Assembly (NCBI GenBank): GCA_964020085.1
Contig: OZ026607.1
Location: 21,368,606 to 21,432,605, forward strand
DNA length: 64,000 nt
From: Micromussa lordhowensis
Lineage: Eukaryota > Cnidaria > Anthozoa > Scleractinia > Lobophylliidae
Reading direction: 5' to 3'
Shown here: positions 1 to 64,000 of the stretch, in pieces
Position numbering within the stretch: the first letter of the stretch is position 1
Layout: each line of letters opens with the position of its first letter
Position numbers and translations under genes: made by a program
Notes under the pieces: generated by a model
The model's database searches: none
What the model was told of the DNA's origin: nothing
What the model saw: only the letters and a program-made list of their open reading frames with translations

Positions 1-16
1 CTGCGGTCTCTTATAG

Positions 17-1549
17 GGTTTTGTTCGCTTTTCCACGGAAGGAGGAGCTCAGCGTGCTGTGGATGCTTTGAAGGAAGCTAATGATGGTAAAGTGCTCATC
101 AGAGAAGTCGAATCAACTCTCCGGGTCCTAGAAGGTACTTAACAACAATATAGTGACTGGCACTTACCCTCCCGTTCCCTTAAAAGTAAAGAGATTAACC
201 TGCTAATGAGAAATTGCTGTAATATTTGTTTTTTTTTACTTATCCCTATGATTTGTTTGTTTAGTTGCGTTTTCATTTCTTTTAAAGGTGACGAGGAAAA
301 CGATTATTGGGTTAAATCCAAAGAGCAACAAGAAAAAGGAAGACAAAAGAAAGGTAACTCAAGGTCCCTTTCTATTGCTGGCTTCTCCGTCAGGATGACC
401 TTTTGTTTAAGCGAAGCCTTGAATCTTGCTCACTGATGAGAACGCTGGGCTACTCCTATAATGGCCTATACGGGAGGCTTTTTCAGGCTTCAGGTATATC
501 GAAGGGTTGTTATTTCACAAGTTGAGGTACATGAAAGGGTAGGGAAATTTTAAAGGGCTTTTAATTTAAATATTTCGAACAGACGAAATGACAAGAAAAT
601 TTCCATTTTTGGCGATTTATTCATGTTGTTATGAAAGTATGTGAAAGGGGTACCCTTTTTCAATTGAAGGTATACGAAAAGGTTTCCTCTTTTTGTAAAA
701 ATGGTATACAAAAGGGTGAGGGGTTGGACTTCGGGGCGTTGCCGTAGCCCCCCTTACTCCCCAACTCCCCCCCCTTCCCCCAGGGATGAGGATGCAAAAA
801 CATATGTCTCAAGTGTTTTTATTCCGCTACAAATGATATATGAATGTGCAAAAAACGCTTTTGTCTGCAGGAACCCACGCTATTGAGATAATTGTTGTAT
901 TTCCTCCGTAATGACTATGCAAACTCAGCGTGTTCCATTTTTTTGTCCGCCTCAAGTCTTGCCGTATCTATTAATTGATTTTTGCGTGGTCAGAAAAATT
1001 ACATTTAAATTGCGTCATTTGGGTGGTCATACAACGCTGGGTTGAAGCGTTGCGTGACGATCTCAATATCAGTTACGAAGCTAGGACACTTGACACAAGC
1101 GATACCGGTAGTCATAGTCTACTAAAGTAGAGATACGTCAAAGAAGTACTAAGAAACCGAAGTGGATCAAGGGTGGTTTAGACTGAGGAAGACTGAGAGA
1201 GATTGCGAACGGGGAAACCCGAACAGTTTTTGCTAGATTTTTTTAAGGACGCTTTGTGCGCCATACGCAACGTAACGTCCTATAAAAGAAGAGGCACAAA
1301 GATCTAGGTGTGTAAATCATTGTTAAGCGCGAAAAGTTTGGTTTCGTTTTGTTTTTTGCAGGGAAGTATTTCAAGGGTGAACAAAGAGGTAGACGGGGTC
1401 GGGGAGGAAGCCGAAAAAGACGAAGCTTCGACAGACCACAGACGAAAAAAGAAAGCGAAGGAAACGAGGACGAAACGAAAGCAACACACACGCGATTTGA
1501 GGAGGATGAACCCACTGCAAAGAAAGTGAAAACGGAGGACGATTCGTGA
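17..1549 (+). CDS. SSB: Lupus La protein homologue, last three exons (5' part outside window)
   Basis: La binds the 3' oligo-U tails of RNA polymerase III transcripts in the nucleus. Three exons are visible: 17-134, 288-353 and 1362-1549, each with AG acceptors and GT donors and with matching phase 1 junctions. Exon one carries the end of the second RRM (starts GFVRFSTEGGAQ, ends LRVLEG, a La hallmark). Exon two is charged (DYWVKSKEQQEKG). Exon three is a Lys/Arg/Gly-rich tail (KGEQRGRRGRGG) ending in an acidic/basic nuclear-localisation-like segment (AKKVKTEDDS) and TGA at 1547. Vertebrate La has the same order: RRM2, basic short motif, charged C-terminus. The start and La motif lie left of the window. 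Family assignment comes from remembered La motifs; a La-related paralogue is the alternative. Confidence 0.8.
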
Positions 1550-4500
1550 TGCGATACACCACATGTGTACATAATGGACTGCGATTTTAGTTGATACTCT
1601 AGCTTCAATTTTTTTTACATTATCTTGCATGTATTTTGAATGTTTTTTTTTAGTATTTCAAATCCTATTATGTTGAGCCCGTTTGTTTCCTCGTGTAAGG
1701 AAGCGGGAGAAGTGAAAATGCAGCTATTCATAGAATTTTAAGTTTCTGTTTGGAACCAAAATTTTGCAAAGTGCATTAATGTGTGTCGTGAGAAGGAGGA
1801 AGAAAATCCCGTCAAAAATGGCTGACCTGGCACGTTTTCTTGTTGCTGATATTATTGCTTCTTCCCCGACCATTTAAGTTGGGGGGTTGTACAGCTCGCA
1901 GTCCGTTTTGTTGAAGCTGGGTGCAGTTAGTTTCAATTCCTTACAGTTATATTCTGCACAGTTGAACGTTAGAAGACGACGTTTCATGAGGTATAAGTAG
2001 GAAAGAGCCGCACAGCTATCAAGCGTAAGGAAAAAATGTAACGGGAAAGTGAGTTTTCATTCCATTAACAGGAAAAATGTGCGATCATTCAAACAGAAAC
2101 TCCTTGCACCTCCCTGTGTATACTCTTGTACGCACACAAGTAATTAGAAATTACCAGTTTATCCGGCTCACGCTCTCGAGTTTTCAATGTTTATTTTTCG
2201 TTTCCTTTTATAGATCTGTAGGGATTTCTGCCTAATGGATATTAATCCATTTCTTTCTTTAATTTAATTGTATAACTTGACGCTTTCCTGTCAATCATTG
2301 ACTGACCGTCAATCATTGACTGAAACTCATTGACTGAGAATCATTGACTGAAACTCGAAGGACGACATAACAATTAAACTTTGTTTTAAGTTGTATACAG
2401 CAAGCATGCAGATAATAAAACAAGGTCGCCTTACTGTGTTCAATTTAATCTGCAATTTATTGTTGCACGTCTTAGCTTGGTCTCAAAAATTATAATTTAG
2501 GTTATTACGAAAGGTATAAAACAATTTTAAGTCCGTGAATTAACAGAAACTTAATTAACGATTTTATTGATTACAGCATTCGACACAAGATTTTATTTTT
2601 AATGTTCTAGCATACATTTGTCTGCTAAATCGGTCTTGGAGAGAACAAAGATAACGACTCAAAAGTTAACCAACCACACAACCATGAAATTAGCTATTAA
2701 TTCTTACGGGAAAAAAAGGCGAGCGAGGAAGATATCTTCCCCTGGAAAGGGGAATTTCTTCCTGTATTTTGTACAGGAAAGTGATTGCAAAGAAGTCTGA
2801 GTTTCTTTGGAAGTCCTTCCGAAACCTTTTTCGGAAGAAAACGATCAAAAACGATTGACCCAAGCGGATCAATCGTTGCCTATTCAACACTTGATTCGTT
2901 TCTGGTTATAACGGAAAGCTGTTTAGACTATATTTTGGTTAAAATAGAGGTTAAAAACATGCCAAGAGTGATGTTACTATTTACCATGTAGTTTAAAGAT
3001 CTTTTAAGTGTTTTTGCTTTTCTGTATGTAAAGTTGAACTCTATGGAAATCTGTGAAGAAAAACCTTTTCCCTCTTTTTTCAGAAAAATGCTGACATCAG
3101 CATTTTTCTGAAAAAAGAGTAATTATCTCGGGAAAAAATACGTGGCTGCCCCCATTTTTCCTTGTGGATTCCAATAGCTCTTGCAAAGATCTACTTTTTC
3201 CTTATGGTTCTAACCCTGCGCAAACGCCTTTGTATTGAGTGGTCTTTTCCTTAAGAAATGATCAATTGTGAGCAGGTATTTGTTCAGCGTGTAATTTCGC
3301 TATTTTTTCCGGTTAAATATACCCAATAAGCGTAACCAAGATTGTAGAAGTTACGTACACAATATCGGAAACTTTCCAAAATACAATTGTGCAAGGAATA
3401 TGCCGGAAGAAAAGTGTACAACGCGCCATGGGTTAATTTTGCCTTGTAATAACTTGGGGCCGCGATCCAATGAAAAAAAACAGTATTGGGTCAGCGGTCA
3501 ACTTGAAAAAAATCGAGCTCGTAGCCTGAGTCCGCGGTATGGTCACGTGATACTGGTCAGCGGGTACCTTGCAATCATAACATGGATCAATATCAAACGG
3601 ACCTATGGTAATCTGCTTTTCTCTTCTTAGCGTACTGATGTAGATGCGTACATATGGACGGATAAACCCCTATATGAAAATGTCGGAGATGCTTGTCGAT
3701 TCGAATTAAACCCCTAAAGGAGATCAGTCTGGGCGTAGCTCGAGCTTTCTTTGATCGCTAAAAGATACGTTCCACCTAAAACTGGACGGCGTTTTTTTTC
3801 ATCATTTCTTCGTCTTCGAGTGCAATCCTAAAAGATATCCAAATTCCTTGAATTACACCCCTAAGCGAGATGAGGCTTTCAACATTTATTAATGTACCAC
3901 AAGTTGGTCCATTTCGAAGACAAACATACCGACTCTGCGACATTCTCAAGAGTCGATGCTCGTAATTTGCTGACAACCGAAAAAAAATCTGCCAGTACCA
4001 GTATTAAAAAGTCGTGTGCGAATCAGTTAACATCTACTGTACTTATATAGTTTCATGGTAACACGCTTGAAACGATTGAATACAATCTGGGGACGTTTTT
4101 ATCTTCTCCGGTCAGCAAATAAACGCCGATCTAGTCACGTATCTGACATGAATCAAGCGTTTATCTGGAAAATGATATCTGTTTAATGATAATCCTTCTA
4201 TATGCGAAGATCTTGAAACCACTAGATTAAAATGCTGTCAGTCGTAAGCAAAACAAATTTCTATGAATAGAAACAAAATCGTATTTATAACTATAAACGT
4301 TTTAGGCAACCCTTGGATCGCAGGCTTGGCGAATATAACGAAGCGGGGGAGAGATTTCAATGACACTAAGGTATGAAAACAAATAAAAACAAATACAAAA
4401 TCATGAAAATAGAGCCCCATGCAAAGAGTTCACCCCCGTAGAAGGTAACGAGAAACGTATCGTATAATGAGACCATTTTCAACTCAGAACACTGAAGAAT

Positions 4501-4609
4501 ACATGGTAAATGGAACGATCATAGCAAAAGAACTTCGTAAGAAACTTTGGTATGAACGCCTTGAACTATAAAAAGTGTACTTTGTTATGATAACCTGTAT
4601 TTAATTACC
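1550..4609. other. Intergenic, no gene seen
   Basis: AT-rich host DNA after the La stop codon. I see no convincing exon. It holds a short run of repeated ATCATTGACTGA units near 2295-2355 and a perfect palindrome at 3072-3119, listed separately. Confidence 0.5.
3072..3119. repeat. 48-bp perfect palindrome
   Basis: The left half, beginning CTCTTTTTTCAG, is the exact reverse complement of the right half, ending CTGAAAAAAGAG, with essentially no loop. It would form a long hairpin or cruciform. It may be the remains of a foldback element; no gene is attached. Confidence 0.75.
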
Positions 4610-4611
4610 TT

Positions 4612-5722
4612 GAGCAAGAGATTATCAAGGTAAGAGAGTGAATCCTTGGTATAGGCCTTATACCCAAGGTAATCCCTTTTAAGTTATTTTTAGACATGGT
4701 ACCCAGTTCTTCAGAGGATGTTACTCCCGCGATGCGTGGACAGCCCACGCAAGTTTCTCGAAACTACCAGAGACGATATGGCGGGAAATTTAGCGGAAAG
4801 TCATTTTATATGTTTTGAATTTCAAAGGACGCTTCATAGCAGAGATGTTTTCTACACTCTCAGCTGTCGTTTTGTTCGGCTGGGCTTTCGTTTAAATTGT
4901 GCTCGTTTGGCTGCTCATTATTTTGCCGTTTATTCAGTTTTGGGGAGTTTTTATATAAGCAAACCTCAATGGCAACGGCAACAAGTACAATAGCAGTGCA
5001 GCAAGCATGCGTTATAATTCTTTGTTCATTTCTTTGCCGTTCTTTACAATACAACTACGTGAGATAGCCACATTCTGCATATTCGAAAGAACGTGAACTA
5101 CGACGGCCAATTTTTAAAGTTTCTGTTTCCGGCGAATTTTGACGCTTTCTTACATATTCTGTTTGGATATTTCTGACAGTGATAGACAAACTGAATGAAT
5201 CTAAATTCTCGCGAGATTCGTGGGTCAAATATAAAGTCGCTTTCTAATCGAGGTCGTCATAAGCGTTGTTGTCGTTCGGTTTTTTTAACTGCCTTTTGCT
5301 GCTTTGGCGGCGAGAGTCTTTCTGTACTTTCGACCATCAGTTTTTTGTTCGGTTGTGTTGTGTTTGGGTGTTTGTTTGCTTTGCACTCGTTTGTCTACTC
5401 ATTTCTCTGCCTTTCATTCAGTTCTTATTGCTTGTGCAGTGGAATTCTGTCTCCTAGTTTAACGTCTATTAAAGTTTCGAAGTATCCAAACTTAGCGAGA
5501 GACAAGCCCCTGTGCTTGTAATTAAAATATCAAAGAAAACATCCCCACAGCTTTGGAGGGTTTCCTTTGCTTTAAAACGAAACGAAACAAAAACATATCC
5601 TCCACGAAAGCGCAAGTAACGTCCGCGAAGAACTGGGCACCATGAGGGATTACCTTGGGTACAAGGCCTATTCGCATATGGGGATTCACTCTCTTACCTT
5701 GATAATCTCTTGCCTCGAGAGA
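4612..5722. mobile_element. Non-autonomous element with ~100-bp inverted repeats
   Basis: 4612-4712 (GCAAGAGATTATCAAGGTAA) reappears inverted and diverged at 5630-5722, giving a ~1.1-kb unit with long terminal inverted repeats. The interior has no transposase-like ORF. Some interior sequence near 4860-4950 is echoed around 5265-5420, suggesting an internal duplication. No target duplication could be fixed by eye, so the superfamily is open. Confidence 0.5.
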
Positions 5723-7180
5723 GGTCATTTTCCCATCGTTTTGGGAGGCTTTCTCCCATCATCTTGTGAGAGTGTTTCAATTAAACAAGATTTTAAGATA
5801 TTTTATCCAGTAGTTGTGTCTTATTCTGAGGTTGTTTAAGAAAATATTTATACATAATTAATTTTGCTTCCATGTTGTTTTGAAACTTTTTTTAGCTTCG
5901 TTATTTCTATCAATAATAATGATGTACAAGGCCAGTATCCTTAATAGTTTCTCGGCTTCCTCAAGTGAAAATGTTTCCCTAATTAGTACAATTTATCTGT
6001 TTAATTAAGATAATATGAGGCTTTTCAGGATATCGGTGATCCAGAATCAGTACGGAAAGACAGCTACGGAATTTGACGATTAAGCTGAAAACAAAACAGT
6101 TAAACAAACCAAAAGAAAACTAACAAAACATCACAGTAAAGTATGGCTCGTAATCTTGGAGTAATCTCGTAATCGGAGTTTAACCTTTAGGCAGTCGATG
6201 CTGATTTATGACTGAATATTTAACTTTTCTTATTACCACATAAGATTATCTCCAGCATGAAAAATAGTTTTGTTTGCTGTATACCTCAATTACTTCGAGA
6301 ATTGATACTTTTTAACGAAGGCTCTATTATAGGTTTTTGGGATGCGAGACATTTAGGCCCAAAATGAGTCCGAAAAACTTAACCCTTCAAGAGGCATTTG
6401 AAACCGCTACAATTTGATGGTACATTTTGCAAAAAAAAATCAAACTTCTAATCGGTAGATCTTCTTCATCTTTTCTCTAAACATAGAATATCGGTAAAGA
6501 AAATGACCCCTCGAAAGAAAAATAGTGGTCACCGAACGTCCAAGATCGTTAAATCCAGGCAAAGCTATAGCAATGGCCATCTGCCCTATCATTGTTCATT
6601 TTATTACTTAGCGCGCGATCGATGCATGACGTGGTGTGTGAATTTGCGTTGCGCAGTAAGGATGCGCAGAAATAAATAGATCGAACGTCCTTAAGGAGGC
6701 TGGCAACAGTTTCCAGCACTTTTCAAACAACTTTCCTTTGACGAATATATACTACCTCTGTTTATTAAGTGATGCTACAATACTGGTATCACGTAAATGC
6801 TCAGCCATTGGTAAACCAATAATTGTAATCTTTATAGCATAAAAAGTTACCATAGCAACAGTATAACCTGTTAAAAACACCCATAATTTTAGCTTTAGGT
6901 TCTTGTAACTCAAAAACGAGTTCAGTGACCTCCCTTTTTTTATTATGGAATTGTGATAAGCATGATAAGATGCAACTTTTTGCAAAGTTTCAAATAATTC
7001 TGCAGTGTGAGTTCAGATCCACCTTAAATATTCAAAACTTTTAAGAAATTTTAGAAAGCTTTCTGCTTGAGAAAGATTAACAGAATAGAGGAAACTTTTA
7101 AAGCCTAACTAAATCTAGTTGTTAGAAGGAACTTATGTACCCATTGGGTTCCATTCTGCCAAGTCTGACCGCTCTTGAAG
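5723..7180. other. Intergenic, no gene seen
   Basis: Low-complexity AT-rich host sequence. The open frames are short and without protein-like composition. Confidence 0.4.
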
Positions 7181-7700
7181 CTTAAAAAGCTGCCTCCGCA
7201 GTGGTCTTCACTTTCTTCGGCGCCACCTCGCTGCACAAATTAAGATTAAAATAAAAGAAAAAACCTCTTGAACCAAAGTAAATCTAGTTGTTTGGAGAAC
7301 CGTATTTTTCGCCATTGGGCTTTATTCTGTGAGTTGGCTTGTGTCCTTTGATAACTGTTCGTTTGCAAATGAAGATCTATTTGACAACGAAAAGGGTGTT
7401 AGCATTATCTGCCTTCTTTTCGAGGCAAAACCTTTAATCAAGTAACTCTTAACGCCACCTTAGATTTGTCAGGATCTCACCCACTTTCTCCGAATAAAAG
7501 ATATCTGACGATGAACCTAGTTTGTTGAGCGTAAACTGTTCCAGAATTTTCAATGAGAATTGCTCTCGGCATGCTTACATTGATGTCAATCAGTCTTGGA
7601 GGGTAATTATTCCGATGCAGCCCCGTCCCCAGGGACTTTGTTCTTCTTCTGGCCCCGCTTGGGATTGGGTCCGATGAACTTGGCGCCCTCATCCAGAACT
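7181..7700 (-). other. Possible exon remnants, weakly FGF-like
   Basis: On the minus strand, 7610-7690 reads EGAKFIGPNPKRGQKK before a stop, recalling the basic GP..RGQK core that precedes the C-terminal FLPR of FGFs. Slightly downstream another frame reads NYPPRLIDIN before a GTAAGC donor, as if one frame were broken. A good acceptor (TTTGTGCAG) lies near 7211. The pieces do not join in one frame, so this is a pseudogene, a tail of an unseen gene, or chance. Confidence 0.18.
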
Positions 7701-8059
7701 GGCACTAGATTAGCTTCCTAATGTTCTAAATGTTTTTCTTGATTTCATAAAACATTTTCATTAATGGGTCAAGCCAATGTATTCCCCCATAGACATAATT
7801 CATTGTTAGCAAGCTTGATATCAAGTTGGTATTGATATCCTAGACGGTAAAATCGGGAAAATACTTCTTGAAAACAAGACCACCCAAAAATAACCCCCTT
7901 ATATCTTACTAGCAAAATTCTTTTAACGATTAGTAATGTGTCTGCGAAATAGATAACTGGATGGTTATCAACAAGCTCGAATTAAATCAAGACATTACTG
8001 AAGTTGGTCTTATCAGGTCAAGATATCGTCTTGACTTAAATTAAAGTCTCTTCAAATTG

Positions 8060-8890
8060 GTAACGTGACCGCTGTACCATCATCCTCGGCTGTAATCTTG
8101 GCGGTAATTTTGACAATTATTGTAACCTTGAGGAACACGTAAAATCAATTTACAAGTCTTCCCCTTGTCTCCTAAGAAACATCGCCAACATTGGAGGGTA
8201 CCTTAATGAAGGGAGGGCCAAAATTGTTGTTCATGCCTTTATTTCTTTGAAATTAGATAACTAAAACTCACTGCTATGTGGTCTTCCTCTGCATCTACTT
8301 TCAAGATTACAATCCGTTCAAAATACAGCCGCTCAAATTGTCACACGTACTAGGAAATTTGAACGTATGACCCTTACCCTAAAAAATCTCCACTGGCTAA
8401 CTGTCCCGTTGCCGAATTTTAATTATTTTACTGGTCTACAAAGCTCTCAAGCTCTCATCAGCCAGCTATATCCGGCAATGACTTCAGTACTTTTAAATTA
8501 TCGCACCTCTCAACGGACACTAAATCGTCTTCTCAACACCTTCTGGCGCGGACCCCGAAAGCGAGACTAACGAAGACTTATGGCGAGAGAATGTTTTGCT
8601 GTGTCGACACCAAGACTACAGAACTCTCGAACTAAGATCTACTTCTTCAATGAACAAATTTAAAAACATATCTTTTTAAACAAGATCTTTTTAACTCTTT
8701 TAATTTTCAGATGATAAATATGTTTAAATCTCTTAGAATTTTAACTAAGTTTATTCCTATTATTTTTCCCTTTTCCTCCCTTCTTTTAGCTTTTTAATAA
8801 TCGTGATGTAAAGCGCCATGGACAATAAGTGAACTTGGCGCTATACAAATATTTTTCTTTATTTATTTATTCATTTGTTTATTTATTTAG
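8060..8890 (+). pseudogene. LINE reverse transcriptase C-terminal fragment with 3' tail
   Basis: Broken frames translate to the C-terminal region of a CR1/RTE-like non-LTR reverse transcriptase: KSICKSSPCLLRNIANI, then VTRTRKFERMTLTLKNLHWL, then a tail ending TYGERMFCC. Stops and shifts interrupt it. After the coding part comes a typical LINE 3' end (TAAAGCGCCATGGACAATAA) closing in TTTATTTATT simple repeats. It is a dead 5'-truncated copy. Confidence 0.75.
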
Positions 8891-9707
8891 CCTAAGGCAG
8901 TCAAGATATGTTCATGAGCAAATATTTGGTTTGGCACTGGTCAATAAATTTCTTCCGATGGAAAACGCTCTATTCACTACATATTTGCTTGAACTTAACG
9001 TCATTAACATATTTTAGAGACTTTCGATGCTCAACTGACAGTTCTTGCTTTTCACGTCGTCTTCCAAATGTAGATTTTTAAATCCAAATTTCTTCCAAAA
9101 AAAGCCCCTCTGTGAAATATTAATTAAGATCGTTTCAAAACAAATATATGTAGGTAGTCAAAAAAGCCGGTGTCCTTATCCTAAAGGGTCATTAACGCAT
9201 GTTTGTTCAGCGAAAGTGTAGAACAAACAAATTTAAAGATTCAGACTATCGTTTACTTTTGTCGAGAATTGAATAAGATCGGAGTTGTCTGTTGGTTGGT
9301 CAAGAAGAGTTAGACGTCTGCAAAGCAGCAGGATGGCTTGTGCGGCCTAGCTTGAAACTACATATACATGTAAGTCGCATCTTTTTAAACAAATTTAATT
9401 TGGAACGGAAAAAACAAACGTTTTTGTCCAGGCCATTGGACCAGAAGCGTTGACCGAACTTTATTCAACTTCATGCTGAACATAGTTTGGTACAAGATGT
9501 CCAACTTCATCGACTGACATGACCCAGCAGATTTTAGGGACGTACGTAAGAGGTGGTTTCTTTTGGCCCTGAATTGCATTGTATCTACATTTAGTATCGA
9601 TATAACAGCTTATGTAGCAAATATCATCGTCTCCCTGAGGTGACAGTAAATGTTCCGACTCCAAAAACTGTGCATCTCGCTAAATTTTAATCAAAGTTCA
9701 CCAGTTT
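8891..9707. other. Intergenic, no gene seen
   Basis: Host sequence without a supportable exon or RNA gene. Confidence 0.4.
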
Positions 9708-10255
9708 CACCCCACAACACCGCCTCGAAGCTTAACTTCCCGTCCACTCTACGCCGTAGAAATTTGAAAATGCAGCTTTCTAATTTTACGGTTAGGCTTA
9801 CCGTGTACACTAATCCGTCACAAAACAGGAGCTTTTCGAAAAAGGCTCTTCAAGCAGGAGGAATTTGAACACTCCGGATTTGAGTTTTAGTTTGGACGGA
9901 AAACATTTTGAAAATGTAGCTTTGCGATAACAATGACACCACGATCATCATGTGATTTCCCTGCACGAATCCAAAATGACTGGTAATTGTTGCGTTTTCA
10001 AATTTCTTCTGGGGTTGTGTGGAGGGAAAACATCATTTTATGTGTTTTAAGAGTAATTTCTCCAACACGAATCCAAAATGACTGGTAATTGTTGCGTTTT
10101 CAAATTTCTTCTGGGGTTGTGTGGAGGGAAAACATCATTTTATGTGTTTTAAGAGTAATTTCTCCAACACGAATCCAAAATGACTGGTAATTGTTGCGTT
10201 TTCAAATTTCTTCTGGGGTTGTGTGGAGGGAAAACATTTGATGTGTTTTCAGAGT
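9708..10255. repeat. MITE-family copy with three 102-bp tandem units
   Basis: The left part (CGTCCACTCTACGCCG... through AAACAGGAGCTTTTCG) is related to the element at 23136-23600. From about 9962 a unit containing CCAAAATGACTGGTAATTGT repeats three times at 9971, 10073 and 10175, a period of 102 bp with near identity. The internal part of a MITE appears to have been tandemly expanded. Confidence 0.7.
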
Positions 10256-10777
10256 GAAAACTGCAGACAGTACTGTTTCGGCCTTTCTGGGCCTCATTCG
10301 TGCAGTGCTGAAAAGCCTAGGATGGACTGGGTAAGCTTAAAAAGCCACGCACTCTCTCTCTCTATATATATATATAGACAACATTGGAACTTGTCTTTAC
10401 TTCATTGTACAATTCACATTGTTGTAGATTTTTTTATCATCCTCTTACAGTCTACACTCTCCCAATCTGAAAGTTAAAAGTCCAATGTTAATTAAAATGT
10501 CAGGAAAATTAATTTCCTAGGCTTCTCAATCATTAACTGTTAATTAATCCTTTTTTAGGATGCTGAGTGATCTGGGCAATCTTTCATTGACCATGGTCGT
10601 ATTCTCGTTATTGGACTGGACCTGGCTTGCATTGGAGGCTATTGCGGGGAATTTCATTTAAACGAGAGAAATTGCAAACAACCGCATTAGCCTCAGTTGC
10701 AAGCTAGTTCCAGTCCGATACCGAGGATACAAGTATGGTCTATTTGAGCGAGTGCCTTTCTCGCCCGTTCTGCGTGT

Positions 10778-10868
10778 ACTATATAAAGCAAGAAACAACC
10801 CGTGCTGCGTCATTTCCAGGACGGTGTAGCTACCACACTCAACAACGTGGGTGAAAGACAACATCCGT
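10778..10868 (+). promoter_or_regulatory. Candidate TATA promoter and non-coding first exon
   Basis: TATATAAA at about 10780 is followed some 30 bases later by a stretch that ends in a good splice donor (CATCC then GTAAGTGT, donor near 10869). It could be the 5' exon of the gene whose terminal exon is at 11881-12178. The link between them is inference. Confidence 0.35.
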
Positions 10869-11880
10869 AAGTGTTTTTATTACTACTTGATATTTAGTTA
10901 GTGACACTACTTTTATTTTATCACTTTTGGAGCGGGATTGTAAAGCTCGTAAAAGTATATACCCTATACATATGAAAGGTAACTACAAGGGGTTCCAACT
11001 TTTGATGTTACTGATGAAATTTGACCTAATTTAAATTTATGCTGGAGAGAGTAGTTATGTATAGCTGGCAGCTTTTGAACAGCCCCTTCCCTAACACTGT
11101 TGCTCTTTAGTTTGAGGCGGTCATGACATGCAGTAGGGGAATCGAATGGTCCCATTCAATTTAAAAGTGCTCGCAAACTTTGGCCTTTACTCAAACTGCT
11201 CGCCATGAGTGCGCACTTGCTTGTGCTCGCAAAAGTTTTGCAACTGCTCGCATGCTCGATTAACATTTAAATCTGCTCGATTGCAGTCGAACTTTAGAGA
11301 ATTCTTAGGGTAGGATTAGTATTGTAGCTTCTTCTCGTGGTGTGTTCACAACGTCAGGTTAGTAAGTTTTAGACACTGGTAACTTGTTGTCTAGCCTTGC
11401 ATCGATTGTCCTATTTTGGGGGTGTCAGCCAGATCACTTGCTGCAGAACGTTTCCTTTCAATAAAAGAGAGATTCCGGCTGGCGGAAAATTTACCTGCTC
11501 GCTGCTTGCAAGACAAATTTGATCACTACTCGTGCTTGCAAAAGTAAATGCACTGTTCGCATACATATGCTTGCAAATGCTCGCAAAGACCATTCGATAT
11601 CCCTTACAGTGGATTTCTCGAGCCTTCAAGGGAAACAAAATTTATTTCGAGAAAGTGGCCGAGAGGGTGGCGAATTTCTGAGGTACTTGATTTAAGGCTT
11701 TTTCTCGACAAGAAGGCAAATACTGTTAGCAACCTTTTCGTTGTCAAACTGATCCTCATTTGTAAACGTACCGTTATCTTTAAAAGGACGTAAGCCATCT
11801 CTGCAGAATTGTAGGACAAATAGATTTACTTTGGTTCTAGAGGTTGCTGTTTACTTTTTATCTTTCTTCAATCAAACCAG

Positions 11881-12178
11881 TTCAGCGAGGCGTCGAGAAC
11901 AAGAAGCAAGAGACCTCTGGGACGCACTGCTTCATTTTAGGGTGACAGGAGAGGAAGCAATTCCCTCAACCGAGATAACCCGTGATACAAAGCTGTTGCC
12001 TTTTTTCAATCCAGAAATCTTTCTAGAGATGTTTCAAGTGCTTCCAAAAGAATCTATCGTTGAGCGGATCATTTATGAAAAAAAGCTATCTGCAGTAAGG
12101 AACTTTAATCTCTTCGCAATTCCGTGTCCATCGGGGGAATACACAGGGAAGTCCGAACGTATCTATTATTTGTCGTGA
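11881..12178 (+). CDS. Unrecognised terminal coding exon
   Basis: A pyrimidine-rich stretch and AG at 11879-11880 open a frame of about 98 residues, entered in phase 2 and ending TGA at 12178. Two AATAAA signals follow at 12218 and 12223, so this is credible as a last exon. The product is charged at the start (ARRREQEARDLWDALLHF) and mixed afterwards, ending in GKSERIYYLS. I see no transmembrane segment, zinc ligands or repeat, and recognise no family. The 5' exons are unknown; a TATA box and donor lie near 10780-10868. It could also be a taxon-restricted gene. Confidence 0.45.
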
Positions 12179-12447
12179 AGGATGACACATTTATCGCTTG
12201 CATTTTGATCGACATGTAATAAAATAAAGAATGCTGTGGCTTGTATGGAACAGATAGTTCTGGGATTGCCTAAGGCTTGCCTAAGTAGCTAAACAGTTAT
12301 AATTACGTACGTTTTGAGTGCTGTTCATAGACACTTATTTCGCTTATGGCTGACAACATCATGTTTCATTTAGTTTTTCAGACTATTTTAGGAAACAGAT
12401 ATCGATTTTTGAGATAAACGATTGACAATGTTAGGGCATCTCTTTTC

Positions 12448-12936
12448 AGGGATTCTTTTTTTTTTATAAGAATATCAAATTTATGGAATGCATTGCCTAT
12501 TCACTTAAAGTCTGAATCCGACATAAATTCTTTCAAAATGAAGTTAGTAAACGACTTCCTATTTTTCGAGATTAGAAATAGTGTTTGACCCAGATTACAC
12601 TCGAACGTTTAAGCTAATCTATTGCAATACTGGATGATGCTCTTGACTTGTTTTACCGTGTGTGTGCGTGTGCGTTTTTCCCGCTGTAATTCGTGGAATT
12701 TATAATGAAGAGTTGTTGTACTTATTTTGTTAATATTTATTATTCTTTTGGCTGTTTTATTGTCAACAGTAATTACCCACTATATGATGGGTTCCTTTGA
12801 GAGGTGGCCGTTATTTGTTTTTACAAGTTGTCGGTAGCGTAAGGGTGACATGCCTTGTGGGGTACAAAATGTACTTTTGCGTCCCACCTGCCTTTTGCAA
12901 ATTTTTTAAATAAATAAATAAATAAATAAATAACTC
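12448..12936 (+). mobile_element. LINE 3' end (5'-truncated)
   Basis: The reading FIRISNLWNALPIHL... followed by INSFKMKLVNDF is the familiar C-terminus of non-LTR retrotransposon ORF2. An untranslated tail with TTGTGGGGTACAAAATGTAC follows and ends in AAATAAATAAATAAATAA. Only the last ~45 codons remain, with a stop at about 12585. It differs from the LINE at 8060. Confidence 0.75.
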
Positions 12937-14699
12937 ATTGCTTCAGAGTGGCGCATAAGGTCATTAGCTGACTGGAAAGGGTAAGACCCAAGATTTTATT
13001 CAATCGTTTGAGATTATGCGTAGAAATTACATGATCCACGTTTATTGCGGGGAAATCAAATCTCACACACCGCTTTTCAGTGACGACTTAGAAAGCGACT
13101 CAATGTTACTTCTAACGCAAACTGTAAAATATCGACGGTAACCTCCCGCGAAATTAATGTTTAAAGATTGTGCCCGCTAATTACAAAAATCCCCAAAATA
13201 GCGACCCCCGGAAGGAGAGTGCATCTTCCACCGCCCTCGCCGAAAATAGCGAGACCGTGGCCAAGGTCCAATGGTATCTTTAGTTTTCCAGTCAACAGTT
13301 CTAAAACTGCAATGGAGAAATCAAAATTGAAAATTCGAGTAGCCCACTGAGATATTATTGATACAGCAGGCCGAACACTGACAACACGGTCTACAAGAGC
13401 CCGCTCATGTGATTTTATCTGATGTTTTTATAACGGTTTTTTTTACAAATTTCCGTCTTCTCTTTCCGAAAAACAACCCAGTCGCATTACTTTATCCAAT
13501 GTTTTTGTTCCCCGGAAGTGACGACCTCTGATAGCGGTGAGCCTCAAAGACTGGTAGTTCCGAAAGTAACGGAAGGTCGTCACCTTTCGGAAGTCTACCG
13601 TGGTATAACAATAAGCATTCAGAGCTGACGACACACAGACAAGTGACTTGTGACATTCAAAGTTGTAGTTTAAATTAACCAATCACATTCAAAGTTGTGG
13701 TTTAAATCAACCAATCTCAATTTCAAAGCGACATTAGTATGGGTAATTCAGTTCAATTTGGAATTAATTTGCACGAGTGAGTTTTTCAAAAAGCTGAAAT
13801 TCCACGAGCCGCTTCGGCACTTGTGTTACACTTTTTGCACTGGTGTTACACTTGAACTGCACTACTCTCGGCCAATCAGAATCGAGTAATTTTTTCATGT
13901 GTATTATTAGACAATTTACTCCCCCTTCTAGTTTGTCAGTATTTTAATGCAAATTATCCCTTTCTTTCATAACTTGGCTATTCTTCTTTCTCGGAAATTG
14001 TAATTGTATAAGACTTCGTGTCGTCCATTTCGGTCTGTAATCATACTCGTGATAGACAAATCGGACTCCTGGTGTGCGGTAGTCGGATTTTGCTATCACT
14101 GGTATGATTACAGACCCAATTGGACTCCATTCATGTCCTATAACCATTGCTTTCAATGGTTATTATATTTCTACCTCTGCAAGCGGAAAAGATGAACTAA
14201 TAGCGGACAAGATGAACAGGGCTGTAATTGGCTACTCGAGCGGGCAGGATTTACTTAAGTTGCCCACTTGCTTTTGACTGCTGTGCCCGCGCGCTTCTAA
14301 TGGACGGTGAAAGCGCGCTCGCCTCAAGTTGACACAAAATATATGACAACGAAGTTCGCTACATAAAGCGATGCAGACTAACTAAGAATGCTGGACGCCT
14401 GGACGAAATGCGCTGCATTTTCCACCTGGGCACCCTAACTCCATATTGACTAAACGTTGAATTCATTTCTATTGTTTGTTTCTCCGATGACGTGTCCCAT
14501 CCACAACCCAGCACTAAAGGAAGGCCCAAAAGGTTTTCTAAATAACTGGCTTTATTGGTACTATTTCCGCACATAGCCCGGCTGCTCGGTTGTCATAGGT
14601 CGAAACTGGTCTCGTTGGATGTTTACCGACCCCGACCGCTACTAGGTCGTTTTCCTCAACTTCATCTCGTGAAACATCGAGATTCCCGGGAAAATAAAA
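12937..14699. other. Intergenic, no gene seen
   Basis: Host DNA. A 36-bp unit (CACATTCAAAGTTGTRGTTT) is duplicated near 13655-13720, and an imperfect inverted repeat surrounds 14030-14110 (GTCTGTAATCATAC and its complement). No coding exon is supported. Confidence 0.4.
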
Positions 14700-14707
14700 C
14701 TAAGCGA

Positions 14708-15032
14708 TATGGCACGACGTTTCGAAGTCATCTTGACTTCATTTTCAAGTGATGAATGTAACGGTCAGTTCAAGTTTAAAATTAAGTGGAAAGCTTGATT
14801 GTCTTATCCGTGAAATGCTCTTTATCCGTGAGAGGAAATCGAAGTTGAACACACAAGCGGACTCAATTCGCGCGAAAGTATTTGTTTGGAAAATTTTATC
14901 GCGCGCGCACTAATGCGTTGGCTGACGTTACAAACCACTTAATTTTAAACTTGAACTGACCGTTACATTCATCACTTGAAAATGAAGTCAAGTCAAGATG
15001 ACTTCGAAACGTCGTGTCATATCGCTCATTTT
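14708..15032. mobile_element. Inverted-repeat foldback element
   Basis: GCGATATGGCACGACGTTTC at about 14705-14725 and the following ~85 bases recur inverted at 14935-15032, with a ~160-bp centre. The ACGACGTTTCGAAGTCATC arm resembles sequence often found at Penelope-like element ends. It is a non-autonomous foldback unit of ~325 bp. Confidence 0.6.
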
Positions 15033-15687
15033 TGTAACCAAATGTATCTCAAAACGTCTTCTTCTAAAATAAAACTAACTGTTTAATTAAGGACCAGTGA
15101 TTAAGAATACATAAAGTGTTAATGACAGCTTCTCACTCTCAACTCAAACTGGTTTCACAATCATGTTACATGAACATTCCTTTTTAATTCGATGGTAATT
15201 CAGCATTTTTCTTATCAAAGCATACATTACTTGCAAAAATTTTCGGACACATTTTATTTTATTTCGGAAAAATTCCGGACAAAAATTTCGGACACTTAAC
15301 TGAAACATAGATTAAGTAAGTTTTGATTTCGCCTACAAAACTCGAATTAGATTGGAAATGGAATTTATCTGCATTTTGTTTTCATAGAAGAAACAAAAAT
15401 TTCCTTTTCCAGCGATAAAAAACAAGCAAATCCTAAACGGCTGTGTTCCAGCTCTTCCTTGTATACTGGCCTTGAACACATGTGATGGCTCTCCCAAGAA
15501 GAAAGTACAAACTTAAAAGTTTTACACTATACTGTAAATATCTCAGACGCTTAAAAATTTCGGAAGGTTTAATTTTCGGACACTCTAATGTCCGAAATTT
15601 AAGTCGTCTGAATGTAAATAATGTAAATCTATCTCTCTTTAGAGGATACTGAAGTCAGTTATTTCCAAAAGATCTTCCAGTGTGAAC

Positions 15688-16744
15688 ATGGACGAGGTAT
15701 ACCGACATAACAGAAAGAAGACAGCAATGTTCCTGTTGTTATCCTTCGTTGCTTCTTGCGAACTAACAGCCGCGCCTTCGAGGACAGCATCTCGCCAACA
15801 TCACACCCACAAAGGTAACGTTTTCCTCAGTTCAAACTGCTAGCTAGTTCTAGGTGCTGCTGAAGTGCCAACGAGGTGGAAAATCGCATTTTTCATTTGC
15901 TCATAAACAAGAATTTTCTTGCCTTACAAACCATTGACAAATAGTTTAAAAAGACAACGAAAACAGGCAGGGAAAAATTGTTTGCCAATAGTGATCAATG
16001 GCATAAACAGCCGTCAATTTAACGTTTTATGCTTGTCTGTCATAGTCTGCTAAAGAGTCACGTTTACGAGAGGTGAAATCAAATTGGTACTCTACGTGAT
16101 TCTTGACAAAAACTAACAAACAACGAAAATTTTTACTGATAACTGACACCGAGTATGATTACAGACCGAAGTTTAGTCTTATTTCCATTTTAGTCTTATT
16201 ACCATTACATATTAAAAATATATTTCATCATATTTCATATCGGCCTTTGAAAGGGATGAAATAATGGCCTCTTCTGATCATCATCATCTTTTTTCCAGCG
16301 GGAAAATCGCACATCGAAGAGTGGGTGAATTCAATAATCCACAAAGAAAGACTCTTGTTAAGAGGTGCAAAAGAGAAGTATCTGCCTTCCAAAAGACCTT
16401 GCAGACGGCGTATATTGATCATTGCCACTTTGGCCGAGTTGAACCTGGGTCCGTTCATAGCGCCACAGTCGCCTATTACGTGGGCCTACTGTGATGGGTC
16501 ATGTGATCCACCGTACAGCATTGACGTCAGAAACAGAAACTACATCACTAGTGACGACGTGTTATTGCGCCAGATGGCCGATTTAACCAACATCGCTATC
16601 CCTGACAGGAAAAAGAAAAAGTTCAAGAAATCTTGTTGTGTTCCTGTGCAATACACGGGAATGCGGTTGGCCACCATGAGAAAAGGAAAGGTGACATGGG
16701 AGTTTTGGAGAAATGCGATCCCCTCAAGATGTGGCTGCCGTTAA
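15688..16744 (+). CDS. Secreted cystine-knot factor resembling the GDNF family
   Basis: There are two exons, 15688-15814 and 16299-16744, joined in phase 1 (AAAG/GTAACG donor, TTTTCCAG acceptor), about 190 residues in all. The N-terminus has a basic start and a hydrophobic core (MFLLLSFVASC), a signal peptide; ATG 15730 is an alternative start. The C-terminal domain has seven cysteines: one in SKRPCRRR, YCDGSC, SCC and CGC at the very end. Spacing (29 residues between the first cysteine and YC, 33 between CC and CGC) and the LAELNLG segment fit GDNF/neurturin better than BMP or activin, as do the short precursor and lack of a long prodomain. In vertebrates such ligands bind GFR-alpha/RET. A divergent TGF-beta member is the alternative. 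Confidence 0.65.
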
Positions 16745-17344
16745 GTTCAGACGCCTTCTGTTAATAATAGCTTGGACAACAGTTGATAAGGGACTTTTGC
16801 TACTGCAAAACTTGGATCAGGGACGAGTGGCTGGTGCCAATTTGATGCCAAGAAACTTTTGCAACGCACCAGATTTTTGTTCTTTGCCGATGATTAAACT
16901 TTAGAATGGAATTTTGTGGTAGGAACTTATCGTATTATTGGAAGAAATATTTCCTTCCAAAAATGATTAGGTTTACAAGGCAAGGATATCTTTAGTGATG
17001 CGGCACATTTTTCCTCATTGCCATATGGAACATCAGCCTTAGATACGAATTGACTCCAGACGTTTAAAGAGCTTTTGAAACTTAGTAACTAGTGAAATGT
17101 TTAGTTCATTTTGGTATAATAATTGAGGAGAAATTAGGGACCTTAAGCAACGACGACGCCGAGGACGCCTAGTAAAAAATGAAGTTATAGTTTTCAAGCG
17201 AAAGTCGCGATTGTCTAGATCTGTTCGGTACGCCAATGGCTCTAGAAACGTGCTAAAGCTAAATATGCAACGACGGCGTTTAATTCCAAATGGAAACACG
17301 AAAAATTAGCCGTCGTCGTCCACGTTCCGTAAACGACGGAGACT
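16745..17344. other. 3' flank of the cystine-knot gene
   Basis: No coding exon is seen. GATTAAACTTTAG near 16890 gives an ATTAAA-type polyadenylation candidate for the upstream gene. A GACGACGCCGAGGACG-rich patch at 17150-17175 is echoed inverted around 17310, so a foldback repeat may begin here. Confidence 0.35.
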
Positions 17345-17822
17345 TGAGCCGTGTTCACATTAGGCCTCGATTATGATCGAATTATAATCAAATTAAATAT
17401 GAAATGGGTTTACATCAACTAATTACAGTCCCTGATTATAATTGGATTACAATTACTTCAAACAACCCCCTTGGGGTTGTTTGAAGCAATTACCGTGCGT
17501 AATTAAACAAAATGGCGGACACGTGGCGGTTTGTCTCATCCGTTGTTGCTGTTTCAGACGGCGTATTTTTCATCTTCTAGCCTTCGAAGCTTCCTTTGCC
17601 TTTCTTCTGGTCTCCAAATCAAGTGTTGCGGTGAATATCATGGCAGCTGCTCGATAGGGCGCTATTTTGTTTTCAAATTTAGATTGCGAGGTTACCCTGC
17701 CTAGTTTATTTCAATTTTCGCACATGTAAATAGAACCATAATTGAATAAAATCGAATGGAGTATGATACATTGAATCGTAATTAAGCTGAATATAATTAA
17801 AATTTAGTGTGAACACGACTCA
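17345..17822. mobile_element. MITE-like element with short inverted ends
   Basis: The left end (GAGCCGTGTTCACATTAGG) and right end (TTTAGTGTGAACACGACTC) are diverged inverted copies around a ~440-bp AT-rich centre. The centre has only a chance ORF and no transposase. Confidence 0.5.
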
Positions 17823-18311
17823 ACTTGGTCATTTCACGTTCTTGTTTTGCAGAGGACGGCAAAGAAATCTACCAAGATTTATAACGCACGTGCGCAGCTA
17901 TTGTTTTGCTCATTAAACATTTTGTTTGATGACTTTCTCGTTTCCGTCGTCGTCGTGGTTTGCTTAAGCTCCCTATTGGCTGGCTTTCAAAGTCTGTAAG
18001 ATTTGTGAGAAGAGAAATCAAGAGAGAGGTTGTTTTTCAAACAGCAGTTGAAAAAAAATTGACTTTATGAACTTATCACACAAACGTAATTTATATGGGT
18101 CATATGGGGCTTACATTTCTGGTGTTAGTTAAATGAGTTCAGTCACGTTTGTTTTCAGTTATGTTAGCCGCGTACCAAATTACGTTTGAATTGAAGGAAA
18201 CCCGCGGAAAAACGTAGTTTACTAAGATAAAGAAAACAACTAAGATAATAATAAACCATAAAGGAGCAAGGATGATCAAGGATGGAGAAGATTGATATGG
18301 ATTACAAATGA

Positions 18312-20418
18312 TAAAGCCATAGCTCGGCTTTACGGGCACTTTGGGAGCCGCAGTTTGCAGCAAAATGTTGTCCTATGTATACAATTCAAGTGCATACTAA
18401 TTAGGAGATGATGGGATTTGCGCCAGGGTGTTTTTGTGGCCTACATTTTGGAGGAGTTTCCTTTGGTCGCAACTTTGCAAAATCTCAGAAAATGCGCGAT
18501 GAGGGTGTCCTTGCCAAATCAGTTTCCCATAGCTCGGCTTTACGGGCACTTTGGGAGCCGCAGTTTGCAGCAAAATGTTGTCCTATGTTTGCACTTCAAG
18601 TGTATACTAATTAGGAGATGATGGCATTTGCGCCAGGGTGTTTTTGTGGCCTACTTTTTGGAGGAGTTTCCCTTGGTCGCAACTTTGCAAAATCTCAGAA
18701 AATGTGCAATGACGGTGCCCTTGCCAAATTTGCCTTAGCTCGACTTTACGGGCACTTTGGAAGCCGCGGTTTGCAGCAAAATGTTGTCCTATGTTTTCAC
18801 TTTAAGAGCATTCTAATAAGGAGATCATGGGATTTGCGCCAGAGTATTTTTGCGGCCTACCTTTTTGCAAGAGTTTCCCTTGGTCGCAACTTTGCAAAAT
18901 CTCAGAAAATGTGCGATGAGAGTGTCCTTGCCAAATTTGCTATAGCTCGGCTTTATGGGGCATTTTGGGAGCCGCGGTTTGCAGCAAAATGTTGTGCTAT
19001 GTTTGCACTTCAACTACGTTCTAATTAGAAGATGATGGCATTTGCGCCAAGGTGTTTTAGTGGCCTTCCTTTTGGAGGAGTTTCCGTTGGTCGCAACTTT
19101 GCAGAATTTCAGAAAATGCGCGATGAGGGTGTCCTTGCCAAATTTGCCATAGCTCGGCTTTACGGGCACTTTGGAAGCCGCGGTTTGCAGCAAAATGTTG
19201 TGCTATGTTTGCACTCGAAGTGTATTCTAATTAGGAGATGATGGCATTTGCGCCAGGATATTTGTGTGGCCTTGTTTTTGGAGGAGTTTCCCTTGGTCGC
19301 AACTGTGCAGAATTTCAGAAAATGCGCGATGAGGTTGTCCTTGCCAAATTTGCCATAGCTCGGCTTTACGGTCATTTTGGGAGCTGCAGTTTGCAGCACA
19401 ATATTGTGCTATGTTTGCACTTTAAATGCCTTCTAATTAGGAGATGATGGCATTTACGCCAGGGTGTGTTTATGGCCTCGTTTTTGGAGGAGTTTCCCGT
19501 GGTCGCAACTTTGCAGAATTTCAGAAAATACGCGATGAGGGTGTCCTTGCCAAATTTGCCATAGCTCGGTTTTACGGGCACTTTGGGAGCTGCGGTTTGC
19601 AGCAAAAAGTTGTGCTATGTTTGTACTTTAAGTGCATTTTAGTTAGGAGATGATGGCAATTGTGCCAAGGTGTTTTTGTGGCCTTCTTTTTGGACGAGTT
19701 TCAGTCGGTCGCAACTTTGCAGAATTTCAGAAAATGTGCGATGAGAGTGTCCTTGCCAAATTTGCTATAGCTCGGCTTTACGGGCACTTTGGGAGCCGCG
19801 GTTTGCAGCAAAATGTTGTGCTATGTTTGCACTTTAAGTCCATCTTAATTACGAGATTATGGCATTTGCGCCAGGGTGTTTTTGTGGCCTTGTTTTTGGA
19901 GGAGTTTCCCTTGGTCGCAACTATGAAGAATTTCAGAAAATGCGCGATGAGGGTGTTTCCCTCCAAATTTGCCATAGCTCGGCTTTTCTGGCACTTTGGG
20001 AGCCGCGGTTTGCCGCAAAATTTCGTCCTCTGTTTGCACTTTAAATGCATACTAATTCAGAGATGATGGGATTTGCGCCAGGTTGTTTTTGTGGCTTACT
20101 TTTGGGAAGAGTTTTCCTTGGTCACAACTTTGCAAAATCTCTGAAAATGCGCGATGAGGGTGTCCTTGCCAAATTTGACATAGCTCGGCTTTACGGGCAC
20201 TTTGAGAGGCGCGGTTTGCAGCAAAATGTTGTCTCATGTTTGTACTTCAAGAGCATACTAATGAAGAGATGATGGGATTTGCGCCAGGGTGTTTTTGTGG
20301 CCTACATTTTGGAGAAGTTTCCCTTGGTCGGAACTTTGCAAAATCTCAGAAAATGCGCGATTGAGAGTGTCCTTGCCAAATTTGCCATAGTTCGGCTTTA
20401 CGGGCACTTTCGGAGCCG
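18312..20418. repeat. Satellite array, about ten ~206-bp units
   Basis: Units carrying GGAGATGATGGCATTTGCG begin near 18405, 18614, 18822, 19028, 19234, 19440, 19646, 19854, 20060 and 20267, i.e. periods of 206-209 bp; partial units flank both ends. Each unit contains a ~69-codon frame, and the TGA of one unit overlaps the ATG of the next because 206 is not a multiple of three. The opposite strand is open as well. Units differ by substitutions and small indels. Shifting frames, two-strand openness and no splice logic argue against a protein-coding role. Confidence 0.9.
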
Positions 20419-21782
20419 AGGAACTATGAACGCTTTTTAATAGAAACAAGAGCCGTTTTAACGTAGTAACGTGCCAAGGAAAGTTTTGAATAGGAACAAG
20501 AGTCGTACTAACGTGCAATCTTTATTTATCATATCACTGAGAAAACCACTTCATTGTGATTGGCCGAGAGCAAGCCAATTTATCGTTAATTTCTAATTCG
20601 CACTGCAGGTTAAATTAACGCGTACGTGTGTGAATACGAATTTGAAATCCTAAATCAGCTAGCACATTTTAAAATCAATGTGAAAGATAATTTGCAACAT
20701 AGTTTGTTTTATTTTTTTTCAAAACGTTGTATCTTAATTTGCTTATAACAAATCGATAATCAAAAAAGGTTTCCACCGAGCCGTTTTTTAAATAATGATT
20801 ACTTTAAGCTAAAAGTAAGGGTATTTTTAACTGCTCGTATCGTTGCTAAGGTAACCATGGAGAAAAGCGCAATTTGTTCACCAATGATTGGGCGTTTATG
20901 TGATACCAAAATCACTTAATAAAGAGTTGAAATAATGATCTGTCAAAGTATAACTCCTGGAAAACGCTGGCAACTGTTGCCAGCCACCTTGAATCATAAC
21001 TTGCCATTGGGATTCGGTTTTCGAGATGATATATCATTGATCTACTGTTCTTCTAGGAATAGATTAATATTGATAAGGCACTACATTGGCCACATTTACA
21101 TCTTAAAAACCTATTTATTGAAATGATCTATTACTGTAGCACACAGCTCAATAAATAAATGCTCGAGACTGTAAAAACTACAAAACAGAAAGACAAAAAA
21201 CTTAAGATTTAATGTAAATGAAAACCATTATATAGGTAAATAATGTAAATAAAATCATGCCTTTTCTAAAGAAAGAACGTTGGAGATGTCTTATAACGCG
21301 TAAACTAATCAGCGACAAATTTTCGGCACGCTCGTTGAAACTCCTTTTTGTCAGTGCTCTAAATCTGAAAACGCTACACCACAGATTCTGTTTTAAAGGA
21401 AAACGCCCCACCATTTCTAGAGGAACTAAGAAACAGAACCGAAACTGGTTCAGAAGGCTTTTAAAAGCAGTTGACGATAGGTCCTTTTCACATTTCTAAT
21501 GTAAACGTAACTAGGTACAGACATCAACTTCATTAACTAAGCTTTTAAATTTTTAATCTAGCGACGTGAGGGTATTAGTTTTCTCATCATTACATTATTA
21601 TAATTTTCTTCTCCAAATAGAGTTCAGATGAACTTCTTGTCATCCATATTAGCATGACAAAGATGGATTTTGACATAAGATCTGATCATTAAGGTTTGAA
21701 AAGTGCCTAACACCGCATTATTAAACAAGATAAGGGGCATAAATCAACACTTTGACTCACGGAAAATTAATTTCGCAAAGTA
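20419..21782. other. Intergenic, no gene seen
   Basis: AT-rich host sequence upstream of the first GPCR. No TATA box or coding exon could be fixed. Confidence 0.4.
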
Positions 21783-22985
21783 GTGCTTACCCTATACCTG
21801 AGCACTGGACTTCATAAGTCAACCTGTCAAGCAGTTGAGAATTTAACTCGAAAGTGTGACGAACGAAAAAAGCTGACAAAAATGAACAAGAAAGCTGAGA
21901 AACTTGTGCCTCCGACGTTTCGCTCCCTGGATGATACAGAACCTGACGAAACTTCTTCAATCCTCCAGTTTGTATATTCGTTTATGATTCTCTTTTCTTT
22001 GGTATTTTTCATTGGATTAATACTCGACATTTTCGTAATCTTCGTGATGGTGCGAAGTGGACAATTACGGAAGAATATTTCCAGCTTTCTGCTGTTCCAT
22101 TTGTCTGTCACCCATCTGTTGTTTCATGTCGTAGTCCCTGCAGTAACTGTTCGAGGCAATACTCTTCAAAGATCAAGTAACGCGATGTGCAAAGTGTCCG
22201 CTTTTGTCGAACACGCCTGTCCAGCGGCTATTTTTAGCACTCTAGTTGCCATTGCTTGGGACCGTCACAAAAACATTTTTCAACCCTTTAAGAGTCTGGT
22301 TGCAACAACTATGAAGTCATATTTACTGGTGGTTGCAGTTATTTGGACTTACGCTGTGATATCGTCTGCATCTTTTGTTATCAGCACAACGGTTCGGTCT
22401 GATAACATTTGTTCGCTCACAAATAACACACAACAGAAATGCGAGGAACTAAAGTCCTGCCGCACACCATCAGATTGGAAAATCCAGCTTTCAGTAACAT
22501 TTTATTTTCTCATGGCGTTTGTCATTCCTCTGTGTTACATGACAATTGCGTATACAAGAATTGCAGTTCGATTGTGGAAGAGAAGCCAAAAAGGAATGAT
22601 TCACAGCGCTGTTGCAAAGCAGAAAACAAAATCAATTCGTTTGCTGCTGGTCGCAATTCTTGGTTTTGTTGTTTGTTGGAGCCCCAGTATTTTGGTCAAC
22701 ATGTTGGATAAGTATGGAGTTTTTGAAGGCTTGTCTCTTCAAAAACAAGTGAAGTTAACACTCTGGTGCCATTTTATAGCCCCAGCATCGAGTTCGTTAA
22801 TAAATACAGCAGTTTATGCATACTTTAGCCCTGAATTCAGGAAAAACTGCGTCAAATTTGGTTGCTGTTGCTGTAGTTCTTGTCAGCCTTTCATCCAATC
22901 ATGTTCCCAATGTGGTGTAGATCAGCGAGTGGGTTCAGATGAAACAAGTATGAAGAGATTTACAAGGCAAACAGCTGCAAGTTAA
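21783..22985 (+). CDS. Class A (rhodopsin-like) GPCR, single exon
   Basis: A seven-transmembrane receptor of up to 400 residues. ATG 21882 (MNKKAEKLV) is a plausible start removing 33 unlikely residues. Hydrophobic segments follow class A order; TM1-2 has IFVIFVMVRSGQLRKN. The TM3 end reads WDRHKN in place of DRY. Extracellular cysteines lie before TM3 (NAMCKVS) and in loop 2. TM6 has FVVCWSPS. The NPxxY motif is altered to NTAVYAYFSPEFRKN, followed by a Cys-rich tail (FGCCCCSSC), probably palmitoylated. It is a close paralogue of the receptor at 26377-27414. The ligand is unknown; a peptide or amine is possible. Intronless receptors of this kind are common in cnidarians. Confidence 0.85.
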   Translation: MLTLYLSTGLHKSTCQAVENLTRKCDERKKLTKMNKKAEKLVPPTFRSLDDTEPDETSSILQFVYSFMILFSLVFFIGLILDIFVIFVMVRSGQLRKNISSFLLFHLSVTHLLFHVVVPAVTVRGNTLQRSSNAMCKVSAFVEHACPAAIFSTLVAIAWDRHKNIFQPFKSLVATTMKSYLLVVAVIWTYAVISSASFVISTTVRSDNICSLTNNTQQKCEELKSCRTPSDWKIQLSVTFYFLMAFVIPLCYMTIAYTRIAVRLWKRSQKGMIHSAVAKQKTKSIRLLLVAILGFVVCWSPSILVNMLDKYGVFEGLSLQKQVKLTLWCHFIAPASSSLINTAVYAYFSPEFRKNCVKFGCCCCSSCQPFIQSCSQCGVDQRVGSDETSMKRFTRQTAAS

Positions 22986-23135
22986 AAATAAGACCAAACA
23001 ACTGCGCAAGTCCAAGAAAAGCATACAGCAAGACTGCAACATTACCCGCTCGAGGATCGAGTTAAACCCCAAAATACGTAAATATTTTTTACTTCATTTT
23101 ATTGTAGACTGCCGTAACAACCGACCTCAGGAAGC

Positions 23136-23600
23136 TTACGCCCCGTCCACACTAGGCCGGAGAAATTTGAAAACGCAGCTTTGTTTGTACGGTTAGGCCT
23201 ACCGTCCACACTAATTCGTCACGAAAACGGAGCTTTGCTCTGAAAACGCTCTTTAAACCGGAGGAATTTAACAAAAACGCCAACTTTTATTTCTCTGGTT
23301 AGGCCGACCGTCCACACTAATCCGCCACGAAAACGGAGCTTTTCGAAAACGCTCTTCAAACCGAAGGCTTAGCGTTTTAGTGTGGACGGAAAACATTTTG
23401 AAAACGAAGCTTTTTTAAAACGATGATGTCACGTAATCATGTGATTTCCTTGCCCGAGTTATCTTCGAACACAAATCCAAAGCAACCGGTGATTGTTGCG
23501 TTTTTAAATTCCTCCGGCGTTCTGTGCACAGAAAACATTTGACGCGTTTTCAGGGTGAAACGTCCGTTTTCAAATTTCTCCGGCGTAGTGTGGAGGGTGC
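23136..23600. mobile_element. MITE with ~35-bp inverted ends, internally duplicated
   Basis: The left end (CCGTCCACACTAGGCCGGAG, then AAATTTGAAAACG) pairs with the right end (CGTTTTCAAATTTCTCCGGC, then GTAGTGTGGAGGG). The subsequence CCGTCCACACTAAT occurs twice more inside. It belongs to the same family as 9708-10255. No coding capacity. Confidence 0.75.
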
Positions 23601-23650
23601 CTTAATTTAGTACTTACAAAGAAATCTGAATATCTAGTCCATGCAACAGC

Positions 23651-24063
23651 TAGCCTGTTCCAGGCTCTCGGTAGTTGGGGACGAGCGAAAACGAGCAAGA
23701 AAAAAAAATGAGGGAGGACTAAGGCGAGAAGCGACGGGAGAGCCTGTAAGACTTTCTTTAACGACCCTCTTCTGGTATAGCAGGAGCTGCTATACCCTCT
23801 GATTGGTCAATTTTGACAGTACTGTCAACACTCCGGCGGTTACCTCATATCTTGTCAATCCAAGTTTACCATCTTGCAATTCCATTCTCCAAGAGCTTGA
23901 TAGCCAGGTCTCTGGACTCAAAATTGACCAATCAGAGGGTATAGCAGAGGGTCGTTAAAGAAAGTCTTACAGGCTCTCTCGCCGCTCCTTGCCTTAGTCC
24001 TCCCTCATTTTTTTCTCGCTCGTTTTCGCTCTTCCCCAACTACCGAGAGCCTGGAACAGGCTA
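23651..24063. mobile_element. Mutator-like MITE with ~150-bp inverted repeats and 9-bp TSD
   Basis: It starts TAGCCTGTTCCAGGCTCTCG and ends with the inverse, CGAGAGCCTGGAACAGGCTA. The arms run about 150 bases. TGCAACAGC flanks both sides (23642-23650 and 24064-24072), a 9-bp target duplication typical of Mutator-like elements. It is non-autonomous. Confidence 0.8.
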
Positions 24064-26376
24064 TGCAACAGCCAGAGTGGCAGTGCATCAAAGTTTGGGG
24101 AGGGGAGGGTGAGGTCACAGATAAGGGGAGTATTGCATGGTTTAACTAAAGGTTTACCCTATTTTAGAAAATTGTAGCTTGTGTTTATTGATGTACCTTT
24201 ATATAATTGCGAGTTATTAGCAAATGGAAGAAGAAAATCATTAAAAATTAAGAAAATTATACATGATAATAGCAAGCTAATGCCTTGAAACGTGAAAGCT
24301 TCGGATTTCCAGTGAGTAGGGTTTATTTGGGTTTTTAGCAATAAAACAGTAATTTAACTTAATCAGTTGATATTTTCTTTATCACGACTCCTCCTACAAT
24401 TTAGACGTTGAACACTGTGTAATGATGAGGCCGCCTTGGCGTCATGTTGCTTAACAACTTTGTTACGGTGTGAAAAAAACAATACGGGCTCATTCTACGT
24501 ATGCATGTCATTTACAGAGTGTGATTGTTTCTTTCGTTTATTGAGAACGGTTTGACACAAGGCTATATCTCTTACTGAGGGGAGCAATTAATTCAACTAT
24601 ACTCCATCATTTTACACGGCACAGTTAACGAAAAGATGTAATAAAATTGAACATTAAATTGAGTTGTTAGACTTAAGACCTGCTCGTATTATTACCTGTT
24701 TAAAGTAAACTACACCTTACCTTCGAGAAGTGGCCTTACTATGCATATATAGCCACCTGATTCTGATTGCAGTTGTTAGGGGTAACTTAAAAAACAATCT
24801 GAGTTTAAACGCCGTCGGAGTATCAAATTAAACCAAATAAGAGTGCAGCGCTGTACATTTTACAACAATATCATGCGAACCTTACACAGCTTTTAAAGTA
24901 CAAAGAAACCAATATTTTCCAATATTTTTCCCCGAGCTAACAACAATGTGCATACTGGATTTGAAGATTTTAGAACTTTCTGTACGTTTTTTTATGAGCT
25001 CTATGAGCATTCTGAAAGTTTTCGCGCGCTAACAATTAAGGGTAAATGTACCAGTCGTCATTTTTTCTTCCTTCGGAGAATTCCGTCTTTTTTCGTCACC
25101 ACGTTGTTTTCTTTGACTAGACTAATCAAAACAAGCTATATAAATGCGAAATATCACAGACATGTTTCCACGTTTTCTGTTTCTGTTTTTTTTTTGTTAA
25201 AACGCGTGCCAGTACTATCACAAAATACCTCGCTCATATACGAAATATCCCTGTAACTTCAAGATGACAGTGTGATATGCTCCTGACGATTAACAATCTG
25301 ATAACAAAGATCCCTTCTGCTTGCCTAACTCGTGTTAACGACTCCTTAAGTTTATAGATTTAATGTACTATTATACATACATTTTTTGGAAAAAAAAAAC
25401 TAGACTATTATTAATAGTGTTCGGTTTGAGACATGAATTAATTTGGCCTTCTTTATCTTTTTTCCTCTTCGACACTAGTGGAAGATTAGTTCGTGTGATA
25501 GGTGAAGGGGAGTTGGAGTATTCAAATGGATACCCTAGCTCTACCCTAGACAGGACAGGAAGTAATCATTCGAAACAAACTGAGAAAGGATGATAAATTT
25601 GCTCTAATTCGGTTCCAGTTATTGTTGTCATTCAACTAATAAGGGCCAGAAATAACTGGATCTAAGGACGTCTTTAGTCTACTGAAGCCCGGAGCTTTTT
25701 GGCAAAAGACGTATAATTTGGACGTTTTGACATTTTTAGCATGTATACGAACTAAATTAGCTACAATCTACTCAATCTGGCTTGCTTTCAGTTCAAGAAT
25801 TCCCGGGAAAGCGTCATCCAGACGGGGAATTCTTACCACGGAGTAGCCAAGTGTAGTTGCGTGGAGTTTACCTCCGAGTTTTTCACTCAGATTGCTGAGC
25901 ATTTTCGTGCATGTTCCACGCTCAGTCAATCCCTCTGATCTGGGTATCATTGGTAAGATCTCTTCCTCTTGCAGAACTTGAGTCTAAGTGATGCCAAGTT
26001 TGGTCAAAGGTGATGACATCAGGCGTGGAACAAAAGGCAACGCTTGTCACAGGCGGTTACAGTCGACACAGGCGTCAATCGGTTACGAACCATCCCATGG
26101 TTAATATTCAAAATATAGGCACGCTTCACGTGCAGAGAGATGAAATATTGTATTCAGTTAATGTTGACATATTTCACGTCACAGCTTGGACACAAAGATC
26201 CAGGTTAACTAGTTACACTAGTTTCTAACACTCTTCTACGGATTCTTCATCAAGCAAGACTTCCATAAGAACTGTTCTCGGGTGCAAAGGGATTATAATT
26301 ACATGCATTCAGTTGTAGATTTATTGTACATAGAAAGAGTTTTGCCAGTGGATCTTCTGAGAAATACTGTTCGTTT
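24064..26376. other. Intergenic between two GPCR genes
   Basis: Host sequence. 25768-25950 (minus) is open with a peptide containing GYSVVRIPRLDDAFPGILEL, possibly a degenerate retroelement fragment; I could not place it. Nothing else is supported. Confidence 0.3.
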
Positions 26377-27414
26377 TTACATTGCTGCTTGCGCAGTTAA
26401 CCTCACTGGTTGCACTCGATTTTTGTGACTTTGGCGGCGATGGCAGCAACACACTCGACAAGAACAACAGCAACAACAGAATTTTAAGAAGTGTTTCCTA
26501 AATTCAGGACTTAAAAATGCGTAAATAACAGGGTTTACACAAGAGCTAAATGTCTTAGCTATCCAACACCAAATTTGTATTATGAAAGAATTTTCAAATA
26601 ATCCATACACGCTCAGCAAATCAATCCAAAATGTCGGCCCCCAACAAACGACAAAACCCAGAACTGCCACAACCATTAAACGAGTTGATTTAGCCTTACA
26701 CTTGGCAACTGCTCCGTGAATTGTTCCATTTTTGCTTCTTTTCCACAAACTAACAGCAATCTTAGTGTAGGTGAGGGACATATACATTAAAGGAATGACA
26801 AACGCCAGCAAAAAGTAGATTGTTTTGGAAAGCCGAGTTATCCAGTCTGAAGGCAAATGACACCAACTATATTTTTTACAAGTTTTCGTACTGTTTTTCT
26901 CTTTAGGGCAAATTACTTCAGAATCTATCCTAACGCTATAAATGAAAGGAACAGAAGTAAGGAAGGCGTAAGTCCAAATGGCGGCAACCAACATTAGGTA
27001 TGTCTTGAAATGTTTCGGCGCCAGGCTCTTAAAAGGCCGGAGAACGTTTCGGTGTCGGTCCCAGGCGATCGCAACCAAACTGCTAAAAATGGCGGCTGCG
27101 CATGCGAAGTCGATGAAAGCTGCGGCCTTGCACGATGAAGGGTTTGATGTCCAGACAATATAGAACAATGTCACAGTGAAATAGCACAGATGCGTGACAC
27201 ACAAATGGGAAATCAGGAAACTTGAAATATTTTGCCGTATCTTACCACTTCGAACCATAACAAAGACCACCATGATGTTGAGAACTGCACCGCATAAAAG
27301 CACAACGCAATATGTCAAGATGGAATAAAAAAAGAAATCCGAGTGATGTGTGCGAATTAACGACGAATTGTCCTCACTGCCTTTAGCGGTCCAATTCGAT
27401 AACGTTTGATTCAT
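26377..27414 (-). CDS. Class A GPCR, single exon (paralogue of 21783-22985)
   Basis: 345 residues. The N-terminus has likely N-glycosylation sites (NQTLSNWT, NNSS). Seven hydrophobic segments follow. TM1-2 contains VVFVMVRSGKIRQN, nearly the same as the other receptor; the TM3 end has WDRHRN; TM6 has FVVCWGPT; TM7 has NPVIYAFLSPEFRKH, a canonical NPxxY. The tail is cysteine-rich (KFCCCCCSCRVCCC), probably palmitoylated. The two genes are convergent and 3.4 kb apart, a local duplication. The paralogue at 21783 has lost the NPxxY proline. The ligand is unknown. Confidence 0.87.
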   Translation of the reverse strand: MNQTLSNWTAKGSEDNSSLIRTHHSDFFFYSILTYCVVLLCGAVLNIMVVFVMVRSGKIRQNISSFLISHLCVTHLCYFTVTLFYIVWTSNPSSCKAAAFIDFACAAAIFSSLVAIAWDRHRNVLRPFKSLAPKHFKTYLMLVAAIWTYAFLTSVPFIYSVRIDSEVICPKEKNSTKTCKKYSWCHLPSDWITRLSKTIYFLLAFVIPLMYMSLTYTKIAVSLWKRSKNGTIHGAVAKCKAKSTRLMVVAVLGFVVCWGPTFWIDLLSVYGLFENSFIIQIWCWIAKTFSSCVNPVIYAFLSPEFRKHFLKFCCCCCSCRVCCCHRRQSHKNRVQPVRLTAQAAM

Positions 27415-28439
27415 TGTTTCAATTCTTCAAATTCGTCTTATAAGTTTAAAACAACAAGCAGTTTTGCTATGAAAATCCAGGCTTTCAGGAACCTTCGCAG
27501 AGAGAACACAAAACAACACACAACAACTTCCACGATGAAATGAAACTTTAAACGAGATGCGAGCGACGGTATATAATAATTAATATTTACCATTTCCACG
27601 TCCCGCCACTCTTGTAACAGCTAAGTAAATAACATCCACAGGAAATAAGCTCAAGAGTAAATAAAAATAACTTTGGAAAGCTCATTTCAAAGGCACCGGT
27701 GGCGGGTTGTCAGCTGAAAAACTACTTATTGCTCAAGTTCTAATAAAGTGCCTATATTAAAGTCCTGTACCAGTCTTGTACAATAATGAGCATACACTAC
27801 TTCGAGTGACGTGACAAGGCAACGGTTTAAAACAATACAAAGAGCAGGCTCTCGACAGAGGATAAACACAGCCACCTATAAAATACCTTTTTCATTTACA
27901 ACTTGCCTGTTGAACGCAAAAGATGGGCGACCAAAAAGGAAAAACAAGTCAGCTTTTTTTGCATTTGATTTCGTCGACATAAAAATAGAATTGTCAACAA
28001 TTCGCGTTCCCCCGTCAGTCATCAGTATATCGTGTCTGTTCGATGCACGGCTTAAAAATTATCGCAGCCCAGCAGCTCTTCCAAAAACAAACTTCTATTT
28101 TTTACACTTCAAACGTCCATAAACCCTGTATTAATTTCACTACGCTATTTCATCTCACTGACACCCATTGCGAACATCCCATTGGTTGATTGACACGGAC
28201 AAAGACAGACAGGAGTTGTTAAAAAGGGAAATTGAAGCCATCTAGAAATGTGATCCCTGTTAAATCGAGCAGACTGCTTTCGGCAGGTGCCAATAGACGG
28301 GTCCTCGCATGTTGAATTCATCCCCCGCAAGAAAGACGCGTGAGACGGGACTAGAACAATTCGAAACAGATGACGCACCCAGTAGAGATCCGTGCAGTGA
28401 TTCTGATTGGCTCATGGTCGGTTATGAATTTTCCCGCGC
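27415..28439. other. Intergenic, no gene seen
   Basis: 5' flank of the minus-strand GPCR. TATATAATAATTAATA at 27570-27585 could be part of its promoter. No exon is supported. Confidence 0.3.
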
Positions 28440-28606
28440 AATAGCCCTTTTCACGGTTAACTTTGCTCATTTGCATTACAATATAATCTAGCATGTATGT
28501 GAGGCAATTTCGGGCTATTTTGCAGTCTTAGCCCGAAATTGCCTCGCATCTACGTTGGATTACATTGTAATGTAAATGAGAAAAATTAACCGTGAAAAGG
28601 GCTATT
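28440..28606. mobile_element. Foldback MITE, ~165 bp
   Basis: AATAGCCCTTTTCACGGTTAA at the left returns inverted as TTAACCGTGAAAAGGGCTATT at the right. A second nested inverted pair (GAGGCAATTTCGGGCTA and complement) forms the centre. No coding capacity. Confidence 0.8.
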
Positions 28607-28945
28607 AACAATCAATCAAAGACACCACAATGTATCTCCGTAGCGTCATAAGTAAATAACATTTTGGATGTCACGAGTGTGGAGTGAATTTTAGCATTTG
28701 TTTACTCAGCTAAAACCTTTTTTAAAGTTTAGTATTTCAACAGAAACTCGTAAGGAGATCGAAATAATTGGCTCTTGTTTATTGGTTTTGAACGATCGAG
28801 AGGAACCTGGGGAGGAGATGAAGGCACTGTCTCAGTTTGCAACCGCGATTCCAGGTTTTTCCCTTTACAAAGGAAGAAAAGCCCTGGGACCTAGATTGTC
28901 TTCAGAAGACTCCAAACAAGTTGTAGAAAACTTAAAAGTCTTAGT

Positions 28946-28951
28946 TTTATT
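28946..28951 (-). terminator. Candidate polyadenylation signal of TAF5
   Basis: AATAAA on the minus strand, about 45 bases past the TAF5 stop codon. Confidence 0.5.
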
Positions 28952-28994
28952 TACAAAGTTCGCATTTTTACACTATTTACAAATTCATTTTTGT

Positions 28995-31900
28995 TCACGA
29001 GGTAGCTGTGAAGGGTCCTGAAGCTAGTAACAGATTTCTGAGTGTGAAGTGTAAACAGTGAACTGGAGTTCTCTTGGTTGGGTAAGATCCGAGCTCAAAC
29101 GACTCACTTTTTCCTGACGTTCGGCTAGAGGAAAAGAAAGACAAAGAAAAGAAATCTAAGAAAATACGATGACACCAGTAAAAATAGCTAGGCTATGAGA
29201 GCTACCCTTAAATACAAATAACATTAAAGTTAGATTATGAGCTCGATATTTCTATCGCGCATAGAAATCGGGAGCGAATTATCTAGTTGTTTTAGTATAA
29301 CTCTATAAGTCGTTCTAAACTTTATCTACAATTCTGCAATATTTTCAAACGGCTTGTTCTCCGCTAACGAAAAGACCCTTCGCTATACAACGGACCCGAG
29401 CCAATAGGCGCACAAGAAAAGGTCACATGACCACTGCCGTCCAGTAATACTTACTTTGCGTCACTACCTTCTTCTTCGTCATCGGGATTGCAAATAGAAC
29501 GCGCATTCCACAGCTTCACACAGTTGTCTACACCGCCTAGAAGGAAAAGAAAAACAGGGATTTTAACTTTGATACATACCACCTACCATTGGGAACCAGT
29601 TCTGCATTGAGAAATTCTTCTCTTTCTTATACGCTTACGATCAAAATATCGAGTGTTTTCACATGACCTCACGGCAGCATTACAGGTGTCATAAAACAAT
29701 TAAATGGCAGCCATGTTCTTGCACCCAACCAGTACTGTGGCAGTTGAACTCTTTTCTTATGTAGACACTTTCTTTTGCTCCCATAAAATTGCACGGCTGC
29801 TGGCGAGGTGAGTGAAGCCTACAGTTTTCTCCAACCTTAGGGAAGGATCACAATTTTTTGAGGTGGTGGGGGGGAGGGGGTGGGGGGGAAGGCGGCTGGG
29901 CGATTTCTGGGCATTAATTTTTTTTCACCTTCAGGTCGCACGCGATTTATTTTGATAGGCAATAGCTTGTGCAAGATTTTCTTTTTCAACTCAAACACAG
30001 GACCTGGTCAGTAGAAAGCACTTGCTTGAATTTGGTTCCCCAATGACTCCCGTTGCACGATTTTTTTTCAGCAGTTTTTGCTGTGCAGGATATTTTTGCG
30101 GAAATTACCCAACCACCTTCCCTTCTCAAATACATAATGGTCTGTCCCTTATGACATTGCCTAGCGTTGCTGAAAGATCTGCAACTAAATTTGAAGAAAA
30201 ATCTTCACAAACCTGAAGCCAATATATTTCCATCTCTGCTAAAACGCAAAGAGTACACAGTATCTGAGTGTCCTTTCAGCTCTGTTAATAACGTGCCTTC
30301 TGCGAGGTCCCACACGAGAATGCGCTTGTCAACACCTGAAGAATAGAATAGTGATTCGACGACAAACAAACGTTAATACATATTACTACAGGCAACGTTC
30401 TAGCTAACTAACAAGGAAAGCCTTTTACTTCGGCACCCAGGAAGTAACAATTGAGCAAAAATTTCAAAAAAAAAAACAATAACTACACTTATTGCCAAAA
30501 GTCCACTCAGTACATAATAGAAGAAGGCCTCCTTAACTCTCCCTCCACGCGCTCATATCACGGATTGCTTATAGCGGGTAGGGGAGGGGGTTGGGGAGGA
30601 AGTAGGGGTTAAGAGGTAGACGGAGATAGATGAAATCATGAACAGAAAAAGCCGCATCTCAATTATTTCGTATGGAGCATAATTTTGAAAAAGAAAGAAT
30701 CTTACCAGACGAAGCAAGGTAACGTCCATCAGGAGAGAATGCCAGCGAATAGATCGCTCCCTAAAAGCGAACAAAGACACAGTCAATACCGAAAAAAAAA
30801 CACGGCAAGATTCAGTCTCACGCGTACCTTATGTCCGGTAAAAAAACGGACCGAGCTACCAGTATTTACGTCCCAGAGCCTCACGGTCCGATCACACGAC
30901 CCGGTGGCTAAGTAATTACAGTTCGGATGGAAGGCGACTCTCTAGAAAGAAGAGCGAGAGAATTAATAAACTAAACTAAACAGAGATGGAAGAAAAAAAA
31001 CATTAAAAGACAAACTGCCTTCCAATACAAACGTTATCAAATCATACATTGACGTCAGACACGTGACCAGCGAAGATCCTCAGAGGTTGCGAGTGATCTG
31101 TGCTCCACAGTCGGGCCGTGCGGTCATGTGACGCCGTGGCGAAGTAGTGTCCTCGAGGACTGGGGAGAGGTTCGGAACATTATTAGAGAACGTGAACAGT
31201 CGTTAACTGCAAAACTCGCTTACAGAGGAACTTTTTCTTAATTATCCAGGGATCTTGATAGTTATTATATTATTTTATTTTTATTATGTTGTTTTCCACG
31301 CTGGAACTTGCTCTAACCGATCACAGAAAAAGTGCATTTATGACAAATAAGGAGCAGAACCAAAACCAATCGTGGCTAAGCTTGCGTGCGTTTTCCCGCG
31401 CTTGGCTCTTGACACCGAGTTACTTGCCTTAACAGCTCTTGACACCGGCCACATGTTTTCCCGCGCTTGGCACCGGCTACGTATTTTCCCGGGCTTGGCA
31501 CCAGCAACACGTATTCCCGCGCTTCGCGTCGGCCACATGCTTTCCCGCGCTTCTCGTCGACCACATGCTTTCCCGCGCCTGGCACTGGTAACATGCTTTC
31601 TCGCCGTTGGCATCGGTTACATGTTTCCATCGCTTACCAAGCGTTATAGTGTTTTTCGCATTGAGTTCCGATTGTTTTATTGTGTTAATCACGGTTTAAT
31701 GGCTGGTACTGGAATTCGCAAGTCCCTAGATAGGCTATGGGGACATGCTAATGGAGAAACAGTCCAGTACAAATGTGATTACGCAGTTTTCATTGGCATC
31801 GAGTTATCAAACGAGTGCGCGACGAGCTACAAGGAGACCTGGTGAGAGAGAGGAATACTCGTCCCAGGAGCTGCTCGATCCAAGAATATTATTTCGTGAA

Positions 31901-33070
31901 CTCCACAGTGAAAAAGGTCGGCTGTCAACAAGAGTGTAAACCAAAAAGCCATATAAACAAATGAAGTGTTTTTTATCCATAAGGCGGGTACTTATTTTAC
32001 AAATTCCCTAGATGAGATTCATCCATCTAGACAGGTAATAAACAAAATGTGCTCACCAAAACTGCACGTCCCACACGGGGTAGTTATGTCCCTTGAAGGA
32101 AACCAACGAGCTGAAAGTGTACAGACTCCACAGGCGAACTAGTGGAAATATCAATAGAGGAGGTGTTAACGCTAAACAAAAAGGTTACAACTTAAGACTG
32201 GATCTTTGCTTCCAAATACACTCCCTTTCTTTTAAGAATATTATTTTTCCGACCCAGGCTGAAAATGTAAATATGTATCCGAGCAACAAAGCCTGATATA
32301 TCACGTACATAACTGCTTGCAAAAATGTTGTACGGCTAGTGCTGTTTTTGTTGTTGTTTCATTTTTGGCTAGTTTGTCTTTTAATGCGGTCCAACCGGAA
32401 AAGTGTCGGAAATGACATTTTTGTGCCCAACTGTAGTCTACGTGGGGAAAAACACTGAGACAGACCATTAGACGGTCGGTTCACTGAGGTTAAAAATAAA
32501 TCTCCAAGGAGGCAATAACAAGCCAAAAGTAAGGTTACAAATGAGAAAGATTAAGAGGAACTGCGAATTGTCGCAGGTAAACACTTATCATCTACAAGGT
32601 ACCACTCCAAAAGTAAGACAATATAAGGAGATGAAAAAGCTAAATAATAGCTACCTGTTCTGTCAGCGGAGGAAGAGAGAAGAAAGGAGTTGTCGTTGTT
32701 CAAACTCGTTGAAAATACCGGCCCTGAATGACCAATCAACTTTCGATACTCCACGGCTGTCCTGAAGAAAACAGACAATGGCATTGACTCAGAAAAGGAA
32801 TAATCAACAAAATAAAATTGGTTAAGTAAGGGTAGAAGATATCTGTTTAACGAAGAATGTATTCAAAGTTATTCATAGCCAACTCGGCACTATTTATGTT
32901 TTATTATATGGCTAGCTCCGCGAGCGGGCAAGATGAATCAAATCCTGCGCTGTGATTGGCTACCCGAGCTGGCAAGATGGAGCCATCTTGCCCGCTCGGG
33001 ACTACCCGCCTTGTCCCGCAAGAAAAACTTCCCCAAAAGCCATATAATAAATCTTTTATTGACCAAGCTT

Positions 33071-33105
<35 letters not shown>

Positions 33106-33154
33106 TTTTTTGCGTGTTTATGGACCTCGACTTCGTGCATAAACACGCAAAAAA

Positions 33155-33187
<33 letters not shown>

Positions 33188-34603
33188 ACACTTGGTCAAT
33201 AACCCATACATACAGACTGCTGAAATCTATACGATACTTCTTATTAACTCAAGTGTAGACAACGTCTTCTGTACTTAAAGGAACTGTGTCACGTATTTCA
33301 GACATATTAAAAAAAAATGACCACTAAATTGAGTGAAATATAAAAATAAACACTTAAAACAGTGAAGGTACATTTCAACAACGAGCAAATAAAAAAGAAA
33401 GCGAGGAGGACCTAATAAACAACTAGAGAAGGTCAGCCGAACAAGAACTGCAGCAGATAGGGCCTGGGGACGGGGTACTCCCTTATATGGGCGATATAGG
33501 TATGGTTAGAAACAGGGGTACAATTTTGGCCAGTTTGGTCTCAAATAGGTTATGGTTTATCCTACCTAATAAAAGCATATTAACAATGTCTTTAACATTG
33601 GTCTGAACTAGGGAACTAGTTATAAGGCAGGTCTGAAACAGGGTATCGAGTTAAGGGTCACGTCTTAAATAGAGTATCAAAAGTTTGGTCAGGTCATAAA
33701 TAGGGTAGGCAAAATCGCAGATTTTGGTCTTATTATAAAAGACGGTGAGGGTATTGGGAAGGGGGCCGCACACCCCCATCCAATTTTCTGGCAGTGCCCC
33801 CTGGGAGATAATGTTGCGATGACACGAAATGGGAAGCAAAGCCCAGGATCGAGACAAGTGGAGAAGAACTGTGGAAGGCCTATGCTCCGTAGAGAAATGA
33901 AGGGGATAACAAAGAGACCAACATAAGCTACGTGTATCACACAACGCGAGCCGATCACCATTACATGTAAGACTCAGTAGGATAAAAATAATAACGCTTT
34001 AATACTTACCTGTGATCCATTATTCGCTCAAGTACGTCCTCTGTTGGAAGGAAAGAACACACGATTACACTGCATACATGTCCTTTGGGAGGAGATTGTC
34101 AAGCTTCTTAGTTCCTTTGAAATTAATTACACATAGACGGAGACACAGTTTATTTCACTTGGTCTTAGCAATGATACGAGTAGCGTGAAACCGAACGATT
34201 CCGAATTTAATCGACCAATCAAAGGCGGCACGAGTGTTCTGAAAATTTTTCGTTAAGTCAGAGAACAATCTGTTCGGTAAATCTTCGCAGAAATACCGCA
34301 GCACTCCGAAAATTCGTACATAGTCAATTGTGGACAAGTACCATGTTCGGCAATCTTCGTAGAACTACCTACACATCTCCAGGACAGTTACAGTAGTTAA
34401 ACAACTCAAAATCATGTGACAATGTCCGGCCTGTGAGATTACGTCACAACCACTTACCTGCTTCCTTGTCGATTTGGGCGAGTTCTGAGGGCGATTTGAG
34501 CATGCGTAATTTCTTGGGAGTGAGGCTCCAAACACGGACACTGCTGTCCTCAAATCCACCAGACAGTAGGCTCGAGTCGTTCGATATACTGACCGAGTTT
34601 AAA
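28995..34603 (-). CDS. TAF5: TAF5 (TFIID subunit 5), 3' exons coding the WD40 propeller
   Basis: TAF5 is a scaffold subunit of TFIID with a C-terminal WD40 propeller. Minus-strand exons in transcript order are 34458-34603, 34010-34040, 32655-32761, 32057-32138, 31048-31159, 30828-30941, 30706-30760, 30213-30335, 29455-29536 and 28995-29124. Junction phases agree where checked and all sites are GT/AG. Readable pieces include [103 protein letters not shown] and a C-terminus with [19 protein letters not shown]. These follow animal TAF5 in order. The stop TGA is at 28995-28997. The preceding exon is 26 kb away across an intron holding the viral element. Intron phase 2 fits exactly across that gap, so the host gene should still be spliced correctly if the insertion is tolerated. 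Confidence 0.93.
31395..31625. repeat. ~30-bp minisatellite in a TAF5 intron
   Basis: Units like TTTCCCGCGCTTGGCACCGG followed by CTACGTA/CACATG repeat about eight times with variation. Frames are open on both strands only because of periodicity. Confidence 0.75.
32905..33195. mobile_element. Nested inverted-repeat element in a TAF5 intron
   Basis: The arms GGCAAGATGGAGCCATCTTG, and further in TTTTTTTGCGTGTTTATG, each return as complements (GCATAAACACGCAAAAAAAG; GGCCAATATCCAGCCATCTT). It is a compound palindrome of a common foldback type. A relative with different sequence lies near 60040-60185. Confidence 0.6.
33455..33800. repeat. Probable interspersed repeat
   Basis: GGGTACTCCCTTATATGGGC and the following GGTATGGTTAGAAACAGGGG, with repeated ATAGGGTA/AATAGGTTA motifs, look like a dispersed repeat seen widely in coral DNA. 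Boundaries are approximate. Confidence 0.4.
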
Positions 34604-34774
34604 CTGCAAGAAACGCACAAGACATTTATACAAGAAAAGAAAGAAGGAAACCCTTCTTTTTTTAAGTTTCCCTTAATTTAGATCATCTTCAAACTTCTTA
34701 GTCAATGGTAACCTTAGAAGCCTAAAAACATCTAACTACTCCAGTCAGTTTACCGTTAGTTCGCCACCAGCCCC

Positions 34775-34850
34775 CCTGTGCCTCAATAGTTAGAGCACCC
34801 TTCCCGTGAGCGTCAAGTCCTGGGTTCGACTCCCATCATTCTTTGGTCAT
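34775..34850 (+). repeat. tRNA-like SINE head or tRNA pseudogene
   Basis: It contains a box-A-like TAGTTAGAGCA and a box-B-like GGGTTCGACTCCC, but the acceptor stem does not pair. It is probably a tRNA-derived SINE fragment. Confidence 0.5.
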
Positions 34851-35278
34851 TACTCGTGACAACTGAATTACGTGTTTCTCAACTTAATAACAGTTCACTA
34901 AATAATTCTCATTTTCCCGCGAGTTAAATCATTTCAGATTCACACATTCCTCGTAGTTTTCTCGTTTTGCAGACCCGAGGCTACTTCCAAAGATGGACTG
35001 TGCGAAGAGGGCCCGTCCGAGAAGGAAACCTTTTTTGAGACTGGAGGTATACAAAACGATAAGGATTGCACAAACTACAGTCTAAGAAAGAACACTGTCA
35101 TTCAAGTATTGAAAAGGGTCTTTCATTTAGTTCGTTCCAAATGTACAGAAAAAGTATGAAGAGTTTGTGGCTTAGGTATATGATAAGGTAGAATGTTTAA
35201 AAATATTTGAAAATACAAATTAGGTTACACTGGTGGTTAAAAACGTTTGTGAAACTATTTACAGTAAAAATGTTCCCG

Positions 35279-35750
35279 ACGTTTCGGTCGCAATCACGGA
35301 CCTTCTTCAGGGGAAGTGAAAGAAAAAACTATACAAAAGCGCAGATATAAACAAGACGCTGATTTAAATTCAAGAAGTGCGTCATTTTTTCTTGTTAGCG
35401 AGAGTCAAGTGTATATACTCCTTGGGGAGTAACGCCCCGTCGTCTCGGTTGAGTGGATCGTTGGCGCAATTAATCTCCCAGGCCTCGAGAATCTTTCTTT
35501 GGTGCCAATTATTATTAGTCCTGAGAATTGTGGCCTCCTCCCATGCGATATCGTGATTTGTTTTTATCACGTGGTCTGCAAGTGCTGATTTTTCACCTTG
35601 TCGCCGCGCGACAGCCTTTTGGTGCTCGCCTTTTCTTGTTATGAATTTTCTCTGCGTTTCACCAACGCGGTAACTCTTGCTGCGGTAACTCTTGCTGCAG
35701 TCAGCGCAAGGAATGTCGTAAACGGGATCACGAGTTTCTTCTTTGTCCAT
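35279..35750 (-). pseudogene. Penelope-like retroelement 3' fragment with GIY-YIG endonuclease
   Basis: 122 open codons read the C-terminal GIY-YIG domain of Penelope-like elements: PVYDIPCADC, then a YRVGETQRKF segment, RKGEHQKA, ALADHVIKTNHDI, and RKILEAWEINCAND. The usual Y-x-G-E-T is preceded by a local 12-base duplication (SKSYRSKSYR). The reverse transcriptase is missing. The downstream tail carries ACGTTTCGGTCGCAATCACG. The right side is cut about 60 bp from the viral insertion point. Confidence 0.7.
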
Positions 35751-35812
35751 TTGGACATATATGGAAGGGTTACATTTCCTGCCAAAAAATGGTGTATAGA
35801 ACCTGTAGATAC

Positions 35813-35818
35813 ACTATT
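35813..35818. repeat. Left target-site duplication (ACTATT)
   Basis: ACTATT directly precedes the left inverted repeat and recurs directly after the right one (57558-57563). Six bases is the usual Maverick/Polinton duplication length. Confidence 0.9.
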
Positions 35819-35991
35819 AGTAGTACAGTACGCGCCTGTGGGTCATAACCAATCAGAGAGCAGGATTAATACCACGTGACCAAAATGGACCAATCAGAAT
35901 GCAGCTAGCACATTCCATTCTCACATTCCATTCCAGCGCCATCTTGAATACCGAGTGCGCTACTGGGGCCGAGTCGCGCCTGCGCACAACA
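35819..35991 (+). repeat. Left terminal inverted repeat, 173 bp
   Basis: It is identical by eye to the reverse complement of 57385-57557. After 35991 the copies differ by a 4-base indel and then diverge. It contains two CCAATCAG boxes (NF-Y-like), a CACGTGAC E-box and two CATTCCATT motifs. It probably holds the protein-primed replication origin at its tip. Confidence 0.95.
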
Positions 35992-36002
35992 GACAAAACG
36001 GA

Positions 36003-36266
36003 TATGATTTTAAAATTGATTTTATTTACAATATTTACATATGAACAAACACCTATGTTTACACATGTCGTCTTGACTTACTCGAAAATGTTGGAGAAGA
36101 AGAAGCAGCAGCAACAGTAGCAACAGTAGCAACAACAACATATGGGTACGATGGCTACATGATCCTTGAAGAACTCTATAAACATCATGTTACAATCCTG
36201 AATTTTATTTCTATTAAAAATTGTATAAACCTATAAAAAAGTAATAAAAAACATTTTTTAGTCTAT
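36003..36266. other. Left subterminal non-coding region
   Basis: AT-rich, with a GAAGAAGCAGCAGCAACAGT-type simple repeat at 36090-36140 and a polymerase-like fragment at 36141-36206. TTTATT at 36205 (AATAAA on the minus strand) could be the PolB polyadenylation signal. Confidence 0.5.
36141..36206 (+). pseudogene. Fragment of a second PolB exonuclease motif, inverted
   Basis: The plus frame reads YGYDGYMILEELYKHHVT before losing similarity. The intact PolB on the other strand has GYDGYLILEELYRQHVT at the same motif (about 38580-38635). Nucleotides differ at many third positions, so it came from a related polymerase rather than by recent copying of this one. Confidence 0.6.
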
Positions 36267-39200
36267 TCATTGTTTGTATCCATAGGGATAAGATTTAAAA
36301 GTGTTCATGTCTAAGATGCGTTTGTCGAAGACCAACTTGTACTGTTTGTCTTGTTCCACGGTCTTGATCTTCTTGGTGGCTGGCTCTCGTACGATTTTAT
36401 GAGGATTGTTTAATGTTAAAGTACGTGTTTCGTTTTCAGGTTCTAAAATTTCAGTTAGAACCAAGTCTTTCATACTTGTGAAATTCAGGACTTGTTGCCC
36501 TCGGGTGTTGAGTGTGAATCCTCTGACTTTACAACAGGTTTCTCCATTTTTGGTAACATAGGCGTAATTCTTGGGTCCAGCTGCTACAAATTCTTGAATA
36601 TGATCCCCTTCTTGTAACTCCGAGGTGAATTCTCCCAAGTAGTTTCCAACAGTAATACAGGTTTGACCAGGTTTCCATACGTACACCACTGAATCTGTGT
36701 CAAAGTACAATACCTGTTCTTGTAATTGGTCTAATGCCTCATAGAGTTTGAGTCTTGCGTAACATGTTGTGAAACAGGCAATGAAAATGTTCACATTGAT
36801 TTGAATGGGATCACACTCTTGCTGAAATGAATGAAATATTTCTACCATTTCTTCATTCATAATTTCGATTCGGTGAATGAGTTGACTGTCATCTTGTAGG
36901 ATCTGAAAAAAAAGGTCAGGTTTGTCACAAGTAGTTACTTGTGTGAGATTCGATCGTTGTCCAAACTTGCCCCAGAATGAATTTAACATCAATTTTGCCA
37001 GTTGTCGTTTTCCAGGATTTTTACAGATTTTCTGTGGTTGGAGTTGAATCTTTTCATGCTTTTGGTAATCAGTCACATACTTGGCTCGATCTTCCTCTGT
37101 TTGACATTCACTAGGCCATCCTGAAGCTTCCTGCTTTAACTTTAAGAAGGTGTCAATGTATTTTCTGAAAAGATCTGTGGATTTTTCTTTAAAGTGCCAT
37201 ACTTCGTAAATGTACTTTATTGTATAGCCTTTGTCAATGGCTTTGTTCAATTCTGGAGTGCACCAAGTGCCCGTTAGAGTTCTTTCCTCAAGAGTGTGAT
37301 TGCAATGCATGTTTCGTTCACGTATGGGTTTGACGGATTCTGTTTCCACACATGTTCTACACAGAGGAAATGTTAGTTTTTTTCCTTGTCTGTATGGCAA
37401 TACAGGGTGATAGAGTTCATAGGGTGGAAGAATGTCACATTTGATTACACCAAAGTAGCGGTCGATATTTGTTGTCTTGGGTTGATCAATGAATTCTGGA
37501 TGACCAATGGGATATTCCATATTCTTGTTTGCCCATGGATAAAGTGATGTCACATCCATGTAATGGATTTCTTCGTCCTCTTTCACCTTGTGATGAAGCC
37601 ATATTGCATTGGTGCGTCCACCGAAAAAGGCATCCCGTGGATTCAATGCGGTGGTCAACTTTAATTTGGAAACAAAGTTTCCAATGTCTTGATTGTTTTT
37701 TTTGAGATCATTCCATTGACATTCCCACATTTCAATCACTGTATAGCCTAGCTCTTGAAGTTTTTCTACTTTTTGTTTCGTTTGCAATCTGACCATGTGC
37801 ATGGATTTATTGTTGTGCTTGGGGTGATTTTGTTGACGATTTGGAAAGCATTCAAGACAACCATGGTAAAAGCACCCCTGAAATTCATACACTGTTTTGG
37901 TTTGCTCGTCGTAGCCATCCACTAAAAAGTCATTGAAAGCTCCATGTTTGAGACGCCTTTCACCGCGGTTCCTGGCATGCGCTATTCGAGGGGTTTGTTC
38001 TTCATGTTTTAGTTTATTTTCTTCCCAATACAACCATTCGAGGGCAATCATGGATTGAATATGTGCGGGTCTCCACCCGTACATAGGTTCAATGGCAATT
38101 TTGTTTTCTGGCATCCAGTTTCTTCGGTAGGCCACATTACACGCTGAGGCAATGGTGATGCAGTGACGCATAGGATTGAATCCAATCATAGCTTTAAATT
38201 CTCTTTGAAAATTCATACACCCTTCTTTGAGAAGGCGCACGTCTGATTGACAATACGTCAACAGTTCTTGTTGAAAGTCAAACATGTAATTGGCTTTGAC
38301 TTTACTTTCATGCCATTTCAAAAATTCCTCTCGCTTGCTGGGAGACATGCCGTCAGGGTCGTAGTAGTGGACGTCTGGAATGGGTCCTTTGTAATTCTGA
38401 TTTTCTACCGTGTTGAAAAAATGTGGGAAGAATCCTTTCTTCAGTTCTTTCAAACCAAATGTTTTGGGAAAGTTTGCCAATGCCATAGGAAAAAAATTCA
38501 TTGAATCAATGAATTTCACATTGGGTAATTGAGCACTGAGAATCTTGGCTCCTGTTACAATCAGGTTGAGGTTGGTCACATGCTGTCTATAAAGTTCCTC
38601 CAAGATGAGGTATCCATCATAGCCTTTGAAATTGTGTGCCACAACAATAACTTTCTCTATGTCTTCTTGATTGGCAACAGAATGCACCCATTTCAGGAAT
38701 TCTTCTAAACAGGTATCTCCATAAAACGAGTGTTTTTCACCATCTTGATCAGTTTCTGCACAAACGAGATTGGCAATGTGATTTCCCGTGTCTTGTCTGG
38801 CTTCAATGTCAAAATAAACAAATACAGGATGTGTTTCGTTTTCATCATCGTACGCATCTTCATCTAAGTCAGAGCATTGAATGTAACACTTGTGTTGTTG
38901 TAAGTTCACTGTTTTTTTACATGAAAGACATTCATTTTCACCACATACATGCTTTCTATTTTTGGTTTTTCCACATTCTGAACATAGTTTGTGTGATTGA
39001 CATAGACTCTTCTTTTTATGATGATCAGCTGATTGTCCACTGGCAGTACGTATCAAATGGTTTGTTTGACAAATGGCACCGTAAAATCGTCGATTGCAAT
39101 AAGTGCATTTGATTTCTGGGACTTCATTTAATTTTCTTTTAAAATCATCACAGTCAACTTGGTGGCAGGCAAAGCACTTTTTTCCATTACAGTTGTGTTC

Positions 39201-40079
39201 TTTTATATTGTCGTGAAAGTATCCTCTTTCACAGCTTAAACAAAAATAATTTTTTGAAAAAAACCCTGCTAGAGAAGTAATGACATCAAAGTGGGCATCA
39301 TGCATCAACAGCATAAGTTGCTTCTGTCGTTCAGGACCTTTGTACACGATACTATGTCCATGTTCAGCAGAAATAACTATGATTTGATAATCATTTAAGA
39401 TTGCTTGAAATTGTGCGATTTCTTTGAGTCCACATGGTCCTATAGTGACACCAGCTTGCGAATGTAATTCTCTTGCTTGCGTTTTTTGACTTTCACGTCC
39501 TCTCTTTATGTTATTATATTCAGGGCTGTTGTCTACTTTCGCTCGGGCTGTTACCAGAGCTCGAGCACAACAAAGTTCATCTTTGTTTTGGATGACGATG
39601 ACACTTTGTTTCTTTTTAAGTAATTCGGTGTAGTTGTCCATGCCGAATTTCCATCTTCTTTTTCCTGTACCAGGTTCTGGCATTTTAACGTGTGTGATAT
39701 CTAATTGTAAAGTGTCATCCACTTCAAAGTTTTCGTTCGAGTTCAACATTTTTGAAATTTGATTCAAAATTTGTCTCGAAACCCCCATGGTGTCTCTCCA
39801 TCCACCCACACTGACAGGTGCTGAAGTGTGAGCACTTCGTAAGCGATTCGAACTCAAATAAAGTTGAATTCTATCATGATCTGGCAAGTCTTCTATCAAA
39901 TTGTCTATGGCATCTGTCAATCCTTCTTCAAACTCTCTTACTATGTTAGCATGTCTTGTAGGTCGTGTTTCTGGTGGGTTGGTCACACGTAGATGATACG
40001 AGGTTCTTCTCAATCCATAGCTTCTTGCTGTTCTGTCTCGGAATTGTTCTAAATTGAACTTGAAAAAACGATTAGCCAT
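36267..40079 (-). CDS. polB: Protein-primed family B DNA polymerase
   Basis: 1270 residues from ATG at 40079 (MANRFFKF); an upstream in-frame ATG at 40163 would add 28 residues overlapping the promoter. It replicates the linear genome from its ends using a protein primer. About residues 280-400 hold a Cys/His cluster with repeated CxxC pairs (CLSCERG, CFACHQ, CTYCNRR, CSECGK, CLSCKK). The 3'-5' exonuclease motifs are FDIEA (~423), AHNFKGYDGY (~482) and YCQSDV (~608). The polymerase motifs are A, MDVTSLYPWAN (~843); B, KLMLNSFWGKFGQ (~1031); and C, YFDTDS (~1128). All catalytic acidic residues are present. The length and N-terminal extension match Maverick/adintovirus enzymes. It lies in the divergent pair with 40299-40841. 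Confidence 0.95.
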   Translation of the reverse strand: MANRFFKFNLEQFRDRTARSYGLRRTSYHLRVTNPPETRPTRHANIVREFEEGLTDAIDNLIEDLPDHDRIQLYLSSNRLRSAHTSAPVSVGGWRDTMGVSRQILNQISKMLNSNENFEVDDTLQLDITHVKMPEPGTGKRRWKFGMDNYTELLKKKQSVIVIQNKDELCCARALVTARAKVDNSPEYNNIKRGRESQKTQARELHSQAGVTIGPCGLKEIAQFQAILNDYQIIVISAEHGHSIVYKGPERQKQLMLLMHDAHFDVITSLAGFFSKNYFCLSCERGYFHDNIKEHNCNGKKCFACHQVDCDDFKRKLNEVPEIKCTYCNRRFYGAICQTNHLIRTASGQSADHHKKKSLCQSHKLCSECGKTKNRKHVCGENECLSCKKTVNLQQHKCYIQCSDLDEDAYDDENETHPVFVYFDIEARQDTGNHIANLVCAETDQDGEKHSFYGDTCLEEFLKWVHSVANQEDIEKVIVVAHNFKGYDGYLILEELYRQHVTNLNLIVTGAKILSAQLPNVKFIDSMNFFPMALANFPKTFGLKELKKGFFPHFFNTVENQNYKGPIPDVHYYDPDGMSPSKREEFLKWHESKVKANYMFDFQQELLTYCQSDVRLLKEGCMNFQREFKAMIGFNPMRHCITIASACNVAYRRNWMPENKIAIEPMYGWRPAHIQSMIALEWLYWEENKLKHEEQTPRIAHARNRGERRLKHGAFNDFLVDGYDEQTKTVYEFQGCFYHGCLECFPNRQQNHPKHNNKSMHMVRLQTKQKVEKLQELGYTVIEMWECQWNDLKKNNQDIGNFVSKLKLTTALNPRDAFFGGRTNAIWLHHKVKEDEEIHYMDVTSLYPWANKNMEYPIGHPEFIDQPKTTNIDRYFGVIKCDILPPYELYHPVLPYRQGKKLTFPLCRTCVETESVKPIRERNMHCNHTLEERTLTGTWCTPELNKAIDKGYTIKYIYEVWHFKEKSTDLFRKYIDTFLKLKQEASGWPSECQTEEDRAKYVTDYQKHEKIQLQPQKICKNPGKRQLAKLMLNSFWGKFGQRSNLTQVTTCDKPDLFFQILQDDSQLIHRIEIMNEEMVEIFHSFQQECDPIQINVNIFIACFTTCYARLKLYEALDQLQEQVLYFDTDSVVYVWKPGQTCITVGNYLGEFTSELQEGDHIQEFVAAGPKNYAYVTKNGETCCKVRGFTLNTRGQQVLNFTSMKDLVLTEILEPENETRTLTLNNPHKIVREPATKKIKTVEQDKQYKLVFDKRILDMNTFKSYPYGYKQ

Positions 40080-40298
40080 CTTCTCCTTCTTTTTTCGAAT
40101 GTGATTTTTTTGAAGATTGTCGACCTGTTTTATAGTATATATTTGTACCATGTGACCTATCACGTGACCTCATATTGAGAAGGGGGGATACCCCCCCACC
40201 CCCTCAGTAGGTCATGTGACCCTATGACGTAGACATCACGTGTTATATTATTCTTTATATAAGTATGTAAGTAGTTGACTTCACCGCTTTAATTGAAG
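40080..40298. promoter_or_regulatory. Divergent promoter between polB and the 179-residue gene
   Basis: TATA-like boxes face both ways: TATATAAG at about 40255 for the rightward gene and TATATACTATAAA on the minus strand near 40130 for polB. Module A (40148-40203) has CATGTGACCTATCACGTGA and a GGGGGGATACCCCCC dyad. Module B (40211-40241) has GTCATGTGAC, TGACGTAGA and ATCACGTG. Both modules recur at 51971-52070 between the RING genes. Confidence 0.75.
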
Positions 40299-40841
40299 AT
40301 GGCTAGTTTTGTAGATGTTCAGCAAGAAGTGAGAAGAAGTGGGACCACTATTGAAGAAGCGATCGATAGCTTAGATGTAGAATGGATCAATCGAATGGAA
40401 TCCAATGATATACCCATCAAAGATCTTTTGGTAGGAAGAACCATCATGTGCCATTTTTCACACACGAGCCAATTGCAGATAATGATTCACGAGATCTACT
40501 TGTTCATGGATCAAGAGCGGGAAAATTGGACGCGGTCTAAACGTCGTTACCGTCGGATTGAGAAGGTTTTCGCTATGACGCTGTTCCACGCTATCTGTGC
40601 AATAAGAAAGAATTTAATTTGGAACTTGGGGGTAAAACCTCCTGTGGATCGAGCAACATTTTTGAGGTTGATGCTCTGTTTCACGTTTGAACCTTTTGTC
40701 AATCATTTGAACATACGTCAGAGAAAGAAAGCGAAGCGATATGTCAATCATATTAAACTTTATTTTCAAGAGTTCAACAAGTTTGAACAAAATGTAATGA
40801 AAAGAATGCTTGACGAACAGGACGAATTAATTAATATTTAA
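40299..40841 (+). CDS. Adintovirus protein of unknown function, 180 residues
   Basis: It begins at ATG 40299 (MASFVDVQQ), or 40293 with two extra residues, ~40 bases after a TATATAAG box. The product is predicted mostly helical and basic in the second half, with segments such as SKRRYRRIEKVFAMTLFHA and NIRQRKKAKRYVNHIKLYF. There are no metal-binding clusters or membrane spans. It shares the promoter with polB, so a role in replication or early functions is likely but inferred. I do not recognise a family. Confidence 0.75.
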   Translation: MASFVDVQQEVRRSGTTIEEAIDSLDVEWINRMESNDIPIKDLLVGRTIMCHFSHTSQLQIMIHEIYLFMDQERENWTRSKRRYRRIEKVFAMTLFHAICAIRKNLIWNLGVKPPVDRATFLRLMLCFTFEPFVNHLNIRQRKKAKRYVNHIKLYFQEFNKFEQNVMKRMLDEQDELINI

Positions 40842-40885
40842 GATCAGCGACACTCTTTACAAAAAAGTGTAAATGGTTTTTTTCA

Positions 40886-41599
40886 TTAAACTTGGTTGAA
40901 CTTTTCTTGTAGTCGTTGAGTTCTTATTGTAAAAGGGACATCAGCCCACTGAAAAAAGCGACATCCATCATTATCCCTACAAGCGAAATAGGGCCTTTCA
41001 AAGTTACTTGCAGATTTACTGACACGTAGTGAAGCTTGATTGTTGCATTCACATTTGATTGCTCCTTGTAGTTTCTTGTACACTGCATGAATCTTTGTGT
41101 GGATAATGTTCATGTAAGGTATTATCTCATCAATGCTAGTGAATAATCCACAAGGTACCAGCTGACACTTCACGTATGTTTCCTTGTTAGATCTGGCCTC
41201 AAAGGTGCTGAGGTTCACTTGGTGGAATGGACACACATTGATATCATATTGTTTCACTTCCGAGAATGTCAATCTTGGAGCTGGAATGATTGGTGGTGGT
41301 GTGATGTGTTTGGTAACTGCTGTATTGGGTGGACCAGAAATCATTTCATCCAGTAAATTGACCATGGCTTGCTCATGTTCAAAGTCGAGTGATGGAAGAA
41401 ATGTGTCTGTGGTGACTAATGGTAACGGTTCTTCTACCACACTCAATGGAATGGTGGTTGTTGTTGGTGTTTCTGCTTTCTTTAAAGATGGATGGCTTTC
41501 TTCTTCTTTTTTACTTCTTTTGATTTTTTTTTTCTTCTCTTTTTCAACGGGGGGCATAGTCTCTACCAATCTTTTCATCGCTGACAATGATTTACTCAT
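40886..41599 (-). CDS. GRF-type zinc finger protein
   Basis: 237 residues. Residues 18-40 are Lys/Glu-rich (EKEKKKKIKRSKKEEE), a likely nuclear localisation signal. A Pro/Thr-rich linker follows. A conserved middle (VCPFHQVNLSTFE, VKCQLVPCGLF) may bind another metal. The C-terminus has a GRF finger: CEC at 183-185, NFERPYFAC ending at 207, GC at 213, then FFQWAD. GRF fingers bind single-stranded DNA in topoisomerase 3-alpha, NEIL3 and APE2, so a replication or repair role is likely. The start overlaps the stop of the upstream gene by four bases (41596-41599), implying one transcript. Confidence 0.8.
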   Translation of the reverse strand: MSKSLSAMKRLVETMPPVEKEKKKKIKRSKKEEESHPSLKKAETPTTTTIPLSVVEEPLPLVTTDTFLPSLDFEHEQAMVNLLDEMISGPPNTAVTKHITPPPIIPAPRLTFSEVKQYDINVCPFHQVNLSTFEARSNKETYVKCQLVPCGLFTSIDEIIPYMNIIHTKIHAVYKKLQGAIKCECNNQASLRVSKSASNFERPYFACRDNDGCRFFQWADVPFTIRTQRLQEKFNQV

Positions 41600-42258
41600 C
41601 TTGAATCCCGCATCGAAGAGAGCGAACTGAGGTCTGACATCGATTTATATGTGCTAGATTGTTTCCCGATAGACATTGTTGGTGTCATATCAATTTCATC
41701 CAATCCGCGCCAGTACGAGCAATCGATTGATTGACATCTTGACCAATTGAATATGTCATCAATGTCTTGGTGAATGAATCCTAAGAGCTCATAAGTGAAT
41801 ACCATACCTTGTTTGTTGAATGACACGATTTCTGTCAAGATTGCTTCCGTCATCTTTTCAGAAGACATCATTTTTCTGACAAATTCACAATCTTCTTCAT
41901 TCCAGGGAGTATGCATTATACCATACTCGATCAACATTTTCTTCCATGTGTCATAGATCTCGTCAAATTTCAATCTTTGTAATCCTCTCCAAATTTTGTG
42001 CTGTAACTCAGTTGCTTGTTGAATGCTTTCTATGGAAAAAACAGCATGGTTTTTTGGTTCAAGGTCTTCTTTACTGTGAATGACTTTTAGGATAGCCATG
42101 ATCCAATATTTCTTCCATTGAGTTTCATGTAAACTATTATAAAAGGCGCTTCTGTATACTATACCCCCATCTCTTCGTATAGGTTCTTCTGTGTCAACAA
42201 AAATGGGTTTTTTAAAAGGTTCTTCAAAATGACACATGGTTGGAGTAGAATTACCCAT
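41596..42258 (-). CDS. Adintovirus protein of unknown function, 220 residues
   Basis: ATG 42258 (MGNSTPTMC) is preferred; the frame extends to 42318 but that part overlaps promoter-like sequence. The Gly at position 2 may allow N-myristoylation. The sequence is rich in aromatics (YRSAFYNSLHETQWKKYW) with a helical middle (ELQHKIWRGLQRLKFDEIYD) and a Ser-rich tail. No catalytic motif is recognised. Its stop overlaps the next gene's start, so the two leftward genes are probably cotranscribed. Confidence 0.7.
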   Translation of the reverse strand: MGNSTPTMCHFEEPFKKPIFVDTEEPIRRDGGIVYRSAFYNSLHETQWKKYWIMAILKVIHSKEDLEPKNHAVFSIESIQQATELQHKIWRGLQRLKFDEIYDTWKKMLIEYGIMHTPWNEEDCEFVRKMMSSEKMTEAILTEIVSFNKQGMVFTYELLGFIHQDIDDIFNWSRCQSIDCSYWRGLDEIDMTPTMSIGKQSSTYKSMSDLSSLSSMRDSR

Positions 42259-42392
42259 GTAATAAGAAATAAAAATAAAAAAATCATTCGTTTTATAGCA
42301 TTCAGTGAAGTCAATCAAATGTGATTGACAGTTCGTTTACATATAAAAAAATGGTATGGTATGTTGTTATTCAATTCATATTTGCTGTTATT
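42259..42392. promoter_or_regulatory. Divergent promoter between 42258(-) and 42393(+)
   Basis: ATATAAAAA at 42341-42349 faces right; GCTATAAAAC on the minus strand near 42292 faces left. GTGATTGACA at 42321-42330 recurs just upstream of the TATA box at 56281-56290, hinting at a shared regulatory site. Confidence 0.6.
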
Positions 42393-42749
42393 ATGGCACG
42401 GGTGAAGAATACTACGAAGGAGTGGATGTGGAAACGTATTTGGAATGGTATGGATGGTGATAGTGTTTACTCGGTTTGGAAAAATGAGGAGGATGATTCT
42501 ACAGTGATTTTGTTTGATCCTAAAGCAGTTTTTACAGACCAAATACAAGATACTACATCAGAGTTCACTATGTATCATTTTATTGCTCACATGGAAAACA
42601 TGCGGATGAAGTTACCAGAAGAAGATTTTATCAATCACAAAGAATGGGTATTTAACAAGTACCCAAACAAGGTTCCCACCTTTAGGCAACTTCTTAGAGG
42701 CTTAGTTAATTGTTTGTTGACCTGTGTGGCTAGATCGTTTTTAAGATGA
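42393..42749 (+). CDS. Adintovirus protein of unknown function, 118 residues
   Basis: The start at 42393 (MARVKNTTKEW) is chosen because the TATA box at 42341 lies inside the longer frame that opens at 42321. The product has a Trp-rich start (EWMWKRIWNGMDGD) and a helical C-terminal half ending LLTCVARSFLR. The stop TGA overlaps the integrase ATG (ATGA at 42746). Function unrecognised. Confidence 0.65.
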   Translation: MARVKNTTKEWMWKRIWNGMDGDSVYSVWKNEEDDSTVILFDPKAVFTDQIQDTTSEFTMYHFIAHMENMRMKLPEEDFINHKEWVFNKYPNKVPTFRQLLRGLVNCLLTCVARSFLR

Positions 42750-43828
42750 GTGCTAAAAAGAAGAAAAGATTGGATACATTACAAAGAAAAGTGATGAAAG
42801 TTTACTATGACCCGGCAAATCCTGGTAGTTATGGTGGAGTGGATCGGTTGAGAAAAGCTACAGGATTATCGCTGAAAAAAATACAACCTATTTTGAGACG
42901 AAACTTAACTTACACTCTTCACAAGCCCGTACGACGCAAGTACAGCACAAACCCTACAGTTGCGTTATCCATCGATCATCAATGGGCAGCAGATTTAGTA
43001 GACATCAAGAATCTCAGTAAAGAAAATAAAGGATTCAAGTATTTACTAACTGTGATTGACGTATTGAGTAAGTACGCATGGGTGGTTCCATTAAAGAACA
43101 AGACAGGTGCAGAACAAAAACGTGGATTTGAGTCTATTTTGAAAGAAGGACGTAAACCTGTTCAACTTCAAACAGACAAAGGTAGTGAATTTTACAACAA
43201 GACATTTCAAGCTTTTTTAAAAGACCAAGGTATTCATCATTTCAGTACTCAAGGTGAAACCAAAGCATCGACTGTAGAACGATTTAACAGAACCCTAAAA
43301 GAACGGATGTATCGTGCTTTCACAGCCAACAACACTCTAAAATACTTGTGGATGTTACCTGATCTTGTCAAGAGTTACAATGCGTCCGTTCATGGCTCTA
43401 TTAAAATGGCACCAGAAAATGTGAACATGTCCAATGATGAAAAAGTTTGGAAAACCTTGTACAAGAAAAAACTAAGTCAACGTCCCGTGTATAAATTCTT
43501 GCCTGGAGATAAAGTGAGAATCAGTAAAGTGAAACGCACATTCAAAAAAGGCTATCTACCAGGTTGGACAGAAGAAATCTTTATTATTGATCGTATTCTA
43601 AATTTACCAGTACCAGCGTACCGAATAAAAGAATACGATGAAACGCCCGTGGAAGGTGCATTTTACGAACCAGAATTGCAAAAAGTCAATATAAAAGAAG
43701 ATGATTTTTTCAGAATTGAAAAAGTATTAAAGCGACGCGGTGATAAAGTTCTCGTTCAATGGAAAGGTTGGCCTAGTAAGTACAACAGCTGGATTGAGCG
43801 TAAGCAACTGGTATTACCACCATCATGA
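42746..43828 (+). CDS. Retrovirus-type DDE integrase with C-terminal chromodomain
   Basis: 360 residues. It inserts viral DNA into the host genome. Catalytic positions: Asp83 or 86 (HQWAADLVDI), Asp144 (QTDKGSEF) and Glu178 (STVERFNRTLKE), the D,D35E spacing of rve integrases. The N-terminus is basic without a clear HHCC zinc finger. Residues ~312-357 form a chromodomain (FRIEKVLKRRGDKVLVQWKG, then WPSKYNSWI), which in related elements binds methylated histone tails and biases target choice. It overlaps its neighbours by four bases on each side (ATGA), suggesting coupled translation. The intact triad agrees with the fresh insertion. Confidence 0.95.
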   Translation: MSAKKKKRLDTLQRKVMKVYYDPANPGSYGGVDRLRKATGLSLKKIQPILRRNLTYTLHKPVRRKYSTNPTVALSIDHQWAADLVDIKNLSKENKGFKYLLTVIDVLSKYAWVVPLKNKTGAEQKRGFESILKEGRKPVQLQTDKGSEFYNKTFQAFLKDQGIHHFSTQGETKASTVERFNRTLKERMYRAFTANNTLKYLWMLPDLVKSYNASVHGSIKMAPENVNMSNDEKVWKTLYKKKLSQRPVYKFLPGDKVRISKVKRTFKKGYLPGWTEEIFIIDRILNLPVPAYRIKEYDETPVEGAFYEPELQKVNIKEDDFFRIEKVLKRRGDKVLVQWKGWPSKYNSWIERKQLVLPPS

Positions 43829-44943
43829 CTTTCACTATAACATTACCAAGTGACGCAAGTACCAGTATCTTTCCAGATAATAAAACCAATAACTACAAAG
43901 TCAAACTGGTCAATGAAATTCGATTAACTGAAGATGATTGGGAAGTGGCACTTCAAACGATTTCATTTCCAGACACAGAATCAGTGCTTAAAAGTTCCCT
44001 GCTTGGAAAGTATCCGTTTGTACAAAAGGTAGTTACACACTTTTCTGGTGACTTCGGCGAAAACGCTGATGGTACACCTAATCTTGAAGATCCAATTGGT
44101 TTGGCTAATAATGCATTTTATGTACGTGAGTCTATTTTGGATCTAGCAGACAACCCAGTCAGAGATGGATTGTCATTTTGGAAAAAGATAATTCAAAGGA
44201 CCAACTATGAATTCAATAACGGTCTACAACCTGACGAATTATTTACCAATAACACTGGGGATACAGGAATGCCTACTTACAAATGGGTGGAACGTGGAAA
44301 TCAATTTGATTTGATGATAGACAATGACTCACTTCATATATTAAATGATGGTTCTTACACAGACATTAGTCTACCCTTAGCAGAGGCTTTTGGATTAGTC
44401 AAAGAAGCTCGTGATTTTCGTGGAAATCCTTTCTGGATTCTCGGTGAATCCATTGAACTAATACATACTACTAAGCGAGGAACTAAAGTACCGGATCCTG
44501 CAGCATATGGTGTGGTAGATGTCCCTGGAAATCGGCGTGGAAGGTTTTGGAAAGTGATGACAGACGTTGCGACGGTTATGGGTAGACAAGATTATCTGAG
44601 ACTTTATGGATTTTGTAATTGGTACATCACAGACATCAATTCCAATTTCGAGAGAATCTTTGGAAATGAAACTCGAACATTGTTCATTTACACCGACGTC
44701 GCTCAACCACAGATCGTGGGTGGAAAGCAAACAGACATGATCAGAGAAGTCGTGTACACTAACAAGTTTAAAGGGCGTAGTCAATTTGAACCGTTACATT
44801 TACAATTCATTCCCATCAGAAAGAACGTCTTTGACACCATTGAAGTAGCTGTTAGTGAAGCAGATGGACAATTAGCGGATATTAGAGGTGGTTCAACAAT
44901 TTTGACATTACTATTCAAACGAAGAAGTGAAAAATTGCTATAA
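43825..44943 (+). CDS. Penton-base-like minor capsid protein
   Basis: 372 residues, starting MTFTITLPSDAST. It fits the single jelly-roll penton protein of Mavericks/adintoviruses by size, by position beside the integrase and upstream of hexon, and by composition: the N-terminal IFPDNKTNNYKVKLVNEI, then LTEDDWEVALQTISFP, and a C-terminal YTNKFKGRSQFEPLHLQFIP followed by FDTIEVAV. These N- and C-terminal beta-strand blocks are typical of this protein. It would form the pentameric vertices. It overlaps the integrase stop by four bases. Confidence 0.8.
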   Translation: MTFTITLPSDASTSIFPDNKTNNYKVKLVNEIRLTEDDWEVALQTISFPDTESVLKSSLLGKYPFVQKVVTHFSGDFGENADGTPNLEDPIGLANNAFYVRESILDLADNPVRDGLSFWKKIIQRTNYEFNNGLQPDELFTNNTGDTGMPTYKWVERGNQFDLMIDNDSLHILNDGSYTDISLPLAEAFGLVKEARDFRGNPFWILGESIELIHTTKRGTKVPDPAAYGVVDVPGNRRGRFWKVMTDVATVMGRQDYLRLYGFCNWYITDINSNFERIFGNETRTLFIYTDVAQPQIVGGKQTDMIREVVYTNKFKGRSQFEPLHLQFIPIRKNVFDTIEVAVSEADGQLADIRGGSTILTLLFKRRSEKLL

Positions 44944-44980
44944 AAGAAGAAGATACAGGATTACGATATTATTTGAAATC

Positions 44981-45559
44981 ATGGCCTTCATGTGTCGATT
45001 TTCAGACCATTCTTCCCATTTTTTCAAAGTACCGAGTACACGTCCATTCAGAAAAGGACCTTTTTTTCAAACCATTTTAGGATTAGATCGTTTACGCATT
45101 AAGCGCATTGAAGGAGAACTCGCTCTTCCATTATACCACGGTCAAAAGCAGGATTGGATTCAACATTATTATGGACCCACACAAAATCAACGACTTTACT
45201 ATGTGCAGAATGTACCAGAGACAATCCTGGAAGATGTGTTTCAGTTTTTACTGTTACTTCATTGGATCTCATGCAGTGACATTCCAATACCATTTGTAGG
45301 CCAAAAAGCTGTTCGATTCGTTTCTTCGTTACAGAAACGATTGCTAGAAATCAAAGAAGTCATGGGGCCCTTTGATACATCACTTCAACAACGAGACTAC
45401 CTGATGAATCAATGGCACATGTTCAGAGATGTAGGGCAAGCATTAATCTTGAACGGAAAACAACTAAAAGATGTTATGAAGGCATTTGAAAAAAGAGATG
45501 AATTCTTTTATATTTACATTTCATACATTGTAAGTTTATTCTTGGAAAAGTTAAAATAA
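44981..45559 (+). CDS. Adintovirus protein of unknown function, 192 residues
   Basis: ATG 44981 (MAFMCRFSD) has good context; a longer frame from 44927 overlaps the penton gene. It is largely helical, with a hydrophobic stretch VFQFLLLLHWISC in the middle and a C-terminal FFYIYISYIVSLFLEKLK that could insert in a membrane. It lies in the virion-gene block, so it may be a minor virion or morphogenesis protein. No family recognised. Confidence 0.65.
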   Translation: MAFMCRFSDHSSHFFKVPSTRPFRKGPFFQTILGLDRLRIKRIEGELALPLYHGQKQDWIQHYYGPTQNQRLYYVQNVPETILEDVFQFLLLLHWISCSDIPIPFVGQKAVRFVSSLQKRLLEIKEVMGPFDTSLQQRDYLMNQWHMFRDVGQALILNGKQLKDVMKAFEKRDEFFYIYISYIVSLFLEKLK

Positions 45560-45593
45560 AAAAGAAACGTTTCATGTTATTGTGGTATAAGTA

Positions 45594-45601
45594 TATAAGG
45601 C
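45594..45601 (+). promoter_or_regulatory. TATA box for core-protein pair
   Basis: TATATAAG, about 55-60 bases before the ATG at 45654. ATTAATAAAG at 45603-45612 just after it may be the polyadenylation signal of the upstream genes. Confidence 0.6.
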
Positions 45602-45653
45602 GATTAATAAAGTCACTTCTCATTATTTTTTTGTAAACGTAAAAAAGAGAATC

Positions 45654-45926
45654 ATGAGAGGTGGTGCATTGCGACTGTATAAACCAAATGGTGGTCAAAG
45701 AGGGCGAGGACTTGGTGGTGTCCTTCGAAAAGCAGGGACGAATTATCTAAAAAATTTAATAGTAACTAAATTGAAAAGAACTGCCAAAAGAAAAGGTCGA
45801 CAACTCTTGTCTTCTGCTGGGCGGAAAGTATCCAGATTATTGACTGGTCAATCGGGTGGAGCATTTTACAATAAAAGGCGAAGACGACGTCCACGTAGAC
45901 GAAGAGTTGATATATTTCAGTACTGA
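45654..45926 (+). CDS. Small basic core protein (adenovirus pX/pVII-like in character)
   Basis: 90 residues, very rich in Arg, Lys and Gly, with a terminal NKRRRRRPRRRRVDIFQY. It probably condenses the genome in the virion. GQSGGAF just before the Arg block looks like an adenain-type cleavage site (xxGG then x). The stop and the next ATG share one base (45926). Similarity is compositional; true homology to adenovirus core proteins is not shown. Confidence 0.7.
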   Translation: MRGGALRLYKPNGGQRGRGLGGVLRKAGTNYLKNLIVTKLKRTAKRKGRQLLSSAGRKVSRLLTGQSGGAFYNKRRRRRPRRRRVDIFQY

Positions 45927-46270
45927 TGGATTACCAGTTGAGAAGTCAAGGTATTGTACCCACAGTGAGTTTCAGAAATCCATACCGTAATGTAGGATTA
46001 GCTGTGAGAAGAACCGCTATGACAAGGCGTAAACAGAAAGGAGGTCAATTTACTTTGTTTTCACCAAGTTTAGTGGCTGCTTCCAAAAAATTAATACGTC
46101 AACGAAAACAAAGACGAAGAAAAAGAAGACAAAAAGGAGGTAACGTTTTCCTGGGTGCTGCAAAGATGGGGTATAAATTGGGTAAACAAAAAGATTATAA
46201 ACGGATGGGATTAACTGGTGCAGCGCAAAGTAGCTATCGACGAATTCCAGAGCCGTGGTTATATCAATAG
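45926..46270 (+). CDS. Second basic core protein
   Basis: 114 residues with two QKGG motifs (RKQKGGQF and RRQKGGNVF) separating basic blocks such as RQRKQRRRKRRQ. The QKGG pairs are likely protease sites that would release a small basic peptide. The one-base overlap with the preceding gene implies a shared transcript. It precedes the hexon gene, whose TATA box lies just past its end. Confidence 0.7.
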   Translation: MDYQLRSQGIVPTVSFRNPYRNVGLAVRRTAMTRRKQKGGQFTLFSPSLVAASKKLIRQRKQRRRKRRQKGGNVFLGAAKMGYKLGKQKDYKRMGLTGAAQSSYRRIPEPWLYQ

Positions 46271-46271
46271 C

Positions 46272-46280
46272 TATAAAAAG
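46272..46280 (+). promoter_or_regulatory. TATA box of the hexon gene
   Basis: TATAAAAAG directly after the upstream stop, 43-51 bases before the hexon ATG at 46323. Confidence 0.6.
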
Positions 46281-46322
46281 GAAAAAAAGAGACTTTTGGA
46301 ACATTCATTTTTTATTGACGAG

Positions 46323-47744
46323 ATGGCACAACCCATTCCAGCCCACGAGGCATCCGGTCAAACCGAAAATGCCGTTTTGGACCTTTTTACGGTTCCTGCA
46401 ACGGATACATCCATTCACAGTTACAGGATGGTGACCATTGATCCTACAAGCCGTAGCATTAATCCAGTGGAATTCAATATTCCTGGAGGTCGTGATTACA
46501 TAGATCTTTCACGAAGCTATTTTAAAATGGAATTTAAATTGACCAAAGCTGATGGGAACAATATTGTGGATGCAACAAACACGTGGCTAGCATCTAATGC
46601 GTTTCATACAATCATCAAACAACCTTCAGTTTATCTCAATGGCACCTTGATCACAGAGCAGACCGACACGTATGCGTACAAGGCATACTTGGAGACCATC
46701 ATGAATTATGACAAAGAAGCCGCTGAAACCTACTTGGAACCGCAAGGATTCTACTCAGCCATGGATCACACACCGGAAATAACCGCAACCAATATTAACA
46801 CTACAGCCAATGCAGGAGCTGGTCATGCTGACTATAATGCATTGAGTTCTGAAGCCAAAAAAGCGTTCACCAATGCTTGGAGGTTGAAAAATAGAATTAA
46901 AGATGGAAAAACCCTTCAATTGCTTGGGAAGCCACATATTGACATTTTCCAAGTGCGGCGTTTATTGGTGCCTTCAGTGGATCTCAAGATGCGGTTCACA
47001 TTGAATGAACCGTCCTTCTTCTGCAACGGTATTACAGATACCGCTATACTAACCCAGGAGAATTTCAAAATGGAGTTCATCGCTTGCCTAGTAAGAGTCA
47101 GATCTGACAAGTTCAATGACATCTCAGAAATGAGATTGAGGCAAATGAAATCTGTGTATTACCCAACAGTGCGATCAGAAATCAGATCATTCACCATCCC
47201 ATCCAATACCCGTACTTGGGAAGAAACAGACATCTTCAATGGACGTATTCCAGATCGTACCATAGTAGGATTAGTGCACCAAAATGCATACAATGGTGGT
47301 TACAAATGGAATCCATTCTCATTCCAAAAGTTTGGAGTTAAAAATATTAAACAAATCATTGAAGGGGAAGAATATCCCGATGAAGCCCTAGAAATGAATC
47401 ATGACAATGGTCAACTAGACATGGAAGGCTATTACCGCCTGATTACAGCTGGTTGTCTGAATGAAAATGGAAGAAGTATGTTAGCCTACAAGCATTGGGG
47501 ACAAAACAAAAACACTACATTGTTCATGTGGAATAATGTGGCTTCAGGCTGTCAAGAAAGTGATGACCTTAACCCACGACAACAAGGACGGTTAAAGATC
47601 TACTTGCAACTGGGGGATAATGTCAATCATGGCATCACTGTCATTATTTATGGTGAATTTGAAAACATGTTGGAAATAAAACCCACCGGCAGTGTGCAAT
47701 ACGACATTTACAGGCAACAGATGATAGTGGGTAGAGTGGATTGA
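46323..47744 (+). CDS. Hexon-like major capsid protein (double jelly-roll)
   Basis: 473 residues from ATG 46323 (MAQPIPAHEASGQ); the open frame to 46218 lies before the TATA box. It matches Maverick/adintovirus hexon by length, place between core proteins and protease, and sequence: an N-terminal VDPTSRSI-like segment (VTIDPTSRSINPVEFNIPGG), DYIDLSRSYFKMEF, an early receptor-like YLNGTLITEQTDTYAYKAYL and a late RSMLAYKHWGQNKNTTLF. The protein would form the trimeric capsomers of an icosahedral shell. Assignment is from family knowledge; no structure could be computed. Confidence 0.85.
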   Translation: MAQPIPAHEASGQTENAVLDLFTVPATDTSIHSYRMVTIDPTSRSINPVEFNIPGGRDYIDLSRSYFKMEFKLTKADGNNIVDATNTWLASNAFHTIIKQPSVYLNGTLITEQTDTYAYKAYLETIMNYDKEAAETYLEPQGFYSAMDHTPEITATNINTTANAGAGHADYNALSSEAKKAFTNAWRLKNRIKDGKTLQLLGKPHIDIFQVRRLLVPSVDLKMRFTLNEPSFFCNGITDTAILTQENFKMEFIACLVRVRSDKFNDISEMRLRQMKSVYYPTVRSEIRSFTIPSNTRTWEETDIFNGRIPDRTIVGLVHQNAYNGGYKWNPFSFQKFGVKNIKQIIEGEEYPDEALEMNHDNGQLDMEGYYRLITAGCLNENGRSMLAYKHWGQNKNTTLFMWNNVASGCQESDDLNPRQQGRLKIYLQLGDNVNHGITVIIYGEFENMLEIKPTGSVQYDIYRQQMIVGRVD

Positions 47745-47756
47745 AAAAACAAAGAC

Positions 47757-48302
47757 ATGGAATTCATACCATTTTCCACTACTCAATTGGAGTATCTTGC
47801 TAAGGACGATCCCATACTGAAACCGATTTTTAAAGGAGTCTTCGCCTCCGATCAATTACCTCAAAAACCAGAATTTATCAAACCTTGTGCCTACATTGTG
47901 AACACGGATCCCATTACGGAAGTTGGTAGTCACTGGTTTGGTATCTACACGGAACAAGGCAAATGTGAAGTGATGGACAGTTACGGAGTACCATTAAATT
48001 GGTACAGTCGATCCTTGGTCGTACCTTGGGTGATGGATAATTGGGAAAGCATATCAAGCAACGCCAAATCATTACAAGAACTAAATTCGAATTCATGCGG
48101 ACAATACGCATTGATGTATCTCAAGTACCGATGTCGTGATAAAAGCATGGAAGATTTTACTGGGCTGTTCAGCGACGATTATGTGGCAAACGATCATAAA
48201 GTGGGGAACATGATTAAAAAAGAAATTAAACAGAGTTTAAAAGATGTTGCTTATTTACCATGTCAACAGTATAATTTTACCTGTTGTTATATTGATATAT
48301 AA
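47757..48302 (+). CDS. Adenain-type cysteine protease
   Basis: 181 residues. It matures virion proteins. The catalytic set is visible: His59 in VGSHWFGIY, Asp74 in CEVMDSYG, and Cys114 in NSNSCGQYALMYL. The order and spacing are those of adenovirus protease (clan CE, family C5). Its likely substrates are the neighbouring basic proteins with QKGG motifs. It lies between hexon and ATPase, the usual Maverick arrangement. Confidence 0.92.
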   Translation: MEFIPFSTTQLEYLAKDDPILKPIFKGVFASDQLPQKPEFIKPCAYIVNTDPITEVGSHWFGIYTEQGKCEVMDSYGVPLNWYSRSLVVPWVMDNWESISSNAKSLQELNSNSCGQYALMYLKYRCRDKSMEDFTGLFSDDYVANDHKVGNMIKKEIKQSLKDVAYLPCQQYNFTCCYIDI

Positions 48303-48340
48303 ACAAGCAAAATCATTAAAAAATTAATTTATTGTACATC

Positions 48341-48988
48341 ATGAGTGTCTGTGAGTCTTTTATGTTCCGAAGCCCTTGCAGCATATTGGTGGTGGGACCA
48401 TCCAGTAGTGGAAAAACCGTATTCGTGGAACGCTTGTTACGAGAAAGAAACCAATTCTTTCACGGGAACACCTCTAAAGTTTATTATTGTTACGGAGCCT
48501 GGCAAGATAAATTTCATGGAATGAAACAGCGAGGCATACGATTTCATAAAGGCATTCCAACTGTCGAAGACATTCATAAATGGTTCAATGGGGGAGGAGT
48601 ACTGATATTAGATGACTTGATGGATGAAGGTGGGAATGATAAGACTATCTTGGATCTATTTACGAAACATTCTCATCACAATAATGTAACAGTACTATAT
48701 CTCTGTCAAGACATGTTCCCACCAGGAAAATATGCCAAAACCATCTCTAGAAATGCACATTACATCGTGGCGTTTAAAAATCCAAGAGATCAATTGGGGG
48801 TAAAAAACATGGTGTTACAAGCTTATCCTAGTGATTGGGAAGATGTCTTAGGAGTATATAGGGACGCCACAAGTCGGCCTTATGGCTATCTCATATTCGA
48901 CTTTCATCCTAATAGTGACGACGAGAAAAGACTGATAGCCAATATATTACAAGGAGAAGGCTTTACTACCACTTATACCTCATCATGA
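48341..48988 (+). CDS. FtsK/HerA-type genome-packaging ATPase
   Basis: 215 residues from ATG 48341 (MSVCESFMF). Walker A is GPSSSGKT at residues 19-26 and Walker B is VLILDD at 87-92. This is the A32-like family that pumps DNA into capsids of adeno-like viruses, Mavericks and nucleocytoplasmic large DNA viruses. A later LYLCQDMFPPG fits the sensor region. The stop overlaps the next ATG (ATGA at 48985). Confidence 0.92.
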   Translation: MSVCESFMFRSPCSILVVGPSSSGKTVFVERLLRERNQFFHGNTSKVYYCYGAWQDKFHGMKQRGIRFHKGIPTVEDIHKWFNGGGVLILDDLMDEGGNDKTILDLFTKHSHHNNVTVLYLCQDMFPPGKYAKTISRNAHYIVAFKNPRDQLGVKNMVLQAYPSDWEDVLGVYRDATSRPYGYLIFDFHPNSDDEKRLIANILQGEGFTTTYTSS

Positions 48989-49520
48989 GTGCTAAAAGTA
49001 GTACCGACAATGAAATTCAACGCTACAATACGACGTTTTACAATCAAGCACAAGCCCAAGGTTTTGATGTCGACAGCATACTGGATAGAGAATATCCATC
49101 CCCATTATCTCCAGTATCTCCTTCATATGGTCGCTATGACATTGATATAATATTTGAGCAAATGACACAATCTCCAAAAACATCAACACCCAAGAGCTCT
49201 ACTCCAAAAACACCAACACCAAAGAGCTCTACTCCAAAAGCACCAACATCTGGATCATCACCTGCGGGTGTGGGTTCACCTTCCCCCATTCCCCTATCTG
49301 CCTCATTTTATGGATCAGGACCTTCCCCTTCATTGCGTTCAACACCTTCAATTTCACCTTCAATATGGCAAAGACCGTTACGGCAAGTTAGAAAAAGAAG
49401 AGCGGTTCCAACATCACCTCCACCTATCACACCTCCTAGCACACCGCGTGGAAGACCCTCCAAAGCCTTGAGAAGAGGAGGGGGTAGACGAAGACGTGGT
49501 GGCCCCGGCCGCGACCCACC

Positions 49521-49566
<46 letters not shown>

Positions 49567-49872
49567 GGCGGCGGCGGTGGTGGTGGTGGTGGCGGCAGTG
49601 GTGGTGGTGGCAGTAGTGGTGGTGGTGGTCCAAGTGGTAGTAGAGGTAGTAATGGATCAAGACGAAGTGACGATACACCCACAAGTAGTGTTAGACGTCG
49701 TTATCGTCAACAAGATTTACTACGAGAATTACAAAGACTTCAACAGCAAAACATTCAAAAAATGCAAGGAAGACAAATTTCAGGAGTTACACACACCAAT
49801 ACCATCACCACGACCTACAAAGATGGTGGAAGACCTAGTGTAACACGTTCGAGTAATTCATTCTCACCATAG
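48985..49872 (+). CDS. Low-complexity Ser/Pro/Gly-rich virion-region protein
   Basis: 295 residues. The N-terminal 60 residues are of mixed composition; then come STPK/TPK repeats (PKSSTPKTPTPKSSTPK), a Pro/Ser-rich basic segment, a poly-Gly run from a GGC repeat, and a final helical segment (RQQDLLRELQRLQQQNIQKM) that could form a coiled coil. It is largely disordered. The position after the ATPase is where these elements carry variable minor virion proteins. It shares the 13-base start ATGAGTGCTAAAA with the integrase gene. Function unknown. Confidence 0.7.
49521..49630 (+). repeat. GGC/GGT trinucleotide repeat coding poly-Gly
   Basis: About 35 GGN codons, pure GGC at first and then mixed with GGT and a few AGT. 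It is likely length-variable and slippage-prone. Because its length is a multiple of three, the frame survives. Confidence 0.9.
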
Positions 49873-49876
49873 ATAC

Positions 49877-49884
49877 TATAAAAA
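49877..49884 (+). promoter_or_regulatory. TATA box
   Basis: CTATAAAAACA just after the stop of the Gly-rich protein, 40-46 bases before the ATG at 49923. Confidence 0.55.
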
Positions 49885-49922
49885 CAACATGACTATCAAA
49901 TTTTTTAAAATATTTTTTCAGC

Positions 49923-50237
49923 ATGGATAGAATCAAGAGACAAGTACCATTTTTACGTGCGATTGTATCTGCTAGTGAACGGAATAGAAGAAGAGATTTA
50001 CTCAAACATGCAAACAAAGATCAAATTAATGCCATCAGTGAAATCACACTCAATTTGCTACGAAACAACATTCCTGTGTCACCAATTACCATGGCCAAAC
50101 TTCGTCCGTTTCGAAATACATTACGACGTGTTGGAAAACGAAGCGTATCCCTTAAAAAGCGACGACAAGCCCTTATAAATCAGAAAGGTGGACGCTTTTG
50201 GTCTGGTTTAGGTACTATTGTAAAAAATTGTTGTTAA
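49923..50237 (+). CDS. Basic virion protein with QKGG site (pVI-like in character)
   Basis: 104 residues: a helical basic body (ERNRRRDLLKHANKDQINAI) and a C-terminal INQKGGRFWSGLGTIVKNCC. The conserved QKGG followed by a short amphipathic tail is typical of a widespread adintovirus/Maverick protein and suggests cleavage by the element's own protease, freeing a C-terminal peptide of about 14 residues. By analogy with adenovirus pVI it might help membrane penetration or protease activation; that is inference. Confidence 0.65.
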   Translation: MDRIKRQVPFLRAIVSASERNRRRDLLKHANKDQINAISEITLNLLRNNIPVSPITMAKLRPFRNTLRRVGKRSVSLKKRRQALINQKGGRFWSGLGTIVKNCC

Positions 50238-50244
50238 CAACAAG

Positions 50245-50883
50245 ATGTCAAAATACCGTAAAATGTACATGATCCCTGCGGAGGATCCCGAAATGGTGAG
50301 TTGGTTCAAAGGAAAATTAACTGAAGACCCTACCTTGGACACAGCTGCCAAACTATCGGCTAAAAAATTACGTATTTTGAAAAATCCAAGAATGTCAAGC
50401 GCTGAAAAACAAAGTTTGGTACAACAAATCAATCCGAAACTTCAAGCTTTGATCAAAAGGATGCGCCAATTACCACCAGGAATTAGCTCAGCAGTAGGAA
50501 TGATGGAAGAAGATGAAGATGAAGATCTCATCACACCAGTACAACAGAAATTATTACAACGTATTCTGAAAACAGTGACTCCAGCTAGAGCCACATCAGT
50601 GAAAACAGAACCCGTAACGCCAATGACAGAAACTCCAAAGAAAAAACCTCGAATAAGTCGCAAACAATTGGCATCAGAATTACCTTTCTTCGATGAGCCT
50701 ATTATAGAACAACCCACTCTGGAAGAAACAATTAAAAAAACATTAAGGAAATCTCGAAAACGAGTTGGTCAAGAAAGGCGTGAGCCAGCACCTCTCCGAA
50801 GGCTTAAAAGGGCTGAAGGATGGGAATCTTGGGAGCCATTAGGACGTGAGACAAGAAAACGATTATTTCCATCTTCTACGTGA
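50245..50883 (+). CDS. Conserved adintovirus/Maverick protein (virion-associated, MYMIPAED type)
   Basis: 212 residues starting MSKYRKMYMIPAEDPE, an N-terminal signature (KYRKxYMIP) that I associate with this group of elements. An acidic stretch (MEEDEDEDL) sits in the middle, then Thr/Pro-rich basic segments with possible phosphorylation sites and a nuclear signal (PKKKPRISRKQ), ending in an Arg-rich tail. It is likely a core or scaffold protein. It starts seven bases after the preceding stop, so cotranslation or leaky scanning is probable. Confidence 0.7.
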   Translation: MSKYRKMYMIPAEDPEMVSWFKGKLTEDPTLDTAAKLSAKKLRILKNPRMSSAEKQSLVQQINPKLQALIKRMRQLPPGISSAVGMMEEDEDEDLITPVQQKLLQRILKTVTPARATSVKTEPVTPMTETPKKKPRISRKQLASELPFFDEPIIEQPTLEETIKKTLRKSRKRVGQERREPAPLRRLKRAEGWESWEPLGRETRKRLFPSST

Positions 50884-50889
50884 ACAATT

Positions 50890-51255
50890 ATGGTTAGAGG
50901 AAGAAAACGAACACCACGACGAGTATACAAACAATGGGGAGGAAGAAAAAAAGGATTCGATATTCAAAAGATGATTGAAAAGACAGGAATTGAATTTCAT
51001 TGGCCTGGATATCAATACATGGGACCTGGTACCAAACTAAAAAAACGTCTAGCACGTGGAGATCCAGGCATCAACCGTCTTGACCGTATTGCCAAGCAAC
51101 ATGACATTGATTATTCAAGAGCAAAATCTTTACAGGACAAATGGAAAGCAGACACAAAAATGATCAAAGCCATTGATCAATTACCAGGCAAAAAAAAAAT
51201 AACAGAACGTGTTGTTAAAAATATCATGAAAGCTAAGAAACGATTAAAATTGTAA
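50890..51255 (+). CDS. Parvovirus VP1-type phospholipase A2 protein
   Basis: 121 residues. The calcium-binding loop GPGT at 45-48 and the catalytic HD at 71-72 within RIAKQHDIDYSRA give the secreted-PLA2 core in the form found in parvovirus VP1 N-termini (GPG...D..A..HD..Y). Asp65 and Tyr75 fit that pattern. The flanks are highly basic. Such domains open endosomal membranes during entry and are known in adintoviruses. It ends the rightward structural block. Confidence 0.88.
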   Translation: MVRGRKRTPRRVYKQWGGRKKGFDIQKMIEKTGIEFHWPGYQYMGPGTKLKKRLARGDPGINRLDRIAKQHDIDYSRAKSLQDKWKADTKMIKAIDQLPGKKKITERVVKNIMKAKKRLKL

Positions 51256-51380
51256 AATCAACATTTTTTTATTAAAACATTGTTGTACGTAAAAAAATCA
51301 ATTGTTGTACGTAAAAAACAATTGTTGTACAAGCATTGATTTACATTAAAAGCATTGCAAAAAAAGTTCCTTGCTGTCTT
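51256..51380. other. Spacer between converging genes
   Basis: TTGTTGTACGTAAAAAA-type direct repeats occur three times (51280, 51302, 51322). TTTTTTTATTAAAA near 51265 could supply AATAAA on the minus strand for RING1. No ORF. Confidence 0.5.
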
Positions 51381-51866
51381 TCATTCTTGATTAACATATC
51401 TTGAACGACACAAATCACTCCATATATTCACATGATAGTGTGTAACTAAATAGTTCGTGATGGCACGCATGCGAGCCAAAGTCTGCTCCTTGTTACACCC
51501 CAGGAACATCACATCGGAGGTATTAGAGGTTACGTTCCACATTTCACCATAAAAATAGCCATCGTTACCTCTCCATAAAGGACGATCACCCCATGCAGCT
51601 TTAGCGGCTCTCATAAACACGCGATCCTCGTAGAAAGGTTTGGACTCCATGGCGTTCTTGTAGTTGGAAACCATAATGTCAAAATTAACGCTGTTGATCC
51701 TGGTACGGCAGTAAGGGCATGTGATATCTGAGAAAGATTTGGTCTGCAGCTGTGTATGAAACCACCGATCAATACAATTGTAATGAATCGGTTGTTGACA
51801 ACAGGCGCTACTTGCTTCTGTGGTTGGGTAGAAGCAGATGATGCAATCGTCTTCTCCACTCGACAT
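51381..51866 (-). CDS. RING finger protein 1 (probable E3 ubiquitin ligase)
   Basis: 161 residues. The RING ligands are C8, C11, C22 or C23, H28, C31, C50 and C53, with a Trp after the H..C pair (HYNCIDRW) as in E2-binding RINGs. The remainder lacks a known domain and contains FLGCNKEQTLARMRAITNYL. It is divergently transcribed from RING protein 2 across a shared promoter, and the two RINGs have the same spacing style, so they are likely paralogues. Early modulation of host proteins is a reasonable inference. Confidence 0.85.
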   Translation of the reverse strand: MSSGEDDCIICFYPTTEASSACCQQPIHYNCIDRWFHTQLQTKSFSDITCPYCRTRINSVNFDIMVSNYKNAMESKPFYEDRVFMRAAKAAWGDRPLWRGNDGYFYGEMWNVTSNTSDVMFLGCNKEQTLARMRAITNYLVTHYHVNIWSDLCRSRYVNQE

Positions 51867-52154
51867 TGCGACACTCAGTGATGTTCAATGATGTTCAATG
51901 ATGCTGAATGTCAAATGCTCAGTGATGTTCAATCCCCCAAAATCGCCTTAGCTTTATAGTAAATAAAAACGTCATGTGACACTATGACGTAGACATCACG
52001 TGGTCATATTAGGGGGATGGGGGGGTATCCCCCCTTCTCAATATGAGATCACGTGATAGGTCACATGACCTTAATAAATCCTATATAAGAAGTAAACCAC
52101 CTTTGGAGATCATTTTCACAATTGTACGAAAACTCATTACGCTGAAAAACAAGA
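51867..52154. promoter_or_regulatory. Divergent promoter between the two RING genes
   Basis: TATATAAG at 52083-52090 faces right. TATAAAG on the minus strand near 51953 faces left. Module B (51971-52002) has the same orientation as at 40211-40241; module A (52010-52070) is inverted relative to 40148-40203. Short GATGTTCAAT repeats lie at 51880-51935. Confidence 0.75.
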
Positions 52155-52592
52155 ATGGCTGGCCGTCAGAGTAAAAGACTTCGTCTGGAAGCACCTGAAA
52201 TTCTACAAACCACTTTTCAATGTTTCATTTGTCATGGCACTTCATACACTTGCGATATGGGTACCATACAGCTAGCCTGCTGTAAAAACTTTGTGCATCA
52301 ACGATGTCAAGCTCGATGGCAAGCTGAAGGAAGAAACTGTGGAATGTGTCGAGGATCCTTAACAACTAATGTGGTACTCAGCGCAGGTGAATCCAATCCG
52401 ATTCGATCAGAAGACATTGACATTCCTACGGATTCTCTAAACTTTGACGAGATCACCCATGAAGTCTTGTCCATGTCCCGCGAACAAGTGATTGCCAGAT
52501 TGAGGGAATTATTGCAATCTGAAGAGTTAGAAGAACAACTACAACGTGTAAGTATTTTCTTCTTCTTTATCCCTATAAAAAAGTGGATCTAG
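52155..52592 (+). CDS. RING finger protein 2, shared head exon of the cassette array
   Basis: The coding exon is 52155-52547 (131 codons) if the donor at 52548 is used; reading through adds 14 residues (VSIFFFF...) to a stop at 52592. The RING ligands are C23, C26, C42 or C43, H48, C51, C62 and C65, with ARW after C51. The rest is acidic and helical, ending LRELLQSEELEEQLQR exactly at the donor. It is driven by TATATAAG at 52083 and a shared module promoter. Joined to one of eleven downstream cassettes it would make RING proteins with alternative tails, probably substrate-binding. The read-through form would be a tail-less protein. Confidence 0.85.
   Translation: MAGRQSKRLRLEAPEILQTTFQCFICHGTSYTCDMGTIQLACCKNFVHQRCQARWQAEGRNCGMCRGSLTTNVVLSAGESNPIRSEDIDIPTDSLNFDEITHEVLSMSREQVIARLRELLQSEELEEQLQRVSIFFFFIPIKKWI
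52548..52553 (+). promoter_or_regulatory. Strong 5' splice site (GTAAGT), phase 0
   Basis: ACAACGT then GTAAGT, placed exactly after codon 131 of RING protein 2. All eleven following acceptors open phase-0 frames. Confidence 0.8.
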
Positions 52593-52629
52593 ACCTTTTT
52601 TAAAAATATTTTTTTAAAAATTTTTTCAG

Positions 52630-52836
52630 ATGAGCACTCTAGAATTATCTACAGTATTTGCATTCAGAAGATTTATAGAACAAGTGGGGATACAATACAT
52701 TTGGATGCAATACAGTGATACAACTATTAGCTTTCGATTAGCCAATAATTATGAAGACATTCTTAATTTCTCATCTAATGCTGTTATAAGATTTAGTAGA
52801 CATTTACTCCCTATTTTACTAGCTCTCTTTTACTAG
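52630..52836 (+). CDS. Splice cassette 1
   Basis: The acceptor TTTTTTCAG ends at 52629. 68 codons then stop. The first codon is ATG, so it could also be translated alone. It is the closest relative of cassette 2 (shared TVFAFRR, QYSD, SFRLA and HLLP...LLAL segments), a recent duplication. It is shorter than the other cassettes and ends in a hydrophobic helix (HLLPILLALFY). Confidence 0.7.
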   Translation: MSTLELSTVFAFRRFIEQVGIQYIWMQYSDTTISFRLANNYEDILNFSSNAVIRFSRHLLPILLALFY

Positions 52837-52854
52837 CTCTTAAATTTTTTTCAG

Positions 52855-53049
52855 ATGAACACTATAGAATTATTTACAGTGTTTGCATTCAGAAGAATTA
52901 TAGAGCAAGTGAGGAATTACATACAGCAACAATACAGTGATGCAACTTTTAGCTTTCGATTAGCCGATGGTTATGAAGATATTTTTAATCAATCTAATAC
53001 TGTTCTAAGTATTCATTTACTCCCTCTTTTACTAGCTCTTATAAATTAA
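52855..53049 (+). CDS. Splice cassette 2
   Basis: The acceptor TTTTTTTCAG ends at 52854, only 18 bases after the stop of cassette 1. 64 codons, ATG first. Paralogue of cassette 1 with substitutions and a small deletion; it keeps the hydrophobic end HLLPLLLALIN. Confidence 0.7.
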   Translation: MNTIELFTVFAFRRIIEQVRNYIQQQYSDATFSFRLADGYEDIFNQSNTVLSIHLLPLLLALIN

Positions 53050-53059
53050 TTTTTTTCAG

Positions 53060-53377
53060 TTCAGTCATCGTCAAGCTAGGTTAGCTTGGATTTATGCATG
53101 GTGTATAGACCAACTAAATGAGCAAAGACCTGCACATCAAGTACACTTTATAATTGGAAATAACGATTTCCGTGATGTTGCAAATATGATCAGTGCAAGA
53201 CTAACAGGAAGATATATCATTCGATATTTTAATACATCTGTTATTGATTTTGATCATTTTTGTATTAGTTATCATCAAACAATTTCAATAACTTCCACTG
53301 TAGAAGAACTCGAAAGAACTATCAAAACTATTCATAGTAATGAAGTGTTTGCTGAACTCTTTTCTTTAGTTCGATGA
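53060..53377 (+). CDS. Splice cassette 3
   Basis: The acceptor TTTTTTCAG ends at 53059. 105 codons open in phase 0 with no ATG for the first 42 codons (FSHRQARLAWIYAW...), so independent translation would lose the first third. Pattern: helix, strand (QVHFIIG), helix (DVANMISARL), strand (RYIIRYF), strand (DHFCISYH). Its TGA lies inside cassette 4. Confidence 0.75.
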   Translation, partial: FSHRQARLAWIYAWCIDQLNEQRPAHQVHFIIGNNDFRDVANMISARLTGRYIIRYFNTSVIDFDHFCISYHQTISITSTVEELERTIKTIHSNEVFAELFSLVR

Positions 53378-53681
53378 TCAAGATCGAGCAGCTTTGTTAC
53401 TCTATAAACGTGCATTAACAAGGATGGATCCTTTTAGACAAGAATATCGTGTGAATCCACAAATCATATTTGTTAATACCAGGACTTATGGATCTCACAT
53501 TTTCAATAACATGGTGCAACATCTAACATTACAACATCGTTACATTCCTGTCTCAGTTATTGAATTTGAACACCCTCCCACCTATTATAATAATAATCAG
53601 ATCATATTGTCATGGTATAAAGATTTCAGAGCATACTATAATAATCAAATAAGTAGATTCAGTACACCACTTTTTCTTTAA
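53370..53681 (+). CDS. Splice cassette 4
   Basis: The acceptor TTTCTTTAG ends at 53369, inside the last codons of cassette 3, so the two overlap by eight bases in different frames. 103 codons (starts FDDQDRAALLLYKRALT). Helix, strand (QIIFVNTR), helix (HIFNNMVQHL), strand (YIPVSVIEFE), strand (QIILSWY). Confidence 0.75.
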   Translation, partial: FDDQDRAALLLYKRALTRMDPFRQEYRVNPQIIFVNTRTYGSHIFNNMVQHLTLQHRYIPVSVIEFEHPPTYYNNNQIILSWYKDFRAYYNNQISRFSTPLFL

Positions 53682-53689
53682 TTTTTCAG

Positions 53690-53974
53690 TGCACCCTGAG
53701 AGAACAAAGATGTCTATGCATTTACTATATTCATTTATGTAATTTACGCGTGAACAACTACCTTGTGCTCGTTATGGGAGAGCAGAATTTTATCACGTTG
53801 ATTGATCGAATTACTGATAAGGTTACTGTTACGGACGATATCTCAATTGACTTTCATCCTATACAATACTCAGGTGCTCCATATTTTATTTTTTTTCACA
53901 ATCAAATGCGATTCGACACCTATGGGTTAATCATGGGTCACACGAGATCAGACTTCCATTACTCAACGCAATAG
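53690..53974 (+). CDS. Splice cassette 5
   Basis: The acceptor ATTTTTCAG ends at 53689. 94 codons, starting CTLREQRCLCIYYIHL; ATG appears only at codon 29. Strand (YLVLVMGE), helix (FITLIDRITDKV), strand (DISIDFHPI), strand (YFIFFHN), the same order as its neighbours. Confidence 0.75.
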   Translation, partial: CTLREQRCLCIYYIHLCNLRVNNYLVLVMGEQNFITLIDRITDKVTVTDDISIDFHPIQYSGAPYFIFFHNQMRFDTYGLIMGHTRSDFHYSTQ

Positions 53975-54005
53975 ACTTAAATCTTTCTATTCTTAATTTT
54001 TATAG

Positions 54006-54281
54006 TTCATTCAAGGTTCACCATGGAAATTATTACGTGTGATTCATAAATTGAGACACTACCCTTCTTGGGAAGAAGAGGAACAAGAAGAAGTTCATTT
54101 TAGGTCCTGGACTAGACCAATTTTAAGCTATGACATCTTTTGTAGAGATCAAACTGTCGATTTTTTCCCAATATTACAAAATCTGACCCGGAAATTCATT
54201 GACGATTTAACTTTCGAGTTTGAAGTTCATTATTATAATACTACCAATAATTTTAAAGCTTGGCTTTTTGTTAATTACTAA
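54006..54281 (+). CDS. Splice cassette 6
   Basis: The acceptor TTTTTATAG ends at 54005. 91 codons, starting FIQGSPWKLLRVIHKL with no ATG in the reading frame. An acidic insert (WEEEEQEE) precedes the strand SYDIFCRD; helix DFFPILQNLTRKF; strands LTFEFEVHY and FKAWLFVNY. Confidence 0.75.
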   Translation, partial: FIQGSPWKLLRVIHKLRHYPSWEEEEQEEVHFRSWTRPILSYDIFCRDQTVDFFPILQNLTRKFIDDLTFEFEVHYYNTTNNFKAWLFVNY

Positions 54282-54301
54282 AGTTTTTTTATTTTTTTTA
54301 G

Positions 54302-54682
54302 TTTCCTTTTCGATTCTACAATCCACAACAAGTGAAACAGATCATAAAAACAATAATAGCCTTTGAAACAGGACCTGATATGAATTTGCAAGATCAAGCA
54401 TTAGCAAGAAGAAGCCATCTTGTATTAGGACGGCGTAGATTTCATATTGTTCTACGTGGTGGCTCCAATAACATTTCTTATTGTAAAAACCATATGAAAG
54501 ATTTCATTCATTTTTTAAATCCTTTTCGTTTTTTTTTGTCATTGGAATATCACACAGGATATTTTGATGATGAATTTGTCTACGAATTTGCTCACTTTGA
54601 ACTTTCCTCATTCAGTCACAAATACAATCTATTTAATCAAACTTTCAATCACTACAAAAGAAAATACACTTCATTTTCTTAA
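54302..54682 (+). CDS. Splice cassette 7 (longest)
   Basis: The acceptor ATTTTTTTTAG ends at 54301. 126 codons, starting FPFRFYNPQQVKQIIKTI. Strand RFHIVLRGG, helix KNHMKDFIHFL, the NPFRFFLSLEY strand, strand FVYEFAHFEL, then an extra C-terminal helix-like tail. Confidence 0.75.
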   Translation, partial: FPFRFYNPQQVKQIIKTIIAFETGPDMNLQDQALARRSHLVLGRRRFHIVLRGGSNNISYCKNHMKDFIHFLNPFRFFLSLEYHTGYFDDEFVYEFAHFELSSFSHKYNLFNQTFNHYKRKYTSFS

Positions 54683-54703
54683 AAAATCATTTTATTTTTT
54701 CAG

Positions 54704-55039
54704 TTTGAATACACAGTACAAGTACAAGATCTAAGAAGAATGTTAACATTTATTCTAAATCATACCTTACATAATGAATACCTTGACTCCGACAGAAATC
54801 GCATTGTGTTCTATCTTAATGGACATGTACGTAATCGATATCAACGAGATATGTCAAGGCTCGCACAATTTATTTTGCCTTTACATGTAGCATTTTATCT
54901 AACCCAAATGGGGAAACTATGTTTCATTTTTTCAGCAGCTGATGAAACTGCACCTGATTGGCTCCCAATCAATAAATATTGTTTAACATCATGTACTTAC
55001 AATCACACTGATTTTCATGATTACAGACATTTTCATTGA
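54704..55039 (+). CDS. Splice cassette 8
   Basis: The acceptor TTTTTTCAG ends at 54703. 111 codons, starting FEYTVQVQDLRRML. Strand NRIVFYLNGH, helix QRDMSRLAQFI, strand LHVAFYL, strand KLCFIFSAAD, then a His/Tyr-rich end. Confidence 0.75.
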   Translation, partial: FEYTVQVQDLRRMLTFILNHTLHNEYLDSDRNRIVFYLNGHVRNRYQRDMSRLAQFILPLHVAFYLTQMGKLCFIFSAADETAPDWLPINKYCLTSCTYNHTDFHDYRHFH

Positions 55040-55072
55040 ATATAAAAAAGTTGATGCATGGTATTTTTTTAG

Positions 55073-55399
55073 CTCCCTTTCAGATTTCATGGAGGAAACA
55101 TTTTATTCACCAAGGGAAACCTACTACCTAAAATCATAAATGAAATCATGACTTGGGATCAATGGTCAGCCACCCTACCTAATAATTTAATAGTTCGATT
55201 TTATTTTTTAATAGTAGGTCCAAGAAATGGACCTATAAATAACGACATGCATCAATTTTTTAATCTTTTAAGATTACCATTTCGTTATAAGATAAGAATC
55301 ATTTGGAATCCTATTTCAATCTTAGGGGATGGTTGGATGGTATATAATGTAGAACGCATTTTGATAACATGTAACTCTCTCTCGTTATTTTTCAGTTAA
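55073..55399 (+). CDS. Splice cassette 9
   Basis: The acceptor TTTTTTTAG ends at 55072. 108 codons, starting LPFRFHGGNILFTK. Strand VRFYFLIVGPRNG, helix NNDMHQFFNLL, LPFRYKIRII strand, strand GWMVYNVERI. The TAA stop overlaps the acceptor of cassette 10. Confidence 0.75.
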   Translation, partial: LPFRFHGGNILFTKGNLLPKIINEIMTWDQWSATLPNNLIVRFYFLIVGPRNGPINNDMHQFFNLLRLPFRYKIRIIWNPISILGDGWMVYNVERILITCNSLSLFFS

Positions 55400-55497
55400 C
55401 CTTAGAAAGAAGATTACGATATGCTAGACTTAGACTTAACTTACGTCTAATACGTGACGGTTACGGACACTTTGTACGAATCAATAACCCCTTTTAA
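55396..55497 (+). CDS. Splice cassette 10 (short)
   Basis: The acceptor TTATTTTTCAG ends at 55395. Only 33 codons, Arg/Leu-rich (LERRLRYARLRLNLRLIR). It is too short for the shared fold, so it is a decayed or minimal cassette, though its acceptor and phase are intact. Confidence 0.55.
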   Translation, partial: LTLERRLRYARLRLNLRLIRDGYGHFVRINNPF

Positions 55498-55514
55498 AAT
55501 ACTATTTTTTACAG

Positions 55515-55829
55515 TTGCCTTTCAGAATTCATCATATTAAAAATTTACACAGATGTATTTGCCAAACACTTTTACGTGTCATTAATGATCCTAGAGATGT
55601 CACTTTACATATTTACATAAACATGTTAGGGCCTAGAACTAGACAGTTTACTCAAGGTTCAATTTCAATGTCATTAGCAATGCATCATGTACATTACCTT
55701 TTACAACGTATGTTTATGCCTTGTCGTTATTCTATTCATTTATGCTGTGTTCCTCGTGGTAATACACTTTTCATTGCGGATTATCAAGTGTTATTCTATT
55801 GTATTCAAAAAGTGGAGACGATACATTAA
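55515..55829 (+). CDS. Splice cassette 11
   Basis: The acceptor TTTTTTACAG ends at 55514. 104 codons, starting LPFRIHHIKNLHRC. Strand VTLHIYINMLGPRTR (compare VGPRNG in cassette 9), helix MSLAMHHVHYLL, strand CRYSIHLCC, strand TLFIADYQV. ATTAAA at 55825-55830 overlaps the stop and could polyadenylate all isoforms. Confidence 0.75.
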   Translation: MPFRIHHIKNLHRCICQTLLRVINDPRDVTLHIYINMLGPRTRQFTQGSISMSLAMHHVHYLLQRMFMPCRYSIHLCCVPRGNTLFIADYQVLFYCIQKVETIH

Positions 55830-55836
55830 AAAATTG

Positions 55837-55844
55837 TATAAAAA
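55837..55844 (+). promoter_or_regulatory. TATA box
   Basis: TATAAAAA, 38-45 bases upstream of the ATG at 55882, directly after the cassette array. Confidence 0.55.
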
Positions 55845-55881
55845 CCCTTTGTGTGTAGCGTCTTCAATTTATTTTTTCATC

Positions 55882-56115
55882 ATGTCACAAGCAGATGGAA
55901 TGCTTACAGCGTTCAAACAATCCTATTCAGAAATTTTAACCCACATTGAAAGTATACAAATTCACTTGCAAGAAATGGAAGAAGAATTCCTTGAATTGGA
56001 ATCCATCCTAGAGGAGGTAAATCAAAGAATCATTATGCAAAGAAAAAATGATCCTGGTGTTGGTAGTAGCAATGGTGAATGGTCAGTACTATATCAAAAT
56101 AGTAAACAAGCATGA
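55882..56115 (+). CDS. Small coiled-coil protein, 77 residues
   Basis: It starts MSQADGMLTAFKQSYSEI (ATG 55882); the longer frame from 55687 lies in the array. The middle (IQIHLQEMEEEFLELESIL) has heptad-like leucines, so a coiled coil is likely. No family recognised. A weak donor (GAGGTAAAT) lies inside. Confidence 0.55.
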   Translation: MSQADGMLTAFKQSYSEILTHIESIQIHLQEMEEEFLELESILEEVNQRIIMQRKNDPGVGSSNGEWSVLYQNSKQA

Positions 56116-56133
56116 CATGATCGCAACTTGAAA

Positions 56134-56298
56134 ATGGGGAAAGTAATGTCAGTATTGCCACACATCCACGAACGACTAAAACCAAAAAAAGAAGAAGACA
56201 AAGAATGGTTATTCAAATCCAATCAAAAGAAAAAAACAAGTTGGTTAACTAAGGGATTGAAATGTCACAAAAATGAACGAGTGATTGACAGTGATTGA
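56134..56298 (+). CDS. Small basic ORF with possible myristoylation site, 54 residues
   Basis: ATG 56134, product MGKVMSVLPHIHERLKP... with Gly2 and Ser6, the N-myristoylation pattern, followed by a Lys-rich segment that could bind acidic membrane lipids. The stop TGA lies in a repeated GTGATTGACA site. No homologue recognised; it could be chance. Confidence 0.35.
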   Translation: MGKVMSVLPHIHERLKPKKEEDKEWLFKSNQKKKTSWLTKGLKCHKNERVIDSD

Positions 56299-56310
56299 CA
56301 CCGCATAAAC

Positions 56311-56317
56311 TATAAAA
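56311..56317 (+). promoter_or_regulatory. TATA box with upstream GTGATTGACA pair
   Basis: TATAAAA, ~37 bases before ATG 56354. GTGATTGACA occurs twice in tandem at 56281-56300 and also at 42321. Confidence 0.55.
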
Positions 56318-56353
56318 TCAGGATACATTTTTCCTACACATTCATTGAGCATC

Positions 56354-56695
56354 ATGGACCCATGCAAGGTAACTGATTCATGCCAGAACAATTTGAAAGA
56401 AGACAAAGAAAGGGAAGAGAATGAAGAATCTATCTCTTTATCAGTATTGATTCAACTAGTAGTCAATACAATCCTTTCCGAAGAAAAATTGGACATTGAA
56501 CTAAAAATGCTCAAGTACAGGAACAACTTATCTGACAAAATCTTATCCATGAGTGAGGAAGAGCATAAAAAGAAGCCAAATCTTAAAGAATTCTTTGAAA
56601 GTTTCAGAGCTGGATGGAATATCTGGAAAAAGGATGGTGAAGATAAAGAAGAAGCTTCCTTTAACGCCTTCCACAGCAGCATGTGTAAAGATTGA
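56354..56695 (+). CDS. Acidic small protein, first of two overlapping frames
   Basis: 113 residues from ATG 56354 (MDPCKVTDSC); a frame from 56345 starts too close to the TATA box. It is highly charged (EDKEREENEESISLS), then helical (VLIQLVVNTILSEEKLDIEL, FFESFRAGWNIWKK). It overlaps the frame ending at 56948. A GT at 56637 and the AG at 56720-56721 share phase 1 and would join the two frames. Function unknown. Confidence 0.55.
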   Translation: MDPCKVTDSCQNNLKEDKEREENEESISLSVLIQLVVNTILSEEKLDIELKMLKYRNNLSDKILSMSEEEHKKKPNLKEFFESFRAGWNIWKKDGEDKEEASFNAFHSSMCKD

Positions 56696-56723
56696 AACAT
56701 TGAGAAAGTATGATCCCACAGAC

Positions 56724-56948
56724 ATGTGTGAACTTGATAAACAAGTTTTGGACGGAATTATTCAAGAGTACTGGAATAGACCAGAAACAATGACTTTTGA
56801 TACATTCTTCTTTTCTGAATACTTTTTGGATGATTTTACCAAAAAAGAAATCATATACATGGATATCAATGGCGATATACCATTTCAATTGATTTATTTT
56901 CCTCAAGATGATAAAGAGTTCGCAGCAGCTAGAAATGACATTAAATAG
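56724..56948 (+). CDS. Acidic small protein or second exon of the preceding gene
   Basis: 74 residues if started at ATG 56724 (MCELDKQVLDG), or the spliced end of 56354-56636 via the CCCACAG acceptor at 56721. The sequence is protein-like (FDTFFFSEYFLDDFTKKEII, then MDINGDIPFQLIYFPQDD) with no known motif. The frame is open upstream to 56553. Confidence 0.5.
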   Translation: MCELDKQVLDGIIQEYWNRPETMTFDTFFFSEYFLDDFTKKEIIYMDINGDIPFQLIYFPQDDKEFAAARNDIK

Positions 56949-57041
56949 TTCCACTTTATTTGTAAATGTGTTATTTACATTAAATATCTGTAAAAAACAT
57001 ATTGTGTTGTTTCATTTTTTTTTAAAAAAAAAAAAAAAAAA

Positions 57042-57114
57042 TGCCACAGTGAGGATTCGAACCCCAACCTCAATGGCCACAACATTGCGTGCTAACCATT
57101 AACACTACTGTAGC
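57042..57114 (-). tRNA. tRNA-His (anticodon GTG)
   Basis: A full cloverleaf on the minus strand. Acceptor stem GCTACAG/CTGTGGC is complete (one G-U). The D arm is GTGT/GCAC with GG in the loop. The anticodon stem is CAATG/CATTG with loop TTGTGGC, anticodon GTG. The T arm is TGGGG/CCTCA with loop TTCGAAT. The discriminator is A. An 18-base T run directly follows on the transcribed strand, an RNA polymerase III terminator. It lies inside the viral element, ~270 bp from the right repeat. Confidence 0.9.
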
Positions 57115-57116
57115 TT

Positions 57117-57167
57117 TTCAGTAAGCTCAATGGTCGAATAATCCACTTGACCATCAAGCTCACTGAA
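57117..57167 (-). ncRNA. 19-bp hairpin immediately upstream of tRNA-His
   Basis: Arms 57117-57135 and 57149-57167 around a 13-base loop. In minus-strand RNA all 19 pairs form (16 Watson-Crick and 3 G-U). In plus-strand RNA those three become A-C mismatches. The structure ends two bases before the tRNA. Its function is unknown. Confidence 0.5.
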
Positions 57168-57231
57168 GGATTTGCTCAAACATTTAACATTATGTATGGT
57201 AATATATGGTATGTATTCGTTACAAAAAGAA

Positions 57232-57311
57232 GTGAGGTCAAGTGTCAAGACAGATGCGTGTTACAATTGCTCCCGCGCCCAGGACGATAATTCTGTCTTT
57301 CCGGACCTCAC
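57232..57311. ncRNA. Second imperfect hairpin
   Basis: GTGAGGTC...AAGACAG (57232-57253) pairs with CTGTCTT...GACCTCAC (57293-57311) around a ~40-base loop, with an internal loop. The size resembles a microRNA precursor, but expression is unknown. Confidence 0.3.
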
Positions 57312-57384
57312 ACTTTAGCATCCATTTTTTTCATGTCTATATAGGATTCAACTGATATTTTTGCCTCCTTGTGGTAGTCCGTTT

Positions 57385-57557
57385 TGTTGTGCGCAGGCGC
57401 GACTCGGCCCCAGTAGCGCACTCGGTATTCAAGATGGCGCTGGAATGGAATGTGAGAATGGAATGTGCTAGCTGCATTCTGATTGGTCCATTTTGGTCAC
57501 GTGGTATTAATCCTGCTCTCTGATTGGTTATGACCCACAGGCGCGTACTGTACTACT
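57385..57557 (-). repeat. Right terminal inverted repeat, 173 bp
   Basis: Reverse complement of 35819-35991 without a mismatch that I can see. It ends GTACTGTACTACT, followed by the ACTATT target duplication. Confidence 0.95.
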
Positions 57558-57563
57558 ACTATT
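57558..57563. repeat. Right target-site duplication (ACTATT)
   Basis: Matches 35813-35818. Confidence 0.9.
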
Positions 57564-57804
57564 GGGTAATTATATGACGTAAAATCTGGATGAGATATGC
57601 GAAGACAAAAGCAAAACTTATTACATACAAGGTAGAAAATCATTTATTTAACGATGAATACACAGGTTATTGACTAATTCATTTGTGTTACACAAATACG
57701 GATCTTTAAATCTCTGATGTCGATGAGTGCTCCACAATAAACACCAAGTGGCCAAAACTTTGTTTTTTTGGAAATTAGTACTTTACTTGGTAACTCGTCA
57801 AAAG

Positions 57805-58800
57805 TTAACCAGGAAGTATTTGCACTGTGGGTGAAAGAGAGCTGCGAAGTGAGATTGTTGCGTCGTTTGGAGCATTGGGATCAATCCTGTATAACTTCAA
57901 AACGCGTTTAAAAGCAGCTCTAGACTCGCGGCTTCGCGCCGCGTAAACCCAGGGATTACAACATGAGCTGAAAAACGATAGAAAAGAGGCAAAATACCAG
58001 CTCAACACGATCTCGAGTTGTCTACATGAGCCCTTATGCACTGCAACGATTTCAACGAACGATAAAACCAGGCTAGGAGTCCACGTAAGAACGAACAAAC
58101 CTATTATGATTCCAATGGTCCAGGCTGCTTTCTTGTTTTTCAATGCGGTATTGACGTGAGCGGTGTTTACAGATGACAAAACGGCAATTTGTCGTTGTTG
58201 GAAACGCGCCGCGCGGAAAATATGGAAATAACAGTAACAGATGACACATAACGGCAGAATGACCGTAAATACCATAGTGATAATCCACAGGATAGATAAA
58301 TCTGAATAGTCGTGAATCACAAATCGCACAGATGCAAAAAGTATTGAAAAAGTCCAGATAAATATCGCACCCGCGATACAGCGATTCGGGGTTACTATCT
58401 GCGAGTATTGAAAAGTGCTTGTAATTGCAATGTATCTGTCCACGCTTATCGCAGTCAAGTTAAATGTTGACGTAATTACAGTTTGAATCCAAAACCAGTT
58501 CTCTGCTAGCCTGGCAGGCCAGATATGGCTGTAATCAAAAGACACACCGGTTACAAATAACACAACGTAGACAGGATTGACTGCTAGACCAACTAGCAAG
58601 TCAGATGCTGCCAAGGAAACCACGAAGAAGTTGGAGATGGACCGCAACGAAGACGTTTGGTAAAACGCGACGAGTATAAGAAGATTACTGCAAATGGCGA
58701 TGATCCCAGAAGCCACATTTAACAAAGCAAGGACGACATTCGAAGCGAACACGTCAAAACTGACGGGGCAGCTTCCCACAGAGGCCAATTTCGTTTCCAA
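57805..58800 (-). CDS. Class A GPCR nested in the TAF5 intron
   Basis: 331 residues, single exon. TM1 has ICSNLLILVAFYQT. TM2 has SLAASDLLVGLAVNPVYV with the conserved Asp. The TM3 end is SVDRYIAITSTFQY (DRY kept). TM6 has LFVLTWTPS. TM7 has CNPWVYAARSRESRAAF (NPxxY kept). The tail is short. It resembles the melanocortin/adenosine/amine-like receptors expanded in cnidarians; the ligand is unknown. It is not related in detail to the two receptors at 21.8 and 26.4 kb. Being intronless within an intron, it may be a retrocopy or simply nested. Confidence 0.88.
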   Translation of the reverse strand: METKLASVGSCPVSFDVFASNVVLALLNVASGIIAICSNLLILVAFYQTSSLRSISNFFVVSLAASDLLVGLAVNPVYVVLFVTGVSFDYSHIWPARLAENWFWIQTVITSTFNLTAISVDRYIAITSTFQYSQIVTPNRCIAGAIFIWTFSILFASVRFVIHDYSDLSILWIITMVFTVILPLCVICYCYFHIFRAARFQQRQIAVLSSVNTAHVNTALKNKKAAWTIGIIIGLFVLTWTPSLVLSFVEIVAVHKGSCRQLEIVLSWYFASFLSFFSSCCNPWVYAARSRESRAAFKRVLKLYRIDPNAPNDATISLRSSLSPTVQILPG

Positions 58801-60545
58801 ATTTTAAGGTATCATTTGTAAGTTTTGCAGACAGTGGGTTGTGCTAGTGTAAATATGGTTTGTTTTACCAGTGAGTACAACACCTTACATCAACCACAAT
58901 ACATTGTTAATCGCTCCATAAACGGCGCAGTGTTTTTTTACCGAATAATTTTGAACTGGACGAGATTCACAAATCGTTTGCTAAATTCTGCCTCTGAAGT
59001 CAACTTCGCTAAGATGACAAGAGCGAGATTAATAAGACAATGAATCCTTAAACTTAGCAAGACAGTTTAATTAGCGCACAAAAAAAGACAATCAGGAATG
59101 TGTCAAGCTTCAAACGTATCGCCACTTCCCAAGGAAATTGAACCACAAAGAGGAAAACTGGAAAATCCTGTTCCGCAAAAAGGAGAAATCCTAGAACTTA
59201 AATCGAGGTAAGATGAAAGAGGAGTTTTAATTTCCAAAAACAACATTCTCACGATATGTAAATATATTCAAAAACGGTGGAAATCAAACTGTTAAAACAT
59301 ACTGGTTCGAGAACTAACCAATGATAGTTCTCCTATTATGTAATTGTAACGCATGGTATTGTAAACGATAATAAATAAATAATGTTTTCCAAAAAGAAAC
59401 GAAAGCTCCAATTTTCTATTCAATTGTTATTGACACAATGGAAGTAAAGGTTGTCGATTGTAATATCAACGGAAAATAACAGCTTTCTTTTCGGACTTCG
59501 ATTCCTGACCGAGAAAAAACAGCCTTTTAGCCACTTTGCCAAGTAAAAAATACCGCATCCGTAGTGAGTTTCGATAAACGTGTCTTATTCTTACTTAATT
59601 ACAACTTAAAATTGAAAAGATGATGCATGTTAGAAGTGCTACGTGTTTACACAGCGAAAACAGCCACCAAAAAGATAAAAAAAACTATTAACTACAACAG
59701 TTCAAAGGAAATGAAAAGTCTATCGTTGTGAGATAATAAATAATGATATAAGATATCGTTATTTGCAAAGATAGCAGTATAGAACATCTACATATTATAT
59801 GAATGAATGCCAGAGAAATAATATTGACTCCTACTTTTTTAAACCGAGCAAGAGATTACTATTAATAACAAGTATGCGAAAAAGGGGAACAGTTTCATTA
59901 AATATTCATGTTTTATCAAACGCCGGACTAAGTTAGTTCACAGGGCCAATAACTAAAATCAACCAATCAGATTGTTCCATTGCCAGTCCGATATTCTCTA
60001 CATATTGGACGGGGCACTATCCCGAATGACCCACAAGATCAATCTTGAGGATTTTCGTGTAACTTTCAGTTGTGTAATAAATCTCTTATTAACCAAGCTT
60101 GCTCGGGGCCGTACTGGGAGAATATCGCCCTCGGTCTTCGTACTGTCAAGACCTCAGGCCGATGTTCTCCCAGTATGGCCCTAACAACATAAATATTGAA
60201 TAACACCGTTCCTTTTTTTTGCATACTACTTCCACTAGGTTCCTTTCTCCTCCTATGAAAGTAAGGTGTAACGCAACAGACCGTTTATTAAACAGTCATT
60301 AGCCGGTTCAGATTTTTTTCCTGACAATTACGCATAGTTAACTATTACTATTACGCACAGTACACTAAATAAAAAACGCTTGCCTGAATAATTAGCCGTC
60401 CTTGCGCGATAATAATTCAGGTACCACGAAGGACGAAGTAAGAATGTACCATAAGTGAGGCTGCGAAACGACGTTTGTTTATTCAAGCTAAAAAGAAAAC
60501 ATCACCAGAAATCGCGTGACATTACATGCTGTAACACAATCCTAC
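58801..60545. other. TAF5 intron remainder, no gene seen
   Basis: AT-rich sequence with a foldback repeat around 60085-60185 (CCGTACTGGGAGAATATCG and its near complement). No exon found. Confidence 0.4.
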
Positions 60546-63500
60546 CTGGCGTGAGCGTTGAGCACACTATAGAAGCATATGGAGGGTAGAGTATCCGGAC
60601 CCAGGGTTAATCTTTTGGCGGCCTCTCTCATCAATGTTATCTTAATCAACTTATCGCTGTCCTTCCTGTGAAATAATAAACGATAAAAGGGAAATTCAAA
60701 TCAAGAAAGCAAACCAAAAAAATCAAATCTCTACTAGATGCACGTTGTACCGTTATCATGGAAGTTGCAGTGATGTTGACATAGCAACATGCCGAAGGCG
60801 AGAAATTTGACAGTTGCCACGTCAACTTCATCTAATGGTATAAACGTCTCAAAATATGATTGGTTCATGAAATGGAACCCAATAAAAAGCTGTCAAAAAC
60901 ATGTCAAAACGTTCTTTTGCAGAATACCAAACTTAATGCACACATCACGACGGTGTGTTGTTACACGAATTTCGTCAAACCTGTAAATCCACCATCAGAT
61001 TACAAAGATAGCCGAGTACAGTTCAAATTCCCGGTCTCTTCTGCCTTCAGTTTGTTTCGCAGCGCGCTGATAATGTTTCATGGAATTCGAAGAAACTCTT
61101 GTCGAAATCGAAAGAAAATACATAGACGAAATACGACTCAAAATAAAAATACTCAAAATACGACTCACATGTCTGGGAAAGGGATCTGTCGGTTCAGAGG
61201 TGGAGCATTTGGATTGTGTTCTTGTTTCTTTTTGCCTGCAACAAAGAAAACATACACGCATGCGTCATTTACCGTATAAAACGAACTAAGTTACCATATG
61301 GTACAGAAGCGTACGAGGCTTTCGGTGTTTCTGAGGGCTGTCATGCGCAAATTTGCCGCTCACGTATTTCTCGCTCAAGTTAGCCGTTTGTTTTAAAGCG
61401 AGACGCGCAAGGCTAGAGACGATGAAGGATGCCACAGTCATATAAAGTACAAACTAACGCAGAGAAAATGCTGGAAATTAATTGACATTTTTACTGTACC
61501 CAAATTTGCAATTACGCAATGAAGGACTTTTCCGTGTTTATAGAGCCTCATCCAAACACGAGGAGGGTTGGGAGAATTCGAGACAGTTATGCAAACCCGA
61601 GAAGTCGTCGAGGGTTTGCATAACTTTCGAGGATTCTCCCAACCCTCCTCGCATTCAGACTAGTCTATGTAAACACGGAAAAAAGTGCTCTATTGCTTTT
61701 CTAAAATAATTCTCAGAAATACAGGTGAATCTAAAACGTCACAACCGTGTTTACATACTCTCATCTAAATACACCTATCGACCAATGAGAGCGTGCGTAG
61801 TGGCTCAGTTATTTTATAATAGCCAATCACAAGTTCTTAACTTTCTATCCTGATTTCTTGCAATACTGTACCCAAATTCGAGATCAACCAATCAGAAGTC
61901 GTGTCTACTGTCCCGATATCGTGCGAGATCATGGTCACTTGGCCGAATTGGGATACGCGGGGTAAATACCTAATCATACCTTTTTGTACGCTTCGACAGC
62001 ATATCAGGCTATTTGCCATGTGTAGTTTTGGCTCGAATACGAACCATGGCTCCACCAAACTTGCCTGATATACATTAATTTGTATTTGAAATTAGAATGC
62101 TTGTTGATTTACCTGGCCCATTGGAATCTTTTTTCACTTTCTTTTTCTAAAAGAGAAAAAATAATAATGTTTACTAATATAAGATGTACTGTGAAGATAC
62201 ACATTTTACACAAGCAGTAAACTGCGACACAGAAAAGTGCTATGCTTGCTAAATTCATCACGTGATACACCCAATTGTACAACATGGTTGAGTTTAAGAT
62301 TCAAGAAAGAAAGAAAAGCCAACACAAACAAACCAGGTGGCCAAACTAGTCAATCAATGTGAGAAGTACCCAGCCCTTACTTAATGAGACCCTGAGAACT
62401 GAAAGTTCATTCTCCCCATTAATCTCATACATTTCAGTTCATTTTACATCAAGACTGGTCATATCCCCTTGTTGATATTTTCCCCATTCTCATTACCTGT
62501 CTACTTGACAGTCTGTTAAAATGTAAGGAGGATTTACATGCTGATATCACTGGCATCAGGAGTCAAACAGTTAATTTACTACTGTACCAACTGGCTGGTG
62601 GTTGAGTTTGTCTGAGCTTTAGGCCAACTTCACCTGTTCAGGCTATCACTATAATTAATTAAGTGCTTATTAATCAGTGTACTACTTCATGTATTTACCT
62701 TTGGTTTGTCCTTATCATCATCATCCTCATTCTCTTCTTCTATCACAACTCCGAGGTCAGGTTCTGGTGGAATCCCATAATACACTTTGCTTTTGTTGGC
62801 TGGCATGAAGAAAACAAGGCGTTCACCATAAATTAATGGACGTGAAAAAGAAAACTAGTGTTTGTGGATAAGATTCTTTTGCCAGTTTACCTTCAAACGT
62901 TGCCTCCCCAGTCACTGCTCCAGCTGTGGCTTCTATTGTTTGCTTGTTTCGAGGTCTTCCTTCAAAAACTAAAAGTGAACACAGATTTCTTTAGTTTTCT
63001 CTCTCAGGTCAAAAAATAGCATGCACTTCCTGCATTATTTTAGCCTGCAATGCAGGCGTATTTTGGCGAGCGAGCAAATTTTGATCAAGCGAGCACCATC
63101 TTGGATTCAAACTTGGAAGAGGCTTGGGGAGGGATGAAAAAATGTCCCAGGGGGTAGGAGTGAGGCTGAAAGAGGGGTAACAGGAGGGGGAGGAAGGAAA
63201 AAATACCTCCCTCCTTCTGCCCCCAGGCCCCCACCCCCTCACTGCTCACTTCTCCAAAGTCAACTTTTCAGTGAACCAACTCAATCATACAACTGTAAGC
63301 TTATACCGATAATTCATGAACACAGGAAACGCCTGTCTCCCTTGTCCCAGCCATCCACAGCTGCCAGATCTAAGAAGGCAGGTCAATATAAAAATGTTCA
63401 AAAGGCTAGTCAAAAAGAGAATTTATTGCTGTCAAAAATAAATTAATGAATTAAGATCAAAAGGAACTTTTTGGAATATTGATGGGAAATTGTCGAATAC

Positions 63501-63746
63501 TTGTGAAAAAATAGTTTGTCGCAAGTCTGACGGGCACTTCCTCTCGGCAGCCAAGAGACTCTTCCGAGACCTTTTAGAATTTACTCATTGAGCATATCCC
63601 ATTCAAAAATAAAAAATTCCTTTATTTATCTCATTCATGTTTCAGTTTGCAAGAAGTATAGATGGAATACATTTTGAATTTCATGACCCACCGTCAAAAT
63701 GAAGATGTTGCTGAATTAAAGTAAGCAGTAATTCCTGTTGCTGATC
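60546..63746 (-). CDS. TAF5: TAF5 (TFIID subunit 5), upstream exons (start outside window)
   Basis: Minus-strand exons in transcript order: 63692-63746 (tentative), 62891-62968, 62699-62799, 62113-62146, 61169-61235 and 60546-60665. Phases chain correctly: 1, 1, 0, 1, 2, 2. Readable pieces: LIQQHLHFD; FEGRPRNKQTIEATAGAV; NKSKVYYGIPPEPDLGV then an acidic run; KKKVKKDSNGP; NPNAPPLNRQIPFPDM; KDSDKLIKITLMREAAKRL; LGPDTLPSICFYSVLNAHA. They correspond in order to the linker between the TAF5 N-terminal domain and the propeller. Exons before 63746, coding the LisH/NTD2 part, lie past the right edge. Most of these exons are too short to show as open frames. Confidence 0.9.
61526..61687. mobile_element. 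Foldback MITE, ~160 bp
   Basis: The left arm CTTTTCCGTGTTTATAGA and the inner AGGAGGGTTGGGAGAATTC both return as complements at the right (GAATCTCCCAACCCTCCT-like; TATGTAAACACGGAAAA). It sits in a TAF5 intron. Confidence 0.75.
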
Positions 63747-64000
63747 CTGAAAAAAAATCCACAAAATAAATTATGTAAGTTACATACTGGTTACAGAAGG
63801 TCTCATCAACATGACCTACAACTGGCCAGGGCTGTAGCTAGTAAGACAGGGCTTGAAACAAAAACTTGAATTCTAGCTCGCCCTTGGGACAAGTATCTCT
63901 CAAATCTTGTTTGTCCTGGGCAAGTCTCAGTTTGCTCTTTTAATGATTTAGTTGGCAGACAGCTTGCCTGATCCCTTGCCCACTGGGCAAGTGAGAATGA
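63747..64000. other. TAF5 intron, no feature seen
   Basis: No exon recognised up to the window edge. Confidence 0.4.

What the first reader, a model, noticed from the sequence alone, without database searches (positions are those of the whole stretch)
52155..55829. RING head exon with eleven mutually exclusive phase-0 tail cassettes
Seen: the RING exon ends at a GTAAGT donor exactly after codon 131. Eleven polypyrimidine-AG acceptors follow (exon starts 52630, 52855, 53060, 53370, 53690, 54006, 54302, 54704, 55073, 55396, 55515). From each acceptor the frame is open in phase 0 to a private stop, 33-126 codons later. Many cassettes have no early ATG, so they need splicing. No good donor was seen inside cassettes, so each would be a terminal tail. 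Inference: alternative acceptor choice yields up to eleven RING fusions, a viral repertoire of E3 ligases with different targets.
Basis: partly seen in the sequence, partly recalled or inferred. Interest (0 to 1): 0.96.

Follow-up and report, generated by a model that had tools for sequence, protein, structure and literature searches.

The report
Virus gene with eleven swappable tails
A virus-derived element in an animal genome carries one RING-like exon followed by eleven open tail segments that stay largely open across 13 copies in that genome; the tails are predicted to be spliced onto the head one at a time, which would give the virus up to eleven different, likely ubiquitin-ligase, proteins from a single gene.

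Summary
An adintovirus-type (Maverick) provirus of about 21.7 kb holds a RING-like exon ending at a GTAAGT donor (52548). Eleven acceptor-led frames follow, all open in phase 0 for 33-126 codons. The same genome has 13 copies of the array. The donor is kept in 13 of 13, the AG in 141 of 141 cassettes present, and 135 of 143 cassettes stay open. Substitutions are selected in the predicted frame (pN/pS 0.36; other frames 0.89, 0.81), also in the 311 codons before any ATG (0.40). Small indels are about 20-fold denser between cassettes. Independent support: in a second adintovirus lineage the head donor is in phase 1 (8 of 8 heads), and a paralogous second tail opens from its acceptor in phase 1 (6 of 6), so donor and acceptor phase changed together. 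Two further loci have one tail fused without an intron. I conclude that this is an expanded, alternatively spliced head-tail gene. No RNA was available, so splicing is inferred; ligase activity and different targets are inferred from the RING-like head and the diverged tails. The papers searched listed no such array.

The parts
35819..57557 (.). integrated adintovirus (Maverick/Polinton) element; 173-nt terminal inverted repeats 35819-35991 and 57385-57557, flanked by 6-bp duplication ACTATT (35813-35818, 57558-57563)
   Evidence: the two mismatches of the 180-nt arms fall outside the 173 nt
52013..52103 (+). promoter region of the RING gene with TATATAA at 52082; its ~77-nt core is repeated in inverted orientation before the PolB gene (40113-40203)
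   Evidence: promoter role inferred
52155..52547 (+). head exon: RING-like protein, 131 codons, invariant C23 C26 C42 C43 H48 C51 C62 C65 and basic N-terminus QSKRLR
52548..52553 (+). splice donor GTAAGT, phase 0; unspliced reading stops at 52592 (145 aa)
   Evidence: 13 of 13 copies
52630..52836 (+). tail cassette 1, 68 codons, starts |ATG; paralogue of cassette 2
52855..53049 (+). tail cassette 2, 64 codons, starts |ATG; homologue in P0002 from another contig (z 23.9)
53060..53377 (+). tail cassette 3, 105 codons
53370..53681 (+). tail cassette 4, 103 codons; its acceptor lies inside the end of cassette 3
53690..53974 (+). tail cassette 5, 94 codons
54006..54281 (+). tail cassette 6, 91 codons, no ATG
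54302..54682 (+). tail cassette 7, 126 codons
54704..55039 (+). tail cassette 8, 111 codons
55073..55399 (+). tail cassette 9, 108 codons; paralogue of cassette 11 (z 6.3)
55396..55497 (+). tail cassette 10, 33 codons, no ATG; its acceptor lies inside the end of cassette 9
55515..55829 (+). tail cassette 11, 104 codons
55825..55830 (+). candidate shared poly(A) signal ATTAAA overlapping the stop codon of cassette 11, with GT-rich stretch just downstream; the next gene has its own TATAAAA at 55837
   Evidence: role inferred

Best explanation
An integrated adintovirus carries one RING-like head exon and eleven open tail exons in matching phase, and the tails are predicted to be joined to the head one at a time by alternative 3' splice-site choice, giving up to eleven likely E3 ubiquitin ligases that would differ in their targets. 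Transcription would start at the TATA box at 52082 (an element shared with the PolB promoter region, so probably early). One donor (52548) would be used with one of eleven acceptors. Each tail has its own stop and no good donor, so it would act as a terminal coding exon, and all mRNAs would end near the ATTAAA at 55825. Unspliced RNA would give a tailless 145-aa RING protein. Shown: the layout, the phase agreement, purifying selection in that frame, and a like arrangement in another adintovirus lineage. Inferred: splicing, shared 3' end, ligase activity, and target choice by the tail.
For: Layout and phase 11 of 11; 0 of 400 random sequences reach the observed count. 13 array copies: donor 13 of 13, AG 141 of 141 present, 135 of 143 cassettes at least 90% open. 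pN/pS in cassettes 0.36 in the predicted frame (59 syn, 84 nonsyn; Fisher p 6.5e-9) against 0.89 and 0.81 in the other frames; head 0.26. In the 311 codons that lie before any ATG: 0.40 (15 syn, 23 nonsyn; p 0.0065) against 0.62 and 0.71. Small indels: 16 in 261 nt between cassettes or at stops, 9 in 3,021 nt inside. Second lineage: donor AG|GTAC phase 1 in 8 of 8 heads, tail-2 acceptor open 100-148 codons in phase 1 in 6 of 6, tail 2 pN/pS 0.46 in that frame against 1.00 and 1.51. Head homologues P0001-P0004 all keep the sequence up to the residues VS, which GTAAGT encodes; P0002-P0004 diverge right after (P0001 is a near-identical copy of the window's type); P0002 continues into a cassette-2 homologue behind FFQ, which fits TTYTTYCAG. 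RING relatives: of 21 PDB sequences listed at E up to 0.1, 20 are RING E3s or APC11 by name and the last, EL5, by recall; best RLIM 1.7e-4.
Against: No RNA evidence: no spliced head-tail protein among 5.8 billion, though that database appears to hold ORFs called on contigs. The 13 copies are so alike that unchanged acceptors alone say little. Three nonsense variants occur in cassettes. pN/pS is near 1 in c1 (1.18) and c3 (1.05) and 0.74 in c8. Pfam's RING model scores 16.5 bits against a cut-off of 27.3, and the ligand spacing is unusual (adjacent CC). Seven cassettes (c3-c8, c10) show no firm sequence kinship to any other (weak z of 3.4-3.8 for c3 with c4 and c7), and the one tail tried, c11, gave no confident fold. 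Most regions examined in other adintovirus groups lack a RING gene.
Confidence: 0.72

Rival explanations
1. The cassettes are eleven separate small genes, each with its own start or spliced leader, and the acceptors join a trans-spliced leader or nothing.
For: c1 and c2 start with ATG exactly at the acceptor; several TATA-like words lie in the array; trans-splicing of alternative 3' exons exists in animals (mod(mdg4); PMC12692577, abstract).
Against: c6 and c10 have no ATG, and in seven others the first ATG is at codon 13-43 while the frame is open from the acceptor. The 311 codons before any ATG are themselves under purifying selection in phase with the head donor (pN/pS 0.40, p 0.0065; other frames 0.62 and 0.71, not significant). 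In the second lineage the acceptor phase differs together with the donor phase.
Confidence: 0.08
2. The head is joined to one or two tails only; the other cassettes are decaying remnants of tandem duplication.
For: Only c1/c2 and c9/c11 are recognisable duplicates; c10 has 33 codons; pN/pS is about 1 in c1 and c3; three nonsense variants.
Against: 135 of 143 cassettes stay open, and pooled pN/pS is 0.36 with nine of eleven below 0.75. Remnants would gather stops and frameshifts evenly.
Confidence: 0.12
3. The tails are spliced on as described, but the RING-like head is a zinc-binding scaffold or transcription cofactor (like other small DNA virus early proteins), not a ligase, and the tails set location or partners.
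For: Variant ligand spacing, Pfam score below cut-off, basic N-terminal motif seen in the heads of three lineages.
Against: Closest solved relatives by sequence are RING-type E3s; C-x-I-C and W55, known E2-contact positions in RINGs (recalled), are invariant in five sequences.
Confidence: 0.2

Closest known systems
mod(mdg4) of Drosophila (over 30 isoforms; common exons joined to alternative 3' exons; PMC12692577, abstract read); lola is similar (recalled)
   Same: One common 5' head joined to many mutually exclusive terminal exons that carry the variable part
   Different: Host gene with a BTB head (recalled); joined in trans from independent promoters; here a virus, a RING-like head, one short unit of 3.7 kb and a single donor
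Small DNA tumour virus early genes (polyomavirus T antigens, adenovirus E1A/E4; recalled)
   Same: A shared N-terminal exon spliced to different C-terminal parts in an early viral gene
   Different: A few isoforms, not eleven tandem dedicated cassettes; head is not a RING
Adintoviridae / Maverick-Polinton elements (definition from passages of PMC11071296)
   Same: PolB, rve integrase with C-terminal chromodomain (definition); here also an adenain-like protease, a packaging-type ATPase and terminal inverted repeats
   Different: The passages read mention no RING gene and no spliced tail array
Viral RING E3 ligases such as herpesvirus ICP0 (recalled)
   Same: RING head in a viral regulatory protein
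   Different: Single polypeptide with fixed targeting part; no exchangeable tails

Membership tests
Adintovirus (Maverick/Polinton of animals) | Type B DNA polymerase | tested here: met
   36267-40151(-), PF03175 E 8.2e-47; N-terminal OTU-like domain not tested
Adintovirus (Maverick/Polinton of animals) | Retrovirus-like integrase with C-terminal chromodomain | tested here: met
   42746-43828: rve E 2.1e-12 above cut-off; Chromo E 1.1e-4 but 22.5 bits against a cut-off of 25.1
Adintovirus (Maverick/Polinton of animals) | Hexon-type major capsid protein | tested here: inconclusive
   46323-47744 is the candidate by size and order, with 93 matches in the host genome, but no Pfam or PDB sequence match
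Adintovirus (Maverick/Polinton of animals) | Terminal inverted repeats and 6-bp target duplication | tested here: met
   173 nt, identical; ACTATT on both sides
RING finger | Eight conserved zinc ligands with C-x2-C pairs at both ends | tested here: met
   C23 C26 C42 C43 H48 C51 C62 C65 invariant in 5 sequences; the adjacent CC is unusual, and which of them bind zinc is inferred
RING finger | Match to RING profiles or fold | tested here: inconclusive
   zf-RING_2 16.5 bits, E 0.01, cut-off 27.3; profile to PDB RINGs E 1.7e-4; AlphaFold2 model pLDDT 58, not used for a fold search
RING finger | E2 binding and ubiquitin transfer | not testable with these tools
   needs protein assay
Common-head / alternative-terminal-exon gene (mod(mdg4)-like design) | One donor and several in-phase acceptors, each opening a coding exon with its own stop | tested here: met
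Common-head / alternative-terminal-exon gene (mod(mdg4)-like design) | Spliced mRNAs joining head and tails | not testable with these tools
   no RNA data; no spliced protein found
mod(mdg4) family by descent | Homologous head (BTB domain, recalled) | tested here: not met
   head is RING-like; the only Pfam match at E up to 0.1 is zf-RING_2. It works like mod(mdg4), it is not a member

The most novel reading that the evidence does not exclude
Adintoviruses carry an evolvable library of exchangeable substrate-binding tails behind one RING head: a virus-borne version of the host's head-and-tails genes, which grew from one fused tail, to two tails, to eleven, and lets one 3.7-kb gene degrade many different host proteins in one infection.
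Probability: 0.5. Interest if true: 0.92.

Novelty: new variant of a known kind. Interest (0 to 1): 0.83.

Why it matters
Viruses usually get several proteins from one gene by overlapping frames or a handful of splice forms. A tandem array of eleven dedicated tail exons behind one catalytic head would be a compact, extendable way to hold a repertoire of ligases, and would show that a virus uses the same design as mod(mdg4)-type host genes. The genome at hand holds forms with one, two and eleven tails, so how such an array grows can be studied directly. The tails would also be a source of new host-protein binders.

Tried and rejected
Viral contig scans with the head, the capsid protein and a head alignment found no relative. 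A cassette-7 search of 5.8 billion proteins gave one hit, P0005, on the same largest contig as P0001, and the own-genome search gave 13 matches, all 13 inside the arrays; the other cassettes were not searched alone. Pfam found nothing convincing for the ten cassettes given (c10 was not given). AlphaFold2 of cassette 11 with 8 aligned cassettes: pLDDT 56, a beta-alpha-beta-alpha-beta-beta order; Foldseek gave no match at E 0.001, so no fold is claimed. AlphaFold2 of the head: pLDDT 58; no fold search was made with it. Profiles of c1/c2, c9/c11, c3/c4/c7 and the other lineage's tails did not pull in further cassettes above shuffled decoys, save c7 with the c9/c11 profile at E 0.04: a common origin of all tails is not shown. 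Arrays in other adintovirus groups of the same genome: of 18 right-hand regions fetched (93 capsid matches in all), 0 of 8 group D, 0 of 3 group F and 0 of 2 group G showed a RING gene by a simple motif search (hits in group D lay in PolB), and 4 of 5 group E did; the motif can miss variants. Literature: nine answered searches whose listings showed nothing on such an array; PMC8363768 was searched for two words without a hit, and its one 'splic' word was not looked up; Starrett et al. 2021 is not held. Naming the host was not achieved: the search did not complete.
Full report
What was checked. The head 52155-52547 encodes 131 codons and is followed directly by GTAAGT. From all eleven listed acceptors the phase-0 frame is open (68, 64, 105, 103, 94, 91, 126, 111, 108, 33, 104 codons) and is the longest of the three frames in 11 of 11. 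The cassettes with stops sum to 3,054 nt over a span of 3,200 nt, with the short overlaps at c3/c4 and c9/c10 counted twice. Each frame reaches only 0-11 codons upstream of its AG, so the acceptors sit at the 5' edge of the open frames. In a scan of all 166 AGs, the 11 best-scoring sites opened a phase-0 frame of at least 60 codons in 8 cases (7 of them listed sites); 400 Markov sequences gave a mean of 0.17 and at most 2, though 5 of the 400 held a single frame as long as the longest here. The acceptor score is my own simple weighting, not a trained model.

Setting. The array is part of an element with identical 173-nt inverted repeats (35819-35991, 57385-57557) and the 6-bp duplication ACTATT. 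It codes for PolB, an integrase with chromodomain, an adenain-like protease, a packaging-type ATPase, a phospholipase A2 and a second RING protein. The flanks hold three single-frame GPCR ORFs and a TGF-beta ORF, so the host is an animal; its name was not found. This is an adintovirus-type provirus, and the identical repeats point to a recent insertion.

Copies in the same genome. A search of the 580.8-Mb host genome with the head gave 21 matches: 13 at 95-100% identity (the window included) and 8 at 33-39%. The 13 close copies have the same eleven cassettes in the same order, except where insertions or deletions have struck (L015 lacks c10 and c11; L015, L016, L018 and L020 have other broken cassettes). 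The donor is GTAAGT in 13 of 13, the AG is kept in 141 of 141 cassettes present, and 135 of 143 are open to at least 90% of the reference length (one counted as open, c1 of L012, has a 14-nt deletion and reads on to 98 codons). Because the copies are 97.1-99.8% identical to the window's array, I estimate only about one change would be expected in the 24 splice-site bases, so this alone is weak. The stronger test is the kind of change. In the cassettes 59 synonymous and 84 nonsynonymous variants give pN/pS 0.36 (Fisher p 6.5e-9), whereas the two other frames give 0.89 and 0.81; the head gives 0.26 against 0.96 and 1.01. Per cassette the ratio runs from 0.00 to 1.18; it is near 1 in c1 and c3 and 0.74 in c8, and three nonsense variants were seen. 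Counting only the 311 codons that lie before the first ATG of a cassette (or in cassettes without ATG), the ratio is 0.40 (15 synonymous, 23 nonsynonymous, p 0.0065), against 0.62 and 0.71 in the other frames, neither significant: these stretches could be translated only from an upstream start, such as the head, or from a start other than ATG. Small indels number 16 in 261 nt between cassettes or at stop codons and 9 in 3,021 nt inside, 2 of the latter in frame; part of this may be slippage in the T runs.

Relatives elsewhere. Four database proteins match the head. All keep the head sequence up to the residues VS, which GTAAGT encodes; P0002, P0003 and P0004 then diverge, while P0001 is a near-identical copy and reads on into the same intron. 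P0002 happens to have no stop in the intron and runs on, behind residues FFQ (as TTYTTYCAG would read), into a homologue of cassette 2 (z 23.9). So the donor and the first tail are older than the split from an element with a 64% identical head. No spliced product was found, also when longer proteins were allowed.

Other lineages in this genome. Group E adintoviruses (capsid 40-41% identical) have a related head next to the phospholipase gene. The head runs on into a tail 1 in the same frame (broken by a stop in L028). An AG|GTAC donor lies after the first base of a glycine codon, phase 1, in 8 of 8 related heads (L025-L028, where I picked the sites by eye; L042, L043, L045, L046, whose heads had been found independently by their RING motif). 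L026 and L027 were too decayed or rearranged to place in the group. In 6 of 6 loci with a tail 2 (L025, L028, L042, L043, L045, L046), a polypyrimidine acceptor opens 100-148 codons in phase 1 and at most 60 in the other phases; it is the best-scoring AG in 5 of 6. Tail 2 is a paralogue of tail 1 (z 25.8), and both are under purifying selection in that frame (pN/pS 0.30 and 0.46; other frames 1.00-2.71; five loci). So where the donor phase differs, the acceptor phase differs with it. L021 and L022, with heads of 39% identity, have head and tail in one frame without an intron. Taken together these make a series of one fused tail, two tails, and eleven tails. The direction of that series is my inference.

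What the parts are. The head has eight invariant candidate ligands (C23 C26 C42 C43 H48 C51 C62 C65). Of the 21 PDB sequences listed for its profile at E up to 0.1, 20 carry names of RING E3 ligases or APC11, and the last, EL5, is one by recall; best is RLIM at 1.7e-4. The Pfam RING model stays below its cut-off, and the adjacent CC is unusual, so I call it a variant RING. The ten tails given to Pfam have no family. c1/c2 and c9/c11 are clear pairs; the rest are not firmly related. A low-confidence model of c11 reads beta-alpha-beta-alpha-beta-beta.

Mechanism. The TATA box at 52082 and a 77-nt element shared with the PolB promoter region suggest early expression. The single strong donor, the lack of others in the cassettes (one weak GTGAGG at 52909), and one well-placed ATTAAA at the very end, ahead of the next gene's own TATA box, fit one pre-mRNA with alternative acceptors and a shared 3' end. 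The unspliced form would be a tailless RING of 145 aa. The ligase function and the idea that the tails choose targets follow from what RING heads do in known proteins and are untested.

Novelty. The listings of nine full-text searches showed no viral array of this kind; most subscription papers and the founding adintovirus paper are not in that library. The closest design is mod(mdg4) of Drosophila (PMC12692577, abstract read). I rate it a new variant of a known kind: a head with alternative terminal exons, in a virus and with a RING-like head, at a number of tails for which I know no viral parallel.

Noticed in passing
window 51381-51866 (-): A second RING protein (161 aa, PF13639 E 8.7e-6) with its own tail in one frame, convergent with the phospholipase gene, at the place where group E adintoviruses keep their head-tail gene.
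   Followed up: partly
window 40113-40203 and 52013-52103: A shared ~77-90-nt element in inverted orientation before the PolB gene and the RING gene, including a TATA-like box: candidate common early promoter.
   Followed up: partly
host genome G000: 93 matches to the capsid gene in several groups (about 46, 40, 36 and 33% identity), many without stops: a rich collection of these elements in one animal genome.
   Followed up: partly
window 48985-49872: A 295-aa protein with a long glycine run between proline/serine-rich and basic stretches, next to the capsid gene block.
   Followed up: no
window 53345-53377 and 55375-55399: Polypyrimidine tracts of cassettes 4 and 10 are also the coding ends of cassettes 3 and 9, so splice signal and protein sequence overlap.
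   Followed up: yes
P0002: In a relative the first intron has no stop in frame, so unspliced RNA would also give a head-tail fusion.
   Followed up: no
window 50890-51255: Phospholipase A2 domain protein (PF08398 E 3.4e-12), 70-84% identical in groups D, E and F of the same genome while capsids are 36-46% identical.
   Followed up: no
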